Shown piece after piece: positions 1 through 64,000 of a stretch of 64,000 nucleotides of DNA. Position numbers and translations under genes: made by a program. This DNA is from Chitinophaga arvensicola. Lineage in GTDB: Bacteria > Bacteroidota > Bacteroidia > Chitinophagales > Chitinophagaceae. The stretch lies in assembly GCF_900110835.1 (NCBI RefSeq), contig NZ_FOJG01000001.1, positions 1,995,022 to 2,059,021 of the forward strand. Reading direction: 5' to 3'. The notes under the pieces were generated by a model, which searched no databases, was not told the origin of the DNA, and saw nothing but the letters and a program-made list of their open reading frames with translations. The stretch's first letter is position 1, and each line of letters begins with the position of its first letter.

Positions 1-513
1 AATTATTTTGACCTGCAGGCAGGTTTGAACTACGCATATTTCCCTAACGATAATATCTATGTAAACGCCGGCTTTTCGGTGCAGCACATCAATACGCCCC
101 GCGAAACATTTTTCGATGGCAACAACACCGTACCCCGCAGGTATATCGGATTTTTAAATGCCAGCCTGAAAATGAGCGATAAGGTAATCCTCAATCCGGC
201 GGCTTATTATGCTACACAGGCCGGTGCAAGGGAATTGATGCTGGGCGCGAATGCAGCCTATAATCTTTCCGGTGATGGTGTACAGCAGTTGTATGGCGGG
301 TTGTATTACCGCGCCAATGATGCCGCTATTTTCCTGGTGGGATACCAGATAAACGCTATTAAACTCATGTTTAACTACGATATCACCACTTCCAGTTTAT
401 CGGCCGCCAATAACCGGCGGGGTGCTTATGAGCTGGGCGTTGTATTCACGGGGCTTTACAGCAACCGTAGTTTCAACAACGCCAGGAGATCTACGATCTG
501 CCCATCTTTTTAA
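1..513 (+). CDS. PorP/SprF family T9SS membrane protein, C-terminal part (5' end outside window)
   Basis: The open frame runs in from the left edge, so only the last 170 residues are visible. The fragment is rich in alternating aromatic and polar residues typical of an outer-membrane beta-barrel. It ends in the family-like pattern GAYELGVVFTGLY followed by a short Arg/Cys-Pro tail (STICPSF). The complete PorP/SprF protein at 15118-16149 ends the same way (FGGFEISLVFKGF, then VNCPRF). Members of this family sit in the outer membrane of gliding Bacteroidota and work with T9SS-exported adhesins. The adhesin gene that usually precedes such a protein would lie left of the window. A first in-frame TTG at 25 is not a credible start. 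Confidence 0.85.
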   Translation, partial: NYFDLQAGLNYAYFPNDNIYVNAGFSVQHINTPRETFFDGNNTVPRRYIGFLNASLKMSDKVILNPAAYYATQAGARELMLGANAAYNLSGDGVQQLYGGLYYRANDAAIFLVGYQINAIKLMFNYDITTSSLSAANNRRGAYELGVVFTGLYSNRSFNNARRSTICPSF

Positions 514-548
514 CCCGCCGGATATTACCACCTAACCGGCTTTATGAT

Positions 549-556
549 TATTTTTG
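549..556 (+). promoter_or_regulatory. -7 promoter element TATTTTTG, 4 nt before the ATG
   Basis: This is an exact match to the Bacteroidota -7 consensus TAnnTTTG. Its last base lies 4 nt before the ATG at 561, so transcription should start at or next to the A of the start codon. No clear -33 TTTG is seen. Confidence 0.5.
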
Positions 557-560
557 TTTC

Positions 561-1970
561 ATGACAACGTTTAATAAAGTAACTGCCGCTCACATAGCGG
601 CATTACGCGAAATAGCCGGCACACAATACGTATTGGCCGACGAAGAAAGCATGGCCCGTTATGCACAGGATGAAACTGAGGACCTGCATTATCTCCCGGA
701 AGTAGTGGTAAAACCGGATACCACCGAACAGGTAAGTCGTATTATGCGCCTGTGTAGCCAGGAATTACTACCCGTAACTCCCCGTGGCGGCGGTACTGGC
801 CTCAGCGGTGGTGCACTGGCCCAGTTTGGTGGCGTACTTATCTCCATGGAACGGTTTAACCGGATTACCCACATCGACGAAAGAAATCTCCAGGTAATAA
901 CAGAACCAGGCGTGATCACCGAGGAATTACAAAACGCTGTAAAAGAAAAAGGCCTGTTTTATCCACCGGATCCGAGCAGCCGTGGCACCTGTTTTATTGG
1001 CGGTAACATCGCAGAAAACTCAGGTGGCCCGAAAGCCGTGAAATATGGTGTGGTAAAGGATTATGTGCTGAACCTGGAAATGGTGTTGCCTGATGGAGAA
1101 ATCATCTGGACCGGCGCCAATGTGCTGAAAAACGCCACTGGTTACAATCTCACCCAGTTGGTAGTAGGCAGCGAAGGTACTCTGGGCATTGTCACCAAAA
1201 TAGTATTACGCCTGATCCCCCTGCCTAAAAATGACCTGCTGATGCTGGTGCCTTTCCGCTCCGCTGAAAGTGCCTGTGAGGCAGTCAGCGCTATTTTCAG
1301 GGCTGGCTATACTCCTTCCGCTATGGAATTTATGGAAAGGGATGCGATCGACTGGGTATCCCAGTACGTGCAAAGCAGCGCTGTTAAGATAGAAGACGAC
1401 ATACAGGCCCACCTGCTCATAGAAGTAGACGGTAATTACCCGGAAGTACTTATGCAGGAAATGGAAGGAATCGCTGGTGTCGTAGAGGGTTTTGATATCG
1501 GGGAGATCCTGTTTGCGGAAGATTCCCAACAGAAAGATGAACTATGGAAACTGCGCCGCCGGGTAGCAGAGGCGGTAAAAGCCAATTCCGTTTATAAAGA
1601 AGAAGATACCGTAGTGCCCCGTGCAGAATTGCCGTTATTATTGAAGGGCGTGAAAGAAATCGGTCAGAAATATGGCTTCCATTCGGTTTGTTATGGTCAT
1701 GCCGGCGATGGGAATCTCCATGTAAACATTATTCGCGGCACCCTCACGGAAGAACAGTGGAATGGTACCCTCACGGAAGGTATACGTGAAATTTTTCAAC
1801 TGGTGAAAAAACTGGGTGGCACCATCTCCGGTGAGCATGGTATTGGCCTTGTGCAGAAGAATTACATGGATATCATTTTTGATCAGACCTCCATGCAGCT
1901 CATGAAGCAAATAAAGCAGATCTTTGATCCGAAGAATATATTAAACCGGGGTAAAATTTTTGATTGTTAA
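561..1970 (+). CDS. FAD-linked oxidase, GlcD/D-lactate dehydrogenase type
   Basis: This 469-residue protein has the two-domain layout of the vanillyl-alcohol oxidase/GlcD family. The N-terminal FAD-binding half contains TPRGGGTGLSGGAL near residue 73 and CFIGGNIAENSGGP near 144. The C-terminal cap contains CYGHAGDGNLHVNI near 380 and SGEHGIGLVQK near 424, which hold the usual metal and substrate residues. Such enzymes oxidise 2-hydroxy acids (glycolate, D-lactate, D-2-hydroxyglutarate) to 2-oxo acids. The exact substrate cannot be told from sequence. No GlcE/GlcF partners or iron-sulfur domain follow, so it looks like a stand-alone cytoplasmic dehydrogenase that uses another electron acceptor. 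Confidence 0.9.
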   Translation: MTTFNKVTAAHIAALREIAGTQYVLADEESMARYAQDETEDLHYLPEVVVKPDTTEQVSRIMRLCSQELLPVTPRGGGTGLSGGALAQFGGVLISMERFNRITHIDERNLQVITEPGVITEELQNAVKEKGLFYPPDPSSRGTCFIGGNIAENSGGPKAVKYGVVKDYVLNLEMVLPDGEIIWTGANVLKNATGYNLTQLVVGSEGTLGIVTKIVLRLIPLPKNDLLMLVPFRSAESACEAVSAIFRAGYTPSAMEFMERDAIDWVSQYVQSSAVKIEDDIQAHLLIEVDGNYPEVLMQEMEGIAGVVEGFDIGEILFAEDSQQKDELWKLRRRVAEAVKANSVYKEEDTVVPRAELPLLLKGVKEIGQKYGFHSVCYGHAGDGNLHVNIIRGTLTEEQWNGTLTEGIREIFQLVKKLGGTISGEHGIGLVQKNYMDIIFDQTSMQLMKQIKQIFDPKNILNRGKIFDC

Positions 1971-2011
1971 ACCTTTCTCCGGGTAAATAGTTAAACTTAA
2001 TAAATCTGACC

Positions 2012-2599
2012 ATGAAACGTTTATTGATATGTTTTCTCTTTCTGGCCACGGCACAACTGGTGCATGCCCAGTATTATAAAACAGACACGATGACCCATAA
2101 GGGCTTTGATCCTTCCCGCCTGGTGCTGGGAGGCTCTTTAGGGATGGTGTTTGGCGATTATACCAATGTGGATATCTCCCCGTTGGTGGGTTATCGCTTC
2201 TCCGACTATATCGCGGCGGGTGTCAATATAAACGCGCAGTACGGCCAGTTTAAATCACGTGACTATTATACCGGTAATACTATTCAGCGGGATAAATACA
2301 CCATTTTCGGTGGTGGTATCTGGGGCCGGGTTTATCCGTTCTCAATGGTGTTTATACATATCCAGCCGGAGTATAATTTTGTGACACAGAATTCTACCTA
2401 TTACCTGGACAATAACCAGAAACAAACCTTTAAAACCAACTATGGTGTGCCCAGCCTGCTGGTAGGCGCAGGTTATACCCAGAGCGTTGGCGGCAGGGTT
2501 GGTATAGGTATTTCTGTTCTTTATGATGTGATCCAGGATAACCGTTCTCCTTACAACAACAGCCTGATTTACCGGGTTGGAGCAGGACTTGGTTTCTAA
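2012..2599 (+). CDS. small outer-membrane beta-barrel-like protein, function unknown
   Basis: The protein has 195 residues and begins with a clear signal peptide (MKRLLICFLFLATAQLVHAQ). The rest is a run of short amphipathic strands rich in Tyr, Gly and Asn, such as VDISPLVGYRFSDYIAAGVN, and ends in a strand with a terminal Phe (YRVGAGLGF), as outer-membrane barrels do. It resembles the outer-membrane protein beta-barrel families common in Chitinophagaceae, though I do not recognise a named member. It starts 41 nt after the FAD-linked oxidase stop and is followed by an intrinsic terminator, so the two may share a transcript without sharing an obvious function. Confidence 0.75.
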   Translation: MKRLLICFLFLATAQLVHAQYYKTDTMTHKGFDPSRLVLGGSLGMVFGDYTNVDISPLVGYRFSDYIAAGVNINAQYGQFKSRDYYTGNTIQRDKYTIFGGGIWGRVYPFSMVFIHIQPEYNFVTQNSTYYLDNNQKQTFKTNYGVPSLLVGAGYTQSVGGRVGIGISVLYDVIQDNRSPYNNSLIYRVGAGLGF

Positions 2600-2621
2600 A
2601 TAATTTTTTCGGAAGATATCG

Positions 2622-2655
2622 ACCGGATCATCTGCAAAGGTGATCCGGTTTTTTG
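2622..2655 (+). terminator. intrinsic terminator after the barrel protein
   Basis: A 9-bp stem ACCGGATCA / TGATCCGGT with a 10-nt loop is followed by a T run (TTTTTTG). It closes the 561-2599 transcript. Confidence 0.85.
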
Positions 2656-2677
2656 TTCGTGTATTATCCGCATGTTA

Positions 2678-2700
2678 AATGTTTATAAATGCTAAACATT
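2678..2700. promoter_or_regulatory. inverted repeat AATGTTTA-N7-TAAACATT, candidate operator
   Basis: Two perfect 8-bp arms lie just upstream of the -7 element of the aminophosphonate-type gene pair, at the position expected for a regulator site. The core TGTTTA/TAAACA recurs in the palindrome downstream of the pair (4736-4762). Confidence 0.4.
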
Positions 2701-2715
2701 GTTTTACTAAGTACT

Positions 2716-2723
2716 TAACTTTG
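2716..2723 (+). promoter_or_regulatory. -7 promoter element TAACTTTG
   Basis: This is an exact TAnnTTTG match that ends 23 nt before the ATG at 2747. A TTG lies at 2699-2701, but the 14-nt spacing to it is shorter than the usual one of about 20. Confidence 0.45.
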
Positions 2724-2746
2724 CGGCATATTAATACACAGGAATA

Positions 2747-3424
2747 ATGGAAATAGCATTAGTTGTTTTTGACATTGCAGGTACTACACTGCACGATGAA
2801 TCCAATGTAGCAAAGGTTTTGCAGCAAACCATCCAATGGGCGGGCGTATCTGTAACCCTGGAGCAGGTAAACGAAGTAATGGGATATGCCAAGCCATACG
2901 CCATCCGCTATCTTTTACAGCAACAGAAAGATAGCCGCTACTCCGATGAGACCTTTATCCAGGAGCTGCATGCCCGCTTTGTGACAGACATGAAAGCGCA
3001 TTATGCCAACCATCCCGCTATACGGGAGAAAGAGGGCGTTTCTGCCGTTTTTGCTGCATTAAAGGCAAAAGGCATCAAAATAGCACTGGATACCGGCTTC
3101 GACAGGGCCATTACCAACGTGATCCTGGAAAGGGTAGGATGGAAGCAGCAGGGATTAATTGATGCCGTTGCTACCAGCGACCAGGTTGCCTTTGGCCGTC
3201 CGTATCCTTATATGATTTACAGGATCATGGAAGAGCTGGAAATCCGCAGTATCCAGTCTGTAGCGAAAGTAGGCGACACCATCTCCGACCTGGAAGAAGG
3301 TACCAACGCCGGATGCCGCTATGTAATTGGTGTAACCACCGGCGCATATACCCGCGAAGAACTGGAAAAAGGGCCGCATACCCACCTGGTAGCTTCCCTG
3401 GACGAATTACTATCTATCTTCTAA
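2747..3424 (+). CDS. phosphonatase-like HAD hydrolase
   Basis: The protein has 225 residues and shows the HAD motifs: VVFDIAGTTLHDE (residues 7-18, nucleophile Asp9 and an Ala-Gly-Thr loop as in phosphonoacetaldehyde hydrolase), a central basic region and GDTISDLEEG near 177. Lys49 in MGYAKPYAIRYLL falls where PhnX carries its Schiff-base lysine, although an alignment is needed to confirm this. The length fits the phosphonatase-like subfamily that is found beside FAD-dependent amine oxidases rather than beside PhnW. It is followed after 10 nt by such an oxidase (3435-4580). I infer C-P bond hydrolysis of phosphonoacetaldehyde or a close relative such as the hydroxylated form. A simple phosphatase cannot be excluded. 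Confidence 0.8.
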   Translation: MEIALVVFDIAGTTLHDESNVAKVLQQTIQWAGVSVTLEQVNEVMGYAKPYAIRYLLQQQKDSRYSDETFIQELHARFVTDMKAHYANHPAIREKEGVSAVFAALKAKGIKIALDTGFDRAITNVILERVGWKQQGLIDAVATSDQVAFGRPYPYMIYRIMEELEIRSIQSVAKVGDTISDLEEGTNAGCRYVIGVTTGAYTREELEKGPHTHLVASLDELLSIF

Positions 3425-3434
3425 TTTTTATATC

Positions 3435-4580
3435 ATGCAACAGCAACAGGCAGATGTAGCAGTAATAGGTGCGGGCATAGTAGGATTGGCTATGGCTTAT
3501 CAGCTCGCATCAAAAGGAAGGAAAGTTGTTTTATTTGAACGGAATAGTAAAGCCATCAGTGCTTCTATCCGTAATTTCGGACTGGTATGGCCAGTAGGGC
3601 AAACCGCCGGAAAAATGTATGACCGCGCCATGCGCAGCCGTAGAACCTGGAAAACACTGGCCGCAGCTACCGGGCTGCAGTGCCAGGAAACAGGTTCTCT
3701 GCATCTCGCCTACGCCCATGATGAACTGGCTGTGCTGGAAGAATTTGCACAGGGCGCACTTGGCAACGGTTACACCGCAGAACTGATCACACCCGCACAG
3801 ATAGGAAAATATACACAGGCAGTGAAAACAAACGGACTGCTCGGCGCATTATGGAGTCCTACCGAAATGACGGTAAACCCACGCCAGGCCAGTGCTGCGA
3901 TTGCCAAACACCTGGAAGAAAATATGCAGGTAACCATGCGTTTTGGTACCGCAGTAAATGGCATCAGCATGCCTTACATCGAAACAAAAGACGAACGCTG
4001 GAAAGTGGAAGAAGTGTTTGTATGCAGCGGCGCAGACTTTGAAACCCTGTACCCTGCTGAGTTTGCGGCTGCTCCACTGAAAAAGTGCAAACTGCAGATG
4101 ATGCGCACTATTCCGCAACCAGGCAACTGGCAGCTGGGACCCGCGTTGTGCGCAGGTCTTACCCTCGCTCACTATGCCGCTTTCGATAGCTGCAAAACGC
4201 TGGAACCACTGAAACAGCGCTTCGCACAGGAAATGCCGGATTATGTGAAATGGGGTATTCACCTGCTGATCTCTCAGAATGGCGCCGGTGAATTGACGAT
4301 CGGTGACTCACATGAATATGGTCCGGATTTCGAACCATTTGACAAAGCATTTATCAATGATCTCATTCTGCAGTATATGCACACATTTCTGCAGGCGCCG
4401 GAATACACTATTCAGGAACAATGGCATGGCATTTATCCTAAACTGACGAATGGCAAAACAGACCTGGTATTCTCTCCTGAAAAAAATGTAACGATCGTTA
4501 ACGGTCTCGGCGGAGCCGGTATGACACTGTCTTTCGGGTTGGCAGAAGAAGTAGTGAACAACGTACAGGCCTTTGCGTAA
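3435..4580 (+). CDS. FAD-dependent oxidoreductase linked to phosphonatase-like genes
   Basis: This 381-residue protein of the DAO superfamily opens with a dinucleotide-binding fold (VAVIGAGIVGLAMAYQLA, GxGxxG) and the acidic strand end VVLFERN. Near its end it has the second FAD contact NGLGGAGMTLSFGLAEE. The size and the neighbour fit the subgroup that deaminates or demethylates aminophosphonates oxidatively and hands the aldehyde to the phosphonatase-like HAD enzyme. The gene follows the HAD gene (2747-3424) by 10 nt, so the two are almost surely one transcript. No phosphonate transporter is visible in the window. The substrate (2-aminoethylphosphonate derivative or N-methyl form) is inferred from gene context only. 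Confidence 0.82.
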   Translation: MQQQQADVAVIGAGIVGLAMAYQLASKGRKVVLFERNSKAISASIRNFGLVWPVGQTAGKMYDRAMRSRRTWKTLAAATGLQCQETGSLHLAYAHDELAVLEEFAQGALGNGYTAELITPAQIGKYTQAVKTNGLLGALWSPTEMTVNPRQASAAIAKHLEENMQVTMRFGTAVNGISMPYIETKDERWKVEEVFVCSGADFETLYPAEFAAAPLKKCKLQMMRTIPQPGNWQLGPALCAGLTLAHYAAFDSCKTLEPLKQRFAQEMPDYVKWGIHLLISQNGAGELTIGDSHEYGPDFEPFDKAFINDLILQYMHTFLQAPEYTIQEQWHGIYPKLTNGKTDLVFSPEKNVTIVNGLGGAGMTLSFGLAEEVVNNVQAFA

Positions 4581-4735
4581 CCTCGATAAATATAAATTAG
4601 GTTATTGCTTAAATAATTTATAAATTAATGGAGGTTAAGCGTTATGAGAATTCCTGTTGATAAAAAACGATAGTACTATCTAAAGAATTTTCAACATCAT
4701 TTATTTTTTTGATTGCCAGCATTAGCAATGTTTCT

Positions 4736-4776
4736 GCAGCGATGTTTATTAAACATCGCTGCACGTTCATAACGTG
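4736..4776. repeat. 27-bp palindrome followed by a second small inverted repeat
   Basis: Positions 4736-4762 form a palindrome with 13-bp arms (GCAGCGATGTTTA / TAAACATCGCTGC) and one central base. It is immediately followed by CACGTT-CAT-AACGTG (4762-4776). These lie in a 338-bp gene-free stretch (4581-4918), which otherwise holds only the terminator at 4785 and AT-rich sequence. No T run follows the palindrome, so it reads more as a protein-binding site or RNA hairpin than as a terminator. Confidence 0.6.
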
Positions 4777-4784
4777 TTAAATGT

Positions 4785-4818
4785 AAAGCAGGTTTCTATA
4801 TAGTTACCTGCTTTTTTT
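4785..4818 (+). terminator. intrinsic terminator
   Basis: A 9-bp stem AAAGCAGGT / ACCTGCTTT with a 12-nt loop runs into seven T residues. It closes the aminophosphonate-type pair, or could act as an attenuator ahead of the LOG gene at 4919. Confidence 0.75.
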
Positions 4819-4918
4819 GTGCCGGATGCCGTCGCTTTAAGCCAATTATTATATAAATTACATTGTTCCACGTGCTTGCGTGGATAAGTGTTTTATAGCA
4901 TAATAAAAAAGCAGTCGC

Positions 4919-5617
4919 ATGAACAGTAGTATAAAGAATCTAAAAGAAAGAGACTGGACGGAAACAAGAGCGCATTCCAGCTGGCAGATATTCAAGATTA
5001 TGGCGGAGTTTGTTGAAGGGTTTGAGAAGCTGGCTAAAATAGGACCCTGCATCTCTATATTTGGTTCTGCACGCACCAAGCCAGGCAATAAATATTACGA
5101 CCTGGCCCTGGAAATATCTACCAAACTGGCTGAAGAAGGTTTTGGTATTATTACTGGTGGTGGCCCGGGCGTAATGGAAGCCGCCAACAAGGGGGCCCAG
5201 GCCGCACATGGTAAATCAGTGGGTGCTAATATTACCCTGCCACATGAGCAGCATCCCAATGTATATATCGATCCGGAAAATAACCTGAATTTCGACTACT
5301 TCTTTGTCCGCAAGGTCATGTTCACCAAATACTCCCAGGGTTTTGTGATGATGCCCGGTGGCTTTGGTACTATGGACGAATTCTTTGAAGTAGCCACCCT
5401 GATCCAGACCAAAAAAATGGAAGAAACACCGATGGTACTGGTAGGCCGTGAATACTGGAGTGGCCTCCTGGACTGGATCCGCAATGTGATGATGGAAAAA
5501 GAGAGCAATATCAATCCACAGGACCTCGACCTGCTGCAGTTATTTGACACAGCAGAAGAAGTGGTGGAGTATTTCCGCGTTTTCTATACCACCAATAAAT
5601 TAAGACCGAATTTCTGA
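4919..5617 (+). CDS. LOG family protein (TIGR00730 type)
   Basis: The protein has 232 residues. The Rossmann-like core begins near residue 40 (GPCISIFGSARTKPG), continues with GIITGGGPGVMEAANKGA near 76 and carries the signature MPGGFGTMDEFFE near 142, which is the PGGxGTxxE catalytic motif of LOG proteins. Members split nucleoside 5'-monophosphates (cytokinin ribotides, AMP) into base and ribose 5-phosphate, and many bacterial ones are mislabelled lysine decarboxylases. An N-terminal extension of about 40 residues precedes the core. The gene stands alone behind a terminator. The true substrate is unknown. Confidence 0.9.
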   Translation: MNSSIKNLKERDWTETRAHSSWQIFKIMAEFVEGFEKLAKIGPCISIFGSARTKPGNKYYDLALEISTKLAEEGFGIITGGGPGVMEAANKGAQAAHGKSVGANITLPHEQHPNVYIDPENNLNFDYFFVRKVMFTKYSQGFVMMPGGFGTMDEFFEVATLIQTKKMEETPMVLVGREYWSGLLDWIRNVMMEKESNINPQDLDLLQLFDTAEEVVEYFRVFYTTNKLRPNF

Positions 5618-5634
5618 TAATTCAGCCCCAGGGC

Positions 5635-5718
5635 CGGAAAAGCGGATATACGTGAACGTACCGCCGGAGAGAATAAAACCCGGTGAAATAACGTTTATGG
5701 ATATATCCGCTTTTTCCG
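5635..5718. repeat. long inverted repeat between LOG and O-methyltransferase genes
   Basis: The arms CGGAAAAGCGGATATA (5635-5650) and its complement with one extra base (5702-5718) enclose about 50 nt. The T residues lie inside the right arm and not after it, so a terminator role is uncertain. Confidence 0.5.
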
Positions 5719-5754
5719 TTGAAAGCAGTAGGCTGACAGTTAGCCGCTTTTCCT

Positions 5755-5762
5755 TAGCTTTG
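5755..5762 (+). promoter_or_regulatory. -7 promoter element TAGCTTTG
   Basis: This exact TAnnTTTG match lies 14 nt before the ATG at 5777. No clear -33 element is seen. Confidence 0.45.
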
Positions 5763-5776
5763 CAGAAATTTTATAT

Positions 5777-6418
5777 ATGGAGCTTATACCGGCAGCAGTA
5801 GAGGCCTATTCAGAAAAATATACCACTCCGGAGAGTGAATTGATGTATCAGCTGAACCGGGAAACGCATCTGAAAGTGGAGCTGCCGCATATGCTGAGCG
5901 GACAGGTACAGGGACAGTTTCTGAGCATGATCAGTCATATGATCCGGCCACGGCGCATCCTGGAACTGGGCACCTACACCGGCTACTCCGCTATTTACCT
6001 GGCTGCAGGTCTCACGCCCGACGGCATCCTGCATACGGTAGATATCAACGAAGAACTGGAAACCCTTTGTCAGCGCTATTTCTCGGCAAGCGGGAATGCG
6101 GACAAAATAAAAATGCATATCGGTAAAGCCGCTGATGTTATCGCACAACTGGACGAAGTATTCGACCTGGTGTTCATTGACGCGGACAAATCCGGTTACG
6201 AACAATATTATGACCTGGTATGGGAGAAATTGCGTCCTGGCGGTTTTATCCTGGCAGATAATGTCCTGTATCACGGACAGGTGCTGGATCCGGAGAATGA
6301 ACAGGGACGACAGGCAAAAGCCATGGTCCGGTTTTGTGAAAAAGTGCTGGCAGACGACCGCGCCGAACAGGTGTTAGTGACCATCCGTGATGGTGTATTG
6401 ATGATCAGGAAGAAATAA
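5777..6418 (+). CDS. class I SAM-dependent O-methyltransferase
   Basis: This 213-residue member of the caffeoyl-CoA/catechol O-methyltransferase family shows SAM motif I ILELGTYTGYSAIYLA near residue 55. An acidic strand (LHTVDINEELE) comes next, then DLVFIDADKSGYEQYYDLV near 134, whose Asp residues bind the divalent cation, and GGFILADNVLYHGQV near 156. The family methylates catechol-like hydroxyls and needs Mg2+. The substrate is not evident here. It has its own -7 element and is followed after 23 nt by the glucosaminidase gene, so co-transcription is possible. Confidence 0.9.
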   Translation: MELIPAAVEAYSEKYTTPESELMYQLNRETHLKVELPHMLSGQVQGQFLSMISHMIRPRRILELGTYTGYSAIYLAAGLTPDGILHTVDINEELETLCQRYFSASGNADKIKMHIGKAADVIAQLDEVFDLVFIDADKSGYEQYYDLVWEKLRPGGFILADNVLYHGQVLDPENEQGRQAKAMVRFCEKVLADDRAEQVLVTIRDGVLMIRKK

Positions 6419-6441
6419 TCGCCCATTAAATCCGAACATAC

Positions 6442-7893
6442 ATGCAAGTAAGAAAATTCTTATTGACAGTCAGTTTTCTTATTGGCTTAGTTACCGTACT
6501 GCACGCACAGAACATTACGACCCAGCAGTACATTGCTACCTATAAAAACTTAGCCATCGAGGAAATGCGCCGCTCAGGCGTGCCTGCCGCCATCAAGCTG
6601 GCGCAGGGAATTGTAGAAACACAATCCGGCAACGGTACCCTGTGTTTGCAGTCAAATAACCACTTCGGTATTAAATGTAAAAATACCTGGACCGGTAAAA
6701 CCATCAAATACGACGATGACGCTGCCCAGGAATGTTTCCGGGTATATGAAACCGCCCGCGATTCTTACCGCGACCACTCCGATTTCCTCCACGCCAATCC
6801 ACGCTATTCCTTTCTTTTCCAGTTCGATGGAGATGACTATAAATCATGGGCATTTGGGCTCAAACAGGCAGGATATGCTACCAATAAAACATATCCCCAA
6901 CAGCTCATCAAAGTAATTGAGGACTATAACCTCCAGCAATATACCCTCATTGCCATGGGGAAAGATCCTTCCGATGGCGGCGCTGCTACCGATAAAACAC
7001 AGTATGCAGAAGTAACGGAGAAAGAAACAAGAACATCTCCCGGAAGAAAAAATCATAATACCACTACTACTACCAAACAAACGCCCGGCAGTTTCCCTAA
7101 AGGAATCTTTGAAATCAACGGCCGTAAAGCGGTATACGTAAAAGCAGGTACTTCCCTCATCCAGCTGGCCGACCAGCGCAATATGCGTTTGCGTAAACTG
7201 GTGCGTTTCAACGACCTGGAAAATGACAATCCTCCTAAAAAGGATATGATCGTTTTCCTGCAAAAGAAAAGCAAAAGAGGCAGCAAGGAATTCCACCCGG
7301 TTGTAAACGGGGAAACCATGCACGATGTAGCCCAGGCAGAAGGGGTGCAGTTAAGATGGTTACGCCGTCGTAATAAAATGAATGAAGGCGAGGAACCCGC
7401 TGCAGGTCAGCGTTTAACACTCGATGGTTTTGCTTCCTCCGCTCCCCGCCTGGCAAAAAATACCCGGGTGCTGAAAGAAGAAGACCAGGAACCACCGGAA
7501 GATTTCTCCCCGCGCAAAGCACTGGATGGCATCAAGGAAGAAGTAGCCAAAAATACCACTGGCGGCACTGCCGTACCGGAAATAAAGCCTGCTCCGCAAG
7601 GCGGCGTACCGGTAGCTATGATAGAAGACCTGAAAAAAGCAGGTACGGTGACTACCTCCGGTGGCACTGCAGGCACGCCAAAAGCGTCTATGCCGCAGCC
7701 ACAATCACAACCAGCTACGCCTAAACCCGCGCCGGCACAACGGTCTAATACGCAATACCACGATGTACAGCCAAAGGAAACACTGTATGGCATTGCTAAA
7801 ATGTATAACCAGTCTGTTACACAGTTACAGGAATGGAATAACCTCCAGGGCTTCGATATCAAAATCGGTCAGCGCCTGCTGGTAAGTAAATAA
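6442..7893 (+). CDS. exported glucosaminidase with LysM repeats
   Basis: The protein has 483 residues. It has a signal peptide ending VTVLHAQ (residue 23) and a FlgJ-like glucosaminidase domain (about 28-172) with the catalytic Glu in AQGIVETQSGNGTL and the substrate-groove segment SNNHFGIKCKNTW. Three LysM-type modules follow, of which the two inner ones (about 225-275 and 283-330) are degenerate. The C-terminal one (about 440-482, HDVQPKETLYGIAKMYNQS) is canonical. A Pro/Thr/Gln-rich linker precedes the last module. It should cleave N-acetylglucosaminyl bonds of peptidoglycan in the periplasm during growth or division. Confidence 0.9.
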   Translation: MQVRKFLLTVSFLIGLVTVLHAQNITTQQYIATYKNLAIEEMRRSGVPAAIKLAQGIVETQSGNGTLCLQSNNHFGIKCKNTWTGKTIKYDDDAAQECFRVYETARDSYRDHSDFLHANPRYSFLFQFDGDDYKSWAFGLKQAGYATNKTYPQQLIKVIEDYNLQQYTLIAMGKDPSDGGAATDKTQYAEVTEKETRTSPGRKNHNTTTTTKQTPGSFPKGIFEINGRKAVYVKAGTSLIQLADQRNMRLRKLVRFNDLENDNPPKKDMIVFLQKKSKRGSKEFHPVVNGETMHDVAQAEGVQLRWLRRRNKMNEGEEPAAGQRLTLDGFASSAPRLAKNTRVLKEEDQEPPEDFSPRKALDGIKEEVAKNTTGGTAVPEIKPAPQGGVPVAMIEDLKKAGTVTTSGGTAGTPKASMPQPQSQPATPKPAPAQRSNTQYHDVQPKETLYGIAKMYNQSVTQLQEWNNLQGFDIKIGQRLLVSK

Positions 7894-7945
7894 GCAGCGA
7901 TCTTTTTTTGCTGATAATTGTTAAATAAGGAAATGTAGAAGTATT

Positions 7946-8491
7946 ATGTCAGTGATCAAGGTGCATGACAAAGCGTTCCAGCCTTATATCGGTGAAGCAG
8001 AACTGCAGCAGCGGATTAAGGAAATGGCGGAACAGATTAACACAGATCTGAAGGGAGAGCGCCCTTTATTTATCGCCATTCTCAACGGCTCCTTTATGTT
8101 TGCCGCAGATATGTTTAAATACCTCACTATTGAGGCGGAGATCTCATTTATTAAACTGGCCTCTTATAAAGGCATGAAATCTACCGGCAATATCATTCAG
8201 GCCATCGGTCTGGACGAAGATCTCTTCGGCCGTACCGTGGTGATTCTGGAAGATATTGTAGATACAGGCAAAACTTTGAGCCAGTTCCTGCCTCAACTGG
8301 AGCATCAGCAACCTAAGAAATTAATCGTGGCTTCCCTGCTCACCAAGCCGGATGCCATGGTACACCCTATTAAAATAGACTACCTCGGCTTTTCCGTTCC
8401 CAATAAGTTCCTGTTAGGATACGGTCTGGATTACGACGGCCTGGGAAGAAACCTGCCAGCGATCTACCAGCTGGTGGAATCTGAGCAGTAA
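7946..8491 (+). CDS. hpt: hypoxanthine phosphoribosyltransferase
   Basis: The protein has 181 residues, the usual length for bacterial Hpt. The PRPP-binding motif VVILEDIVDTGKTLSQFL lies near residue 97, the flexible loop with FIKLASYKGMKSTG near 66 and the purine-contact segment DYLGFSVPNKFLLGYGLDYDG near 146. It converts hypoxanthine or guanine plus PRPP into IMP or GMP in purine salvage. A purine-type NCS2 permease (39114) and guaA (52093) lie in the same window but not in the same operon. The gene starts 52 nt after the glucosaminidase stop. Confidence 0.95.
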   Translation: MSVIKVHDKAFQPYIGEAELQQRIKEMAEQINTDLKGERPLFIAILNGSFMFAADMFKYLTIEAEISFIKLASYKGMKSTGNIIQAIGLDEDLFGRTVVILEDIVDTGKTLSQFLPQLEHQQPKKLIVASLLTKPDAMVHPIKIDYLGFSVPNKFLLGYGLDYDGLGRNLPAIYQLVESEQ

Positions 8492-8494
8492 TTA

Positions 8495-8522
8495 TTTTTT
8501 CCGGGCGCTTGCCCGGAAAAAA
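8495..8522. repeat. perfect hairpin TTTTTTCCGGGC-GCTT-GCCCGGAAAAAA
   Basis: A 12-bp perfect stem with a GCTT tetraloop begins 3 nt after the hpt stop. The T run is in the left arm and A in the right arm, the reverse of a normal plus-strand terminator. Confidence 0.7.
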
Positions 8523-8536
8523 TCTTAACTTAATAT

Positions 8537-10279
8537 ATGCTCAAGTACCTTTTACTCTTACTTTTTTGGGGTGGAGGGCTGCAGGCGCAAACAATCTGGG
8601 TTTCGGGAGCGGTAGAAGACAGTTTATCCCACCGCCCCATTTCAGGAGTACTGGTGAAGGTGATAGATGACACCCCCCACGTGGTGACAAACGCTTTCGG
8701 TCTTTTTAAAATTGTAATCCCCAAGGCATCTGCCAGACTATTGCTTACACAGCATGGTTATCACCCCAAAGAGATAACCGCCAGCAAATACGAGCGTCTT
8801 TTAATAACGTTATCGCCCCTACGAAAAGATACGGACCCGGTGGCACTCGCCAAAGCCAGGTCGAAGATGCTGCATAGCAGTAATCCCAATTACGGCAACA
8901 CCGGCATGGGCACCTCTTCTTTTTACAATGAAACTTATGGCGCTACTTATGAAAATAAGTTTGTACACACCGCCGCTCACCCGGTATCTACCTTCGCGAT
9001 AGACGTGGACAGGGCCGCCTACAGCAACATCCGCCGCTTCCTGCGACTGAAAGAACATGTACCGGTAGATGCTGTCCGCATCGAGGAAATGATCAATTAT
9101 TTCCATTACGATTATCCGTTACCGGTAGCTGGCAACACCATGGCGCTGTATCATCATTATACTACCTGCCCCTGGGAAACCAGTCACCGGTTATTACAGA
9201 TCGCTATCCGCGCGCGCGCCCTGGAAACAGATAGTTTTCCGGCCAGCAACCTGGTGTTCCTGCTGGATGTTTCCGGATCTATGGGCAGTCCCAATAAATT
9301 ACCATTGCTGCAGGCCGCCTTCCGTATCCTGGTAAATAACCTGCGTCCGGTAGATAAAGTGGCTATTGTAACCTATGCCGGCGAACCCGGCGTCATACTG
9401 CCCGCTACGCCCGGTGACCAGAAAGAAAAAATTCTCAATGCCATCGACAATCTCAGTGCAGGTGGCAGCACCGCCGGAGAAGCCGCTATTAAAATGGCTT
9501 ACCGCATTGCGGCAGATCAATATATCCCCGACGGCAACAACCGTGTGATACTGGCTACCGATGGGGATTTCAATGTAGGCCTCAGCAGCGATGAAGAAAT
9601 GGAACAGCTGATCATTCAGCAGAAAGAAAGTGGGGTATTACTGACCTGCCTGGGTTTCGGTATGAAAAATTATAAAGACTCCAAGCTGCAATCCCTTGCC
9701 AGTAAAGGAAATGGTAATTTTGCGTATATAGATGACCTGGAAGAAGCGAATAAAATATTTGCCCGTGAATTCGGGAGTACCCTGTTTACTATTGCCCGCG
9801 ATGTGCAATCGGAAGTGTGGTTTAATCCTGCGTTGGTAAAGTCGTATAGGCTTATTGGTTATGAGAACAAAATACTCCCTGCAGATACCACCATGACCAG
9901 TGAGTTCAATGGCGGCATCATCGGCAGCGGGCATTGTTCGGTAGCGCTGTATGAAATTGTTCCTGTGCCGGAAGTGGCTACCTCTGATACAGTGCTGGCG
10001 CAGGTAAAAATATCGTATCGTCATCCGCAGGATACCACTGTGCAATGTTTGCGGGGGGGGATCCCTGCGGAACTGACCCTATTTAAAGATGCTTCGAATG
10101 ATTGCCGCTTCGCTGCAGCAGTAGCGTTATTCGGCATGACTTTACGCAAATCCTCCTATTGCGGAAAAGGCGACCTCGATATGGTCAGCGACATCGCCCG
10201 CCAGGCGCTGGGCGCCGATAAGGGCAACTATCGCCGGGAGTTTCTGAAAATGATAAAGATGGTGCGTAAAGGAAAGTAA
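8537..10279 (+). CDS. YfbK-like von Willebrand factor A protein with carboxypeptidase-regulatory-like N-terminus
   Basis: The protein has 580 residues. It has a signal peptide ending GLQAQ and a beta-sandwich CarboxypepD_reg-like domain (about 22-95, VSGAVEDSLSHRPISGV). The VWA-associated segment NPVSTFAIDVDRAAYSNIRR follows near 149. The VWA domain carries a complete MIDAS (LVFLLDVSGSMG, DxSxS, near 240, and ATDGDF near 335), and a YfbK C-terminal region closes the protein. VWA proteins of this type bind partners through a metal ion and are usually exported or anchored in Bacteroidota, but their role is not settled. The gene converges on 10288-11229 with only 8 nt between stops. Confidence 0.88.
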   Translation: MLKYLLLLLFWGGGLQAQTIWVSGAVEDSLSHRPISGVLVKVIDDTPHVVTNAFGLFKIVIPKASARLLLTQHGYHPKEITASKYERLLITLSPLRKDTDPVALAKARSKMLHSSNPNYGNTGMGTSSFYNETYGATYENKFVHTAAHPVSTFAIDVDRAAYSNIRRFLRLKEHVPVDAVRIEEMINYFHYDYPLPVAGNTMALYHHYTTCPWETSHRLLQIAIRARALETDSFPASNLVFLLDVSGSMGSPNKLPLLQAAFRILVNNLRPVDKVAIVTYAGEPGVILPATPGDQKEKILNAIDNLSAGGSTAGEAAIKMAYRIAADQYIPDGNNRVILATDGDFNVGLSSDEEMEQLIIQQKESGVLLTCLGFGMKNYKDSKLQSLASKGNGNFAYIDDLEEANKIFAREFGSTLFTIARDVQSEVWFNPALVKSYRLIGYENKILPADTTMTSEFNGGIIGSGHCSVALYEIVPVPEVATSDTVLAQVKISYRHPQDTTVQCLRGGIPAELTLFKDASNDCRFAAAVALFGMTLRKSSYCGKGDLDMVSDIARQALGADKGNYRREFLKMIKMVRKGK

Positions 10280-10287
10280 TGGCGCAT

Positions 10288-11229
10288 TTACTTGATCAGG
10301 CGGTAACACTTCCGGATCATCTTCTGCTGAAAATCAAAAGGTAACGTTTGATTGGTGATATCCTTGATACTGGAGGCTGTGATCTTTTCTGTGTCCATCA
10401 CAAAGCGGCGATAGTTATTACTGAAATAAACGATCCCGTCTTTTTTAGTGGCCAGCAACACCTTATTCAACATATCGGCGTGATCTCTTTGTACATCCAG
10501 GAAATCCTTCATACGCTTGCTGTTGGAGAAGGTAGGAGGATCGATGATCACCAGGTCGTAGGTATTCAACTTCAGGGTATCGAGGTATTGCAACACATCG
10601 GCATGTACGAAAGTATGTTTCGGGCTGTCGAATCCGTTGAGCTTCATATTTTCTTCGGCCCAGGCCAGGTAGGTTTTGGAAAGGTCTACAGATGTCACTT
10701 CTGCGGCGCCACCAGCAGCGGCGTACACGGAAAAAGAGCCTGTATAGCAGAAGAGGTTCAGTACTTTTTTATCTTTCACTTCCTCCCGGACCATACTGCG
10801 GGTAATGCGGTGATCAAGAAATAATCCGGTATCGAGGTAATCGGAGAGATTTACTTTGAACTGCAGACCGGCTTCATAGGCGGTCATGATATGACTTTCC
10901 AGGCTTAGCTTTTCATACTGACTTTTCCTGTTTTCCTTGCGTTGCCGTTGCTTTACCCAGATTTTGTTGGGGGCTACATCCAGTACTTTGCTGATCATTT
11001 CCAGGCAGGTATCCAGCCATTCTTCGTGTGCATCCTCTTCCATACCGTGTTTACGGTGATATTCGGCGATGTACACATGGTCTTCATACATTTCAATGCT
11101 GAAGGGAAATTCGGGAATATCATCATCGTACACCCGGTAACAGGTGATGTTTTGTCGTCTGGCGAGTTTGGAAGTATGCCGGAAAACTTTCGTCAGCCGG
11201 TTTTCGAACATCTGCAGTTTTTGTTCCAT
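10288..11229 (-). CDS. RlmK-like class I SAM methyltransferase
   Basis: This 313-residue protein matches the C-terminal (RlmK) half of the E. coli RlmKL rRNA methyltransferase and lacks the THUMP/RlmL half. Its N-terminal part binds RNA-like partners (ENRLTKVFRHTSKLARRQNI). Motif I is KKVLNLFCYTGSFSVYAAAGG near residue 153, and the catalytic-type motif is DLVIIDPPTFSNSKRMKDF near 228, the DPPxFSxSK pattern of this group. It most likely methylates 23S rRNA (the G2069 m7G type), although the exact base is not proven. It lies downstream of dnaJ, past a terminator. Confidence 0.85.
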   Translation of the reverse strand: MEQKLQMFENRLTKVFRHTSKLARRQNITCYRVYDDDIPEFPFSIEMYEDHVYIAEYHRKHGMEEDAHEEWLDTCLEMISKVLDVAPNKIWVKQRQRKENRKSQYEKLSLESHIMTAYEAGLQFKVNLSDYLDTGLFLDHRITRSMVREEVKDKKVLNLFCYTGSFSVYAAAGGAAEVTSVDLSKTYLAWAEENMKLNGFDSPKHTFVHADVLQYLDTLKLNTYDLVIIDPPTFSNSKRMKDFLDVQRDHADMLNKVLLATKKDGIVYFSNNYRRFVMDTEKITASSIKDITNQTLPFDFQQKMIRKCYRLIK

Positions 11230-11237
11230 GGTGCGGT

Positions 11238-11280
11238 ATTAAAAGAGAGGGGAAGGCCTGCGTGCAGTAAGCCTTCCCCA
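11238..11280 (-). terminator. terminator after dnaJ
   Basis: The stem GGGGAAGGC / GCCTTCCCC (9 bp, 13-nt loop) is followed on the minus strand by TCTCTTTTAAT. Confidence 0.75.
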
Positions 11281-11300
11281 TCTTTTTATTCATTAAATCC

Positions 11301-12473
11301 TCAACTAAAAATGTCTCTTACCTTTTCGAAGAATCCTTTTTCGGATTTTTCGGGGTTGGGTTTAAAGTTATCGGATGATTGTAATTTATCGAGCATTTCT
11401 TTTTCTTCAGCAGATACGGTTTGCGGCGTCCATACATTCACATGAATCAGCTGATCGCCTTTTTCATAAGAATTAACGGAAGGGAAACCTTTGCCTTTCA
11501 GGCGGAAGATTTTACCGCTTTGTGTACCTGCCGGTATTTTAATTTTTGCTTTACCGTCGATAGTGGGTACTTCCAGGGAGGTACCGTATACCGCGTCAGG
11601 GAAGGAGATGTGCAGATCGTAAGCCACATTGAGTCCGTCGCGTTGCAATTCCGGATGTGGTTCTTCTTCAATCAGGATGAGCAGATCACCAGGAGCGCCG
11701 CCTCTTTCGCCGGCATTACCTTTTCCGCTCATGCTCAGCTGCATGCCTTCCTGTACGCCTGCCGGGATGTCGATACTCACCATTTCTTCACCATACATAC
11801 GGCCTTCACCTTTACAGTGACCGCATTTGCTGGTAATGATCTGGCCTTCACCATGACAGGTAGGACAGGTAGTAACGGTTTGCATCTGTCCGAGGAAAGT
11901 CTGGGTGACTTTTCTTACCTGGCCGGAACCGCCGCAGGTATTACAGGACTGGAATGCGTTTTTATCTTTTGCGCCCAGGCCACCGCAGTGCTGGCAGGGT
12001 ACATATTTCTTTACTTTGATTTTTTTGTTGGCGCCTTTGGCGATTTCCTCATAGGTGAGACGAATCTTTACCCGGAGGTTGGAACCACGGGTGCCGCGTC
12101 CACGGCGGTTTCCACCACCACGTGCACCGCCGCCTCCGAAGAAGCTGCCGAAAATGTCTTCGTTACCAAAAATGTCACCGAAGTTGGAGAAGATGTCATC
12201 CATGTTCATGCCACCACCGCCATATCCACCACCACCGCGGTTGCCATTCATACCGGCATGGCCAAAACGGTCGTATTGCGCCCTTTTATCAGGGTCGCTT
12301 AATACTTCATAAGCTTCAGCTGCTTCCTTGAATTTTTCTTCCGCCTCTTTGTTGTTCGGGTTGCGGTCAGGGTGAAACTGCATGGCCACCTTACGGTAGG
12401 CCTTTTTAATTTCATCCTGGGAGGAAGATTTGGCAACAACCAGTATTTCGTAATAATCTCTCTTGGTAGACAT
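11301..12473 (-). CDS. dnaJ: chaperone DnaJ
   Basis: The protein has 390 residues in the full type I layout. The J domain starts [13 protein letters not shown], with HPD in [11 protein letters not shown] near 35. A Gly/Phe-rich region (about 75-120) follows, then four CxxCxGxG zinc repeats ([40 protein letters not shown]) and the C-terminal substrate-binding domains. It delivers unfolded clients to DnaK and stimulates its ATPase. An in-frame GTG 12 nt upstream would add four residues, but the ATG at 12473 gives the family N-terminus. It is preceded by grpE with a 112-nt gap, a usual heat-shock pair. dnaK is not in the window. Confidence 0.97.
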
Positions 12474-12585
12474 TATAAAAATCACTTAATGCCGGTGCAA
12501 AGCACCAGCTTTTGTTTCAGTAAAAAATATTGCTTTACGTCAGCTTCAGCATAGGTATTCATTGAAATTATGCCACATCGTCATT

Positions 12586-13161
12586 CTACTTACCTACAAT
12601 TACCTTCGCATGACGGATTAATTTGTCATTCAGGTAATAGCCAGGTTGCAGCACATCTACTACTTTTCCTTCTAAATCCGGTGTAGGTGCAGGGATTTCA
12701 GTAATTGCCTCCTGCAGATCCGGATCAAATGAGGTATGAATACTCTCCATTGGCTTCAGTCCTCTCGCCTGGAGAGTGTTTCTTAACTTATTGAATACCA
12801 GCATTACTCCATCTTTCACGGCAGTAACATCTGTGGCACTCTCCAATTGCTTTACGGCTCTGTCTGTATCGTCCAGTACATCCAGCAAAGATATGATAAC
12901 ATCTTTACTAGCGGTTTGCATCAGTTCTATACGCTCTTTGGCAGTACGTTTACGGTAGTTGTCAAACTCCGCTTGTAACCGGAGATATTTATCGCGGATT
13001 TCACTTACTTCCTGTTCTTTCTTCTCCAGTTCAGTCGCTTCGGCTGCTCCGTCATTCGTATTTGAACTATTGCTTATATTTTCTTCTGGCATGCCTTTTT
13101 CGTTTTCGCTACCAGTGCTAGCCTGACCGTTTGTCTGCATGTCTTTTTCGTTTTCTGTCAT
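12586..13161 (-). CDS. grpE: nucleotide exchange factor GrpE
   Basis: The protein has 191 residues. A disordered acidic N-terminus (about 1-45) precedes a long coiled coil (LEKKEQEVSEIRDKYLRLQAEFDNYRKRT). The compact head contains the typical FDPDLQEAI and the final segment GYYLNDKLIRHAKVIVGK. It releases ADP from DnaK. The frame is open further upstream to a TTG at 13227, but the ATG at 13161 (MTENEKDMQ) is the sensible start. It is transcribed with dnaJ. Confidence 0.95.
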   Translation of the reverse strand: MTENEKDMQTNGQASTGSENEKGMPEENISNSSNTNDGAAEATELEKKEQEVSEIRDKYLRLQAEFDNYRKRTAKERIELMQTASKDVIISLLDVLDDTDRAVKQLESATDVTAVKDGVMLVFNKLRNTLQARGLKPMESIHTSFDPDLQEAITEIPAPTPDLEGKVVDVLQPGYYLNDKLIRHAKVIVGK

Positions 13162-13303
13162 AATAAGTAATAATTGTCTGCGGAGGTATGCAGTCAATTT
13201 CTTTGCCAACAGCGGTTTTGCCGACAAAAAGGCAGAATTGGCGCCCTTTAACCGCCAGCAGCCAACCTGTTAGTTAATACCAAGATGCTAACCGCTAAAT
13301 AGC

Positions 13304-13311
13304 TACCTTTG
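13304..13311 (+). promoter_or_regulatory. -7 promoter element TACCTTTG
   Basis: This exact TAnnTTTG match lies 18 nt before the ATG at 13330, in the 168-nt gap divergent from grpE. Confidence 0.45.
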
Positions 13312-13329
13312 CCCCTCGAAATACAATAA

Positions 13330-14502
13330 ATGACTAAAGTTTTTCTAAAAAAGCAGATACAAAACAGGGTATTACAAGGGCATCCCTGGATTTTTGGCAA
13401 TGAAGTGGCCGAAATAAAAGGAGATGTAAATGCCGGTGATATCGTAGATGTGTATACGCATAAGGGCTTTTTCCTGGGTCGTGGTTATATCAATCCGCAA
13501 TCCCAGATCCTCGTACGACTTCTGACACGTGATAAGAATGAAGAAATAAATCCTGAATTCTTCTACCGCCGTATCCTGAAATGCTGGGAATACCGGCAAA
13601 AACTGGGCTATGTGGAAAACTGCCGCCTCGTATACGGAGAAGCAGATGATATGCCCGCACTGGTAATCGATAAATTCAATGATTACTTCGTATTACAGAC
13701 ATTGGCGCTGGGTATGGAAAAATGGAAAGATGCCATCGTGGATGCCATCAACCGTATTTTCTCTCCTAAAGGAATCTATGAAAGAAACGATGTGCCGGTA
13801 AGGGAACTGGAGGGTATGACACAACAGAAAGGCTTCCTGAGCGCACCTTTCGATACCAACCTGGTGATCAATGAAAACGGACTCCGGTTTCATGTGGATG
13901 TGGTAAATGGTCAGAAAACCGGCTATTTCCTCGATCAGCAGGACAACCGCCGTGAGATCAAACATATTGTAAAAGGCGCCGATGTAATGGAAGCTTTTTG
14001 CTATACCGGTACTTTTTCCTGCCATGCTGGTTTCTATGGCGCCAAAAGCGTACTGGGACTGGATATTTCGGAAACAGCCGTAGCTACTGCCCGGAAAAAT
14101 GCGGAGTTGAATAACCTGCAGGATATCTGCCAGTTTCAGGCAGTGAACGCTTTTGATCAATTGAAACAGTGGACAAAGGAAGAGAAGAAGTTCGATGTGG
14201 TGATCCTCGATCCGCCGGCTTTCACCAAAAGCCGTGAGAATATCCAGAAAGCCGTTACCGGTTACAAGGAGATCAATCTGCGTGGGATGAAGCTGCTGAA
14301 ACCGGGTGGATTCCTGGTAACTGCTTCCTGCACCAACCTGGTATCGCCGGACCTGTTCCTGCAAACCATTGATGCTGCTGCGAGGGACGCGAAAAAGAGA
14401 CTGCGCCAGGTAACTTTTCAGACCCAGGCACAGGATCATCCGATTCTGAGAAATATTGAAAACACCACTTATCTGAAATTCCTGATTGTAGAAGTTTCCT
14501 GA
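13330..14502 (+). CDS. RlmI-like rRNA (cytosine-5) methyltransferase with PUA domain
   Basis: The protein has 390 residues in the RlmI (YccW) layout. An N-terminal PUA domain (about 1-70, VLQGHPWIFGNEVAEIKGDV) is followed by a small middle domain and a Rossmann methyltransferase. The latter contains DVMEAFCYTGTFSCHAGFYG near 221, the acidic GLDISETAV near 245 and DVVILDPPAFTKSRENI near 295. The motif VTASCTNLV near 336 carries the cysteine position seen in these RNA m5C enzymes. The likely target is 23S rRNA (C1962 type). It stands alone between a divergent grpE and a convergent T9SS block. Confidence 0.9.
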   Translation: MTKVFLKKQIQNRVLQGHPWIFGNEVAEIKGDVNAGDIVDVYTHKGFFLGRGYINPQSQILVRLLTRDKNEEINPEFFYRRILKCWEYRQKLGYVENCRLVYGEADDMPALVIDKFNDYFVLQTLALGMEKWKDAIVDAINRIFSPKGIYERNDVPVRELEGMTQQKGFLSAPFDTNLVINENGLRFHVDVVNGQKTGYFLDQQDNRREIKHIVKGADVMEAFCYTGTFSCHAGFYGAKSVLGLDISETAVATARKNAELNNLQDICQFQAVNAFDQLKQWTKEEKKFDVVILDPPAFTKSRENIQKAVTGYKEINLRGMKLLKPGGFLVTASCTNLVSPDLFLQTIDAAARDAKKRLRQVTFQTQAQDHPILRNIENTTYLKFLIVEVS

Positions 14503-14518
14503 TAACAGATATCATAAA

Positions 14519-14560
14519 AAAGGAAAGTCACGATGTGAATCGTGACTTTCCTTTTTATTT
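14519..14560. terminator. bidirectional terminator between convergent genes
   Basis: The 15-bp perfect stem AAGGAAAGTCACGAT / ATCGTGACTTTCCTT with a GTGA loop has A residues on the left and TTTTTATTTT on the right. It can serve both 14502 (+) and 14576 (-). Confidence 0.9.
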
Positions 14561-14575
14561 TGATGCCAGATATAT

Positions 14576-14929
14576 CTACTTGACTACATTGAATTTCCCC
14601 GACTCTACCAGGTTTCCCCGCTGATCTCTCAATTGAAAAATATACAGCCCGTTGTAATAGTTATCCAGACTTACAGTAGTCCGGGAACTGATACCTTTCA
14701 GCTGATCAATTTTCTTTCCCAGGAAATTATATACAATAAGATCGTACAAGCGGTCGTTATTATGTTGTTGAACTTCAAATGTTATGATAGTGGTAGCTGG
14801 ATTGGGATATAGCTTCACGATTTTGCTACCCCCCTCCGGATTTGGTTGGGATTTATCGCTTTGAGCCTTACCTATGCTGGTAAAAAGGCTGAAAACCATT
14901 ATGAGAATCAGGGTAGAGGTTTTCCACAT
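14576..14929 (-). CDS. tiny T9SS type A sorting-domain protein
   Basis: The protein has only 117 residues: a signal peptide (about 1-23, ending IGKAQ), a 13-residue polar spacer, and then a complete type A T9SS C-terminal domain. The latter runs from VKLYPNPATTIITFEV through LIVYNFLGKKIDQLKG to GLYIFQLRDQRGNLVESGKF. There is therefore almost no cargo between the export signal and the sorting signal. The type A tail normally directs a large secreted protein to the cell surface and is cleaved. Here it may be a remnant of a larger gene or a genuine surface mini-protein. The gene follows the PorP/SprF gene (15118-16149) on the same strand after 188 nt. Confidence 0.8.
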   Translation of the reverse strand: MWKTSTLILIMVFSLFTSIGKAQSDKSQPNPEGGSKIVKLYPNPATTIITFEVQQHNNDRLYDLIVYNFLGKKIDQLKGISSRTTVSLDNYYNGLYIFQLRDQRGNLVESGKFNVVK

Positions 14930-15117
14930 AGTATTATAAAAATAAAGTTTTTATCAAATATTTCCTAATTTTTGTTTGATGAATTCAGCTCATTCGAGCG
15001 CCATTGTTTCTACATAAAATTAACAAACCACAGGCCATTTTGTTAGCAGTTTCTCCTTTTTTATGTAAATTTTAACGCTTGATAAATAATATTTCTAACA
15101 AGCTGATTTCTATCTAC

Positions 15118-16149
15118 TTAGAATCTAGGACAGTTTACGCTTTCTAATGTTGAGTTCCGGCTGTTTAAAAATCCTTTAAAAACGAGAGAGATTTCGAAGC
15201 CTCCGAAGGTCTGACTTGCCGTTCTGAGCTTGGAGATATTCGTATCGTAACTCATTCCAATTTCATATTTATCCATATCAATTTTTATAGTGGGAATAAT
15301 GGCATCGTTCCATCTGAGGAAGAGCCCGCCATAAATAGCCTTCGTTGATTCCAGTCCCTGGTCCATCAGTCCGTAACCGATTAATGCGCCGCCGATATAC
15401 TCCGAATAAGTGCCCTGGTGCAACTGGTTATAGTGCGCGATCACTTTTACGCGTTCATCTACCGGAATGGTAATACCTGCATTAAACGTGATCTTCGGAA
15501 GCAATTCAATATTCTTATCGCCATAGAAGGATATTTTCGCCCGGTTGAAGTGATAGTAACCGGCACCGATAAAGTAATTCACATCTTCCCCGATTACACT
15601 GTTGTAACTCAGGCCCACACCTGCGTCCAGGTAACTATAGCCTTTCAGTGCCAGCTTTCCTTCTTCGCCAGTAGCACTCGCCGGATCAAAACGGCCGTTT
15701 GTATACTGGTTGTTAAAGGTCATGTTGGTAGGATCAAACTGCCGTTGTACAAGGCCTCCCATGAAACCTAAAGACAAAAAACTGCTCTTGTCTTCATTGA
15801 GCGATTTATGATAGTTGATCGCCGGGAAGATCTGTGTAGACTGCAATTTGGAAGTACCTGCGCGATCATAGGTAAGTTGCAGACCGGTAGTCACGTAGTC
15901 GTTGCTGCGGCCTACGGGAAATTTTATTTCCCCGCTGACCGTTCCTGTCTGGTAAGGAATGGTAACGCTGTTCCACTGGTTGCGATATACTGCCTGAACA
16001 CGCACATCTCCGTTGAAAATGCCGATCAGTGCGGGATTACGCAGGATCGGTGTTTCATAGAACTGCGACAGATGTATATCCTGCGCATACAAGGGAGTGG
16101 CGCCTGTTATGCAAACTATCGCCAGTAATACGCGGTATATGGTTTTCAT
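15118..16149 (-). CDS. PorP/SprF family T9SS outer-membrane protein
   Basis: The protein has 343 residues. The signal peptide MKTIYRVLLAIVCITGATPLYAQ is followed by the family opening DIHLSQFYETPILRNPALIGIFNGDVRVQAVYRNQW. Barrel strands continue to the closing KLRTASQTFGGFEISLVFKGF and a Cys-Pro-Arg-Phe end. PorP/SprF proteins assist export or surface display of partner proteins that carry type B C-terminal domains. Here the gene is 19 nt downstream of just such a protein (16169-19017) and is surely co-transcribed. It should be the outer-membrane partner of one or both giant PKD proteins upstream. Confidence 0.95.
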   Translation of the reverse strand: MKTIYRVLLAIVCITGATPLYAQDIHLSQFYETPILRNPALIGIFNGDVRVQAVYRNQWNSVTIPYQTGTVSGEIKFPVGRSNDYVTTGLQLTYDRAGTSKLQSTQIFPAINYHKSLNEDKSSFLSLGFMGGLVQRQFDPTNMTFNNQYTNGRFDPASATGEEGKLALKGYSYLDAGVGLSYNSVIGEDVNYFIGAGYYHFNRAKISFYGDKNIELLPKITFNAGITIPVDERVKVIAHYNQLHQGTYSEYIGGALIGYGLMDQGLESTKAIYGGLFLRWNDAIIPTIKIDMDKYEIGMSYDTNISKLRTASQTFGGFEISLVFKGFLNSRNSTLESVNCPRF

Positions 16150-16168
16150 GTTAGCCAGGTTAAAATAA

Positions 16169-16885
16169 TTATCTGAGTAATGTTACATTGCCTTTCAGCT
16201 GGAAAAATTCATTGGTATCACAGTAAGCTTCGAGGAAGTAAATGTATACGTCCGAAGGCTGCGGCTTTCCGTTGAATGAGCCATTCCATCCTGCGCTGAT
16301 ATCGTCTATGTTGATTTTTTCACGGTGATATACTTCCTGTCCCCAGCGGTTAAAAATCCGGAAGGATTTGATCATGCTCACACCTTTACCACGGGGATAG
16401 AAGACGTCGTTTTGCCCGTCGCCGTTGGGACTGAAAGTATTAGGAATAAATACCACGTCGGTATTACAGACGAGGTCTATATTTACGATGTCGCTTTTCG
16501 AGCAGCCGAACTGGTTAGTACCGGTGATGCTGTAGGTAATCGGTTTGCGTACAGCTGCTGTTACGTATACCGAATTAGGATTATCCAGGTAATCTTCCGG
16601 ACTCCATTTCCATTTTATCACATCTGGACTTCCGCTCGCCATCAATTTTACAATATCGCCTACCATCACAGTCTGGTCTTTCCCGGCGTCTACCTGTGGT
16701 ACCGGCTTTACGGCTACTTTAACAGAGAGTGGTGCGCTCATCGGACAAATGGGATCGTTCGTCCCTGTTACCTGGTAAGTGATATCTGCTATGGGCGTGG
16801 TAACGGGGTTGGCGATGGTGTTATTGGTTAAGCCGGTTACCGGAGTCCAGTTATAGGTAGTGGCGCCTGCTGCTCTCAGTTGCAC
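16169..16885 (-). CDS. 3' part of a frameshifted PKD/CHU_C surface protein
   Basis: These 238 residues continue the protein of 16876-19017 in another frame. They hold two Ig-like/PKD-like modules (TTYNWTPVTGLTNNTIANP, then KWKWSPEDYLDNPNSVYVT) and a complete type B C-terminal domain (VFIPNTFSPNGDGQNDVFYP, FRIFNRWGQEVYHRE, GNVTLLR at the end). The visible ATG has no signal peptide and begins in mid-domain, so it is not an independent gene. One base inserted near 16885-16890 would join both parts into 949 residues with the open frame kept throughout. Confidence 0.85.
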   Translation of the reverse strand: MQLRAAGATTYNWTPVTGLTNNTIANPVTTPIADITYQVTGTNDPICPMSAPLSVKVAVKPVPQVDAGKDQTVMVGDIVKLMASGSPDVIKWKWSPEDYLDNPNSVYVTAAVRKPITYSITGTNQFGCSKSDIVNIDLVCNTDVVFIPNTFSPNGDGQNDVFYPRGKGVSMIKSFRIFNRWGQEVYHREKINIDDISAGWNGSFNGKPQPSDVYIYFLEAYCDTNEFFQLKGNVTLLR

Positions 16886-19017
16886 GATGAGCCATAACAG
16901 GCGAATGTATCATTGCTTACGGAAAGATTTACCTTGGGTACTACTGCTACATCAACAGAATCCAATACCGTGCATCCGTGTACGTTAGATGCCTGTACGC
17001 GGTAGCGGGTGTTTACCAGTGGGGTAGCTACTGCATCGTTGCAGAATACACAACTGATAGTACTGCTGGTGAGCCATTGTACGGTGCCGTCTGACAAGGC
17101 ATTCAGGTTTACGCTGTTGCCTTCGCAGATTTTCGGCTGACTGGCAGAAGCGGTAACTACCGGTGTAGGATGGATGATGATGATTTTGCTGACAGAGTCG
17201 CGGCAGTTGCGGGCATCTGTAATCACCAGTTTTATGGCTTGTCCGCCCGAAGTGGTGTACTTCATGCCGGGCGGCGTTTTTGCGGTGGAAGTTTGTCCGT
17301 TGCCCAGATCCCAGTACCAGTCGGCGATAGGGATGTTGGGAGAAGTAATGGTGGTATTTATAAAGCTCACAGGTTGTCCTGCGCAGGTAACCGGCCCCGT
17401 AGTGAAATCGGCTTGTGGCGCCATGATCGTGATATCCGCAGGTTTATACACAATATCGTCGCAGTAGGCGGGATCTTTATAGTGAATCGTCAGCTGGTTG
17501 TCGAAGGAGCCGGCGGTAGCCCATGTTTTTATATAGGTCTGATTGGTGGTGGTGAATACTTCTCCGTCACCGAACCGCCAGGAGTAGCTGGCCACCAGTC
17601 CCAGTGGTACATTCAGCACTTCATAGGTTGCCTTGCTGCTTCTGCAGATGGTATTAACACCGGCAGTAAAATCTGCCCGGAAATAATAAACGGTCTGAAA
17701 GCTGCTATGGCTGCAGTTATTGCCAATTTCACCGATGGTTAGACGAACCGTGTAGTTACCCGGAGTGGTATAATTATGCACGGCATCGCGGGTATTTACC
17801 AGGGGGGAATTGTCGCCAAAGTCCCACTGGTAGGTAGAATTCACACTTGTGCCAATAGAATTATTGGTAAAGATAAATTTACTTTTATCGGAGCAATCGC
17901 GTACCGCGCTGAATTTTGATACAGGCCCGGTAACGTTTACTGTGGCGGATGGCGCATTGGTGAAACATCCGTTGCTGCCTGCTTTCATTTTCACGGTAAG
18001 GGTGCCATTGGCATTGAAGGTATGCCGGATATCATTGTTGCTGCCGGTAGCGGTTTCTCCATCGCCGAAATCCCAGGTGTAGGTATCTGCGAAGCTGGCA
18101 TTGGCCAGCAATCTTACCGGGTCGCCTACGCAGGTACTGTTGGGGGATACCGTGAAACTCACGTTGGACGGCGGGTTTCCGGCATGTACGAATTTATCAA
18201 AAGTAGTAGTCACCACACATTGATTTTGTGTAGTAACGGTAACGGCTACGTTGTAAGTTCCCGTTTGCGTGTAGACGTGGGTGGTGGACCCGCTATTCGT
18301 GCTGCTGGTGTTACCATCGCCAAAATTCCAGGCCCAGGAAATGACTGGATCACTGATGCCGTTGGTAGAAGTGGCGTTGAAGACAGCATTAAAAGGAACG
18401 CAACCGGCCTGAGGATCAGACATCACGATTTCCGGCAGGGAGATATCGATATAAGCGGCTTTCTTCAATGTACCCGTGCAGCCGTTGCTGTTAGTAACGG
18501 TAAGGGTTACATCATATTTACCCGCGCGGGTATATTGATGTGGCGTATATGCGTTGCTGGTAGTGATTACAGTACCATCTCCAAAATCCCACGTACGACT
18601 GGCCGCGCCTGGAGTGGCATCGGTGAAATTAGCGGTGAATACTTTGCAACTTTTAGTGACATCTGCCGAGAAATTCACAACAGGGGTAGTGCCAACAACC
18701 AAATCACGCCAGTAGGTACTGGTAGTAGTGCCGCCGGTTACTTTGTATACTGCTTCCAGTGTGATTTTTACGGGGCCGCCACTGGTAAAGGTAACCTGTG
18801 GATTGGCATCATGAGAGGTTCTGCCATCCCCGAAATCCCAGTTATAACTTAATGGAGTACCGGTACTTGTGTTTTTTAGTGTAAGCGTTACCGGTGTACA
18901 CAGGTTTCCCGGTGAGGCGGTATAGGTGAAGTCCGCCTTCTGTGCCAGTAAGCTATTCGCCTGCAAAAGGGAGAGGAACAGGAAGATCCATAAACTCTTT
19001 GCGGGTAGGTATTTCAT
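16876..19017 (-). CDS. 5' part of a frameshifted giant PKD-repeat protein
   Basis: The protein starts MKYLPAKSLWIFLFLSLLQA with a signal peptide cut near SLLAQ. An ATG-less extension upstream is not needed. About seven PKD domains follow (each with W-x-F-G-D-G and a closing Gly-x-Tyr/Thr strand, for example RTWDFGDGTVITTSNAYTPH). After them comes an Ig-like module (ICEGNSVNLNALSDGTVQW). The frame stops at NDTFACYGSSCN just where the next module should begin. In the other frame the text goes on as VQLRAAGATTYNW. Either the gene is a recent pseudogene whose type B sorting domain is lost, or the sequence lacks one base. It would be a T9SS-exported surface protein partnered by the PorP/SprF protein downstream. 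Confidence 0.85.
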   Translation of the reverse strand: MKYLPAKSLWIFLFLSLLQANSLLAQKADFTYTASPGNLCTPVTLTLKNTSTGTPLSYNWDFGDGRTSHDANPQVTFTSGGPVKITLEAVYKVTGGTTTSTYWRDLVVGTTPVVNFSADVTKSCKVFTANFTDATPGAASRTWDFGDGTVITTSNAYTPHQYTRAGKYDVTLTVTNSNGCTGTLKKAAYIDISLPEIVMSDPQAGCVPFNAVFNATSTNGISDPVISWAWNFGDGNTSSTNSGSTTHVYTQTGTYNVAVTVTTQNQCVVTTTFDKFVHAGNPPSNVSFTVSPNSTCVGDPVRLLANASFADTYTWDFGDGETATGSNNDIRHTFNANGTLTVKMKAGSNGCFTNAPSATVNVTGPVSKFSAVRDCSDKSKFIFTNNSIGTSVNSTYQWDFGDNSPLVNTRDAVHNYTTPGNYTVRLTIGEIGNNCSHSSFQTVYYFRADFTAGVNTICRSSKATYEVLNVPLGLVASYSWRFGDGEVFTTTNQTYIKTWATAGSFDNQLTIHYKDPAYCDDIVYKPADITIMAPQADFTTGPVTCAGQPVSFINTTITSPNIPIADWYWDLGNGQTSTAKTPPGMKYTTSGGQAIKLVITDARNCRDSVSKIIIIHPTPVVTASASQPKICEGNSVNLNALSDGTVQWLTSSTISCVFCNDAVATPLVNTRYRVQASNVHGCTVLDSVDVAVVPKVNLSVSNDTFACYGSSCN

Positions 19018-19195
19018 AGGTACACAGGGTTTTCCATTACTAAAAGACACCACAAATTAATAAAAATAACATATATAAATTTTTTGATTTTCGGAAATGA
19101 TGATACCGGGAACGATGAAAACCAGCGTAATGGCTGCAAATCAATAAGATCCGGTATCAAAATTTCCATTTGAGTTCTTTTTCAGCGACTTAGTG

Positions 19196-22100
19196 TTATC
19201 GGATAAGTGTCACATTCCCTTTCAGGAGGTTGACAGCTCCTTTATCGCAAACCAGTTCTACATAATAAACAAATACATCCGGGTTGAGTATCACGCCTTT
19301 AAAACGGCCATCCCAGCCTTTTGAAGGATCGTTGGTACTGGACCCGGTGCGTTCAAATACCAGCTGTCCCCAACGGTTGAAGATCCTGAAAACACGGATG
19401 GTTTGCATGCCTTGTCCCCTGATGTAGAAAATATCGTTCTGCCCATCGCCGTTAGGTGAAAAAGTATTGGGAATGAATACATTGCCCTCATTGCACACCA
19501 GTTTGATGGTAATATCATCACTGCTCTCACAGCCAAACTGGTTGGTAACCTTTACGTGATAGGTAATATCATCTGTAGGGGTAGCCGTAGGGGTTAGACA
19601 GTCGTAACAACTGAGGCCTTTTACCGGCGTCCATTCTGTTTTGATGATGTCTGCACTGCCGGTTACCGGTAAAGGGATAACCGAACCAGTGGCAATGACC
19701 ATATCCGGTCCGGCATTTACTACCGGTGCGGAACGTACGTATACCCTGGCCAGCGCAGTATCTGTAAAGCAGTTACTGTTGTCGTAACCAACTACCTGGT
19801 AAGTGATATTGCCATCCGGGGTGGATGTGGGGCGTTGTATGTCTGCCCGGTTCAAGCCCCTGGCAGGAATCCATTGGTAGCGCAATGCGCCGCCTGCGTT
19901 CATTTGTACACTTTCACCCGCACATATTTCTGCGTCCTGGGCATATACATGGAATGGTTGCGTGACAGATACCCTCACTTCCCCTTTATTCGTGCAACCG
20001 TATTCGTTAGTTGCCGTGACTTTATACACCGTATCGATATCAGGTTTTACCTGCGGCGATACGCTGGCCGGATCAGAAATATTATAGTTCGTCCAGTCTA
20101 CCATTACATTAGTGGTAGTATTGGCCTGTAGCTGTAGTACAGTCCCCCGGCAGATTTTAGACTCCATCGGAGATGGGTTTAATATCGGGGAAGGATTGAT
20201 TACCATGTTTGCCGTGGTCACGGAAGGGCAGGAACCATCGGCGTTGGTGATGGTTAATGTTACCGGCACAGTACCCGGGCTGTTCAATGCTATTTCCGGA
20301 GGTACCCGGTCAGTATAGGTTTTATCGGTTCCCACCTGCCATAACCATTTGGTGCCGGTGAGGTTCCTGGTGTCGCTGCCTGATAACTGAAACTTGCCCG
20401 ATACACAAAGTGGGAGTATCGGTGCGATCACTGCCACAGGTTGTGGAGGAATAACTACAGGGAGTATTTTTTCATCAATACAGCCATAAGCGCTGGTCAC
20501 GGTGAGCTTCACATTGGTAGTTCCCGGTTGCGGATAATTGAATGAGCCGTTGAATGTAGTGGCGTTATTATCAGGATTACCGGGTACCCCAAAATCCCAG
20601 GCATTGGTGAAGTCGAGCGCAAGGGAATCTTTAGTTAATGTTTTACTCTTGTTGGTAAAGGTAACCAGTCCGCCGCCACATACCTGGAAATCGTCGGTAG
20701 TGAAGTCTGCAGTGGTTTTGTCTACAATGATTTTGTCATTTCCATCTGCCTTTACCACACATCCCTGGTCATCCAATAAGGATACACGCGGATAATAGAT
20801 ACCGGATTTTACGTAGGTATGTGCGGGTGACACCGGTGTTTTGGAAGTCAGTACGGTACCATCGTCAAAGTCCCACATGTAGGTGTCTGTTTTGGTAGAA
20901 GTGGCGGTGACGCTAACGGTTAGTGGTACACAACCTTGTGTAGGCGTGGTTTTCATGGTGCCGTCGGGGCCTTTGATCGTAATAGGCAGGGTAGTAGTGC
21001 TGGAGCAGCCACCTTCTGCGTATACGGTCAATATTACATCGTATGTTTTTGCGCGGGCGTAGATGTGTACATCCGGATCATTCTTCGATGAAGTGCCGTT
21101 ATCTCCAAAATCCCAGTGGGAGTTTACAAAATCTGTAGAAGTGTTGGTGAATAATACTTTTACCGGCGGACACAGATCCAGGTTAGCGGGAATGGTGAAT
21201 GAGGCTTTAGGATCCGGTACGGTGATGAGATTTGTTTTCGTGATTTCATCGGTACATCCTGCTGCAGTTATTACTTTGAGCACTACATTATATTTGCCGG
21301 GAGCGCTGTACACTTTCACCGGTTGGTTGCCGGTACCGGTAGTTTTATCGCCAAAGTCCCAGGTGTAGCTGGTTACATTGCCTTCCGACTGGTCTACGAA
21401 AGTGAACGATTTATCGAGGCAGGCCACATTGGACGGCACTATAAAATCCGCTTTTACCCGGTCGAAACGGATTACCTGCGTGGCTTTCGCTACGCAACTA
21501 AATTTGTCTGTTACAGTAAGTACAACCGTATAGTCGTTTGCGTTAGTATAGGTATGTTTGATACCGACGGGTTGTGTCGTGTAATTTTCTTTTGCCGTTT
21601 GATCACCGAAATCCCATTCCCAGTTCAATATCTGGTTACCTGCGCTGGCGGTTGATTTGTCTGTAAAGCTGAAGATTTCATCTTTACATCTCTTCCCGGT
21701 AAAATCAAAATCAGGGTCCGTACCGTTTACGTCGATGCTGATAGGTGGTGCGTCGCGCGTACAGCTGTTTTTATCGGTGATAGACAGCTTGATAGTGAAC
21801 GTACCTGTTTTATTGTAGGTATGGGAAATGCCTTTGGTGGGATCAAAGTTGTAGGCAGGAATATTTTGCACGGGGCTTCCATCTCCCCAGTCCCAGTTGT
21901 ATTCATTGACATTGGCGTTGTTGATAGGACCTAATGAAATGTTGATGGCTTCTCCTTTACAGATCCTTGGTTTGTCGGAACTGATGACAGGTTTCTCGTC
22001 AATGATGTTAACAGATTGCGTGGTGGTAGAAGTGCAGATTCCATTATCGATGGTGAGTCTTACCTGTTTCAATCCGGTAGTCAGGTAAGTGAAGTCCGGA

Positions 22101-24070
22101 TTTTGATCCGTGGAAGTGGCGCCATTTTCACCGAATTCCCAGAGCCAGGTTTTCACTGGTGTTGGAATTGGACCGAATGTAGAATTGTCGGTAAACTTGC
22201 GGTGATAAGGATTCACACAATCCGGAGCAGTTTCAAAACGTGCGATGGGTGGAATGATCTGTATATAATTCCGTTTAATCAATTGTTCCACGCAGCCGTT
22301 GTTGTTTACTTCGAGGATGATATCGTGGTTACCGATTTCATTAAAAGTGTGATTAGGATTTTCATCGGTACTGGTGCTGTTGTCCTGCACAAAAATCCAG
22401 GTCCAGGAAGTACCGCGTGGAACGGAGAGATTGGTAAATTGCACCGGATCTTTAGCACAGGATTTCAGTGGTGTAGCCACGAAATCTACTACAGGTTTGG
22501 TGCCCGCCATGATAATGGTAGTACCGGTAGCCGTACATCCACCTGCGGTAGTCACCGTAATAGAAACGGTGTAAGTACCCTGTGCCGTGAAAACATGATG
22601 AGGTCTGGCATCGGTAGAAGTGGCGCCATCTCCGAAATTCCATGCGTAACTCACAATAGGATCGGTGATGTCCAGTTCCACGTAGAAGTCTACCGGTAAA
22701 GGAATACAGCCTTCCTGTATACTGCGGTAGATACTCAGGTTAGGTTTGGCAATGCTGATGTAACGTGGTTTATTGACTGTTTTACTACATCCTGAAGCAT
22801 TGGTAGCTACGAGACTGATATCATAAATACCTTCCCGTGTATAAGTATGCGAGGGGTTTTCCAGCATAGACGTTGTGCCGTCTCCGAAATTCCATAGCCA
22901 GCTGGTGGCGCCGGTTGATTGTGCATTGAACTGTGTGGTAAAAGGTGTGTTACAGGCACTGATTGGCGTAGCTACGGGGTCAATCTGCGGAGATGGATTT
23001 ACATGAATGGTTTGTTGTATTTCTTCCATACAGGTGCCTAAAGTGGCCTGCATCTTCACAATATAGTCGCCCGGTGCAGAGAATTGTTTCACTGCATCTG
23101 TGCTTGTTTGTGTGGTACCATCCGGAAAAGCCCATGTAACCTGGTCTGGTGTAGGTTGAGTGGTATTGGTAAAAGTAACCGGTTGATCAACGCACAGCGA
23201 AGAATAAGTGAATGCCGGTTTTACTTTTTCGATAATGATATACTCTGTTTTAACCAGTGGGGTGGAGCAGCCGCCGGGAGTAGTAGCTGTGAGTTTTACG
23301 GTATAGCGTCCTTCCTTCGTGTAGGTGTGTTGGTTAGTTTGCCCGGTGCTGCCGTCTCCGTAATCCCAGGTGTAAGTAACCGGATCAGGAGAGTTGTTGA
23401 CGGTGTTATTAAAAAAATTAACAGTAAACGGAGTAACGCAGCTTTGTGTTTTATCTGCAGAAAAAACAGGTGTGGGTGCTTTTTCTACCTTAATAGGTAC
23501 CGGGCCTTTGAAGTTAGTACAGCCGTAGGAGTTAGTAACGGCGCTGATAACATTGTTGGTACCTGCATTTGTATATACATGTGTCACATTGGGACCGGTA
23601 GCGCCGCTACCATCGCCAAAGTCCCAGGTAATATCCCTGATGGTGCCATCGCCGGGGGTAGACTGATCCTGGAAAGTGCTGCTGAACGGTGCGCATCCGG
23701 TAAGGCCTCCCATGGTGAAATTAACAGTGGGCTTGTTGTACACCTGAATGTCAATTTGCCTGACGATTACATTGCCTGGTCCGTATGTAGCGGTGAGTTT
23801 TACGTGATAAATGCCGGGATCCTGGAAAGTTTTGGAGGGGGCCAGGTCATTGGTAATATTGGCGCCCAGTCCGAAGTCCCATTCCATTTTCTGGTATCCT
23901 GCATCCAGCGTAGCGGTGAAGTTTACCAGGAAAGGTGGGCATCCTGCCCGTTTATCGGCATTAATGGTAACTGATTGTGCATGCGCAGACATGGCCAGGG
24001 CCATCACCGGCAGCAAACCATAGAAAATATGTCTTATGACAATCCGTAAATAATACTGTAGGCTTTTCAT
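19196..24070 (-). CDS. giant PKD-repeat T9SS type B surface protein
   Basis: The protein has 1624 residues. The signal peptide ends AMSAHAQ and about 15 consecutive PKD domains follow, recognisable by WxFGDG-like turns and a closing GC pair. Examples are ITWDFGDGSGATG, YAWNFGDGATSTDARPHH and YTWDFGDKTTGTGNQP. After these come three Ig-like modules (from ICRGTVLQLQANTTTNV) and a type B C-terminal domain (VFIPNTFSPNGDGQNDIFYI, FRIFNRWGQLVFERT, LLKGNVTLIR). Such proteins are exported by the T9SS and form long surface stalks or adhesins. The paralog at 16169-19017 follows 178 nt downstream, then PorP/SprF, so the block is one surface-display unit. No catalytic domain was found. Confidence 0.93.
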   Translation of the reverse strand: MKSLQYYLRIVIRHIFYGLLPVMALAMSAHAQSVTINADKRAGCPPFLVNFTATLDAGYQKMEWDFGLGANITNDLAPSKTFQDPGIYHVKLTATYGPGNVIVRQIDIQVYNKPTVNFTMGGLTGCAPFSSTFQDQSTPGDGTIRDITWDFGDGSGATGPNVTHVYTNAGTNNVISAVTNSYGCTNFKGPVPIKVEKAPTPVFSADKTQSCVTPFTVNFFNNTVNNSPDPVTYTWDYGDGSTGQTNQHTYTKEGRYTVKLTATTPGGCSTPLVKTEYIIIEKVKPAFTYSSLCVDQPVTFTNTTQPTPDQVTWAFPDGTTQTSTDAVKQFSAPGDYIVKMQATLGTCMEEIQQTIHVNPSPQIDPVATPISACNTPFTTQFNAQSTGATSWLWNFGDGTTSMLENPSHTYTREGIYDISLVATNASGCSKTVNKPRYISIAKPNLSIYRSIQEGCIPLPVDFYVELDITDPIVSYAWNFGDGATSTDARPHHVFTAQGTYTVSITVTTAGGCTATGTTIIMAGTKPVVDFVATPLKSCAKDPVQFTNLSVPRGTSWTWIFVQDNSTSTDENPNHTFNEIGNHDIILEVNNNGCVEQLIKRNYIQIIPPIARFETAPDCVNPYHRKFTDNSTFGPIPTPVKTWLWEFGENGATSTDQNPDFTYLTTGLKQVRLTIDNGICTSTTTQSVNIIDEKPVISSDKPRICKGEAINISLGPINNANVNEYNWDWGDGSPVQNIPAYNFDPTKGISHTYNKTGTFTIKLSITDKNSCTRDAPPISIDVNGTDPDFDFTGKRCKDEIFSFTDKSTASAGNQILNWEWDFGDQTAKENYTTQPVGIKHTYTNANDYTVVLTVTDKFSCVAKATQVIRFDRVKADFIVPSNVACLDKSFTFVDQSEGNVTSYTWDFGDKTTGTGNQPVKVYSAPGKYNVVLKVITAAGCTDEITKTNLITVPDPKASFTIPANLDLCPPVKVLFTNTSTDFVNSHWDFGDNGTSSKNDPDVHIYARAKTYDVILTVYAEGGCSSTTTLPITIKGPDGTMKTTPTQGCVPLTVSVTATSTKTDTYMWDFDDGTVLTSKTPVSPAHTYVKSGIYYPRVSLLDDQGCVVKADGNDKIIVDKTTADFTTDDFQVCGGGLVTFTNKSKTLTKDSLALDFTNAWDFGVPGNPDNNATTFNGSFNYPQPGTTNVKLTVTSAYGCIDEKILPVVIPPQPVAVIAPILPLCVSGKFQLSGSDTRNLTGTKWLWQVGTDKTYTDRVPPEIALNSPGTVPVTLTITNADGSCPSVTTANMVINPSPILNPSPMESKICRGTVLQLQANTTTNVMVDWTNYNISDPASVSPQVKPDIDTVYKVTATNEYGCTNKGEVRVSVTQPFHVYAQDAEICAGESVQMNAGGALRYQWIPARGLNRADIQRPTSTPDGNITYQVVGYDNSNCFTDTALARVYVRSAPVVNAGPDMVIATGSVIPLPVTGSADIIKTEWTPVKGLSCYDCLTPTATPTDDITYHVKVTNQFGCESSDDITIKLVCNEGNVFIPNTFSPNGDGQNDIFYIRGQGMQTIRVFRIFNRWGQLVFERTGSSTNDPSKGWDGRFKGVILNPDVFVYYVELVCDKGAVNLLKGNVTLIR

Positions 24071-24190
24071 GGCATAGGTTGGCGTTAAGGCCGGTCATAG
24101 GTGTATTCAAAGCATAAAAATAGTGATAATGTTTGGAAATGCGATGCATTTATCTATATGGCTGAATGGCCGTAACTTAGCAAAAAAAGA

Positions 24191-24799
24191 ATGTCAGATA
24201 TGGATAGTCAGTACTGGAACAACAGGTATGTGAATGGGGATACAGGCTGGGATATGGGCGCTGTTTCTCCTCCGTTAAAGGAATATATTGATCAACTGGT
24301 GGATAGGGATATTCGTATACTCATTCCCGGTGGCGGCAACAGCTATGAGGCGGCATATCTGGCAGGACTGGCTTTTAGCGATATCACCGTATTGGATATC
24401 GCGCCTGTGTTAGTAGAACAACTACAGGAGAAATTTGCACGCACCCGTGTAAAAGTATTAGAGGAAGATTTTTTTAATCATACCGGCACTTACGACCTGG
24501 TATTGGAGCAAACTTTTTTCTGCGCCATAGATCCCTCACGGAGAGCAGATTATGTAAAACATATGCATTCGCTGATTGCACCGGACGGGCATCTGGCAGG
24601 TGTGTTGTTTAATCGTCATTTCACACAGGAAGGGCCACCATTCGGCGGTACAGAGCAAGAGTACCGCGATTTATTCTCCCGGTGGTTTGATATAAAAACG
24701 TTACAGACCTGTTATAATTCTCACCCTGCCAGACAGGGATATGAATTGTTTGTTAATTTTATGCCGAAAATAAGGAAGATATGGGACGTTTTTTATTAG
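24191..24799 (+). CDS. TPMT-like SAM-dependent methyltransferase
   Basis: This 202-residue protein of the thiopurine methyltransferase family opens with QYWNNRYVNGDTGWDMG, the family N-terminal substrate and SAM contact. It continues with IRILIPGGGNSYEAAYLAGL near residue 49 (motif I) and VTVLDIAPVLVEQL-like sequence near 70. The sequence YDLVLEQTFFCAIDPSRR near 113 is very typical of this family. It may methylate thiol, selenium or tellurium compounds, but the substrate is unknown. Its stop overlaps the start of the rhodanese-thioredoxin gene (24781) by 19 nt, so translation is probably coupled. A role in sulfur or redox chemistry is therefore plausible. Confidence 0.88.
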   Translation: MSDMDSQYWNNRYVNGDTGWDMGAVSPPLKEYIDQLVDRDIRILIPGGGNSYEAAYLAGLAFSDITVLDIAPVLVEQLQEKFARTRVKVLEEDFFNHTGTYDLVLEQTFFCAIDPSRRADYVKHMHSLIAPDGHLAGVLFNRHFTQEGPPFGGTEQEYRDLFSRWFDIKTLQTCYNSHPARQGYELFVNFMPKIRKIWDVFY

Positions 24800-25467
24800 C
24801 TGTATTACTGTTGTGCTCCGGCATAGCGGCCATGGCGCAACAGAAGGTAGATGCTGGCGAATTTGATAAGGATATCAAACAGAAGGATGCACAGGTTTTT
24901 GATGTGCGTACCACCGGTGAATTTAATACCGGACATCTTCCGAATGCCCTACAGGCTGATTATACTAAGAAAGAAGAATTTAAGGACCGTGTTCAATATC
25001 TCGACAAACACAGAACCGTTTATATTTACTGCCTGAGTGGTGGCCGTAGTACTGCCGCTGCCAAATGGATGAGAGAAAATGGTTTCAATGACGTAGTAGA
25101 ACTGGAAGGTGGTATCAACGCCTGGAAACAGGCCGGCAAACCACTGGATGGTGAAGCTTCAAAGCAACCGGAATTGAGCGTAGCTGATTATAACAAAGCC
25201 GTAAAGGTGAAGGGATATGTGCTCACTGATGTAGGCGCAACCTGGTGTCCACCGTGTAAGCAGATGGAACCTGTGCTCGTGCAATTCTTTCAAAAGCATT
25301 CGCAGGTGAAGAAGGTTATGGTAGATGGTGGAAAAGATGAGCAAGTGATGAAATCAGTCAATGCTACGAAGTTGCCTACGTTTATTGTTTATAAAGATGG
25401 TAAAGAGATTGCGAGGAAGGAAGGTGTGATGGAATTGAAAGAGTTGGAGAAACTGGTTGGATTGTAA
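24781..25467 (+). CDS. exported rhodanese-thioredoxin fusion protein
   Basis: The protein has 228 residues. The signal peptide MGRFLLAVLLLCSGIAAMAQ is followed by a rhodanese domain (about 25-120), with FDVRTTGEFNTGHLPNA and the active cysteine in VYIYCLSGGRSTAAAKWM. Then comes a thioredoxin domain (about 125-228) with the redox motif VGATWCPPCKQMEPVL. Linking a sulfurtransferase to a disulfide reductase suggests handling of persulfides or sulfur transfer in the periplasm. The gene overlaps the upstream methyltransferase by 19 nt and is followed after 18 nt by the macro-domain gene, so the three likely form an operon. Confidence 0.9.
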   Translation: MGRFLLAVLLLCSGIAAMAQQKVDAGEFDKDIKQKDAQVFDVRTTGEFNTGHLPNALQADYTKKEEFKDRVQYLDKHRTVYIYCLSGGRSTAAAKWMRENGFNDVVELEGGINAWKQAGKPLDGEASKQPELSVADYNKAVKVKGYVLTDVGATWCPPCKQMEPVLVQFFQKHSQVKKVMVDGGKDEQVMKSVNATKLPTFIVYKDGKEIARKEGVMELKELEKLVGL

Positions 25468-25485
25468 CTTGTAATTGTTAACCTC

Positions 25486-25965
25486 ATGATCATAAATTAT
25501 ATCACAGGCGATGCTCTTAAGCCTGTTGGCGAAGGAAATAAAATCATTGTACATGTATGCAATGATATCGGCGCCTGGGGAAAAGGTTTTGTGTTGCCGC
25601 TTGCGAAAAAATGGCCCAGAACAAAAGCCGTTTATCTTGATGCATTTAAATCCGCTACCCCTCCTCAATTAGGAGATATTCAATTGATTAATGTTGAACA
25701 AAATATGTGGGTCGTCAATATGATTGGCCAGCATAAAATAACTACCCGTCAGACGAAAGGAGGTATTCCTCCTGTAAGGTATGAAGCGATTCTCGCAGCT
25801 TTGCGGCAGGTGGCTGTTATTGCAACAGAACTATCGGCGGCTGTACATATGCCCCGGATTGGCTGCGGATTGGCAGGTGGTACCTGGGATAAGATTGAAC
25901 CGCTTATCCAGGATGCGTTTTCACCGGTGGAAGTGGGAGTGTATGTGTATGATCTGGCGGAGTAA
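25486..25965 (+). CDS. macro domain (ADP-ribose-binding) protein
   Basis: This 159-residue single macro domain opens with INYITGDAL, the first ADP-ribose contact. It has HVCNDIGAWGKGFVLPLAKKWP near residue 23 (Asn-Asp and Gly-rich loop) and MPRIGCGLAGGTWDKIEPLI near 121, the second phosphate loop. Proteins of this type bind or hydrolyse ADP-ribose linked to proteins, nucleic acids or small molecules such as O-acetyl-ADP-ribose. No ADP-ribosyltransferase toxin gene is next to it, so a DarTG-type pair is not supported. It lies 18 nt after the rhodanese-thioredoxin gene. Confidence 0.88.
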   Translation: MIINYITGDALKPVGEGNKIIVHVCNDIGAWGKGFVLPLAKKWPRTKAVYLDAFKSATPPQLGDIQLINVEQNMWVVNMIGQHKITTRQTKGGIPPVRYEAILAALRQVAVIATELSAAVHMPRIGCGLAGGTWDKIEPLIQDAFSPVEVGVYVYDLAE

Positions 25966-26091
25966 TATTATTTGCCAGGACTGGGGAAGCGGAGGGTTTT
26001 TTTATGAAGTCATTATGATAAAGTAGGAGGATATTCAGAGAAATCAAAAAACTCCGCAAAGAAATTAACCTGCAAAAGAAAAGGGCCTCCT

Positions 26092-26140
26092 GAAAAAAAT
26101 TGGGAGATAAGTGCCTATCCATCCGGCCCTTATCTCCCAA
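26092..26140 (-). terminator. terminator of the M32 carboxypeptidase gene
   Basis: The 11-bp perfect stem TGGGAGATAAG / CTTATCTCCCA is followed on the minus strand by AATTTTTTTC. Confidence 0.85.
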
Positions 26141-26162
26141 AAGTAAAAATCAGTTTAATCAA

Positions 26163-27674
26163 TTAAAACCCATAGATCCCGCCATACTTCCCATGCGCAT
26201 ATCCGAGGAAATCTCTGAATGCCAGCGGCTTTCCGGTTACCTTTTCACATAACTCATTCGAAGTGTAAAATCTTCCAAAAGGATGAATATTGGTGCGCAA
26301 CCATTCCAGCAGTGGTTGATAGTTACCACTGGCGATGCTGGCATCCAGGCCGGGTACCTGTTTTTGTGCAGCGGTAAAGAATTGCGCTGCATAGAAGCTG
26401 CCGAGGGAATAAGTCGGGAAATAGCCAAAGCTACCGTGCGACCAGTGAATATCCTGCAATACGCCTTGTACATCATCCGGCACGGTTACGTGCAGGTATT
26501 GACGGTAGTATTCATTCCAGGTTTCTTTCAGGTCTTTAACGGCGATGCTGCCATCGATGAGTCCTTTTTCAATTTCATAACGGATCATGATATGAAAATG
26601 ATAGGTCAGTTCATCCGCTTCGGTGCGGATCAGCGAAGGTTGTACTTTGTTGATTGCTTTATAAAACGCATCCAGGGATACCTGTCCGAGATTTTCGGGA
26701 AAAAGTTGCTGGAGGCGTGGATAGTGATGTTGCCAGAAGATCAGGCTGCGGCCTACGTTATTTTCCCAGAGGCGGGATTGTGATTCGTGTATACCCAGAC
26801 TGGTGGCTTCTCCACAGGGCAGGCCATATTGCTCGGTGGGAAGTCCCTGTTCATAGAGCGCGTGACCGCCTTCATGGATGCAGCTCCAGGTCATGTTGCC
26901 GAAATCATTTTCATCGATGCGGGTGGTAACTCTTACGTCCTGCGGGTTGAAGCTGGTAGTGAAGGGGTGCTCTGAAATGTCCTGGCGACCTGCTTTCAGG
27001 TCGTATCCCATATTTTTCAGGATACCTATACCGAATTTCCATTGGGCATCGCGGTTGTAGTGGAGATGCAGAAAATCTTTATCTACGGGTGGTTGTTGTT
27101 CAATCTGGGCGAGGAGCGGCGACAGGGCAGTTTTCACTTCATTGAAAATAGTATCCAGCATGCCGGTGTTGGCTCCTTTTTCGTATTCGTTCAGCAGGGC
27201 GTTGTAGGGATGGCCTTCATAGCCGAGGATATCTGTTTCCTGCCTTTTCAGTTCAATCATCCGGCCAAGGGCAGGGGCAAAGATGCTGTAATCATTGGCT
27301 TTACGGGCTTTGATCCAGGCATGATAACTTTCGTTGGTAACTTTCGACATTTCCGCCACAAAGGCTGCGGGATATTTCTTATTCTTTTCAAAATCTTCTG
27401 TGGAGAGGAGGATGTTTTTCTGTTCTACCGGATCCAGGGTGGTATTGCCTTTGATGGCCTGGAGAATGTTATCCAGTTCAGGAGCGGTAAACAGTTCATG
27501 GGCGATGGTGCTGAGGGTGGTGATCTGCTGGCCACGGAAACCGGCGCCTTTTTCAGGAAGGTAGGTTTCCTGGTCCCAGCCCAGTACGGCCAGGGCATTT
27601 CTTACGTCTGCAATTTTTTGCATTTTTATTTTGTAATCCGCATATTGTTCTGCTGTAGATTTGCTTCCGGGCAT
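26163..27674 (-). CDS. carboxypeptidase M32 (Taq type)
   Basis: The protein has 503 residues, the standard length of M32 metallocarboxypeptidases. It carries the zinc motif SCIHEGGHALYEQGLP (HExxH near 253). The downstream Glu ligand lies in LGIHESQSRLWENNVGRS near 281, and the family segment IRTEADELTYHFHIMIRYEIE near 334. The opening DVRNALAVLGWDQETYLPEKG is typical. It removes C-terminal residues from peptides in the cytoplasm, in general protein turnover. It is monocistronic, with its own -7 element and terminator. Confidence 0.95.
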   Translation of the reverse strand: MPGSKSTAEQYADYKIKMQKIADVRNALAVLGWDQETYLPEKGAGFRGQQITTLSTIAHELFTAPELDNILQAIKGNTTLDPVEQKNILLSTEDFEKNKKYPAAFVAEMSKVTNESYHAWIKARKANDYSIFAPALGRMIELKRQETDILGYEGHPYNALLNEYEKGANTGMLDTIFNEVKTALSPLLAQIEQQPPVDKDFLHLHYNRDAQWKFGIGILKNMGYDLKAGRQDISEHPFTTSFNPQDVRVTTRIDENDFGNMTWSCIHEGGHALYEQGLPTEQYGLPCGEATSLGIHESQSRLWENNVGRSLIFWQHHYPRLQQLFPENLGQVSLDAFYKAINKVQPSLIRTEADELTYHFHIMIRYEIEKGLIDGSIAVKDLKETWNEYYRQYLHVTVPDDVQGVLQDIHWSHGSFGYFPTYSLGSFYAAQFFTAAQKQVPGLDASIASGNYQPLLEWLRTNIHPFGRFYTSNELCEKVTGKPLAFRDFLGYAHGKYGGIYGF

Positions 27675-27690
27675 AAAATATAATTTTTTG

Positions 27691-27698
27691 CAAATTTA
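27691..27698 (-). promoter_or_regulatory. -7 promoter element TAAATTTG for the M32 gene
   Basis: This exact TAnnTTTG match on the minus strand lies 16 nt before the ATG at 27674. Confidence 0.45.
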
Positions 27699-27733
27699 GT
27701 AGATGCCGGTAAGAACCATTAATTTTTGCAGAT

Positions 27734-28828
27734 ATGAAAATAAAAGAGATCATTCAGGCAATTGAGCAGTTTGCGCCTTTGCAATACCAGGAGAGCTACG
27801 ACAATGCAGGGCTCATTTTCGGTCGGGCCGATGTGGAGGTCACGAATGCTCTACTGACACTGGATGCAACGGAGGCGGTCGTTGATGAGGCCATTGAGAA
27901 GGGTTGTAACCTGGTGATTGCCCATCATCCGATTGTTTTTGGAGGATTGAAAAAGATCAATGGCAACAATTATGTGGAGCGGGTGGCGATTAAGGCCATC
28001 AAGCATGACATAGCGGTGTATGCGGCGCATACCAACCTGGATAACGTACGGAACGGGGTTTGTGCGCAGATGGCGGGCAAGCTGGGACTGGAACAGACCC
28101 GGGTATTACAGCCAAAGAAGGGGTTGCTGAAAAAGTTATTCACATTTGTGCCTTCGGCAGATGTGGAAACGGTAAGGGCTGCTTTGTTTGAAGCGGGCGC
28201 GGGCCATATCGGCAATTATAGCGAATGTAGTTTTAATGCCACCGGCGAGGGCAGCTTTAAGGGGGCGGAAGGCACTGATCCTTATGTAGGTACGCCGGGA
28301 AAAAGACATTTTGAGGCCGAAATAAAGTTAGAAGTAATTTTTCCGGTATATTTGGAAGGTAAAATTTTACAGGCGTTACTGAGCAGCCATCCATATGAAG
28401 AGGTGGCTTATGATGTGGTAAGCCTGGATAATGCTTATCAGCAGGTAGGTTCAGGTCTGGTAGGGATCTTACCGGAAGCGATGGAAGAGCTGGAGTTTCT
28501 GCAGTTTGTAAAGGAGCAGTTCCGGACCGGTTGTGTGAAATATACTCCTTTAAGGGGGCGTTCTGTAAAAAAAGTGGCGTTATGTGGAGGGGCAGGCAGT
28601 TTCCTGTTAAAACAGGCGATTTCGGCTGGTGCAGATGCCTACATATCATCAGATTTCAAATATCACGAATTTTTTGACGCTGATAATCAATTAATTATAG
28701 CAGATGTCGGACATTTTGAGAGTGAGCAGTTCACAGTGGAATTATTTTATCATATATTGACTGAAAAATTCCGTAATTTTGCGCCTCTTAAATCTACGAT
28801 TAAAACAAACCCGGTAAATTATTTATAA
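27734..28828 (+). CDS. Nif3-like dinuclear metal-centre protein
   Basis: The protein has 364 residues, the longer form of the Nif3/YbgI family. The split metal site is visible as CNLVIAHHPIVFGGLKKI near residue 58 (His-His), AAHTNLDNVRNGV near 96 and DVGHFESEQFTVELF near 329 (His and Glu). The middle insert (about 130-230, a PII-like NIF3 domain, FVPSADVETVRAALFEAGAG) is usual in Firmicutes and Bacteroidota members. Homologs are proposed to act as GTP cyclohydrolase-like or nucleotide-hydrolysing enzymes, but the function remains open. It precedes the zinc-ribbon gene by 3 nt, a gene order common in Bacteroidota. Confidence 0.93.
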   Translation: MKIKEIIQAIEQFAPLQYQESYDNAGLIFGRADVEVTNALLTLDATEAVVDEAIEKGCNLVIAHHPIVFGGLKKINGNNYVERVAIKAIKHDIAVYAAHTNLDNVRNGVCAQMAGKLGLEQTRVLQPKKGLLKKLFTFVPSADVETVRAALFEAGAGHIGNYSECSFNATGEGSFKGAEGTDPYVGTPGKRHFEAEIKLEVIFPVYLEGKILQALLSSHPYEEVAYDVVSLDNAYQQVGSGLVGILPEAMEELEFLQFVKEQFRTGCVKYTPLRGRSVKKVALCGGAGSFLLKQAISAGADAYISSDFKYHEFFDADNQLIIADVGHFESEQFTVELFYHILTEKFRNFAPLKSTIKTNPVNYL

Positions 28829-28831
28829 TAC

Positions 28832-29584
28832 ATGGCAACCGTAAAAGAATACTCCGTTGAAGAAAAATTAGCGTCTGTACTCAGATTGCAAAAGATTGAT
28901 TCCAAGCTGGATGGGATCCAGGTGCTGAAAGGGGAGTTGCCGATGGAGGTAAAAGACCTGGAAGACGAGATCGAAGGCTTGAATACACGTCAGTCTCACA
29001 TTGAGAATGAAATGAAAGGTATACAGGACTTTGTTGCCAGCAAGAAAAACGCTATCAAAGAAGCGGAAGCGCTGATCAAGAAGTACGAGAAGCAGCAGGA
29101 TAATGTGAAGAACAACCGTGAGTTTGAAGCCATCACCAAAGAAATGGAGATGCAGGCGCTGGAAATCAAACTGGCAGAGAAGCATATCAAGGATGCTAAC
29201 GAAGAGATCAAAGAGAAGAGCCGCGTCCTGGAAATGGCTAAGAAAGCTGTTGCAGATAAGGAAGCGAACCTGAAGCATAAGAAAGGTGAACTGGAAAAGA
29301 TCATCGGTGAAACAGATAAAGAAGAGAAAGCTTTCTACAAGGAAAGTGAAGAAGCTAAATCAAAGGTAGATCCACGTTTACTGCAGGCTTACGAGAAAAT
29401 CCGTAAGAACTACCGTAACGGTCTGGCTGTGGTAACAGTAGAGCGTGATTCCTGCGGTGGTTGCTTCAATGCGATCCCTCCTCAGCGTCAGGCAGAAATC
29501 CGTCAGCACAAAAAGATCATCGTATGTGAGCACTGTGGCCGTATCCTGGTAGACAACGACCTGGAAGCGACAGTTACCATCTAA
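28832..29584 (+). CDS. coiled-coil zinc-ribbon protein (C4-type)
   Basis: This 250-residue protein is mostly a long charged coiled coil (about 15-180, for example HIKDANEEIKEKSRVLEMA). It ends in a C4 zinc ribbon, DSCGGCFNAIPPQR and IIVCEHCGRILVDND, with two CxxC pairs. The layout matches the C4-type zinc-ribbon family that is found next to Nif3 genes in many bacteria. Its role is unknown, and nucleic-acid or ribosome binding is sometimes suggested for relatives. It lies 3 nt after the Nif3-like gene and ends before a strong terminator. Confidence 0.92.
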   Translation: MATVKEYSVEEKLASVLRLQKIDSKLDGIQVLKGELPMEVKDLEDEIEGLNTRQSHIENEMKGIQDFVASKKNAIKEAEALIKKYEKQQDNVKNNREFEAITKEMEMQALEIKLAEKHIKDANEEIKEKSRVLEMAKKAVADKEANLKHKKGELEKIIGETDKEEKAFYKESEEAKSKVDPRLLQAYEKIRKNYRNGLAVVTVERDSCGGCFNAIPPQRQAEIRQHKKIIVCEHCGRILVDNDLEATVTI

Positions 29585-29611
29585 TATCGCACTGATCACT
29601 TATATTATTAA

Positions 29612-29640
29612 AAGGACATCCTGAGGATGTCCTTTTTTTA
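29612..29640 (+). terminator. intrinsic terminator after the zinc-ribbon gene
   Basis: The 10-bp stem AAGGACATCC / GGATGTCCTT with a TGA loop ends in a T run. Confidence 0.95.
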
Positions 29641-29699
29641 TGTGCCTATGTGCATAAAAAAATATACTAATTTATTTAGTTTTGTTTTACTAATTATAT

Positions 29700-29707
29700 T
29701 AGCTTTG
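29700..29707 (+). promoter_or_regulatory. possible -7 element TAGCTTTG
   Basis: This is an exact TAnnTTTG match with TTTG at 29681-29684 (15-nt gap). The preceding TTGTTTTACTAA also occurs before the element at 2716. It is 160 nt from the ATG at 29867, so the leader would be long. Confidence 0.3.
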
Positions 29708-29866
29708 TGATCATTGCGGTTGCGCAAGTACCTTGCGTAGTAGTTCTTTTATTTTGTGGCAGGGAATTCGCTGAAACAGGTCAACATTTAAAAAATGTGA
29801 AATGTTATTTGGGATTTGGAAGATGATATGAGAGATTTGGCCTTTAATTCTGGAATTTTTCCCCGT

Positions 29867-31354
29867 ATGCGTATTATTTTTTCGTTGTTGTTATTGTTGA
29901 GTGTTGGATTTAACGTGAGCGCCAGGCAGAAGGAATTTGACTTTAATACCCGCTGTGAGCAGGCATATGATGCCATCATGCAGTTGAGGTTAAGTACTGG
30001 CAGGGCTTTGCTGGAGGCAGAGAAAAAAGAGCACCCGGATAACCTGGCGCCTTATTTCCTGGAGAATTACGCGGACTTTTTCCCGCTCTTCTTTAATGAA
30101 GATCCGGCTGAGTACTCCAAAAAAAGGAGTCTGAGGTCTTTCCGGCTCAATAAAATGGCCGAAGGTTCCCCTGACTCTCCCTACTATCTGTACACACAGG
30201 CAGCGATCAAATTTCAATGGGCACTCATCAAAATCAAGTTCGATGAAAAATGGGACGCAACCTGGGAAATCCGGAAAGCTTACATGATGCTGAAAGAAAA
30301 CCAGCAACGGTTTCCCAACTTCGTTCCAAATAACCTGCTGCTGGGAGCCATGCAAACCGTATTCGGCACCATCCCGGAAGGGTATAAGTGGATTACAAAT
30401 ATCCTGGGCCTCAAGGGCAGCATGAAGGAAGGAATGGCGAATGTGAACAAGTTCATTGAGAGCAATGCACCGGAAGCGAAGATGTTCCGGGAAGAATCTT
30501 ACTACTACTATTGCTACCTGATGTTGTTTATTGTGAATAAACCGGAAGAAACGTGGGATTTCCTCCAACGGAAACAGCTGGACACCAAAAACAATTACCT
30601 GTTTGCACTCATGGTAGCCAACCTGTCACTTAATAACCAGAAAGCAGCTACCGGCATAAAAGTATTACAGGAACGCAATGACACTGCGGAATACGCTGAG
30701 ATGCAGTATTTCAATTATGTCATGGGCCTCCTGAAATTAACCCGGCTCGACCCGGATGCACATACCTACCTGGAAAAGTTTGTCAATAACTTCAAAGGCA
30801 AGTTCTATGTGAAAGAATGTTTGCAGCGACTGAGCTGGTATTATTACCTGGAAGGAAACCAGGCCATGGCCGATAAATACCGCGCCATGATCCTGACCAA
30901 AGGCGGACTGGAAACAGATGCAGACAAACAGGCGCTGAAAGAAGCCAAAACCGGCAAGTGGCCCAATCCCTTTTTGCTCAGGGTAAGGTTACTGAGCGAT
31001 GGCGGCTACTTTAACAAAGCCCTGGCTCTGCTGCTGACAAAGAAAGCCGCTGAATTCCCCGCCATGGAAGATAAACTGGAGTATGCCTACCGGCTGGGCC
31101 GCATCTATGACGAAAGCGGACAAGACGATCAGGCCATCGCCATGTACGAAGTAACCGTGAAAGTGGGCGCCAACAGGCCGGAATATTATGCGGCCAGAGC
31201 TTCCCTCCAAATGGGTTACATTTACGAAAAGAGAAATGAAAAAGCCAAAGCCATAGAATGTTATCAGCATTGCCTGAACATGAAAGGCCACGATTATAAA
31301 AATTCCCTTGATCAGCGAGCCAAAGCAGGCATACAGCGGATCAACGGAACCTGA
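29867..31354 (+). CDS. exported TPR-repeat protein, function unknown
   Basis: The protein has 495 residues from the ATG at 29867. That start is chosen because a signal peptide begins there (MRIIFSLLLLLSVGFNVSA), while an upstream in-frame ATG adds 17 polar residues in front of it. The body is helical and low in cysteine, with TPR-like hairpins toward the C-terminus (KLEYAYRLGRIYDESGQDDQ, SLQMGYIYEKRNEKAKAIEC). It resembles Bacteroidota tetratricopeptide proteins thought to act as periplasmic scaffolds. It lies 32 nt before recN, perhaps in the same transcript, though the shared job is unclear. Confidence 0.8.
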   Translation: MRIIFSLLLLLSVGFNVSARQKEFDFNTRCEQAYDAIMQLRLSTGRALLEAEKKEHPDNLAPYFLENYADFFPLFFNEDPAEYSKKRSLRSFRLNKMAEGSPDSPYYLYTQAAIKFQWALIKIKFDEKWDATWEIRKAYMMLKENQQRFPNFVPNNLLLGAMQTVFGTIPEGYKWITNILGLKGSMKEGMANVNKFIESNAPEAKMFREESYYYYCYLMLFIVNKPEETWDFLQRKQLDTKNNYLFALMVANLSLNNQKAATGIKVLQERNDTAEYAEMQYFNYVMGLLKLTRLDPDAHTYLEKFVNNFKGKFYVKECLQRLSWYYYLEGNQAMADKYRAMILTKGGLETDADKQALKEAKTGKWPNPFLLRVRLLSDGGYFNKALALLLTKKAAEFPAMEDKLEYAYRLGRIYDESGQDDQAIAMYEVTVKVGANRPEYYAARASLQMGYIYEKRNEKAKAIECYQHCLNMKGHDYKNSLDQRAKAGIQRINGT

Positions 31355-31386
31355 GCTTTCAACATCATAAAGGAATTTCCTTACTT

Positions 31387-33042
31387 ATGTTACAGCGATT
31401 AACGATCAAGAATTACGCAATTATCGATCACCTGGAAGTTGACTTCTCAGGGAACCTGAATGTGATCACCGGTGAAACCGGCGCAGGTAAATCTATCTTA
31501 CTGGGAGCCCTTTCCCTTATCCTGGGTGAAAGAGCAGATCCCGGTGTACTATTCGATAAAACCGGCAAATGTATCATAGAAGGACTCTTTAAAGTAAAGA
31601 AATCCCAGGTCGCCGCTTTCTTCCAGGAACATGAACTCGACCTGGAAGATCAGCTCATCATCAGAAGAGAAGTAAGCGCCACCGGCAAATCCAGGGCTTT
31701 TGTCAATGATACGCCTGTAAACATCTCCCAGCTGTCTGAACTCAGTGGCTACCTGGTAGACCTGCATCAGCAATTTGATACCCTGGCACTTGGTAATGCC
31801 GATTTCCAGCGGGAGGTCATCGATGCCCTGGTCAACAAGCCGAACGAACTGCAGCAATATCATCAGCTGTTTATTCAGTATCAACAGGTACAGAAAAAAT
31901 ATAAACAACTTCACGATAACCGCGACAACGCCAACAAAGAGCTGGATTACAACCGCTTTCTGCTGGATGAACTCTCGGAAGCCGGCTTCAACGCCAATGA
32001 AATAGAGGACCTGGAAACAGAACTCCAGACCTTGAGCCATGCCGAAGAAATCAAGAATACCCTCAACAGAGTGTATTTTCAGCTGAAAGAAGACGAACAA
32101 CCGATCTTACAACAGTTGAAACAACTGCAATCTTCCCTGCAGGGGCTCGCCGCTTTTCATAAAGACATGCCCGCCCTGTCTGAACGTCTGTTATCCGTGT
32201 ACCTGGAATTACAGGATATCGCCGGAGAAGTGGAAACCATCAATGATCACGTGCAGTACGATGCACAACGCATTGAACTGGTCAATGAAAGAATGGCACT
32301 CGGATACCGCCTGTTTAAAAAACATGCGGTACAAACCACCGGCGAACTGCTGGCCATTAAAGACGAACTGACACAGAAAGTGGACAACGTCCTGAACCTC
32401 GATGAACAACTGGCCTCGCTGGAACTGGAACAGGCCCGCCTGAAAGAAACCCTGGAGAAAGCCGCCGCCATCATTACAGAACAACGCCTGGAGCAGTCTG
32501 CTCCTTTTGAAAAACACGTCAACACCCTACTGGCACAGGTAGGTATGCCTAATGCCCGCCTGAAAGTAGCCATCATAGCTGGCGAACTGAATCCTTACGG
32601 ACAGGACACCATCGACTTCCTCTTTGATGCCAACAAGAGTAACCAGTTTGCACCTGTAGGTAAAGTTGCCTCCGGTGGTGAATTGAGCCGTATCATGCTT
32701 TGCATCAAATCACTGGTAGCCCAGTCCGTAGCGCTGCCTACGCTCATTTTTGATGAAATCGATACCGGTATTTCGGGAGAAGCCGCCCGCCAGGTAGGCG
32801 TTATTCTGAAAGATCTGGCCAAATCACACCAGATCATTGTGATCACCCACCAGCCACAGATTGCCGGAAAAGCGGATGCACACTACTTCGTATACAAAGA
32901 CGCGAAAGCAGATAAAGTAACGACCAGCGTACGTTTGCTGACCAATGAAGAAAGGGTCAACAAGATTGCCCAAATGCTGAGTGGCGAGCGCCCTACAGCA
33001 GCCGCACTCGAGAATGCCCGGGAAATGCTGACAGTGCATTAA
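31387..33042 (+). CDS. recN: DNA repair protein RecN
   Basis: The 551-residue protein is of the SMC-like ABC ATPase type. The N-terminal Walker A is in VITGETGAGKSILLGALSLI near residue 24. Two long coiled-coil arms (about 155-370) surround the middle. The signature VASGGELSRIMLCIKSL near 427 and Walker B TLIFDEIDTGISGEAA near 450 sit in the C-terminal head, followed by the H-loop IVITHQPQIAGKAD. RecN gathers broken DNA ends for RecA-dependent double-strand break repair. Length and motif order are normal. Confidence 0.97.
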   Translation: MLQRLTIKNYAIIDHLEVDFSGNLNVITGETGAGKSILLGALSLILGERADPGVLFDKTGKCIIEGLFKVKKSQVAAFFQEHELDLEDQLIIRREVSATGKSRAFVNDTPVNISQLSELSGYLVDLHQQFDTLALGNADFQREVIDALVNKPNELQQYHQLFIQYQQVQKKYKQLHDNRDNANKELDYNRFLLDELSEAGFNANEIEDLETELQTLSHAEEIKNTLNRVYFQLKEDEQPILQQLKQLQSSLQGLAAFHKDMPALSERLLSVYLELQDIAGEVETINDHVQYDAQRIELVNERMALGYRLFKKHAVQTTGELLAIKDELTQKVDNVLNLDEQLASLELEQARLKETLEKAAAIITEQRLEQSAPFEKHVNTLLAQVGMPNARLKVAIIAGELNPYGQDTIDFLFDANKSNQFAPVGKVASGGELSRIMLCIKSLVAQSVALPTLIFDEIDTGISGEAARQVGVILKDLAKSHQIIVITHQPQIAGKADAHYFVYKDAKADKVTTSVRLLTNEERVNKIAQMLSGERPTAAALENAREMLTVH

Positions 33043-33071
33043 TAACAGCTTTTTTTTTCAACTATAACGAC

Positions 33072-33079
33072 TATTTTTG
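33072..33079 (+). promoter_or_regulatory. -7 promoter element TATTTTTG for fabI
   Basis: This exact TAnnTTTG match ends 21 nt before the ATG at 33101, which also argues against the upstream TTG start at 33077. Confidence 0.5.
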
Positions 33080-33100
33080 CCGAAATTAATTTTTGACCAA

Positions 33101-33913
33101 ATGGCTCATAACTTATTAAAAGGGAAGAAAGGTATCATCTTCGGCGCACTGGACGAAAAATCTATTGCCTGGAGAACTGCACTGCGTTGTGTGGAAGAAG
33201 GCGCTGAAATTGTGCTTACCAATGCCCCTATTGCCCTGCGTATGGGTGAGATCAACAAACTGGCGGAAACCTGCAAAGCACCTGTTATTCCGGCGGATGT
33301 AACCAATATGGACGATCTGGCCAACCTGTTCAACAAATCCATGGAGCACTTTGGTGGCAAGATCGATTTCGTGCTGCACTCTGTAGCAATGGGTATGAAT
33401 ATCCGTAAAGGCAGAAGCTATACTGATCTGGATTACGATTTTAATCACAAAACTTTTGATATCTCTGCGATGTCACTGCACCGCGTATTGCAAACAGCCT
33501 ACAAACTGGATGCACTGAACGAATGGGCTTCCGTAATTGCATTGTCTTATATCGCGTCTCAGCGTGTATTCCCTGACTATGGTGAAATGGCTGATGCCAA
33601 AGCACTCCTGGAATCTATCGCCCGCAGCTTCGGCTACCACTATGGTACTGCTAAGAAAGTGCGCGTAAACACCATCTCCCAGTCTCCTGTTAAAACAACT
33701 GCAGGTGGTGGCGTAAAAGGCTTCGACGGCTTCATGACTTATGCAGATGCTATGAGCCCGCTGGGTAACGCTACTGCTGACGAATGCGCTAACTACGCCG
33801 TAGCCATGTTCTCCGACCTCACCAAAATGGTGACTATGCAGAACCTGTTCCACGATGGTGGTTTCTCCTTCACCGGTGTTTCCAAACCAGTGATCGACCA
33901 GATGGAAAAATAA
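33101..33913 (+). CDS. fabI: enoyl-[acyl-carrier-protein] reductase FabI
   Basis: The 270-residue atypical short-chain dehydrogenase begins HNLLKGKKGIIFGALDEKSIAWRTA, where the Gly-rich turn binds NAD(P)H. The FabI catalytic pair Tyr-x6-Lys is in DYGEMADAKALLES near residue 167, and the substrate loop follows in ISQSPVKTTAGGGVKGFD near 194. It carries out the last reduction in each fatty-acid elongation cycle and is the triclosan target in many bacteria. The ATG at 33101 lies behind a -7 element. The 24-nt upstream extension from a TTG falls in the promoter. Confidence 0.95.
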   Translation: MAHNLLKGKKGIIFGALDEKSIAWRTALRCVEEGAEIVLTNAPIALRMGEINKLAETCKAPVIPADVTNMDDLANLFNKSMEHFGGKIDFVLHSVAMGMNIRKGRSYTDLDYDFNHKTFDISAMSLHRVLQTAYKLDALNEWASVIALSYIASQRVFPDYGEMADAKALLESIARSFGYHYGTAKKVRVNTISQSPVKTTAGGGVKGFDGFMTYADAMSPLGNATADECANYAVAMFSDLTKMVTMQNLFHDGGFSFTGVSKPVIDQMEK

Positions 33914-33919
33914 ATTACA

Positions 33920-33951
33920 GGCTGAATGAAAAGATTTCTTTTCATTCAGCC
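33920..33951. repeat. perfect 15-bp inverted repeat after fabI
   Basis: The arms GGCTGAATGAAAAGA / TCTTTTCATTCAGCC are separated by 2 nt. No T run follows on either strand, so it may protect the mRNA end or bind a protein rather than terminate. Confidence 0.6.
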
Positions 33952-33962
33952 CTGGAAGATAC

Positions 33963-33998
33963 CAAAATAAAAGCCGCTTCCCTTATCAGGAGCGGCTT
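33963..33998 (-). terminator. terminator of the DUF2795 gene
   Basis: The stem AAGCCGCT / AGCGGCTT is followed on the minus strand by TTATTTT, downstream of 34046-34267. Confidence 0.75.
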
Positions 33999-34045
33999 AG
34001 TAATTATTTGTCATAGTTGATGGGAGGCGCTGTCAGCGATAATGG

Positions 34046-34267
34046 CTAATACTCATCCTCATTAAAGAAGAAGTCATCCTGCGACGGATAATCAGACCAG
34101 ATATCTTCAATCCCCTCATAAATTTCTCCCTCATCCTCCAGCTCCTGAAGGTTCTCGATTACTTCGATCGGTGCACCGGAACGAATGGCGTAGTCGATAA
34201 GTTCGTCTTTAGTAGCTGGCCATGGAGCGTCCTCCAGGTATGAAGCTAATTCTAATGTCCAGTACAT
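34046..34267 (-). CDS. DUF2795 domain protein
   Basis: The protein has 73 residues. The pattern LASYLEDAPWPATKDELIDYAIRSGAP, followed by EVIENLQELEDEGEIYEGIEDIW, is the DUF2795 fold, in which a short helical unit resembles a segment of the tubulin-polymerising or DNA-binding helix bundles. The function is unknown. The C-terminus is very acidic and aromatic (SQDDFFFNEDEY). The gene is monocistronic with a -7 element (TACTTTTG) upstream and a terminator downstream, divergent from the LolD-type gene. Confidence 0.85.
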   Translation of the reverse strand: MYWTLELASYLEDAPWPATKDELIDYAIRSGAPIEVIENLQELEDEGEIYEGIEDIWSDYPSQDDFFFNEDEY

Positions 34268-34298
34268 CTTATTAAAATTTTTACTTTTTAATTTTTCG

Positions 34299-34306
34299 CA
34301 AAAGTA
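34299..34306 (-). promoter_or_regulatory. -7 promoter element TACTTTTG
   Basis: This exact TAnnTTTG match on the minus strand lies 31 nt before the ATG of the DUF2795 gene. Confidence 0.45.
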
Positions 34307-34367
34307 TTATTTAATTTGAAATAAACAACTTTTACTATTTTATCGGTTAATTACTTTTCTTTGGGTT

Positions 34368-35018
34368 ATGCTAACCGCTCGCAATGTTACCAAAAATTAT
34401 TCCAAATTACCCATATTAAAAGGGGTGGACATTACTGTCAGTAAGGGGGAGATTGTTACTATCGTTGGTTCCTCCGGAGCCGGCAAGAGTACCCTGCTCC
34501 ATATCCTTGGAACGCTGGATACGCCCACTGATGGCGAAATCTGGCTGAATGATGTCAATCTGACGGGTTTAAAGGGGAACGCCCTGGCGGATTTCCGGAA
34601 CCGTCATATTGGCTTTATTTTCCAGTTCCATCACCTGCTGCCGGAATTCACCGCCCTCGAAAATGTTTGTATTCCTGGCTACATCGCCGGCACCCGGAAA
34701 AGCCAGGTAAAGGAAAAAGCGGTCTTCCTCCTGGAAACACTTGGCCTGAAAGACCGACTGGAGCATAAACCCAATGCCCTTTCCGGTGGAGAACAGCAAA
34801 GAGTAGCCGTGGCCCGCGCGTTGATCAACAACCCGGATGTAGTGATGGCAGACGAACCCACCGGTAACCTCGACTCCCGTAATGCCCGCGAACTACACCA
34901 CCTGTTCATGGAATTGCGCGATAAACTGCAGCAAACCTTTATCATCGTGACTCACAACGAAGAACTGGCCCCCATGAGCGATCGCCAGCTGGTAATGAAG
35001 GACGGGAAAATTATTTAA
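34368..35018 (+). CDS. LolD-like ABC transporter ATP-binding protein
   Basis: The protein has 216 residues. Walker A is [19 protein letters not shown] near residue 33, the Q-loop [12 protein letters not shown] near 85, the signature [16 protein letters not shown] near 137 and Walker [13 protein letters not shown] near 158, with the H-loop IVTHNEELA. The group is the MacB/LolD type, which powers release of lipoproteins from the inner membrane or export by MacB-like permeases. No permease gene is adjacent, as is common for LolD in Bacteroidota. A near-consensus element TTTCTTTG ends 4 nt before the ATG. It converges on the histone-deacetylase-like gene with 5 nt between stops. Confidence 0.9.
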
Positions 35019-35023
35019 GGAAC

Positions 35024-35923
35024 TTATCCATAGATCCTGATACCCGCCTTAAACGTCTGGCAATGTGCATTTACAATATCCCGGATATGTGTGGAGTAAC
35101 CACCACCCATCGCCACCGCACATGGGATGTTATGCTTTCTCAGCCAGTGGAAAACCATTTCATCCCGCTCCAGGCAGCCCTGTGGCGTTACTTTTAGCTT
35201 TCCAAACTTATCGGTTTCCAGGATATCCACACCGGACAGGTAAAACACCAGGTCTGGCTTCACCCGGTTAATCAGCACAGGAAGCGCTTCTTCCAGTAAC
35301 CCGAGATAGGTGCCGTTATCCATGCCGTCTGTTAATGGAATATCCCAGTCAGACACTTCTTTATGAAACGGGTAGTTATGCGCCCCATGCATACTGAACG
35401 TATATACATCGGGGTTATCCGCAAACAACGCGGCGGTGCCATTGCCCTGGTGTACATCCAGGTCGATGATCAGCGCCTTGCGGATGCGCCGCTTATGCAG
35501 CAGGTAATTGGCGGCCATTGCAAAATCATTCAACAGGCAGAAACCTTCCCCATGATCTGCAAAGGCATGATGGGTACCACCGGCCACATTGAAGCCAATA
35601 CCATGTTCCAGGGCGTGTAAGGCAATGTCTGCAGTGCCTTGCGCAATCACAATTTCCCGCATGGTCAGTTCCGGCGATTGGGGAAACCCTATTTTCCGCT
35701 GTTCCCGGGGTGTCAGCGTCTGATCTCTCAGCTGATGCCAGTAGGCAGCCGTATGTGTTAACAGGATATTGTCTTCGCTGGCAGGCTGCGGCGCAAACAA
35801 CTGCTCCGGTGTAATTACGCCTTCCCTAAGCAACTGAGCGGGGATCAGCTCATACTTCAGCATCGGAAAACGATGATCTGCCGGCAAAGGATGGGCATAT
35901 ATGTCGTGAAAGGCAATTTTCAT
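35024..35923 (-). CDS. histone deacetylase family zinc hydrolase
   Basis: This 299-residue protein has the HDAC/acetoin-utilisation fold. The segment GGTHHAFADHGEGFCLLNDFA near residue 135 holds the catalytic His pair. ALIIDLDVHQGNGTAALF near 169 gives the Asp-x-His zinc ligands, and FYLSGVDILETDKFGKL near 248 gives the second Asp. Bacterial members remove acetyl groups from polyamines, small amides or proteins. The substrate is not evident. The start overlaps the stop of pdeM (35920-36567) by 4 nt, so the two are translated together downstream of the Lhr-like helicase. That link between an amide hydrolase and a DNA repair set is unusual. Confidence 0.9.
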   Translation of the reverse strand: MKIAFHDIYAHPLPADHRFPMLKYELIPAQLLREGVITPEQLFAPQPASEDNILLTHTAAYWHQLRDQTLTPREQRKIGFPQSPELTMREIVIAQGTADIALHALEHGIGFNVAGGTHHAFADHGEGFCLLNDFAMAANYLLHKRRIRKALIIDLDVHQGNGTAALFADNPDVYTFSMHGAHNYPFHKEVSDWDIPLTDGMDNGTYLGLLEEALPVLINRVKPDLVFYLSGVDILETDKFGKLKVTPQGCLERDEMVFHWLRKHNIPCAVAMGGGYSTHIRDIVNAHCQTFKAGIRIYG

Positions 35924-36567
35924 TGTGCGCGTATAATCGATTTTCCGGCGATTACAAACACCGGATCGCGTTCGTCGGGGTCAAGGGTGGCGAAGCCGGT
36001 AAAGTCGCCGAATGCGGGTAAAATGCCGCAATGCCGGCCAAAATAGAAGCAGGGTAAACGCAGCCGTTGCCGGCCGGCCCCGTACATCACAAATGCCGGG
36101 TGCAGGTGCCCGGAAAAAGTATAGGCAAAGCCATTGCTGTCTTCACAAGGCTCATGGATAAAATGGATATCGCGCAAAGTAAGCGAAGGATGTACCCGGA
36201 TAGCCAGTTGTTCATACACTTCTTCCGCCATAATATCGTGGTTACCTTTTACCAGGTCGAAGATGATCTGCGGAAACTGCTGCCGCCACAACCGGAAATA
36301 TTGTACTTCATTATTTTCCCGGCTATGAAACATATCACCTACTATGATGATCCGCTCCGGCAGGTAATGTGTAATCAGTTGCTGTAAACGGAAAAGGTCT
36401 TCCTGTACAATTCCCGCCGGCACGGCAATACCGGCTTTACGGAAATGCGCCGCCTTGCCCAGGTGCAGATCTGAAAGGATCAGCGCTTTTTCTTCTTCCC
36501 AGAAAATAGCCCGCTGGGGCGATAAATGCCAATGCTGTTGCTGAAAGTGAAATATTTCCCCGACCAC
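35920..36567 (-). CDS. pdeM: ligase-associated DNA damage response endonuclease PdeM
   Basis: The 215-residue calcineurin-like phosphoesterase has motifs ALILSDLHLGKAAHFRKAGI near residue 28, IIVGDMFHSREN near 74, LVKGNHDIMAEE near 105 and TFSGHLHPAF near 150. Together these hold the two-metal site. PdeM is the nuclease of the set made of an ATP-dependent ligase, an Lhr-like helicase and an MBL-fold exonuclease. The start is a GTG at 36567, since no ATG is near, and its product begins MVGEIFHFQQQHW. It follows the Lhr-like gene by 41 nt. The other two members of the set lie 12 kb away at 47967-50582. Confidence 0.9.
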   Translation of the reverse strand: MVGEIFHFQQQHWHLSPQRAIFWEEEKALILSDLHLGKAAHFRKAGIAVPAGIVQEDLFRLQQLITHYLPERIIIVGDMFHSRENNEVQYFRLWRQQFPQIIFDLVKGNHDIMAEEVYEQLAIRVHPSLTLRDIHFIHEPCEDSNGFAYTFSGHLHPAFVMYGAGRQRLRLPCFYFGRHCGILPAFGDFTGFATLDPDERDPVFVIAGKSIIRAQ

Positions 36568-36608
36568 TGAATCAAACGTTTTTTTATGAGGTGCAAATTA
36601 TAAATTTC

Positions 36609-39062
36609 TTAACCGTTCACCGTGATCAATTTTTTGATCCGGTCTTCCAGCTTCTCACTGGTCATGGTATCACGAAGACTGTCTACTTTAATCGGGAAAC
36701 AGAAGGGTGTCAGCTTTTCCGGATTCGTTATTACAATGCGGCTCACGGCGATCCGCTCCAGCGTTTCGCGTAACCTCGCTTCTTCCATCTGGTAGAAAAA
36801 AGCTTCGTTGAAAGCCTGCTTCAACAGGAGATTCGACGGATCGTAGTCGCCGAATACATTGAACAGCAGCGAAGCAGACGACTGCAAATGCCGGTTGGCT
36901 TTATGTTTACCGGGGTATCCCTGGAAGATGAGGCCTGCAATCACCGCAATGTCGCGGAATTTGCGCCGGGCCATTTCGGTAGAATTGACGCTGGTCTGCA
37001 GTTCTGTGAGCAGGTTTTCGGTAGAAAATAACTGCTTCGCGTTGTCTGCTGTCAGCGGAATAGGCTGGTCAGACAGCAGTTCAAAGCCATAATCATTCAT
37101 GGCAATGGAAAAGGTGATAGGCTGGATCCGGCTGATCCGGTAGGCCAGCAAAGCCGCCATCACTTCGTGTACCAGCCGGCCCTCGAAAGGATATACGAAG
37201 AGATGATAACCGTCTTTTGTTGTTATATGCTCAATCAGCAATTCGTTGTCTTTGGGAATGTGTGATAACTCTTCCTGCAGGTTGAACAGCGGTTGCAACG
37301 CAATCAGTTCCGGGTCTTTTGTATTCCGGGATAAGGCCTCATTAAATTTTTGCCGCAGCATCCGGCCCAGATTGGACGATAACGGGATACGGCCGCCCTG
37401 GTAACTGGGAACAATAGACCGTTTGGAATTTGATTTACGCACGAGTACTGTCATATCCTTGATCAGCACGAATTCCAGGTTGCGGCCAGCCAGTGTGAAA
37501 GCATCTCCGGGGGATAACCGGGAAATAAAACTTTCTTCAATGACGCCGATATAACCGCCACTCATGAACTTTACTTTCAGCATGGCGTCACTCACGATGG
37601 TGCCTATATGCAAGCGGTGGCGCATAGCCATCATCCGGCTGCGGCAGATATAGAAATCGCCTTCCCGCTCTACTTTTTTGAATTCATCATAGCTGCCAAG
37701 GGCATCGCCTCCGGTGGTGAGGAAGGAGAGGAGCCATTGCCAGTCATCTTCCGTAATATGCTGATAGCAGAAGGTATGACTTACTTCTTCCCAGATCTCT
37801 GCGCCATAGAATCCATCCGATACGGCCAGTGTCATGAGGTATTGCAGCAACACATCATAGGCGAGTAACACCGGCATGCGGCTCTCTATCAGATCCTGCT
37901 CCATCGCTGCTTTCAACGCGGCAGCTTCTACCAGTTCCAGCGCATGGGTGGGCAAAAAGAAGATCTTGCTGATAGCGCCTGGTTGGTGACCGCTACGTCC
38001 GGCCCTTTGGAGGAAACGCGCCACGCCTTTCGGGCTGCCCACCTGGATCACACTGTCTACCGGCCGGAAATCCACGCCCAGATCAAGACTTGCCGTGCAT
38101 ACCACCGCTTTCAGGATACCATTGTGCAGGGCCTCTTCCACCCATATACGAAGCTCCATGTCAATGGAGCCGTGGTGTAATGCCAGGGCGCCTGCCAGCA
38201 TGGGGTCTTCCCGCAGCAGGGCCTGGTACCATAATTCTGACTGGGAACGGGTATTGGTAAAGATCAGTGTAGTCTGGCTGTCGTGGATAATGGGCAATGC
38301 CTGCGGCAGCATTTTAATACCCAGGTGCCCGGCCCAGGGATAGTTTTCTATCTCGTGAGGAATCACACTTTTAAGCGCGATATTTTTTTTCAGTTTGGCC
38401 CGGATAATCAGGCCATTGGAATGGTAAGGCCCTAGCAACACTTCCATGGCTTCATCAAGATTGCCGATGGTAGCGGAAATGCCCCATACTTTCAGTTTCT
38501 CTTTACGCAATCCTCTCAACCGGCTCAGACCGAGTTCCACCATCACGCCACGTTTGCTGCCTATCAGCTCATGCCACTCGTCTACTACTACTGTTTGCAG
38601 ATGTTTGAACAAAACAGGATATTCCTTCTGCGCCAGCAGCAGGTGCAGGCTTTCCGGTGTGATGATCAATACTTCCGGCATCTGTTTTTTCTGGGCGGCC
38701 CGAGTAGCCACGGGCGTATCACCACTGCGGATACCTACCTGCCAGGGAACATTCAGTTCCTGCAAAGCGCTTTCCATGGCCCTGCCCAGGTCTTTGGCCA
38801 ATGCCCGCAAAGGCGTGACCCATAATAGCTGTAAACCGTTTTTTGTTTTTTGGGTATAGTCTTTCGGATGCGCATCTATCCATGCGATAACGGCTCCGAG
38901 AAACAATGAGAAGGTTTTCCCGAAGCCGGTAGGTGCATTCACAATCCCTGATTTATCCTGCAGATAAGCCTTCCAGGCATCTTCCTGGAATTTAAAGGGC
39001 TTCAGCTCTTTTTCGCCCAACCATGTAGTAATCACTTTCCATCCACCCGAACGTTGTTGCAT
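36609..39062 (-). CDS. ligase-associated DNA damage response DEXH-box helicase (Lhr-like)
   Basis: This 817-residue superfamily 2 helicase has motif I NAPTGFGKTFSLFLGAVIAW near residue 41, motif Ia TPLRALAKDL, motif II VDEWHELIGS near 157 (DEWH) and motif III ISATIGNLDEA. Motif VI ARFLQRAGRSGHQPG lies near 357. A long C-terminal DEAD/DEAH-associated region and winged helix follow. It is the shorter Lhr form tied to bacterial ATP-dependent ligases rather than full-length Lhr. It translocates on single-stranded DNA and is thought to act in end or crosslink repair with PdeM, the exonuclease and the ligase. It heads the minus-strand transcript that continues into pdeM and the HDAC-like gene. Confidence 0.93.
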   Translation of the reverse strand: MQQRSGGWKVITTWLGEKELKPFKFQEDAWKAYLQDKSGIVNAPTGFGKTFSLFLGAVIAWIDAHPKDYTQKTKNGLQLLWVTPLRALAKDLGRAMESALQELNVPWQVGIRSGDTPVATRAAQKKQMPEVLIITPESLHLLLAQKEYPVLFKHLQTVVVDEWHELIGSKRGVMVELGLSRLRGLRKEKLKVWGISATIGNLDEAMEVLLGPYHSNGLIIRAKLKKNIALKSVIPHEIENYPWAGHLGIKMLPQALPIIHDSQTTLIFTNTRSQSELWYQALLREDPMLAGALALHHGSIDMELRIWVEEALHNGILKAVVCTASLDLGVDFRPVDSVIQVGSPKGVARFLQRAGRSGHQPGAISKIFFLPTHALELVEAAALKAAMEQDLIESRMPVLLAYDVLLQYLMTLAVSDGFYGAEIWEEVSHTFCYQHITEDDWQWLLSFLTTGGDALGSYDEFKKVEREGDFYICRSRMMAMRHRLHIGTIVSDAMLKVKFMSGGYIGVIEESFISRLSPGDAFTLAGRNLEFVLIKDMTVLVRKSNSKRSIVPSYQGGRIPLSSNLGRMLRQKFNEALSRNTKDPELIALQPLFNLQEELSHIPKDNELLIEHITTKDGYHLFVYPFEGRLVHEVMAALLAYRISRIQPITFSIAMNDYGFELLSDQPIPLTADNAKQLFSTENLLTELQTSVNSTEMARRKFRDIAVIAGLIFQGYPGKHKANRHLQSSASLLFNVFGDYDPSNLLLKQAFNEAFFYQMEEARLRETLERIAVSRIVITNPEKLTPFCFPIKVDSLRDTMTSEKLEDRIKKLITVNG

Positions 39063-39101
39063 AGAATGAAATTAGGACAAAATGATAAATCGTGAAACGC
39101 T

Positions 39102-39109
39102 TATTTTTG
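39102..39109 (+). promoter_or_regulatory. -7 promoter element TATTTTTG, 4 nt before the ATG
   Basis: This exact TAnnTTTG match ends 4 nt before the ATG at 39114, the same spacing as at 549-556 and 46561-46568. It implies an mRNA with almost no leader. Confidence 0.5.
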
Positions 39110-39113
39110 CAGC

Positions 39114-40439
39114 ATGCTCGCAAAATTTTTCCGGCTCTCCGAACATCAGACTACAGTAAAGAAAGAAGTACTGGCAGGGTTAACTACCTTTTCCACCATG
39201 GCGTATATCCTGGCGGTGAATCCCAGTATCCTGTCCCGCACCGGCATGGACTTTAACGCCCTGATCACCGCTACCGCCCTGGCAGCCGCCATTGGTACGC
39301 TGGTAATGGCATTATATGCAAGATTACCCATCGGCGTGGCGCCGGGTATGGGACTCAATGCTTTTTTTGCCTATACCATTGTGTCGTCCATGGGTTATAG
39401 CTGGCAGTTTGCGCTCACGGCTGTATTCCTGGAAGGGATCATCTTCATTATTCTATCGATGTTCAGGATCCGGGAGGCCATTATCAACAGTATTCCGGAG
39501 AATCTGAAACATGCGATTTCGGTGGGGATCGGGTTATTGATCGCGTTGATAGGTATGGCCAATGCGGGCATTATTGAAACAGGGATGCATCATGTAGGTG
39601 ATGGAAAACTCGATGGGGTTATCCTGAAAATGGGAGATGTGACGAGTATCGGGCCTTTGATTGCGCTGATCGGGCTGATTATAAGTGCCGTGCTCATGTA
39701 TAAAAATGTAAACGCGGCCTTGCTGATAGGTATCCTGGCGGCTACGGTAGTGGGGATTCCACTCGGCATTACTCATTTCCCGGAAAATGGGCACCTGGTG
39801 AGTTTACCGCCTTCGCTGGCGCCGATTGCGTTTAAACTGGAGTTCAATAAAATATTCACCATGGACATGGTGATGATCCTTTTCACGCTGCTGATGGTGA
39901 ACCTGTTTGATACGGTAGGTACGCTGATTGGTCTGTGTAATAAAGCCGGTCTGCTGGATGAAAACGGCCGTATTCCCCGCGCAAAGCAGGCGCTGATGGC
40001 CGATGCTATTGGTACTACTGCTGCAGGTTTATTAGGTACCAGTGTGGTCACCGCTTATGTGGAAAGCGCCAGTGGTATTGCCGCCGGTGGTAAAACCGGT
40101 TTAACCTCCTTCACGGTAGCCATCATGTTTTTGTTGTCCCTCTTTTTTGCACCCGTATTTGCCATGATTCCCCAGGCCGCTACAGCGCCGGCTTTGATCA
40201 TAGTAGGTATGCTCATGATGGGAGCTGTTACGAAAATTGATTTCAACGATGTTACAGAAGCCATCCCCGCTTTCCTGGCCATTGTGATGATGCCTTACAG
40301 CTACAGCATTGCAGAAGGAATTGTGTTTGGTATGTTGTCTTATGTGCTGCTGAAGGTACTCACTGGCCAGTATAAACGTATCAGTCCGGTGATGTATATA
40401 CTGGCGGTGCTGTTTATCATCACCTTCTTTGTGAAGTAA
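39114..40439 (+). CDS. NCS2 family purine (guanine/hypoxanthine-type) permease
   Basis: This 441-residue hydrophobic protein has about 12-14 membrane segments and the AzgA/PbuG layout. The first segment contains TTFSTMAYILAVNPSIL, then GVAPGMGLNAFFAYTIV near residue 76 and the substrate-helix segment MVNLFDTVGTLIGLCNKAG near 259. GTSVVTAYVESASGIAAGG near 306 is the second family signature. It imports guanine, hypoxanthine or adenine by proton symport, which fits the presence of hpt in the window. Its stop at 40439 is directly followed by the stop of the convergent S66 gene, with no base between. Confidence 0.93.
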   Translation: MLAKFFRLSEHQTTVKKEVLAGLTTFSTMAYILAVNPSILSRTGMDFNALITATALAAAIGTLVMALYARLPIGVAPGMGLNAFFAYTIVSSMGYSWQFALTAVFLEGIIFIILSMFRIREAIINSIPENLKHAISVGIGLLIALIGMANAGIIETGMHHVGDGKLDGVILKMGDVTSIGPLIALIGLIISAVLMYKNVNAALLIGILAATVVGIPLGITHFPENGHLVSLPPSLAPIAFKLEFNKIFTMDMVMILFTLLMVNLFDTVGTLIGLCNKAGLLDENGRIPRAKQALMADAIGTTAAGLLGTSVVTAYVESASGIAAGGKTGLTSFTVAIMFLLSLFFAPVFAMIPQAATAPALIIVGMLMMGAVTKIDFNDVTEAIPAFLAIVMMPYSYSIAEGIVFGMLSYVLLKVLTGQYKRISPVMYILAVLFIITFFVK

Positions 40440-41471
40440 TTATTCTTTCAGGGTCACAGCGTCATCGCCTACATACAGGGAGTGCATCATGCCGCATTTC
40501 AGGGCATAATTATTTTTCTGATGTCCTACGGGAAAATTGAAACATACCGGGTAGCTGAATTCTTTCACTTTTTCCATTACCATATCGTATACGGTACGGC
40601 CAAATTCTTCGCCGGGATCATCCGGTTTGATGCGGTTAAAGCCACCAATGATGAGGCCTGCGAGGTTATCCAGTTTGTGCGAACGCTGCAGGGTGCCCAG
40701 CATACGGTCGAGGCTATACGGATATTCCCCTACCTCTTCGAGGAACAGGATCTTTCCGTTGGTGTCAATTTCGGAATCGGTACCGGACATACTCTGAATG
40801 ATCGACAGATTGCCGCCGGTGAGTACACCCCTTGCTTTCCCTTTTCGGTTGCGCGTATCGGGTTGTGTGCTGTATTGCATTTTTTTGCCGGTGAGCGCCT
40901 GGTAGACGGACATGATGGTGTCCTGTACAATAGGCTCTGCTTTGCGGAAATCGTCGGGGAAGCTGTTGCACATTTTGGAGTGCAGGGAAGCAATGCCGAA
41001 GTGCCTGCTGATATGACAATGCAAGACCGTTGCATCGCTGAAACCAATCACCCATTTGGGTTTGCGTTGAAAGCGGGAGAAATCAAGTTTATCCACAATC
41101 CTGGCAGTGCCATATCCGCCGCGTCCGCACATAATGGCCTTAATGTCTTCATCATTCAGCATCGCTTGCAGGTCTGCCAATCTTTCTGCATCTGTGCCGC
41201 CAAAGCTATAGTCGCGGTCGCCAACGGTTTTGCCTATACGAATATTAAATCCCCAGCTTTCCATTATACGGATAGCGGGTTGTATTTCATCTCTGCTGAT
41301 ATATCCTGCGGGGCAGGTGATACCGATAATATCACCGGGCTTCAGATAAGGAGGAACGAGTGGCTCCTTCTTATCTGAAGGAATAGGTAATCCAATGCCA
41401 GCCAGCGTTTGCAGTGCAGGTAATCCTGCACCGGTGGCAACAAGAGCAGACAAAAAGTGCTTGCGGTTCAT
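40440..41471 (-). CDS. LD-carboxypeptidase (peptidase S66)
   Basis: The protein has 343 residues from the ATG at 41471 (MNRKHFLSALVATGAG). An in-frame codon 27 nt further upstream would add nine residues. The N-terminus has a hydrophobic stretch that may be a signal. Catalytic parts of the S66 family are visible: the nucleophile Ser in WVIGFSDATVLH near 133, a Glu in ILFLEEVGEYPYSLDRML near 241 and a His in FNFPVGHQKNNYALKCG near 318. It cleaves the L,D bond between diaminopimelate and D-alanine in muropeptides during cell-wall recycling. Confidence 0.92.
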   Translation of the reverse strand: MNRKHFLSALVATGAGLPALQTLAGIGLPIPSDKKEPLVPPYLKPGDIIGITCPAGYISRDEIQPAIRIMESWGFNIRIGKTVGDRDYSFGGTDAERLADLQAMLNDEDIKAIMCGRGGYGTARIVDKLDFSRFQRKPKWVIGFSDATVLHCHISRHFGIASLHSKMCNSFPDDFRKAEPIVQDTIMSVYQALTGKKMQYSTQPDTRNRKGKARGVLTGGNLSIIQSMSGTDSEIDTNGKILFLEEVGEYPYSLDRMLGTLQRSHKLDNLAGLIIGGFNRIKPDDPGEEFGRTVYDMVMEKVKEFSYPVCFNFPVGHQKNNYALKCGMMHSLYVGDDAVTLKE

Positions 41472-41502
41472 ACGCTTAAAATAAGCATATTTCAGCAAAT
41501 AA

Positions 41503-41898
41503 CTATAAGGTGATCATTTCACGGATAGACCAGTGGGCTTTGTAAAGGCCGTCTTTCAGCTGTACAATATCAATGATCCGCAAGGTTGCTTTTTTACCGG
41601 TGGCGGCATGTCCCATGAAAGGTCCGCTGAGCGTGCCTGTAAAGGCCTTATGGGTTACTACTTTATCATCTTCCGCTATCATATCAAAAATTTCCAATTG
41701 AAGATCCGGCATAGCCGGATGTAATAACTGCAGAATAAAATCACGGGTAGCAATACGATCGCCATTGCCATTTGGTGCAGTGTGATTAATAAAATCGGGG
41801 GCTACAATTTCCTCAAAGGCGGTCAGATCTTTTTTTACCAAAAATTCTTCATTGAATCGTCTTACTACGGCTTTGTTTTTTTCTGATAGTGTTTGCAT
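41503..41898 (-). CDS. SnoaL-like ester cyclase / NTF2-fold protein
   Basis: This 131-residue single NTF2-like domain has the SnoaL polyketide-cyclase pattern: VRRFNEEFLVKKDLTAFEEIVAPDFINHTAPNG, then LHPAMPDLQLEIFDMIAEDDKVVTHKAFTGTL and the closing DIVQLKDGLYKAHWSIRE. Family members range from true ester cyclases to proteins of unknown use. Nothing here ties it to a polyketide pathway. It follows the AraC gene on the same strand by 62 nt, so the regulator may control it. The S66 gene begins 31 nt further on. Confidence 0.85.
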   Translation of the reverse strand: MQTLSEKNKAVVRRFNEEFLVKKDLTAFEEIVAPDFINHTAPNGNGDRIATRDFILQLLHPAMPDLQLEIFDMIAEDDKVVTHKAFTGTLSGPFMGHAATGKKATLRIIDIVQLKDGLYKAHWSIREMITL

Positions 41899-41960
41899 GT
41901 CATTCTTTTTTATGACTACAAAATTACCAGGGAATAGTTGCCGCCAGTAACGGGAAAAGC

Positions 41961-42818
41961 TCAGATAATTGCTTTTTTGGCTCTGATATGGCTGGGCGTG
42001 ATGCCATAGGTCTGTTTAAAGATGCGGATAAAATGGGAACTGCTCTCAAACCCGCAGTTCATGGCTATTTCCGCTACTTGCTGCGAAGTGGTTTCCAGTA
42101 ATGTGCGTGCGTAGGATAGCCGTTGTTCGTTGATCCAGCGGCGGGGTGACGACTGGTATTGCTGTTGAAAATCGCGCTTGAATGATGCCAGGCTGCGTCC
42201 GGATAATTTGGCCATTTCTGCCAGCGTCAGCGGCTGGAATAAATGTTGTTTTACAATGAAAGCAATGTCCTGTGGCTGCGCATATACTATCTGTTGCAGG
42301 AAAGCGAGTACGGTATTACGTTGCGGACTGGCCAGCAGTAAAAGAAATACTTCATACAATTTTACAGACAGTAAAGCCCCCAGGTTAACCGGTTCCTGCG
42401 AAAAGTAAGAAAGATATTGCTCCCGGAAAGCTTCCAGCAACGGGGTAATAGGCAGGGTGAGATAATCAGCTGTAGCGCCTTGTACAGGCGTGGTATAATT
42501 GAATTTATGAAGGAACCTGCGCAGTTGTTCATCTGAAAAATATAACAACAGACTTTTAAACTGCAGGCCATCTTCCACAAAGTCAGACATGATATAAAAG
42601 CCCCGCTTCATCAGTAGCAGGGAGCCTGCTTCTACTTTTACGGTACCACCATCGAAGTGCAACAGCTTGTACCCCGACAACACAAATATCATCACATTCT
42701 CTTTCAGAAACAGGGTACGTTTATCCGCCTTATTGCGCTGTTTCAGCATAGCGAAATGCGTATTGCCGGATTTCAATATATGCTGTCCGTCCTGATCTAT
42801 GGGGAATTTGAGTAACAT
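41961..42818 (-). CDS. AraC family transcriptional regulator
   Basis: The protein has 285 residues. An N-terminal cupin-like sensor domain (about 20-150) includes LKENVMIFVLSGYKLLHFDGG. It is followed by two helix-turn-helix units in the C-terminal 100 residues: LAEMAKLSGRSLASFKRDFQ and QVAEIAMNCGFESSSHFIRIFK. The last one, with YGITPSHIR, is the AraC signature. The probable targets are its own promoter and the downstream NTF2-fold gene. The 336-bp upstream stretch (42819-43154) holds a strong hairpin and a 17-codon open frame on this strand, which could form an attenuator. Confidence 0.92.
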   Translation of the reverse strand: MLLKFPIDQDGQHILKSGNTHFAMLKQRNKADKRTLFLKENVMIFVLSGYKLLHFDGGTVKVEAGSLLLMKRGFYIMSDFVEDGLQFKSLLLYFSDEQLRRFLHKFNYTTPVQGATADYLTLPITPLLEAFREQYLSYFSQEPVNLGALLSVKLYEVFLLLLASPQRNTVLAFLQQIVYAQPQDIAFIVKQHLFQPLTLAEMAKLSGRSLASFKRDFQQQYQSSPRRWINEQRLSYARTLLETTSQQVAEIAMNCGFESSSHFIRIFKQTYGITPSHIRAKKAII

Positions 42819-42857
42819 GAGTGTAAAGTTACAGCATTTGTAACATCCGTAAAAGGG

Positions 42858-42891
42858 TATTCCCCTTGCGGTGCCAACCGGAAGGGGAATA
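42858..42891 (-). promoter_or_regulatory. strong hairpin in the AraC leader
   Basis: The arms TATTCCCCTT / AAGGGGAATA are extended by an inner CGGT / ACCG with one mismatch between. On the minus strand it is followed by CCCTTTTACGG. It lies 40 nt before the AraC start and 21 nt after the 17-codon frame. GTTAC repeats at 42828-42843 may be operator half-sites. Confidence 0.65.
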
Positions 42892-42912
42892 GAACAATGG
42901 GGAAAAGCCGGG

Positions 42913-42966
42913 CTATGCCAGTGCCCCTGCTGTAAAGGGAGGCGTAAATAATAGCGTTGTTTTCAT
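42913..42966 (-). CDS. possible 17-residue leader peptide before the AraC gene
   Basis: The ATG at 42966 opens a short frame with the product MKTTLLFTPPFTAGALA and a TAG stop, rich in Thr, Phe and Pro. It precedes a strong hairpin and then the AraC gene, the order expected of a translational or transcriptional attenuator. There is no purine-rich ribosome-binding site, but Bacteroidota often lack one. The frame is short enough to occur by chance. Confidence 0.35.
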   Translation of the reverse strand: MKTTLLFTPPFTAGALA

Positions 42967-43096
42967 GCGTAAAAAGTTAGTGTGAAATGTTACAGTTTTT
43001 ATGTTGCTACAATAGGTCTTACGAAGTAAATTTATACGCCCAAATGTTAAGGAAATCCTTATAGATTCATTTTCGCATCTTTTTAACTTTTATATG

Positions 43097-43129
43097 TTTG
43101 AAATGTTAGTGTTAGTGGCAGTATTTTTG
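43097..43129 (+). promoter_or_regulatory. full promoter TTTG-N21-TATTTTTG
   Basis: Both Bacteroidota elements, -33 TTTG and -7 TAnnTTTG, are present with 21-nt spacing, about 25 nt before the ATG at 43155. It is the best-formed promoter in the window. Confidence 0.65.
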
Positions 43130-43154
43130 GAATACCGTCTTAAAACCTGATACG

Positions 43155-43739
43155 ATGCGTTTACTTATAGTTTTCTTGATATTGATAACGGGTACTTCCC
43201 TGGCAAGTGCACAGCAAAATGCCTGGCTCATTGTACCTGGAAAATCCATCGGGCAGATCAAACTGGAATCGCCGGCGCAAAGCCTCGCGGTGTTAGGAAA
43301 ACCGGATGGCGGAGATGCTGCTATGATGAAAGCCTGGCGGATCTGGTATAGCCGTAAAAAGGATAAGCGCATAGATTCTTCACACATGCTGGCGGTATTC
43401 ACCGCGATGCGTACGCAGGATACCCAGTATGTGAAACAGATCAGGGTCAATTCTCCTAAATTCAGAACAGCCAAAGGGGTAGGACCCGGAAGTACGATCG
43501 CAACTATAAAAAAGGCTTATCCGGATATCCAACGGGTACAGGCATACGAATCTGCCAACAAAGCCAGGAAAATAGTAGTCTTCCAGGATACTAAACAGGG
43601 GATAGCTTTTGAAACCGTTAATTCACGGAGTAAAAAGCCGGTTTGTTCCATGGTTGTTGTTTTTGATCCGGGAGAATCAGCCGCCGGGGTACTCGATTTT
43701 CATGCAGGCTTTGACCTCATGACACCGGTAGCGCCGTAG
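43155..43739 (+). CDS. secreted protein of unknown function
   Basis: The protein has 194 residues. A signal peptide (MRLLIVFLILITGTSLASAQ) is followed by a small globular domain whose start (WLIVPGKSIGQIKL) and middle (GVGPGSTIATIKKAYPDIQRV) read as two related units of the type IGxGxT-x-IKKAYP. No family was recognised. It has its own strong promoter. Its last 23 nt overlap the last 23 nt of the convergent barrel-like gene at 43717-44457, so the two 3' ends are antisense to each other. Confidence 0.75.
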   Translation: MRLLIVFLILITGTSLASAQQNAWLIVPGKSIGQIKLESPAQSLAVLGKPDGGDAAMMKAWRIWYSRKKDKRIDSSHMLAVFTAMRTQDTQYVKQIRVNSPKFRTAKGVGPGSTIATIKKAYPDIQRVQAYESANKARKIVVFQDTKQGIAFETVNSRSKKPVCSMVVVFDPGESAAGVLDFHAGFDLMTPVAP

Positions 43740-44457
43740 GTGTGCTTTTCTTTTTATTCCGTCTTTCCTGGTATTGTTCCCATTTTCTTTTTCGCTCTTC
43801 CTGCTTCAGGTTGCGATAATATTCTTTGCTATGCTTAAAATGTTTTGGTGGATGCGGACCATAAATAGGTACGCCGATGTTGTAAAGTAAGGCCATGGTG
43901 AAAATACCTTTTACATCGGGGTTATTGTTGCTGAAATTAAACATATAGGAAGAATGAAGGCTCCAGGAAGAATTGCCAATGGGAAAATTAATGCGGCCAT
44001 CGAGCACAAGGCCGTGGGCGTGCAACTCGGCGCTGTCTAAGCCGGGAGCATAATCTGTTACACGGGAGGCATTATGTGTGCCATACCCAACCCCGGCGGA
44101 ATAGCCCATGTATCTCCGGCTGCCAGGGGTGGCAGCATTGCCAAAAGTATAATTTACCGTTACGGGAATGTTCATCATCCAGCTTATTTTCATTGGGCCG
44201 CGCCGGTCAACAAATTTGCTTTCGCGGTAATCCCATTGTCCACAGGGGCCCATAGCCATGCAGGCGCCGATAGAAAGACTTTCATGCGGGGAAAACGTAT
44301 AGAAATTGAACCTGGGTTCAAAGGTAAAGGCGAATGCACTGTGACGGTAAGCACCTATGCCACCAAGACCAACAGCGCTCTGGAAAGATTGTTGCTGGGC
44401 GCTGGCAATCAGGGAAGTATGCAGGCAAACAACGAGCGTCAGATAGAGATACTTCAT
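43717..44457 (-). CDS. barrel-like outer-membrane protein, tandem paralog 3 of 3
   Basis: The protein has 246 residues. The signal peptide MKYLYLTLVVCLHTSLIASAQ is followed by barrel-like strands (AFAFTFEPRFNFYTFS, FGNAATPGSRRYMGYSAGVG) and a charged C-terminal tail (HSKEYYRNLKQEERKRKWEQ) that is probably periplasmic or disordered. It is close to the neighbouring 44514-45248 gene along its length, including the signal peptide and tail, which points to a recent duplication. No named family was recognised. The function is probably structural or transport in the outer membrane. Confidence 0.78.
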   Translation of the reverse strand: MKYLYLTLVVCLHTSLIASAQQQSFQSAVGLGGIGAYRHSAFAFTFEPRFNFYTFSPHESLSIGACMAMGPCGQWDYRESKFVDRRGPMKISWMMNIPVTVNYTFGNAATPGSRRYMGYSAGVGYGTHNASRVTDYAPGLDSAELHAHGLVLDGRINFPIGNSSWSLHSSYMFNFSNNNPDVKGIFTMALLYNIGVPIYGPHPPKHFKHSKEYYRNLKQEERKRKWEQYQERRNKKKSTPTALPVS

Positions 44458-44513
44458 ACGAATAAGATAGTTTGGGCAACGAGCCTTTTGAGGAATATAG
44501 TATTTAAAATATT

Positions 44514-45248
44514 TTACAGGGTGCTATCAGCTGGTATCCCCTTTCTTTTATTCCGTCTTTCCTGGTACTGTTCCCACTTTCTCTTCCGTGCTTCCTGGTT
44601 AAGATCCTTGTAGTATTGTTTGCTATGCCGGAAGGGTGGTGGTTCTTTCGGAACATTGACATGGACACCGATATTGTAGAGCAACGACATCCCGAAAATA
44701 CCTTTCACATCTTTATTGAGCCGGCCGAAATTGAACATGTAGGATGGCTTGAGACTCCAGGAAGAATTTCCCACCGGAAAATTGAACAGCGCATGGAGGA
44801 CCAGTCCGTGCGCCTGTAAGTAAAGACTATCCTGGCCGGGTAACGGATCTGTTTTCCGCACGGCCCGATGAGATCCGTAACCGATACCCAGTGTATATCC
44901 AAAATGTTGATAGCTTTTAGGGGTAGCAGCGTTGCCGTAGCTGTAGTTGATAGCAGCAACAGCATCCATCATCCAGGGAAAGGAAAGCAATTCACGGTAC
45001 TTTGGCTGCTGGGTGCGGTAGTCGTCGTTAATGGAAGGGCCCATAGTCCAGCTACCGGTTAGCGACAAAGCAGACTTTTCAGAAAACTGATGAAAATTGA
45101 ACCTGGGCTCATAAGTGAATCCCAGGGCACTGTGGTGATAGCCACTAAAATAGCCGGTACCAACAGCGGATTGAAAAGACATTTTCTGGGCGGTAACAGT
45201 AAGGGTAGTATGTAGGCATACTATCAGGGTGAGGTAGAGATATTTCAT
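44514..45248 (-). CDS. barrel-like outer-membrane protein, tandem paralog 2 of 3
   Basis: The protein has 244 residues. It has almost the same signal peptide as its neighbour (MKYLYLTLIVCLHTTLTVTAQ), the shared segments LGFTYEPRFNFHQFS and YSYGNAATPKSYQHFGYTLG, and the same charged tail (HSKQYYKDLNQEARKRKWEQ). The gap to the next paralog is 56 nt. It likely shares a transcript with the genes on both sides. Function unknown. Confidence 0.78.
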   Translation of the reverse strand: MKYLYLTLIVCLHTTLTVTAQKMSFQSAVGTGYFSGYHHSALGFTYEPRFNFHQFSEKSALSLTGSWTMGPSINDDYRTQQPKYRELLSFPWMMDAVAAINYSYGNAATPKSYQHFGYTLGIGYGSHRAVRKTDPLPGQDSLYLQAHGLVLHALFNFPVGNSSWSLKPSYMFNFGRLNKDVKGIFGMSLLYNIGVHVNVPKEPPPFRHSKQYYKDLNQEARKRKWEQYQERRNKRKGIPADSTL

Positions 45249-45321
45249 GTAAATGAAACGGACAAAACCGATAACAGGTTACATGAAACGAAAATAAACA
45301 AATGCCATATTTTAAACATTT

Positions 45322-45930
45322 TTATCTAGTGCGTCTGATCCTCACACCTATGTTGTAGTCGATACCAAAACTGGCGATGCCATGAATATCAGGATTAAAG
45401 TGGTTGTTGTTAAACAGATAACTGAACCGGAGACCGAAGGAACTGTTAGCCACAGGAAACCGGAGACCTGTGCTGATGGCCATGCCAGATACGTGGACCT
45501 GGTTCGTGGTTACTTCTTCGTCATCTATGTATTCCACGCCGCGACTGGCATTCTGAAAACCATAACCTGCGGCTGCAAAAAAGCCCCAATTCGTATAGGC
45601 GTTGTTGTTGGCAGCATTCCCGTAATTCCAGGCAAGTAGAACAGGTACATTGATCATGAAAATACTGGTTGAATTACCACCGGTATTGCTGTTGTAATTG
45701 TCCTTGATAGAAGTACCCAGACCAATCTGAGTGCCCAATGACAGGGTAGATTTGTCGGAAAAATGATAGTAATTCAAACGGGGCGAATACACCAATGCGC
45801 CACCAAAGTAATTATGACCTGAATATAATCCCCCTCCTATGGCATGCGAAAATAGCCGTGATTGAGCGCTGGCGTTGGTCATCAAAACAAAAAAGCAAGC
45901 TGCACACAATAATGTGTATAGTCTGGACAT
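45322..45930 (-). CDS. barrel-like outer-membrane protein, tandem paralog 1 of 3
   Basis: The protein has 202 residues. It is the most divergent of the three: a signal peptide ending TNASAQ and the shared core LVYSPRLNYYHFSDKSTLSL, WNYGNAANNNAYTNWGFFAA, LRFPVANSSFGLRFS. It lacks the charged C-terminal tail and ends in a basic VRIRRTR. This suggests that the tail was gained in, or retained only by, the two downstream copies. Function unknown. Confidence 0.78.
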   Translation of the reverse strand: MSRLYTLLCAACFFVLMTNASAQSRLFSHAIGGGLYSGHNYFGGALVYSPRLNYYHFSDKSTLSLGTQIGLGTSIKDNYNSNTGGNSTSIFMINVPVLLAWNYGNAANNNAYTNWGFFAAAGYGFQNASRGVEYIDDEEVTTNQVHVSGMAISTGLRFPVANSSFGLRFSYLFNNNHFNPDIHGIASFGIDYNIGVRIRRTR

Positions 45931-45969
45931 AGGTACTGGAAAACGTTTAAAGATAAATCAGCATCCCGC

Positions 45970-46464
45970 CTAAAATACTACCTGGTGCGTAGTTTTAATC
46001 ACGGAGATCACAAATATACTTTGTGTATGGCTTAGATTGTCCATCTCCCCCAGTTTATTTACATAAAATTCACGGTATTCATCCATATCCTTTACTTGTA
46101 CCTTAATCATAAAATCAAATTCACCGGAAATATTTAGGCATTCCGTTACTTCTGTAAAATGGAGGATCTCCTGGATGAACTTTTTACCACATTTTTTATT
46201 GTGTTCCTTCAGTGTGATGTAACACAAAACGGTGAGACTTTTATTGATTTTCCGGGGATCCACGATAGCGGCATATTGTTTAATCACACCTGCCTGTTCC
46301 ATTTTCCGGATCCGCTCATACACGGGAGTGGTGCTTAGGTTCAGCTGCCCGGCAATATCGCGGATTGTCATTTTCGCATCCTGCTGTAATAATTTCAGGA
46401 TCCCGAGGTCTTTTTCATCCAGGTTCACGGCAGCATCCGTATGATTTTCTTTTTTGGTGATCAT
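45970..46464 (-). CDS. Lrp/AsnC family transcriptional regulator
   Basis: The protein has 164 residues from the ATG at 46464. The frame is open to a TTG 21 nt upstream, but that is unlikely to be the start. The N-terminal winged helix runs LDEKDLGILKLLQQDAKMTIRDIAGQLNLSTTPVYERIRKME, and the C-terminal RAM ligand domain contains VLCYITLKEHNKKCGKKFIQ and FDFMIKVQVKDMDEYREF. Lrp-type proteins sense amino acids and often control a divergent exporter. Here an MFS transporter starts 108 nt away on the other strand, so it is the likely target. Confidence 0.93.
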   Translation of the reverse strand: MITKKENHTDAAVNLDEKDLGILKLLQQDAKMTIRDIAGQLNLSTTPVYERIRKMEQAGVIKQYAAIVDPRKINKSLTVLCYITLKEHNKKCGKKFIQEILHFTEVTECLNISGEFDFMIKVQVKDMDEYREFYVNKLGEMDNLSHTQSIFVISVIKTTHQVVF

Positions 46465-46560
46465 GGGTTTTGGTGTTTGGAACAAATATCTATTTTTTGT
46501 GGTTATTCCGGGTATTTGTTCTGAATTTTTTGGAAATAAATTCTGCTTGGAATGATTTTA

Positions 46561-46568
46561 TAAGTTTG
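46561..46568 (+). promoter_or_regulatory. -7 promoter element TAAGTTTG, 4 nt before a GTG start
   Basis: This exact TAnnTTTG match ends 4 nt before the GTG at 46573, again implying a leaderless mRNA. Confidence 0.5.
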
Positions 46569-46572
46569 TACC

Positions 46573-47952
46573 GTGAAAAAGGAACGAATAATTTTAACCG
46601 TAGCCTGTATGGCGATCTTCTTTGAAGCACTGGATGTATCGGTGCTTAACATGGCAATTCCGCAAATGGAATCATTTTTTCATTTTGGTACGGATGCTAT
46701 TCAATGGGTGCAAACCGTGTATGTTTTATGTTATGCCGGGCTCGTATTACTGGGCGGCCGCCTCGCAGATTCCATCGGGAAGAAAAAGGTATTTGTGGCC
46801 GGCGCCTGCTGCTTTGTATTGGCATCCCTGGCTGCCGGTTTTTCCCTCACCTTTACCTGGCTGCTCTTATGCCGTGCTTTACAGGGCGTTGGCGTAGCGA
46901 TGGCTATTCCCGCTGCCATGGCCATTATCACCAATACTTTTACAGTACCGGCAGAAAGGAACCGTGCCTTTGGCATCTTTGGAGCTACCGCAGGCATTGG
47001 CTTTGCTACAGGACTGGCCATAGGAGGATTGATCAGCAATTACCTCGGCTGGCAGTGGGTATTCTTTATCAATGTACCGGTAATAAGTGTGGCGGTTTTG
47101 TTAGCTGTTATTTATATTCCGGGAGATGAGAAAGCAGTAACCAAACCGGTGAATAATATTGTAAGCGCGTTGCTCATTACCGGCCTGATGATGCTGGCTG
47201 CCTGGCTGATCCACGATCTTGGTAATATAGCCCAACATTATACGGCATATGGATTATGGCTGATACTATTCCTGGTGGCCGGTGTGTTCTTTATCCGGCG
47301 CGAGCGCGTACATTCGTCTCCGTTAGTTGATTTCCGTTTGTTCCGCCTGCATGGTGTGATCACCGGAAACATAGGCGCCATCCTGCTTGGCGGTGTTTTC
47401 CTGAGCTATATTTTTATGTTGACCATCTATCTGCAGGAGGATCTCCATTTCAGTGCTTCCCGGGCCGGATTGCTGTTATTCCCTTTCAGCATCCTGTCGG
47501 GTATTATTTCAAAATTTGTATTACCTCATTTATTTCAAAAGCTTGGTGTTATCAGAACGGGGATGTTGGGCAATGCTTTTATGCTGGCGGGTATCCTGTT
47601 TTTTATCGCCAGTTATTTTTCTTCTTACACCTTCCTCTTTATACTTTGCGCGGTGTGTTGTATCAATTCATTTGGAATGGCGATCACTTTTCCATGTGTA
47701 ACAATCCTGGCAGTACAATCGGTGCCGGAACAGCAACAGGGGCTCGCTTCCGGGATCAATGGCACCGCTAATTCCATGGGTGGCGGACTTGGATTGTCGT
47801 TGGTCGGACTGGTGATGCAACTGTCAGAAACTAAAGGCTGGAGCGGATATGGGGCGGGCCTTGGTATGCTGGCCGTGTTAGCCCTGGCGGCTATAATACA
47901 ACTGGTAGTGTTCTACCGGAGAAGTCAGCCGGCAGATGTGGCGGTAGCTTAA
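46573..47952 (+). CDS. MFS transporter, DHA2-like drug or metabolite exporter
   Basis: This 459-residue protein has about 14 membrane helices. Helix 1 holds IFFEALDVSVLNMAIPQM, the loop 2-3 motif GRLADSIGKKKVFVAG is motif A, and the helix 5 region GATAGIGFATGLAIGGLIS matches the antiporter motif C. The start is GTG at 46573, because the N-terminus MKKERIILTVACMAIFFEALD fits and no ATG is nearer. It is divergent from the Lrp regulator and is probably controlled by it, which suggests export of an amino acid or a small amphipathic compound. Confidence 0.9.
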   Translation: MKKERIILTVACMAIFFEALDVSVLNMAIPQMESFFHFGTDAIQWVQTVYVLCYAGLVLLGGRLADSIGKKKVFVAGACCFVLASLAAGFSLTFTWLLLCRALQGVGVAMAIPAAMAIITNTFTVPAERNRAFGIFGATAGIGFATGLAIGGLISNYLGWQWVFFINVPVISVAVLLAVIYIPGDEKAVTKPVNNIVSALLITGLMMLAAWLIHDLGNIAQHYTAYGLWLILFLVAGVFFIRRERVHSSPLVDFRLFRLHGVITGNIGAILLGGVFLSYIFMLTIYLQEDLHFSASRAGLLLFPFSILSGIISKFVLPHLFQKLGVIRTGMLGNAFMLAGILFFIASYFSSYTFLFILCAVCCINSFGMAITFPCVTILAVQSVPEQQQGLASGINGTANSMGGGLGLSLVGLVMQLSETKGWSGYGAGLGMLAVLALAAIIQLVVFYRRSQPADVAVA

Positions 47953-47966
47953 TGCGGTAGGAGGTA

Positions 47967-49571
47967 TCAGCTATTGCCTTGTTGTCCATTCACCCGTAAT
48001 AATTCTTTCAGGTCTTCGATGGTATTGATTTCTGCTACCGGTTTATCTTTCCGCCACCGGTTAATACGCGGGAAACGCAGCGCCACACCGGATTTATGAC
48101 GGTTCGATGCGGCAATACCCTCGAAGGCTATTTCAAACACCAGTTGTGGTTCTACCGTTCGTACCGGCCCGAATTTTTCCAGCGAATGCCGTTTTATCCA
48201 GTTATCTACTTCGGCTATTTCTTTATCGGTTAGCCCGGAATAGGCTTTGGTAAAGGGTACCAGCTTTTCGCCGTCTTTCACAGCAAAAGTATAATCGGTG
48301 TATAAGTTGGAGCGCCGGCCATGCCCTTTTTGCGCATAAATCATCACAGCATCGATGGTGAGCGGATCTATTTTCCACTTCCACCAATCGCCCCGTTTAC
48401 GGCCCACCTGGTAGGCGGCGTTTCTTTTTTTGAGCATCAGGCCTTCGCTGCCTTTATCGCGCGATTGCAAACGTAAGCCGGTCAACTGTTCCCAGCTGTC
48501 GAACATAATTTCAGGCGATAATTGCAATACCGGCAATCCGGTACTTTGTACCAGTGATTCCAGCAGCGCACGGCGTTCCGCCAACGGCTTCTCCCGGATA
48601 TCTGCGCCTTCCCATTCCAGCAGATCATAAGCAAGAAAAATAACCGGTGCTTCCTGTAGCTGTTTGCGTGTTACATTTTTACGGCCTATCCGGGTTTGCA
48701 GGGTTTGAAAAGGAAGCGGAAGCCCATTGGTAAAAGTGAGGATCTCTCCATCCAGCACAGCGCCATCCGGCAATGCAGTATTTAATGAAGTAAACTCAGG
48801 GAATTTATCCGTGATCAGTTCTTCTCCCCGCGACCATACAAATAGCTGTCCTTCGCGTTTGATAATTTGTCCACGGATCCCGTCCCATTTCCATTCCGCC
48901 TGCCAGTCTTTCTCTGAGCCCAGTGTTTCCGGCAGGCCTTCCAGCGCGTAAGCCAGGTAAAACGGATATGGGCGTGATGCATCGGCGCCGGTAGTATGCT
49001 GGTGCAACAATTCTTCAATGGTAACATTATGCGGATCCCAGTTGCCGCTGATCATATGAGACAGCGTAGCAGGTACAATCTGGTAGGTTTTTGCCAGTGC
49101 GTTTACCATCATCTTCTGAGATACACCAATACGGAAGCCGCCGGTGATGAGCTTATTAAACACAAACCTTTCTCCGCCGTCGAGCGCATCCCAGGCCTGG
49201 AGGATAAAGGCCTGTTTCGTTTCTTCAGGCGCCTTTTCCAGCTGCTGTAGCTGTTCCAGCCAGTAATGCAATGGTGCAGCTACAGGTGTAGTGCGTGGAG
49301 GGAGCAGCAGCGCAATGGTTTCTGCAAGATCACCAACGGTATGATAACATTCTTCAAACAGCCAGTCAGACATCCCGGTAACCTGCATGCACCAGGTTTT
49401 CAGCTGTGTGCTGTTCACCGTACGTTTGGGACGCCGGCCGGAAAACAAAGCCAGTACCCATGTTTTATCCTTATCCGGTGCGGTGGCAAAGTACTGGCTC
49501 AGCGCCTCCAGCTTTTCGTTGGTTTTGGTGCTGTTGCTTAATAATTGTACCAGTTCAGCGAATTGTTGCAC
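47967..49571 (-). CDS. ATP-dependent DNA ligase of the ligase-associated repair set
   Basis: The protein has 534 residues. An N-terminal alpha-helical DNA-binding domain (about 1-200) precedes the nucleotidyltransferase domain. Motif I EWKWDGIRGQIIKREG near residue 226 has the adenylated Lys. Motif III ILFLAYDLLEWEG lies near 306, motif IV SEGLMLKKRNAAY near 373 and motif V GDWWKWKIDPLTIDAV near 393. The OB domain holds GVALRFPRINRWRKDKP near the end. It seals nicks using ATP and is the hallmark of the set that includes PdeM, the Lhr-like helicase and the MBL exonuclease. The start is a GTG at 49571, 3 nt after the exonuclease stop. Confidence 0.93.
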   Translation of the reverse strand: MQQFAELVQLLSNSTKTNEKLEALSQYFATAPDKDKTWVLALFSGRRPKRTVNSTQLKTWCMQVTGMSDWLFEECYHTVGDLAETIALLLPPRTTPVAAPLHYWLEQLQQLEKAPEETKQAFILQAWDALDGGERFVFNKLITGGFRIGVSQKMMVNALAKTYQIVPATLSHMISGNWDPHNVTIEELLHQHTTGADASRPYPFYLAYALEGLPETLGSEKDWQAEWKWDGIRGQIIKREGQLFVWSRGEELITDKFPEFTSLNTALPDGAVLDGEILTFTNGLPLPFQTLQTRIGRKNVTRKQLQEAPVIFLAYDLLEWEGADIREKPLAERRALLESLVQSTGLPVLQLSPEIMFDSWEQLTGLRLQSRDKGSEGLMLKKRNAAYQVGRKRGDWWKWKIDPLTIDAVMIYAQKGHGRRSNLYTDYTFAVKDGEKLVPFTKAYSGLTDKEIAEVDNWIKRHSLEKFGPVRTVEPQLVFEIAFEGIAASNRHKSGVALRFPRINRWRKDKPVAEINTIEDLKELLRVNGQQGNS

Positions 49572-49574
49572 GGC

Positions 49575-50582
49575 TTAAGATTCAGGGTTAGTAATAATGT
49601 CCTCGTCTCCGTAAGAAGTAGTGACCTCTTTTGCTGCAATGCCCTTTTCTGTAAGATACCGGGCAAACACGCTGCTGAAGCCATGTGTGGCGTATACCTG
49701 CTCTGCACCGGTGGCGGCTACTGCTTCCAGCAGGCCTGCCCAGTCGGCATGATCCGATAATACAAACCCGGCATCTGCATTGCGCCGGCGCATGTTACCA
49801 CGTACCTGCATCCAGCCACTGCACACGCCCAGCGAATACGGCTGGAACCTGCGCATCCACGCATTATCTTCTGCCGAAGGCGGCGCAATAATCACGGCAT
49901 TTTTAAAAGCTGTTTTAGGCGTATCCGGCGTAATTCTTTCTATGGGCGGCAGCGGCCAGCCTTCCTGTAGCAATACTTCATGTGGAATGGCAATAGCGCC
50001 ATGTGCCAGGAAATGATCCACTTTATCTTTTAAATGATAGAGTAACCGTTGTGCTTTACCAAGGCTGTAAGCCAGTAATACACTTGCTTTGCCGGCCTGC
50101 TGGTTTTCGTATATCCATTGGGTGATGCCGTCAAAGATCTGTTGCTGCGGCGCCCAGCGGTAAATGGGTAAACCAAAAGTAGATTCGGTAATAAAAGTAT
50201 GACAGCGCACAGGTTCAAACGGCGCAGATAAGCCATCGTTCTCCAGTTTGTAATCACCGCTGGCTACCCATACTTCACCGTCCTGTTCCACCCTGACTTG
50301 CGCAGATCCTATAATATGACCGGCCGGATGCAACGATACTTTCACACTGTTAAAATAGATAGTTTCCCCATAAGGAATGCCCTGTACCTGGATGTCGTTG
50401 CCGAGCCGTAACCGCAGCAAGGGAACGCTGGCATTTTCACATAAGTAGTATTGATTTCCCCAACGGGCATGGTCAGAATGGGCATGTGTGATGACCGCTC
50501 GCTTCACGGGTTTCCAGGGATCGATGTAGAAATCGCCTGCAGGACAGTAAATGCCGTTGTCAGTAAATTGCAGCACATTCAT
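49575..50582 (-). CDS. ligase-associated DNA damage response exonuclease (MBL fold)
   Basis: The 335-residue metallo-beta-lactamase/beta-CASP-type nuclease has the metal motif AVITHAHSDHARWGNQYYLC (HxHxDH) near residue 34. HPAGHIIGSAQVRVEQDGE lies near 107, VASGDYKLENDGLSAPFEPV near 126 (Asp ligand) and GFVLSDHADWAGLLEAV near 265. This family (SNM1/Pso2-like) trims DNA 5' ends and acts in crosslink repair. It lies directly upstream of the ATP-dependent ligase (3-nt gap), the standard arrangement. Confidence 0.93.
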   Translation of the reverse strand: MNVLQFTDNGIYCPAGDFYIDPWKPVKRAVITHAHSDHARWGNQYYLCENASVPLLRLRLGNDIQVQGIPYGETIYFNSVKVSLHPAGHIIGSAQVRVEQDGEVWVASGDYKLENDGLSAPFEPVRCHTFITESTFGLPIYRWAPQQQIFDGITQWIYENQQAGKASVLLAYSLGKAQRLLYHLKDKVDHFLAHGAIAIPHEVLLQEGWPLPPIERITPDTPKTAFKNAVIIAPPSAEDNAWMRRFQPYSLGVCSGWMQVRGNMRRRNADAGFVLSDHADWAGLLEAVAATGAEQVYATHGFSSVFARYLTEKGIAAKEVTTSYGDEDIITNPES

Positions 50583-50655
50583 ATAAGGAATATACGCAAA
50601 AAAAATCGTGCCACGACAACCGTCGCGGCACGATGCAATATGAGTGGCGGTGCGC

Positions 50656-51966
50656 CTATTTATTCATTCTGATATCTACGCTATCGCCCTTCTGGATGAT
50701 GTAGATATTCTTATTTTCAAAGTAGGAAGGTGTGTTTTCGCCGTCTTTCAGGTACACCGGCAGGAAGTTATAGTTGGTGATCACTTTGGGGGATTCCGCC
50801 ACCATACCATTGAAGTATACACCATTGGTATAAAGCAGTTTTACAAAGTAGTAGGTCAGGTCAAAACCTTTATAGGCCATATCAGACGGACGAGCTTTGT
50901 ATGTTTTACGGAAATAATCAGCAATATAACGGCTATAGCTGTCTGTTTTGTCGTTGTAGTAAGGAGAGGAGTAATACACCTGTAGTCCTTTAAACTCGGG
51001 TTCTTTCAGCTTGATCACATCCCAGGTTGGCATTCCAAAAATCTGCAGGGGATAGGTAGCGGCAGAAACGCTCAGCTTGCGCAGGAGGTTTTTGGCGCCC
51101 GCTTCGTCGAGGGCCGTTACCAGGATCACGTTGGTACGGTCTGCCAGCAGGTATTTGGAGATCTCTTCCGGGGTAGTGGCATCACTCCATACTACTTCCC
51201 GGATACGGGATTTCTTTGTGTTCTCCAGTTTGTCATAGGAGGCTTTGAAATCCGCTGCCAGTCTTGTTTCAAAGGCAGTGTTCCTACGGAACAGCACAAT
51301 ATTTTTGGTAGCGAAGGCATCTTGTACATAATTCTGCAGGGCTTCGCAATGCGTTTTCAGGGTGCTGTTGGAGATGTAAAGGAAGGGATTGTCGCTGATA
51401 CCGCCATCGTTAGGGAAGGTACCGGACACGAAATTAATTTCTTTGTTTTTGGCGAAATCGCTGAGTTCCTTCAGTTCAGGGTTGCTCACAGAACCGAGGA
51501 TCAGGTCTGTATTGTCGAGCGCCTTGCTGCGGATGAGTGATCCTACGCTTTGCCTGGCTTTGCTGTCGTACACGGTCACTTTCAGGTTATATCCCTGTTG
51601 TTGCAGTGTATCGAGCGCCAGTTGTGCACCTTCGTAGAATTCAAGTCCGGGGAGCACATACCGGGGCATGGTGCGGCCGGGAATATCGTTGCTGTTGGCA
51701 AAAACGGAGTCGAGATATAAAGGAGCAAAGAAAGCGATGTTATAGGAAGCTTTTTTTACTTCCTTGCCAAATGCAGGTACATTAAAAGGTGCTTTGGCGG
51801 CTTCTTTTTTATTTTCCTCCGGTTTTTTAGCCGGTGAGGGTTTGCTCAAAGAAGGCGGTGGACCGTCTACCTTACTGGTACTTCTTCGGGAAGATGAGCA
51901 GGCGCTGATCAACACCAATAAGGCCAATCCGGATAACAGGTGTTTAAAAGAAACTATATGGTTCAT
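50656..51966 (-). CDS. lipoprotein with type 1 periplasmic-binding fold
   Basis: The protein has 436 residues. A lipobox (LVLISACSSS) is followed by a low-complexity Pro/Lys spacer (about 30-55) and then a two-lobed receptor-ligand (Leu/Ile/Val-binding-like) domain. Visible segments are YNIAFFAPLYLDSVF, PGLEFYEGAQLALDTLQQQG, DLILGSVSNPELKELSDFA, VNFVSGTFPND-like and YKGFDLTYYFVKLL. No ABC transporter components are adjacent. In Bacteroidota such proteins often carry an N-terminal LysM module and act as cell-envelope proteins rather than transport receptors. This one has no clear LysM. The ligand is unknown. Confidence 0.8.
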   Translation of the reverse strand: MNHIVSFKHLLSGLALLVLISACSSSRRSTSKVDGPPPSLSKPSPAKKPEENKKEAAKAPFNVPAFGKEVKKASYNIAFFAPLYLDSVFANSNDIPGRTMPRYVLPGLEFYEGAQLALDTLQQQGYNLKVTVYDSKARQSVGSLIRSKALDNTDLILGSVSNPELKELSDFAKNKEINFVSGTFPNDGGISDNPFLYISNSTLKTHCEALQNYVQDAFATKNIVLFRRNTAFETRLAADFKASYDKLENTKKSRIREVVWSDATTPEEISKYLLADRTNVILVTALDEAGAKNLLRKLSVSAATYPLQIFGMPTWDVIKLKEPEFKGLQVYYSSPYYNDKTDSYSRYIADYFRKTYKARPSDMAYKGFDLTYYFVKLLYTNGVYFNGMVAESPKVITNYNFLPVYLKDGENTPSYFENKNIYIIQKGDSVDIRMNK

Positions 51967-52017
51967 AATTGGCGCTAATTTACAAAAATCATTCCGGGGA
52001 ATGTGAAATAAAGCATT

Positions 52018-52063
52018 ACGGAGTTATGGATAGAAGAAATTATCTGTCTATCCACAACTCCGT
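52018..52063. terminator. 17-bp inverted repeat downstream of guaA
   Basis: The arms ACGGAGTTATGGATAGA / TCTATCCACAACTCCGT have one mismatch and a 12-nt loop. The minus-strand tail TAATGCTTTATTTC is a weak U tract, so termination of guaA is likely but not strong. Confidence 0.6.
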
Positions 52064-52092
52064 AACTATAGCTCAGTATTTTTTGGCTCTTT

Positions 52093-53631
52093 TTATTCCC
52101 ACTCAATCGTAGCAGGAGGCTTGGAGCTGATATCGTATACTACGCGGTTGATACCTTTTACCTTGTTAATGATGTCGTTAGACATTTTAGCGAGGAATTC
52201 ATAAGGCAGATGCGCCCAATCGGCAGTCATACCATCTACGGAAGTTACTGCGCGTAAAGCCACTGTAAATTCGTAGGTACGTTCGTCGCCCATTACGCCT
52301 ACGCTCTGTACCGGCAGCAGGATGGTGCCCGCCTGCCATACTTTGTCGTACAGGCCGGCTTCTTTCAGTCCTTCTACATATACATGATCCGCTTCCTGCA
52401 GCATGTTCACTTTTTCCGGGGTGATAGCGCCGAGGATACGGATCGCCAGACCAGGACCGGGGAAAGGATGACGGCCCAGGAAGATGTCGCTGATACCGAT
52501 TTCACGGCCTACACGGCGTACTTCGTCTTTGAAGAGGAAGCGCAGTGGTTCTACCAGCTGCATATTCATCTTTTCCGGTAACCCGCCTACGTTGTGGTGC
52601 GATTTGATGGTAACAGAAGGGCCGTTCACAGAAACGGATTCAATTACATCGGGGTAAATGGTACCCTGACCCAGGAAAGAGATATCGGTGAGATGGGTGG
52701 CTTCCTGCTGGAATACATCGATGAACAGGCCGCCAATGATTTTGCGTTTTTGTTCCGGATCGGAAACATCTTTCAGCTTGCCGTAGAAGAGATCTTTTGC
52801 ATTGATCCCTTTTACGTTCAGTCCCATGTGTTTATAGGATTCCAGTACGGTTTCAAATTCGTCTTTTCTCAGCAAGCCGTTGTCTACGAATATGCAGAAC
52901 AGGTTTTTGCCGATGGCTTTGTGGATCAGTTCCGCTGCTACAGTAGAATCAACGCCACCGCTGAGGGCCATTACCACTCTTTTATCGCCCACCTGCGCTT
53001 TGATTTTTTCCACTGTTTCGTGAACAAAAGCAGCTGGTGTCCAGTCCTGGCTGCAATTACAGATGTGCAGGAGGAAGTTGCGCAGGATGAGTTTACCTTC
53101 CAGGGAGTGTGTTACTTCCGGGTGGAACTGTAAGCCGAACATCGGGTTGGCTGCCAGTGTCGTATTTTTAAATGCGGCTACAGGGATATTTTCTGTAGTG
53201 GCAATGATGTCGAAACCTTCAGGAATACGTTTAATGCTATCTGCGTGGCTCATCCATACCTGGCTTTTTGCAGAGATATCATATAGTAATTTTTCCTCTT
53301 TGTCATTGTGCTCCATAAAGGCGCGGCCATATTCGCGGAGGTTGCTCTTGGCTACTTCGCCGCCAAAAACTTTGGCCATCATCTGAGCGCCGTAGCAGAT
53401 GCCGAGAACGGGCACTTTTGCAGCAATGGCTGCAATGTCAATGATAGGCGCATTTTCGTCATTCACCGAAAAAGGACTGCCTGATAATATAACACCTTTG
53501 ATAGTTTCATCCCAGGCAATGGGCTGAAGACAAGGTTTGATTTCGCAATAAACATTCAGTTCACGGATGCTGCGTGCTATCAGCTGTGTATACTGTGAAC
53601 CGAAATCGAGGATGAGTATCTTTTCTGTCAT
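52093..53631 (-). CDS. guaA: GMP synthase (glutamine-hydrolysing)
   Basis: The protein has 513 residues from the ATG at 53631, the start that gives [22 protein letters not shown]. The longer open frame upstream runs through non-conserved sequence. The glutamine amidotransferase domain has the nucleophile in [18 protein letters not shown] near residue 86 and the His-Glu in [12 protein letters not shown] near 171. The ATP pyrophosphatase domain has the P-loop [15 protein letters not shown] near 229 and the dimerisation end [10 protein letters not shown]. It converts XMP to GMP, the last step of guanine nucleotide synthesis. A -7 element lies 7 nt before the start. Confidence 0.97.
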
Positions 53632-53638
53632 GGTGGTG

Positions 53639-53646
53639 CAAAGATA
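53639..53646 (-). promoter_or_regulatory. -7 promoter element TATCTTTG for guaA
   Basis: This exact TAnnTTTG match on the minus strand lies 7 nt before the ATG at 53631, so the guaA leader would be only about 3 nt. Confidence 0.5.
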
Positions 53647-53723
53647 AAGTCCTTCTACGAATTTCGGATTTGGAAATTCAAAATTCGGAAATCTGGTGTA
53701 CCTTTCTCCCTTAATCCAAACCC

Positions 53724-54461
53724 ATGACATCAACAAAATCGCTCCTATGTCAGGCCATAGTGGCCTTTTCAGCTTCAACACTCCTCTTTTCCTGCGACGT
53801 CACCGGACAAAACCGTGTAGAAGGAAATGGTCACGTTATCAAGGAAGACAGACAGGTTCCCGCTTTTCATAAATTAAAGGTGCTGGGCAGTATGAATGTA
53901 TACCTGTCTCAGGGGCCGGCTAAAGCGGCGGTGATTGAGGCGGAAGACAATATCGCCCCGCTGATTGAGCTGAGACAGGAAGACGACCGCCTGGTGGTGA
54001 CTTTTAAAAAGGGTGTTTCTATCAGAAGTCATAAAGAGTTAAATGTATATCTCACAACACCGGAAATAGACGAAGCCAGTCTGGCTGGTTCCGGGGACCT
54101 GAAGCTGGATGGTAAGTTCAATACCCGTTCAGATGCAAAATTCAGCCTGTCCGGTTCCGGTAACCTGAAAGGAAATATCAATGCACCATCGGTAAAGGCC
54201 TCCATTGCAGGCTCTGGAAATATGAAGCTGGAAGGGGAAACCAAGGATGTAAAGCTGAGTATTGCCGGTAGTGGCAACTTTGATGGAGATGAATTACTGG
54301 CAGAGAATGCATCTGTTAATATTTCCGGCAGCGGCGATGCCGATGTTTATGCCAGCGTAAAATTAGATGCAAAAATTGCCGGTTCCGGTAATGTAAATTA
54401 TAAGGGTAGTCCCCAAATATCCTCTTCTGTAGCGGGTTCAGGCACTATTCGTAAAAAATAA
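53724..54461 (+). CDS. head-GIN / DUF2807 domain lipoprotein
   Basis: The protein has 245 residues. A signal peptide with the lipobox [12 protein letters not shown] is followed by a right-handed beta-helix-like DUF2807 domain. It consists of short repeats with the Gly-Ser-Gly-(Asn/Asp) turn: [74 protein letters not shown]. Such proteins are common in Bacteroidota and likely sit on the outer membrane as adhesin-like or envelope proteins. The function is unknown. It is divergent from guaA with 92 nt between starts. Confidence 0.88.
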
Positions 54462-54562
54462 GCGCTAACATTTACAAATTTTTAACATTTTCAATATCAT
54501 ATTTGAGGGTGTTAAGGAGTTTATAGTGTTGTTTTGAAGAAAACATATTCAAGTCCTTGAGT

Positions 54563-54607
54563 CCAGGTACAGCATTCGCTACATTAACCCGCTGATGCTG
54601 TACCTGG
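54563..54607. repeat. 13-bp inverted repeat in the gap before darA
   Basis: The arms CCAGGTACAGCAT / ATGCTGTACCTGG enclose 19 nt, followed by GCTGGGGCAC and no T run. It lies in the 323-bp gene-free stretch 54462-54784, together with the promoter and direct repeats at 54701-54770. Confidence 0.6.
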
Positions 54608-54700
54608 CTGGGGCACAAGCCTTTACCCCTTTTGTAATACCCCGATCCATCAACATTTCGCGTCAAATTATCATTAAATCACATGAATCATTGCTGTTTT

Positions 54701-54732
54701 TTTGTATGTTTACGGCTTGAATTGTAGATTTT
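54701..54732 (+). promoter_or_regulatory. probable darA promoter TTTG-N20-TAGATTTT
   Basis: The -33 TTTG (54701-54704) and a -7 element with one mismatch to TAnnTTTG (54725-54732) have the usual 20-nt spacing, 52 nt before the darA ATG. Confidence 0.45.
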
Positions 54733-54770
54733 ACCATTTGAATTGTTGATTTACGTTTTGAATTGTTGAA
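54717..54770 (+). promoter_or_regulatory. three direct repeats TTGAATTGTtGA ahead of darA
   Basis: Copies begin at 54717 (TTGAATTGTAGA), 54738 (TTGAATTGTTGA) and 54758 (TTGAATTGTTGA), with 21- and 20-bp spacing, which is two helical turns. They overlap the -7 element and the leader of darA, so they look like a phased regulator site. Confidence 0.55.
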
Positions 54771-54784
54771 CTCCTATTCCTTTT

Positions 54785-55705
54785 ATGAACGAAAGACCGA
54801 AGATCCTGGTGGTATATTATACCCAGACAGGGCAATTGAAAAGGATTATTGATCATGTGCTGGCTCCGTTGGAAGGCAAGGCAGATATAACTTTTGAGCA
54901 ACTGGTACCCGTAACGCCGTTTCCTTTTCCATGGGGAAAACAGGAATTTTACGATACCATGCCGGAAACTATCCAGGCAACGCCGCGCGGTATACAGCCA
55001 TTGAAAGTGGACATGAATGCACATTTCGACCTGGTTATACTGGCTTATCAGCCCTGGTTCCTGTCTCCTTCACAGCCTGTTGCCGCTTTCCTGCAGAGTG
55101 AAAGCGGAAAACAACTGCTGAAAGGAAACAAGGTGCTTACCCTTGTTGGTAGCCGTAATATGTGGCTGAATGCACAGGAAAAAGTAAAGACTTACCTGCA
55201 TAACGCAGGTGCTACGCTGGTAGGCAATATTGTACTGGTAGATAAATCACCTAACCTGATTTCCGTTATCACCATTCTGCGCTGGGCTTTCAAAGGAAAG
55301 AAAGAAGCTACCCGCTTTTTACCACAGGCCGGCGTACAGGAAAATGAGATCATTACTTCCAGTCGTTTCGCCGGACCTATCTCGGAAGCATTACAGAAAA
55401 AACAGTGGGATGACCTTCATCCGGAGCTGATGAAGCTGGATGCGGTGGAATTGATCCCCAACCTGGTGGTTTTGGAAGGAAAAGGACACCGTGCCTTTAA
55501 ATTCTGGGCCAAATTTATTAGCGCCAAAGGTGGACCGGGCGCCGCTTCCCGTCAGGGACGGGTGTCCATGTACCGGGGTTTGCTGCTGGTGGGCATTTTT
55601 GTGTTAACACCGATCTCCCTGATCACTTCCATTATACAGCTGAACCTGAAAAAAGCCAAGCTGCGCCGTGAAGTGGATTATTATAAAGGTATTGCCCTGC
55701 GTTAA
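54785..55705 (+). CDS. darA: dialkylresorcinol-forming enzyme DarA
   Basis: The protein has 306 residues. The N-terminus is a flavodoxin-like fold (KILVVYYTQTGQLKRIIDHV, the FMN phosphate loop). The mid-part has FDLVILAYQPWFLSPSQPV and VLTLVGSRNMWLNAQEKVK, and a C-terminal membrane helix (about 265-287, LLLVGIFVLTPISLITSIIQ) is followed by a basic end. DarA of Chitinophaga acts after DarB, which makes a 1,3-cyclohexanedione, to form the aromatic dialkylresorcinol ring. The flavodoxin-like N-terminus fits an oxidation step. The membrane helix suggests that the product is made at the membrane. It heads the cluster behind a phased direct-repeat region. Confidence 0.85.
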   Translation: MNERPKILVVYYTQTGQLKRIIDHVLAPLEGKADITFEQLVPVTPFPFPWGKQEFYDTMPETIQATPRGIQPLKVDMNAHFDLVILAYQPWFLSPSQPVAAFLQSESGKQLLKGNKVLTLVGSRNMWLNAQEKVKTYLHNAGATLVGNIVLVDKSPNLISVITILRWAFKGKKEATRFLPQAGVQENEIITSSRFAGPISEALQKKQWDDLHPELMKLDAVELIPNLVVLEGKGHRAFKFWAKFISAKGGPGAASRQGRVSMYRGLLLVGIFVLTPISLITSIIQLNLKKAKLRREVDYYKGIALR

Positions 55706-55943
55706 TACAGATCAAGTCCACCTCAACTGTACCTCAAGAGAGGTCAGAGGCAGGTACAAAGCATGCGCGATGCAATCTTTGTCCAATGGCGTGATACTTG
55801 TAATTCCAATTAGAATTCTATATTTACGTCTGTATACAACGTATATAAAATTAAAATATGTTTTTCACTGTGAATCGGCTGGCAAGGCAAGGCGGTTCTG
55901 ACCAGGTTTTACATGTAGCCTTAAAAGACGAATAATAATTCAG

Positions 55944-57080
55944 ATGAAGGAAGTTTATATTACCAGGCTGTCTAAATTTTTACCAAACAAGCCTGTAGAA
56001 AATGAGGAAATGGAGAGCATTCTCGGCATGGTAGATGGAAAGGCTTCCCGTGCACGTTTGAAGATACTTGGTAACAATAAAATCAAAACGCGTTACTACT
56101 CTTTGGACAAGGAAGGGAAATCCACGCATTCCAATGCAGAGATGACAGCCACGGCTGTGAACCAGTTGTTCGATGAGCAGTTTCCAATCAGCAAATTACA
56201 GTTACTGGCCTGTGGTACTACATCTCCGGATCAACTGCTGCCTAATCATGCTGCCATGGTACATGGCATCCTGAAGTGTCAGCCGGTAGAACTGATCGCT
56301 GCTACAGGCGCCTGCGCGGCAGGTATGCAGGCGTTTAAATATGCCTGGATGTCTATCCGTTGCGGCAATACCTCCAACGCTGTAAGTACTGGCTCGGAGA
56401 AATTCTCCGCCTGGATGCTGGCACAGAAGTTTCAACCGGAAGCAGAAAACCTGAAAAGCCTGGATGAAAATCCCATCATCGCTTTTGAAAAGGATTTTCT
56501 CCGCTGGATGTTATCTGATGGCGCGAGTGCAGCCCTTTTCCAGGATAAACCCAATGAAGAAGGTTTATCGCTGCGGGTAGACTGGGTAGAAATACTCTCT
56601 TACGCCAATGAGCTGGAAACCTGTATGTATGCAGGTGCTATCAAACAGCCGGATGGAACCACCACCGGATGGATTGATATGACCCCGGAAGAATGGGCAC
56701 AGCACAGCGTATTCTCCTTTAAACAAGATACCCGTTTACTCGGCAAAAATATTGTTCCTTCCGGAGCACAGATGTGGAAAGAGCTGGTAGAGCGTCACAA
56801 CATCAACCTGGATGAAATTGATTTCTTCCTGCCTCACCTGTCTTCTGAATTCTTCAGATTAAAGATCGATGAGGAAATTACCCGCTTAGGCGTACCTATT
56901 CCTTTGGAAAAATGGTTTACGAACTTAGCCAATGTGGGTAACGTAGGTACGGCTTCTCCTTACCTGATGCTGGAAGAACTGATGAACTCCGGCCGCTTTA
57001 AGAAAGGACAGAAAGTGGTGATGATGGTGCCGGAAAGCGCACGTTTTTCATATGCTTATGCCCACATCACGGTGGTATAG
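55944..57080 (+). CDS. darB: ketosynthase DarB (KAS III-like)
   Basis: This 378-residue KAS III-type thiolase fold shows Cys124 in ATGACAAGMQAFKYA, His298 in FFLPHLSSEF and Asn333 in LANVGNVGTASPY, the complete Cys-His-Asn triad. DarB condenses a beta-ketoacyl thioester with an unsaturated acyl thioester to give a cyclohexanedione, the first step of dialkylresorcinol synthesis. The 238-nt gap after darA (55706-55943) holds no convincing gene. An AT-rich stretch there could carry a second promoter. The 132-residue unknown gene follows by 24 nt. Confidence 0.88.
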   Translation: MKEVYITRLSKFLPNKPVENEEMESILGMVDGKASRARLKILGNNKIKTRYYSLDKEGKSTHSNAEMTATAVNQLFDEQFPISKLQLLACGTTSPDQLLPNHAAMVHGILKCQPVELIAATGACAAGMQAFKYAWMSIRCGNTSNAVSTGSEKFSAWMLAQKFQPEAENLKSLDENPIIAFEKDFLRWMLSDGASAALFQDKPNEEGLSLRVDWVEILSYANELETCMYAGAIKQPDGTTTGWIDMTPEEWAQHSVFSFKQDTRLLGKNIVPSGAQMWKELVERHNINLDEIDFFLPHLSSEFFRLKIDEEITRLGVPIPLEKWFTNLANVGNVGTASPYLMLEELMNSGRFKKGQKVVMMVPESARFSYAYAHITVV

Positions 57081-57104
57081 GTAGTCACTTCTAAAACTGC
57101 TATC

Positions 57105-57503
57105 ATGAAAAAAGAGGAAGTACCACAGGATAGTGATAACCTGCATGAAGGTACATTCAAGCAGATTATGTACGCGGTGGATAATTCCGGCAATTATGTG
57201 CAGGTGCAGAGTGCAGGCTGGGAGCCGGAAAATATAGCACTGGACCAGGCCTGGGAAGAAGTAAATGAAAGAGTAAAACAGGCACGCGCCCGGGTAGAAG
57301 CCGGTGAAATAAGTCCCGTGGCTTATTACATGGAGAAAAACCTGATGGACCTGCCGCTGCTGGCCAGTTATGTGGGTAAGTTCCAATGGCAGGTAAAGCG
57401 GCATATGAAGCCCGGTGTATTCAAAGGGCTCAGCCCTAAGCTGCTGCAACGCTATGCAGATGCCTTCAAAGTGAGTTTAACAGATCTTCTGCAGATCAAA
57501 TAG
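57105..57503 (+). CDS. small protein of unknown function in the dar cluster
   Basis: The protein has 132 residues, no signal peptide and no membrane helix. An acidic start is followed by a stretch GTFKQIMYAVDNSGNYVQVQ and an Arg/Glu-rich helix (EEVNERVKQARARVEAGEIS). The C-terminal half (AYYMEKNLMDLPLLASYVGKFQWQVKRHMKPGVFKGL, then LLQRYADAFKVSLTDLLQI) reads like a helix-turn-helix fold of the XRE type with the second helix VGKFQWQVKRHM. It may be a DNA-binding regulator or a helical scaffold for the pathway. No family was recognised. It sits between darB and a long structured spacer. Confidence 0.7.
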   Translation: MKKEEVPQDSDNLHEGTFKQIMYAVDNSGNYVQVQSAGWEPENIALDQAWEEVNERVKQARARVEAGEISPVAYYMEKNLMDLPLLASYVGKFQWQVKRHMKPGVFKGLSPKLLQRYADAFKVSLTDLLQIK

Positions 57504-57588
57504 CATTACGAATGACGAATCAGCAATAACGGATTTGTGGGTAGATGATATCCGATGATCTCCCCGCAAATCCGTTATTTGTAATGCT
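57502..57588 (+). ncRNA. structured intercistronic element
   Basis: The outer arms AGCATTAC / GTAATGCT (57502-57509, 57581-57588) enclose an inner 15-bp stem with one G-U pair (57535-57549 and 57565-57579). Together they make a long two-level hairpin over almost the whole spacer between 57503 and 57604. It could stabilise the mRNA or slow transcription between the two genes. Confidence 0.55.
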
Positions 57589-57603
57589 GCTACAAATAAT
57601 ATT

Positions 57604-58608
57604 ATGACTAATTCTTTTTTCCAACACAAGCAAACGGCACATTGCGAAAGTGGTGTAATATCAAACCTGCTGGGACATTATGGTTTACAGATCAGTGAAC
57701 CCATGGCTTTTGGTATTGGTGCAGGCATTTTCTTCGGTCACCTGCCCTTTGTAAAAGTGAATGGCGTGCCGGGCACCACCTACCGCATATGGCCCGGTGC
57801 TATTTTCCAGCGCGTTTGTAAACGCCTGGGTGTGAGAATGGAATCTGAAAAGTTTTCCACACCGGAAAAGGGAATGGCAGCACTGGATAAAGTCATTGAA
57901 GCGGGTATTCCTGTAGGACTCCAATCCAGTGTATACTACCTGCCCTATTTTCCGGCTTCCTACCGTTTTCATTTCAATGCACATAACCTCGTGGTTTACG
58001 GCAAACAGGACGGACAATACCTGGTGAGCGATCCCGTAATGGATACTGTTACCACTATTGACCCGGAAAGCCTCACCCAGGCCCGTTTTGCAAAAGGCTT
58101 CCCGGCGCCGAAAGGAAAAATGTACTATCCGGTACATGTACCTCCTACTGCGTCGTTTGAGAAGCCCATCAAAGCAGGGATTGAACAGGCCTGTCACTTT
58201 ATGCTGAAAGTGCCTATTCCGATGTTCGGGGTAAAAGGCATCCGCTTTCTATCCAAAAGGGTACGCAACTATGCAGAGAATCCTGGCGATCGTAAAGCCA
58301 CATTGTACCTGGGAAATATTATCCGGATGCAGGAAGAAATAGGTACCGGTGGCGCCGGTTTCCGTTTCCTGTATGCCGCATTTTTACAGGAAGCAGCGGT
58401 AATGCTGAATAAAGATGAACTGAGTAAACTGGCAGGAGAACTCACCAAAACGGGTGACCTGTGGCGTAACTTTGCTTTTGCGGCAGGGCGCGTGTGTAAG
58501 AGCAGATCTGCTGATAACGTCTCTTACAAAGAACTCAGTGATATGTTACTGGAATGTGCCGCTTCAGAAGAAGTTTTCTTTAAGAAGCTGGCGCAGGTGA
58601 AACTGTAA
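57604..58608 (+). CDS. BtrH-like cysteine acyltransferase (BtrH_N / DUF4872)
   Basis: The protein has 334 residues with the papain-like fold of BtrH. Near the N-terminus is AHCESGVISNLLGHYG (Cys14), HFNAHNLVVYG follows near 121 (His) and YLVSDPVMDTVTTIDP near 139 (Asp), the three positions of a Cys-His-Asp triad. A DUF4872-type half follows. BtrH of butirosin synthesis moves an acyl group from an acyl carrier protein to an acceptor. Here the gene lies between darAB and an ACP plus ketosynthases. I infer that it joins a carrier-bound acyl chain to the resorcinol hydroxyl, the ester bond of flexirubins. It has no secretion signal. Confidence 0.8.
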   Translation: MTNSFFQHKQTAHCESGVISNLLGHYGLQISEPMAFGIGAGIFFGHLPFVKVNGVPGTTYRIWPGAIFQRVCKRLGVRMESEKFSTPEKGMAALDKVIEAGIPVGLQSSVYYLPYFPASYRFHFNAHNLVVYGKQDGQYLVSDPVMDTVTTIDPESLTQARFAKGFPAPKGKMYYPVHVPPTASFEKPIKAGIEQACHFMLKVPIPMFGVKGIRFLSKRVRNYAENPGDRKATLYLGNIIRMQEEIGTGGAGFRFLYAAFLQEAAVMLNKDELSKLAGELTKTGDLWRNFAFAAGRVCKSRSADNVSYKELSDMLLECAASEEVFFKKLAQVKL

Positions 58609-58628
58609 TTAAAAGATCCAAATGAATT

Positions 58629-59375
58629 ATGTCCGGCATATCTGTTAAGGAGCTATATAAAACCTACAAGGGAAGCGCAGAGCCCACACTGAAAGGACTT
58701 ACATTTCAGTTTGGAGAGGGAAGGATTGCGGGTTTGCTGGGACCTAACGGAGCAGGTAAAACTACCACCATCTCCATTTTATGCGGCATTGTGAGGGGCG
58801 ATAGCGGAGAAGTAAAGATCCATGGCTTAAAGCAACAGGCATCGCACCGGGAAACGATCAAACATATTATCGGGATTGTTCCCCAACAGATAGCGCTATA
58901 TCCGCAGCTGTCGGCGGTAGAAAACCTTACTTATTTCGGTAACCTCTATGGGTTTAAGGGAAAGGCACTGCAGGAAAAGATTATGCATTACCTGGAGTTG
59001 TTCGGACTGGAAAAAAGCGCACATAAAGAGATTCATAAATATTCCGGCGGTATGAAGCGACGGGCCAACATTATCGCAGCCATCCTGCATGACCCCAAAT
59101 TACTGGTGCTGGATGAACCTACCGCAGGTGTGGATGTACAGTCGCGCAGCATGATTTTACAGTTCCTGCGCGATTATAACCGCCAGGGCGCCAGCATCCT
59201 CTATACTTCCCACTTGCTGGAAGAGGCGCAGTCTTTATGCGAAGAGGTGGTGATCATGGACGAAGGCAGGATGATCGTACAGGGCAATCCCCTGACGCTG
59301 ATCCATCAGCATCCCGACTGTAATAACCTGGAAGACGTATTCCTGCATTTTACCGGGAATGCGCTCAGGGATTAA
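58629..59375 (+). CDS. ABC exporter ATP-binding protein
   Basis: The protein has 248 residues. Walker A is LLGPNGAGKTTTISILCGIV near residue 34, the Q-loop is IVPQQIALYPQL, the signature is KYSGGMKRRANIIAAILHDP near 138 and Walker B is LLVLDEPTAGVDVQS near 160. The type is the DrrA/CcmA group that powers ABC-2 exporters. It lies 20 nt after the BtrH-like gene and 42 nt before the permease. In the pathway it may export pigment or its precursor toward the outer membrane. Confidence 0.92.
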   Translation: MSGISVKELYKTYKGSAEPTLKGLTFQFGEGRIAGLLGPNGAGKTTTISILCGIVRGDSGEVKIHGLKQQASHRETIKHIIGIVPQQIALYPQLSAVENLTYFGNLYGFKGKALQEKIMHYLELFGLEKSAHKEIHKYSGGMKRRANIIAAILHDPKLLVLDEPTAGVDVQSRSMILQFLRDYNRQGASILYTSHLLEEAQSLCEEVVIMDEGRMIVQGNPLTLIHQHPDCNNLEDVFLHFTGNALRD

Positions 59376-59417
59376 CTATAACGAATTCAAAAAGCTACTG
59401 ATAAGGGGCGAAAAGCT

Positions 59418-60710
59418 ATGTTAAGATTACTGGCAACCATCAGGAAAGAGTGGCAATTGCTATTGCGTGATAAAACAGGAATCATTCTCCTGTTTGTGAT
59501 GCCAGTGGTGTTGATTACTGTTATGGCACTCATCCAGGATGCACCGTTCAAGGATTACCAGGATGTGAAGTTCGATATCTTAACGGTAGATAATGACCAT
59601 GGCCGCCTGGGACGTTATGTAAAAGAAGGGCTGGCCAGCGGCGGTCAATTCAACATCATTGACTCCCTGGAAGGGAAGCCGGTGACTGCGGAACGTGCCA
59701 AAGAACTTGTTAATGACGGAAGATACAAGATCAGTATTATCATCCCGGAAGGGGCTACAGCCTCGATTGTCAGCAATGCCAACCGGATTGTAAACGATAT
59801 CACCCATCGCATGGGCATGTCGGTGTCTTTGCCGGTGAAGAAGGTGCCGGATTCACTGAATGTGACCATTTATTTTGATCCTGCGGCAAAGAAGGCATTT
59901 AAAGGAGCTATTCATCAATCGGTGGATAACTTCCTGACACAGGTAGAAACAGATATGTTGCTGGATCGCATTAAGCACCAGTTGCGGAGTAAGGATAGTA
60001 CGGTCAGCGATACAGATACCCTCGCCATCCGGCTGCAGGCAGTAGGTTTGAAGGAACAGAGCACAGGCTCCGGTAAACAGCTGGATGTTATTTCCAATTC
60101 GGTGCAGCATAATGTACCGGCCTGGAGCATTTTCGCCATGTTTTTCATCGTAATACCGATTGCCGGGAATATGATCAGGGAACGGGAAGATGGGAGCTTG
60201 CTGCGGATGAAGCTGATACCAGGATCTTATCTGGCGATTCTTGCCGGTAAGATGTTGTTTTTTGTGGGCGTTTGTGTGCTGCAATTTTACCTGATGATGC
60301 TCGTCGGTATTTATGTGCTTCCTTTGCTGGATCTGCCACAGCTGGTGATGGGACAACATCCGGGCGCCACGCTGCTGGTAGCTGGTGGAATAGGACTGGC
60401 GGCCACCGCTTATGGTATCCTGATTGGCACGGTATTTAAAACACCAAACCAGGCGCTCAACTTCGGTGCTATCTCTATTGTGATCCTGTCTGCCATAGGC
60501 GGTATCTGGATTCCACTGGAGGTAATGCCTGCAAAGATGCAGCTGTTAGGGCATTTATCGCCTTTAAGCTGGGGGCTGGACGCCATCAATGATATATATC
60601 TGCGTAACGGCGATATTGAATTCGTGTGGAAGAATGTGTTGAGATTAATACTCACCGGATTGGCTATGCTGGCCATAGCCGGCTGGGTCGAAAAAAGAAG
60701 AATGAACTGA
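59418..60710 (+). CDS. ABC-2 type transporter permease
   Basis: The protein has 430 residues with the ABC-2 layout. One N-terminal membrane helix (GIILLFVMPVVLITVMALIQ) is followed by a large periplasmic region of about 210 residues and then five or six helices in the C-terminal half, for example VPAWSIFAMFFIVIPIAGNM and LNFGAISIVILSAIGGIWIP. It is the partner of the ATPase at 58629-59375. It is longer than a minimal DrrB and resembles the YhaP/NatB-type group. The likely cargo, from context, is a lipid-like resorcinol or pigment intermediate. Confidence 0.9.
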   Translation: MLRLLATIRKEWQLLLRDKTGIILLFVMPVVLITVMALIQDAPFKDYQDVKFDILTVDNDHGRLGRYVKEGLASGGQFNIIDSLEGKPVTAERAKELVNDGRYKISIIIPEGATASIVSNANRIVNDITHRMGMSVSLPVKKVPDSLNVTIYFDPAAKKAFKGAIHQSVDNFLTQVETDMLLDRIKHQLRSKDSTVSDTDTLAIRLQAVGLKEQSTGSGKQLDVISNSVQHNVPAWSIFAMFFIVIPIAGNMIREREDGSLLRMKLIPGSYLAILAGKMLFFVGVCVLQFYLMMLVGIYVLPLLDLPQLVMGQHPGATLLVAGGIGLAATAYGILIGTVFKTPNQALNFGAISIVILSAIGGIWIPLEVMPAKMQLLGHLSPLSWGLDAINDIYLRNGDIEFVWKNVLRLILTGLAMLAIAGWVEKRRMN

Positions 60711-60802
60711 TAAATGTTTTCAAAACAATAGTAAAACTGTATTTTTACTCCCCACAAGGGCATTCGCCTGTTGTGAACAACAGGTGATAAACCTACAACA
60801 TT

Positions 60803-61060
60803 ATGGAAGAATTAAAAAAGAAACTGAAAGAACAAATCATCGAAGCACTCAATCTTCAGGATACGAAGCCGGAAGACATTGATGACAATGCTGCCTTATT
60901 TGGTGAAGGATTGGGACTTGATAGTATCGACTCACTCGAACTGATGGTATTACTGGAAAGACAATATCATATCAAAGTAGAAGATCCCCGTGAAGGCCGT
61001 AAGATCTTACAGTCTGTTCAGTCTATGGCAGAATTTATCCAATCAAAACAACCGGCATAA
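60803..61060 (+). CDS. acyl carrier protein
   Basis: The protein has 85 residues. The 4'-phosphopantetheine site is the Ser of GLGLDSIDSLELMVLLERQY (Ser41). The rest is the acidic four-helix ACP fold. Its sequence is not that of the housekeeping AcpP, and it lies in the dar cluster just before two ketosynthase genes (13 nt to the first). It most likely carries the growing chain of the aryl-polyene or alkyl part and supplies the BtrH-like acyltransferase. Confidence 0.93.
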   Translation: MEELKKKLKEQIIEALNLQDTKPEDIDDNAALFGEGLGLDSIDSLELMVLLERQYHIKVEDPREGRKILQSVQSMAEFIQSKQPA

Positions 61061-61073
61061 GTAAACTGGCTAC

Positions 61074-62288
61074 ATGGCGGAAAGAGTGTTTATAACAGGG
61101 ATAGGAATGATCACCGCCATTGGTGATAATGTAGCCGGAAACTTGCATCACCTGCGATTGCAGCACAGTGGGCTGGGTTACAGTCAATATATCGATACAA
61201 TTTACAAAGATGTATTGCCGGTAGCAGAAGTAAAACATGCGAGCGAATCGTTGTTCCCATTAGCCGGTATACCGGTAAAGGAAGGGTACACCCGTACCAC
61301 TTTACTCGGATTGGCAGCTATGCGGGAAGCGTTGCAACATGCAGGCATCACAGATGTACAATCAGCTCCTACGGGCTTTATCAATGCCAGTACGGTAGGC
61401 GGAATGTGTGATACGGAAAAACTCTATTTTGATATTATCAATCCTGAAAAAAACGGGTCCTTTCTGCAATATATCGACACGCTGGATTGTGCGGATTGTA
61501 CACAGCGTGTAGCCGACATCGTTGGGTTCAGTGAACATATTGCTACCATCAGCACCGCCTGTTCCTCGTCTGCCAACGCATTGATGTTTGGTGCGCGAAT
61601 GATCAAACAGGGCCTTTTGCCACGGATGGTTTGTGGCGGTACAGAAGCCCTCACGCGTTTCACGCTGAACGGATTCAACTCGCTGAAAAATGTGGATAAG
61701 CAATTCTGCCGTCCTTTTGATCAGCAACGCACGGGACTGAATCTGGGCGAAGGAGCTGCTTACCTTGTGCTGGAAGGCGAGTCCTTTGCCAGGGCCAATA
61801 ATAGCCGCATCCTCGCAGAGTTAAGCGGATATTGCAATACCAACGAAGCATTTCACCCTACTTCTCCCTCACCAGACGGAGATGGCGCCTATGAAGCCAT
61901 GAAAATGGCCCTGGCGATGAGTGGACATTCACTGGAAGAAGTATCCTATATCAACGTACATGGTACTGCTACACTCAACAACGACGTATCTGAAGGAAAA
62001 GCACTGGAGCGCTTATTCGGGGAGAATGTTCCTTTATTCAGCTCTACCAAACCTTTCACCGGACATACACTAGCAGCGGCAGGCGCCATAGAAGCCATCT
62101 ATTCTATACTGGCTATTCAACACGGGTTAATATTCCCTAATCTCAATTTTTCGGAAAGAATGGAAGAATTGAACATCAGCCCGGTAACGACACTGATGGA
62201 AGGATACCCCGTTAATCATGTTATTTCAAACTCATTCGGCTTTGGAGGAAACAATGCCTCCCTGGTGATCAGCAAATATGAAGGGTAA
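61074..62288 (+). CDS. beta-ketoacyl-ACP synthase (active ketosynthase)
   Basis: This 404-residue KAS I/II type enzyme has a complete triad: Cys163 in ISTACSSSANALM, His296 in INVHGTATLNND and His331 in STKPFTGHTLAAAGAIE. The gate loop and the end FGFGGNNASLVI are also normal. It should do decarboxylative condensation on the cluster ACP. It overlaps the next ketosynthase-like gene by 11 nt, as is typical of ketosynthase/chain-length-factor pairs that form a heterodimer. It begins 13 nt after the ACP gene. Confidence 0.93.
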   Translation: MAERVFITGIGMITAIGDNVAGNLHHLRLQHSGLGYSQYIDTIYKDVLPVAEVKHASESLFPLAGIPVKEGYTRTTLLGLAAMREALQHAGITDVQSAPTGFINASTVGGMCDTEKLYFDIINPEKNGSFLQYIDTLDCADCTQRVADIVGFSEHIATISTACSSSANALMFGARMIKQGLLPRMVCGGTEALTRFTLNGFNSLKNVDKQFCRPFDQQRTGLNLGEGAAYLVLEGESFARANNSRILAELSGYCNTNEAFHPTSPSPDGDGAYEAMKMALAMSGHSLEEVSYINVHGTATLNNDVSEGKALERLFGENVPLFSSTKPFTGHTLAAAGAIEAIYSILAIQHGLIFPNLNFSERMEELNISPVTTLMEGYPVNHVISNSFGFGGNNASLVISKYEG

Positions 62289-63324
62289 GTGTTACATACA
62301 AGGAATGGCGGCTATCTCTCCGCAATCAACATTTGAGGGGGATATTTTTTCTGCGCCGATGGTACATACAGATAGTAACCTGCTTTCCTGTATAGAACCG
62401 GATTATAAACCGTTTATTCCCGGCAACAGCCTGCGTCGTATGACACGAGTACTTAAAATAGGACTGACCACCGCACTCAAATGCATCCAGGACAGTGGCA
62501 TTACCACACCTGGCCCTATTGTTACCGGCACTGGTAAAGGGAGTTTACAGGATACGGAAAAATTCATCAAGGAAATTGCTGAATACAAGGAAACAGCCTT
62601 GAATCCTACGCCTTTTATTCAATCTACTTACAACTCTGTCAATGGTTTAATTGCGCTGCAACAAAAATGTACGGCGTACAACAACACTTTTGTACATCGC
62701 GGTTTCTCTTTTGAAAATGCGTTGCTGGACAGTATGATGCTGTTGCAGGAAGGCGCCTCCCATACGCTGACCGGCGCTTTTGAAGAAATCACGAAAGAGC
62801 ATTTCTATATTAAAAGCCGCATCGGCTTCTGGAAAGAACAACCTACCGACAGCCGTGCTTTGTATACCCATTTCTCTCCTGGTACGATAGCCGGCGAAGG
62901 CGCCACTTTCTTCACACTTACCGGAACGCCTTCATCAGACAGTTATGCCGCTATTACGGGATTTAAAATGCTGTATAAACCAACTGCGGAAAAATTGTCC
63001 GTTGCCCTGAAAGACTTTACCACAGCGCCGGATCTGATCATCAGTGGTCGCAATGGCGACAGTACTTATGAACATTACTATGAAACATTGGATCAATGTT
63101 TTCAAGGCATACCACAACTGCCTTTCAAACATCTCTGCGGAGAGTATGATACAGCAGGCGCTTTCGGTTTATGGCTGGCAGGGCAGATGCTGAAAGCACA
63201 GCAAATACCGCAACAATGGTTTCCTTTTTCAACAGAACATTTGCCGGCGAATTTTAATTCTATTCTTTTTTACAATCATTTTTATGGGGAGCAGCATGTG
63301 ATGCTGAAGCTGGAGAGAGTTTAG
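62278..63324 (+). CDS. ketosynthase-like chain-length-factor-type protein lacking the catalytic Cys
   Basis: The protein has 348 residues with the ketosynthase fold but no active-site cysteine. Where the partner has STACSSSANAL this one has VHRGFSFENAL, so Cys becomes Gly142. The histidine motifs are also degraded. The N-terminus still shows the segment PIVTGTGKGSLQDTEKF and the Asn-rich NSVNGLIALQQ. This is the pattern of chain-length factors (Ketoacyl-synt_2 type), which pair with an active ketosynthase and set the chain length. It overlaps that gene by 11 nt. The cluster seems to end here, as the next gene lies on the opposite strand. Confidence 0.85.
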   Translation: MKGKCYIQGMAAISPQSTFEGDIFSAPMVHTDSNLLSCIEPDYKPFIPGNSLRRMTRVLKIGLTTALKCIQDSGITTPGPIVTGTGKGSLQDTEKFIKEIAEYKETALNPTPFIQSTYNSVNGLIALQQKCTAYNNTFVHRGFSFENALLDSMMLLQEGASHTLTGAFEEITKEHFYIKSRIGFWKEQPTDSRALYTHFSPGTIAGEGATFFTLTGTPSSDSYAAITGFKMLYKPTAEKLSVALKDFTTAPDLIISGRNGDSTYEHYYETLDQCFQGIPQLPFKHLCGEYDTAGAFGLWLAGQMLKAQQIPQQWFPFSTEHLPANFNSILFYNHFYGEQHVMLKLERV

Positions 63325-63406
63325 TAGTCGCATCTTCTTAATTCATTTGCAAGGAACTGCTGTAGTTGTTCCCTGCGATGATGTTAGAGAGAGGCTATCC
63401 TCATGA

Positions 63407-64000
63407 TCACAGCATTTTACCCAGTGCCTCTGCATCAGGTAAAAACTCTTTCATATTGTCTGGGATATTGTCGGTTTGATAATGAGTGTATGTTCCTACG
63501 CTCAGGGCTTTATCAATGGATTTAATGGCATAGTCCACTACCATATTATCTTTTTGCTTGCAGAGTACAATACCGATACTTGGGTTTTCGTGTGGTAATT
63601 TTACTTTATCATCCAGCACGTTTAAATAGAAATTGAGTTGTCCGGCATATTCCGGTTTGAATTTTTTTCTTTTGAGTTCAATCGCTACGAGGCATTGCAG
63701 GTGCCGGTTATAGAAAAGCAGATCTACAAAGAATTCATTATTGTTGACTTCCAGTTTATATTGATTACCAATGAATGAATATCCTTTTCCCATGCTCATA
63801 ATGAACTTCCGGATATTGTTTACTATTTCATTTTCAAGTATTCCTTCATCATCTTCATCATTGATATTGAGAAAATCGATGAGGTATTCGTCTTTAAATA
63901 CTTCCAGCGCTTTGGATTTGATATTTTCGGGTAATGTTTTATTGAAGTTATGAGGCATGTTACCCTGGTGTTTGAAGAGATTAGCTGAAAGATGATGTTC
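63407..64000 (-). CDS. YhcG-type PDDEXK nuclease, C-terminal part (5' end outside window)
   Basis: The frame stays open to the right edge (14 further codons upstream of the ATG at 63958, ending EHHLSANLFKHQGN), and the family usually has about 340 residues. I therefore treat the 63958 ATG as internal and the gene as running off the window. The visible part holds the PDDEXK core: NNEFFVDLLFYNRHLQCLVAIELKRKKFKPEYAG gives Asp-x(n)-Glu-x-Lys, followed by NFYLNVLDDKVK and IGIVLCKQKDN. YhcG/DUF1016 proteins are DNA nucleases often found in mobile or defence-rich regions, though many are of unknown role. It faces the dar cluster tail to tail. Confidence 0.85.
   Translation of the reverse strand, partial: EHHLSANLFKHQGNMPHNFNKTLPENIKSKALEVFKDEYLIDFLNINDEDDEGILENEIVNNIRKFIMSMGKGYSFIGNQYKLEVNNNEFFVDLLFYNRHLQCLVAIELKRKKFKPEYAGQLNFYLNVLDDKVKLPHENPSIGIVLCKQKDNMVVDYAIKSIDKALSVGTYTHYQTDNIPDNMKEFLPDAEALGKML

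Follow-up and report, generated by a model that had tools for sequence, protein, structure and literature searches.

The window, meaning the whole 64,000-nucleotide stretch of DNA that was analysed, corresponds to C3:1995022-2059021 of an 8.3-Mb genome in three contigs. Nine open reading frames on its forward strand, between 54785 and 63324, make up a flexirubin-type dar locus in which DarB and DarG both exceed the cut-offs of their NCBIfam models. Flexirubins, orange pigments in which a resorcinol half is linked to a coloured polyene half, are classical marker pigments of the Bacteroidota. The genes, the predicted catalytic residues of DarH and the bordering gene are as follows.

54785..55705, + strand: darA, dialkylresorcinol condensing/aromatising protein, 306 aa, named by its place and by its homologues before darB
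55944..57080, + strand: darB, dialkylresorcinol ketosynthase, 378 aa, Cys124 (NF053539, 616.5 bits, cut-off 550)
57105..57503, + strand: darG, predicted DarH partner, 132 aa (NF053545, 196.7 bits, cut-off 170)
57604..58608, + strand: darH (darE in Azoarcus), BtrH/DUF4872-type acyltransferase, 334 aa (NF053550, 485.5 bits)
57643..57645, + strand: Cys14 codon of darH, predicted nucleophile (58 of 58 aligned sequences)
57982..57984, + strand: His127 codon of darH, predicted base (58 of 58)
58030..58032, + strand: Asp143 codon of darH, predicted third triad residue (57 of 58, one gap)
58629..59375, + strand: ABC transporter ATPase (PF00005)
59418..60710, + strand: ABC-2 type permease (PF12698)
60803..61060, + strand: acyl carrier protein, Ser41 attachment site (PF00550)
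61074..62288, + strand: ketosynthase, active-site Cys163 (PF00109/PF02801)
62278..63324, + strand: Cys-less ketosynthase-like partner, Phe143 (PF13723)
63407..64000, - strand: YhcG/DUF1016 nuclease gene, 338 aa, running past the window end; border, outside the locus

Intergenic gaps are 238 bases for darA-darB, 24 for darB-darG, 100 for darG-darH and 20 between darH and the ATPase gene, followed by 42 (ATPase-permease), 92 (permease-ACP), 13 (ACP-ketosynthase) and -11 for the two ketosynthase-type genes, which overlap. DarA matched no Pfam or NCBIfam model in a profile search of the window proteins; its homologues precede darB in 55 of the 119 DarH loci listed below. Two dehydratase-like genes lie between darB and darG in L068:8102-9353, L075:10600-11554, L077:10358-11435 and L079:6945-7884, and none is present at that position in the window locus.

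A sequence-only reading had described the same nine genes in this order, and its assignment to the dar/flexirubin type agrees with the scores of DarB, DarG and DarH, all above the NCBIfam cut-offs. It also took the cluster to be cut off by the nuclease gene on the other strand and proposed extending the contig to the right. The truncation did not hold. Extension beyond the nuclease gene revealed no further dar genes, only a zinc carboxypeptidase-like gene and then 2-oxoglutarate dehydrogenase and sugar-acid genes, and because these metabolic genes are unrelated the locus is considered to end at 63324. The set of nine is an ordinary dar locus of the flexirubin type. Elsewhere in the window, two large PKD-repeat proteins are encoded on the reverse strand at 16876-19053 and 19196-24070, and the larger of them carries a type IX secretion signal domain. 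The reverse strand also encodes an Lhr-type helicase (36609-39062) and a DNA ligase of the ATP-dependent type (47967-49571); genes of these two kinds co-occur in a bacterial repair set.

No ketoreductase, dehydratase, thioesterase or tyrosine ammonia-lyase (TAL) gene lies within the dar stretch, as the earlier reading had noted when it placed the remaining pigment genes either elsewhere or nowhere in the genome. The first option proved right and the second was rejected, as a search of the genome for aryl-polyene genes located an flx cluster at C2:3372784-3398324, on a different contig from the dar locus, that carries such genes. It includes genes for the TAL FlxA, a reductase, ketosynthases, ACPs, an LpxL-like acyltransferase, dehydratases, a thioesterase and a methyltransferase; a halogenase-like FAD enzyme, an ACP/KS/KS-like triple, a deacetylase, LolA2, LolB2 and a glycosyltransferase; and an exporter, an FAD oxidoreductase, a C45/AAT-type protein, AcpS and FlxY. 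FlxA (864.7 bits, cut-off 700), FlxY (686.6, cut-off 520), LolA2 (224.8) and LolB2 (132.1) each exceed their cut-offs, and the FlxJ-type methyltransferase (547.3 bits) falls slightly below its cut-off of 560. The C45/AAT-type protein matches the C45 family (229.9 bits) and PF03417 and has an apparent N-terminal membrane segment. It was taken for FlxW of PMC3992019 on the basis of gene order, not of the table in that paper.

Cys163 of the ketosynthase lies in a TACSSS motif and aligns with Phe143 of the partner, which bears out the pairing of an active ketosynthase with a Cys-less one proposed in the earlier reading. The adjoining of the two resembles a type II ketosynthase/chain-length-factor pair, and the two may form a heterodimer. 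The dar ACP/KS/KS-like triple has its counterpart in the flx cluster, with the dar and flx KS 48% identical, and one such triple was present per cluster opened in genomes G012, G057, G174 and G182. A KS tree groups this genome's flx KS with the flx KS of G099 (100/100) and leaves the dar KS without a resolved placement; it lends no support to recent KS gene duplication. The local triple might supply beta-ketoacyl chains specifically to DarB, but this is a guess.

The split layout has been published for Chitinophaga pinensis, where dar (Cpin_6850/6851) and flx (Cpin_1853-1877) are in two separate places and the FlxA TAL and FlxY CoA ligase families are shared with the present genome (PMC3992019). 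The dar gene order of Azoarcus sp. BH72, published in 2014 (PMC3949708, Table 1), is also the same, running darA, darB, darD (small protein), darE (BtrH-like), darF (ATPase), darI (permease), darC (ACP), darJ (KS) and darK, except for two extra internal genes named darG and darH (PilT and antitoxin-like). What NCBI calls DarG and DarH are darD and darE in Azoarcus, where the names darG and darH belong to different genes. The Azoarcus polyene is xanthomonadin-like and darE is annotated there as a 'BtrH-like peptidase' (PMC3949708). Existing catalogues thus already cover both the order of the genes and the BtrH-like one (PMC3949708; NF053550), and it is the comparative test of the ester-forming acyltransferase that is new. 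For the ester step, the 2014 C. pinensis paper suggested 'a ligase-like enzyme (FlxW)' and, in the sections available, assigned no role to the BtrH-like protein (PMC3992019). No experimental test of DarH was found in the available portions of PMC3992019, PMC3949708, PMC9606717, PMC12945683, PMC6772006, PMC9966250 and PMC10318531, in a search with most subscription literature outside its range; 'DarH' in the part of PMC10312091 that was retrieved is an author name.

DarH is 94% identical to a homologue from a Chitinophaga MAG and scores well above the cut-offs of NF053550 (485.5 bits, cut-off 300), PF14399 BtrH_N (171.9, cut-off 29.7) and PF16169 DUF4872 (187.9, cut-off 28). NCBI already names it an acyltransferase, and the window DarH joins a catalogued family whose name, 'BtrH-related acyltransferase DarH', gives the class and not the reaction. 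The putative Cys-His-Asp triad starting at Cys14, which had been read from this one sequence, agrees with the conservation of these residues across the 58 aligned sequences. The order Cys-His-acid is that of papain, as expected for a carrier-protein acyltransferase of the BtrH/CcbD/CtaG type, and in the predicted model (pLDDT 93.9) the three residues are at helix and strand starts. The model aligns over its full length with CtaG, AziU3 and CcbD in a fold search, with CtaG nearest. A profile sequence search with DarH left CtaG and CcbD unmatched and reached AziU3 only at E 0.46-0.48. The two unmatched proteins, CtaG (closthioamide) and CcbD (celesticetin), share 12-15% identity with DarH and differ in that their acceptors are amines; a review gives CcbD a Cys-His-Glu triad in place of Cys14-His127-Asp143. 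AziU3, in complex with AziU2, has a role in aziridine formation; the literature search returned no paper on this complex. Because the characterised relatives form amides and AziU3 an aziridine, the fold alone leaves the reaction of DarH unfixed.

CtaG has been proposed to hand hydroxybenzoyl to a carrier-bound peptide, and this, together with the ACP gene inside the dar locus, would suit a DarH that shuttles or releases acyl chains, for example by transferring the polyene to the ACP of the dar locus, and leaves the ester to another enzyme. Such a role is improbable, as no second acyltransferase-type gene is annotated in the window dar locus and DarH tracks DarB, not the polyene genes alone.

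The DarG model (pLDDT 92.2) contains a Cro-like helical domain at residues 70-132 according to its fold matches, and AziU2 was absent among the matches listed. Among the listed DarH stretches, a fusion of DarG with DarH occurs in one genome, a deltaproteobacterial MAG in which the two form a single open frame (L127:4857-6302). Syntrophaceae MAGs carry DarG-DarH pairs in tandem, three in L133:3571-7999 and two in L141:5026-8000, in both cases adjoined by a FlxU-like exporter and an LpxL-like gene. DarB was found in the L141 genome and not in the L133 genome.

The distributions of DarH, FlxY and FlxW were compared in the same set of 198 Bacteroidota genomes. DarH was above the cut-off in 12 of these, FlxY was found in 13 and FlxW (>480 bits) in 12, with FlxY present in all 12 DarH genomes and FlxW in 11. 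A thirteenth DarH-like protein, in G158 (152 bits), was treated as another BtrH paralogue, with FlxY and DarB at background in that genome. None of 14 control genomes contained DarH. Fisher tests gave 2e-18 for DarH with FlxY and 4e-16 for DarH with FlxW, values that ignore kinship. DarB, searched for in 18 chosen Bacteroidota genomes, accompanies DarH in 12 of 12, being above the cut-off in 11 and at 519 bits in G017. There (L071:9883-11343 and G017:C8:158651-159769), darG-darH is apart from the flx genes and darB is on another contig, and the link between DarH and DarB therefore exceeds a shared operon position.

Across the sample, DarH and FlxW are distributed alike apart from two genomes, each a single case. 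G118 (one contig) has an flx cluster with FlxW, FlxY, LpxL-like and FlxU genes, but neither DarH nor DarB (best 29 bits) was found in a search of the whole genome; G118 (L061-L062) is possibly a flexirubin-less polyene producer. In G099, DarA, DarB, DarG, DarH and flx genes are present, and a whole-genome search found no FlxW; its flx stretch reaches a contig end. Both bear on the proposal of PMC3992019 that FlxW, here a C45/AAT-type autoproteolytic acyltransferase, forms the ester, in which case DarH would have some other role. Although the C45 (229.9 bits) and PF03417 matches and the presence of FlxW in 11 of 12 Bacteroidota DarH genomes accord with it, FlxW is retained without DarB in G118 and missing beside DarB and DarH in G099, and two of the 12 strong matches, in G057 and G174, each carry one stop inside the match. 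G118 likewise retains both the LpxL-like protein and FlxU without DarB, and an ester formed by one of these, in the case of FlxU by its acyltransferase domain, is very improbable, despite the conservation of such acyltransferases across published polyene clusters (PMC3949708).

In the genomes sampled outside the Bacteroidota, FlxW parts from DarH. A scan for DarH motifs in G+C-rich codons recovered at least 119 stretches, each of at most 8 kb, and the 80 titles seen include Azoarcus, Variovorax, Pseudomonas, Neisseria, Caulobacter, Desulfobacterales and Opitutaceae as well as Bacteroidota. DarH is present in all 119 stretches listed, DarG in 105, an ABC gene in 88, DarB in 74, DarA in 55 and FlxW in none. 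Among 36 chosen DarH genomes, FlxW was strong in all 5 from the Bacteroidota, and no orthologue was found in the 31 others, Azoarcus MAGs included, where only 3 matches of up to 42 bits were obtained. FlxW thus does not occur in every genome that combines resorcinol and polyene genes. It fits the genome distribution worse than DarH, is disfavoured as the general ester former, and is unlikely to be the enzyme responsible. A FlxT-like glycosyltransferase matched at E 1e-20 in 35 of the 36 genomes; the match is mostly over the common GT2 part and so carries little weight as a polyene marker.

A DarB homologue (>400 bits) was found in 28 of 35 chosen DarH genomes, a set partly overlapping the 36, with 3 of the 28 above the curated cut-off. 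The 7 genomes in which none was found are MAGs by title and include that of L133. The suggestion that DarG-DarH is separable from the resorcinol genes was largely withdrawn in view of the 28. Plasmid searches gave relatives of DarB in 16 records (4 opened) and of DarH in 88 (3 opened), with no dar locus in the 7 opened, one of which lacks annotation; phages yielded no DarH match.

Taken with the predicted fold, the genome comparison makes the BtrH-like protein the strongest candidate for forming the ester bond, in line with the sequence-only reading. In this flexirubin-type dar locus, DarH is likely to make the pigment ester by moving the aryl-polyene acyl group from an ACP via Cys14 to a hydroxyl of the dialkylresorcinol. 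This builds on the genes present, the conserved residues, the fold of the model, co-occurrence across genomes and a single fusion of DarG with DarH, from which we infer the acyl transfer, its donor and acceptor, and the DarG-DarH complex. DarA and DarB would make the dialkylresorcinol, as C. pinensis darA and darB are reported to do in E. coli (PMC3992019), and the flx cluster, on its separate contig of the same genome, would provide the acyl donor. Cys14 would accept the aryl-polyene chain from the acyl carrier protein and DarH would pass it on to a phenolic hydroxyl, with DarG as its partner subunit, and the ABC pair may move the product or the pigment.

More tentatively, and with the odds slightly against this fuller form, DarG and DarH may together be a phenol O-acyltransferase of two subunits, in which a Cys enzyme of the BtrH/CcbD type is joined by a Cro-fold protein that has become an enzyme subunit. 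It would form esters between carrier-bound aryl-polyenes and dialkylresorcinols in several phyla besides Bacteroidota and Pseudomonadota, and the copies that multiplied in tandem in Syntrophaceae may acylate further acceptors. The comparison favours DarH, with DarG, for the ester step, a question that can now be tested by single-gene deletions; if this assignment is right, BtrH-type enzymes would form phenol esters besides amides.
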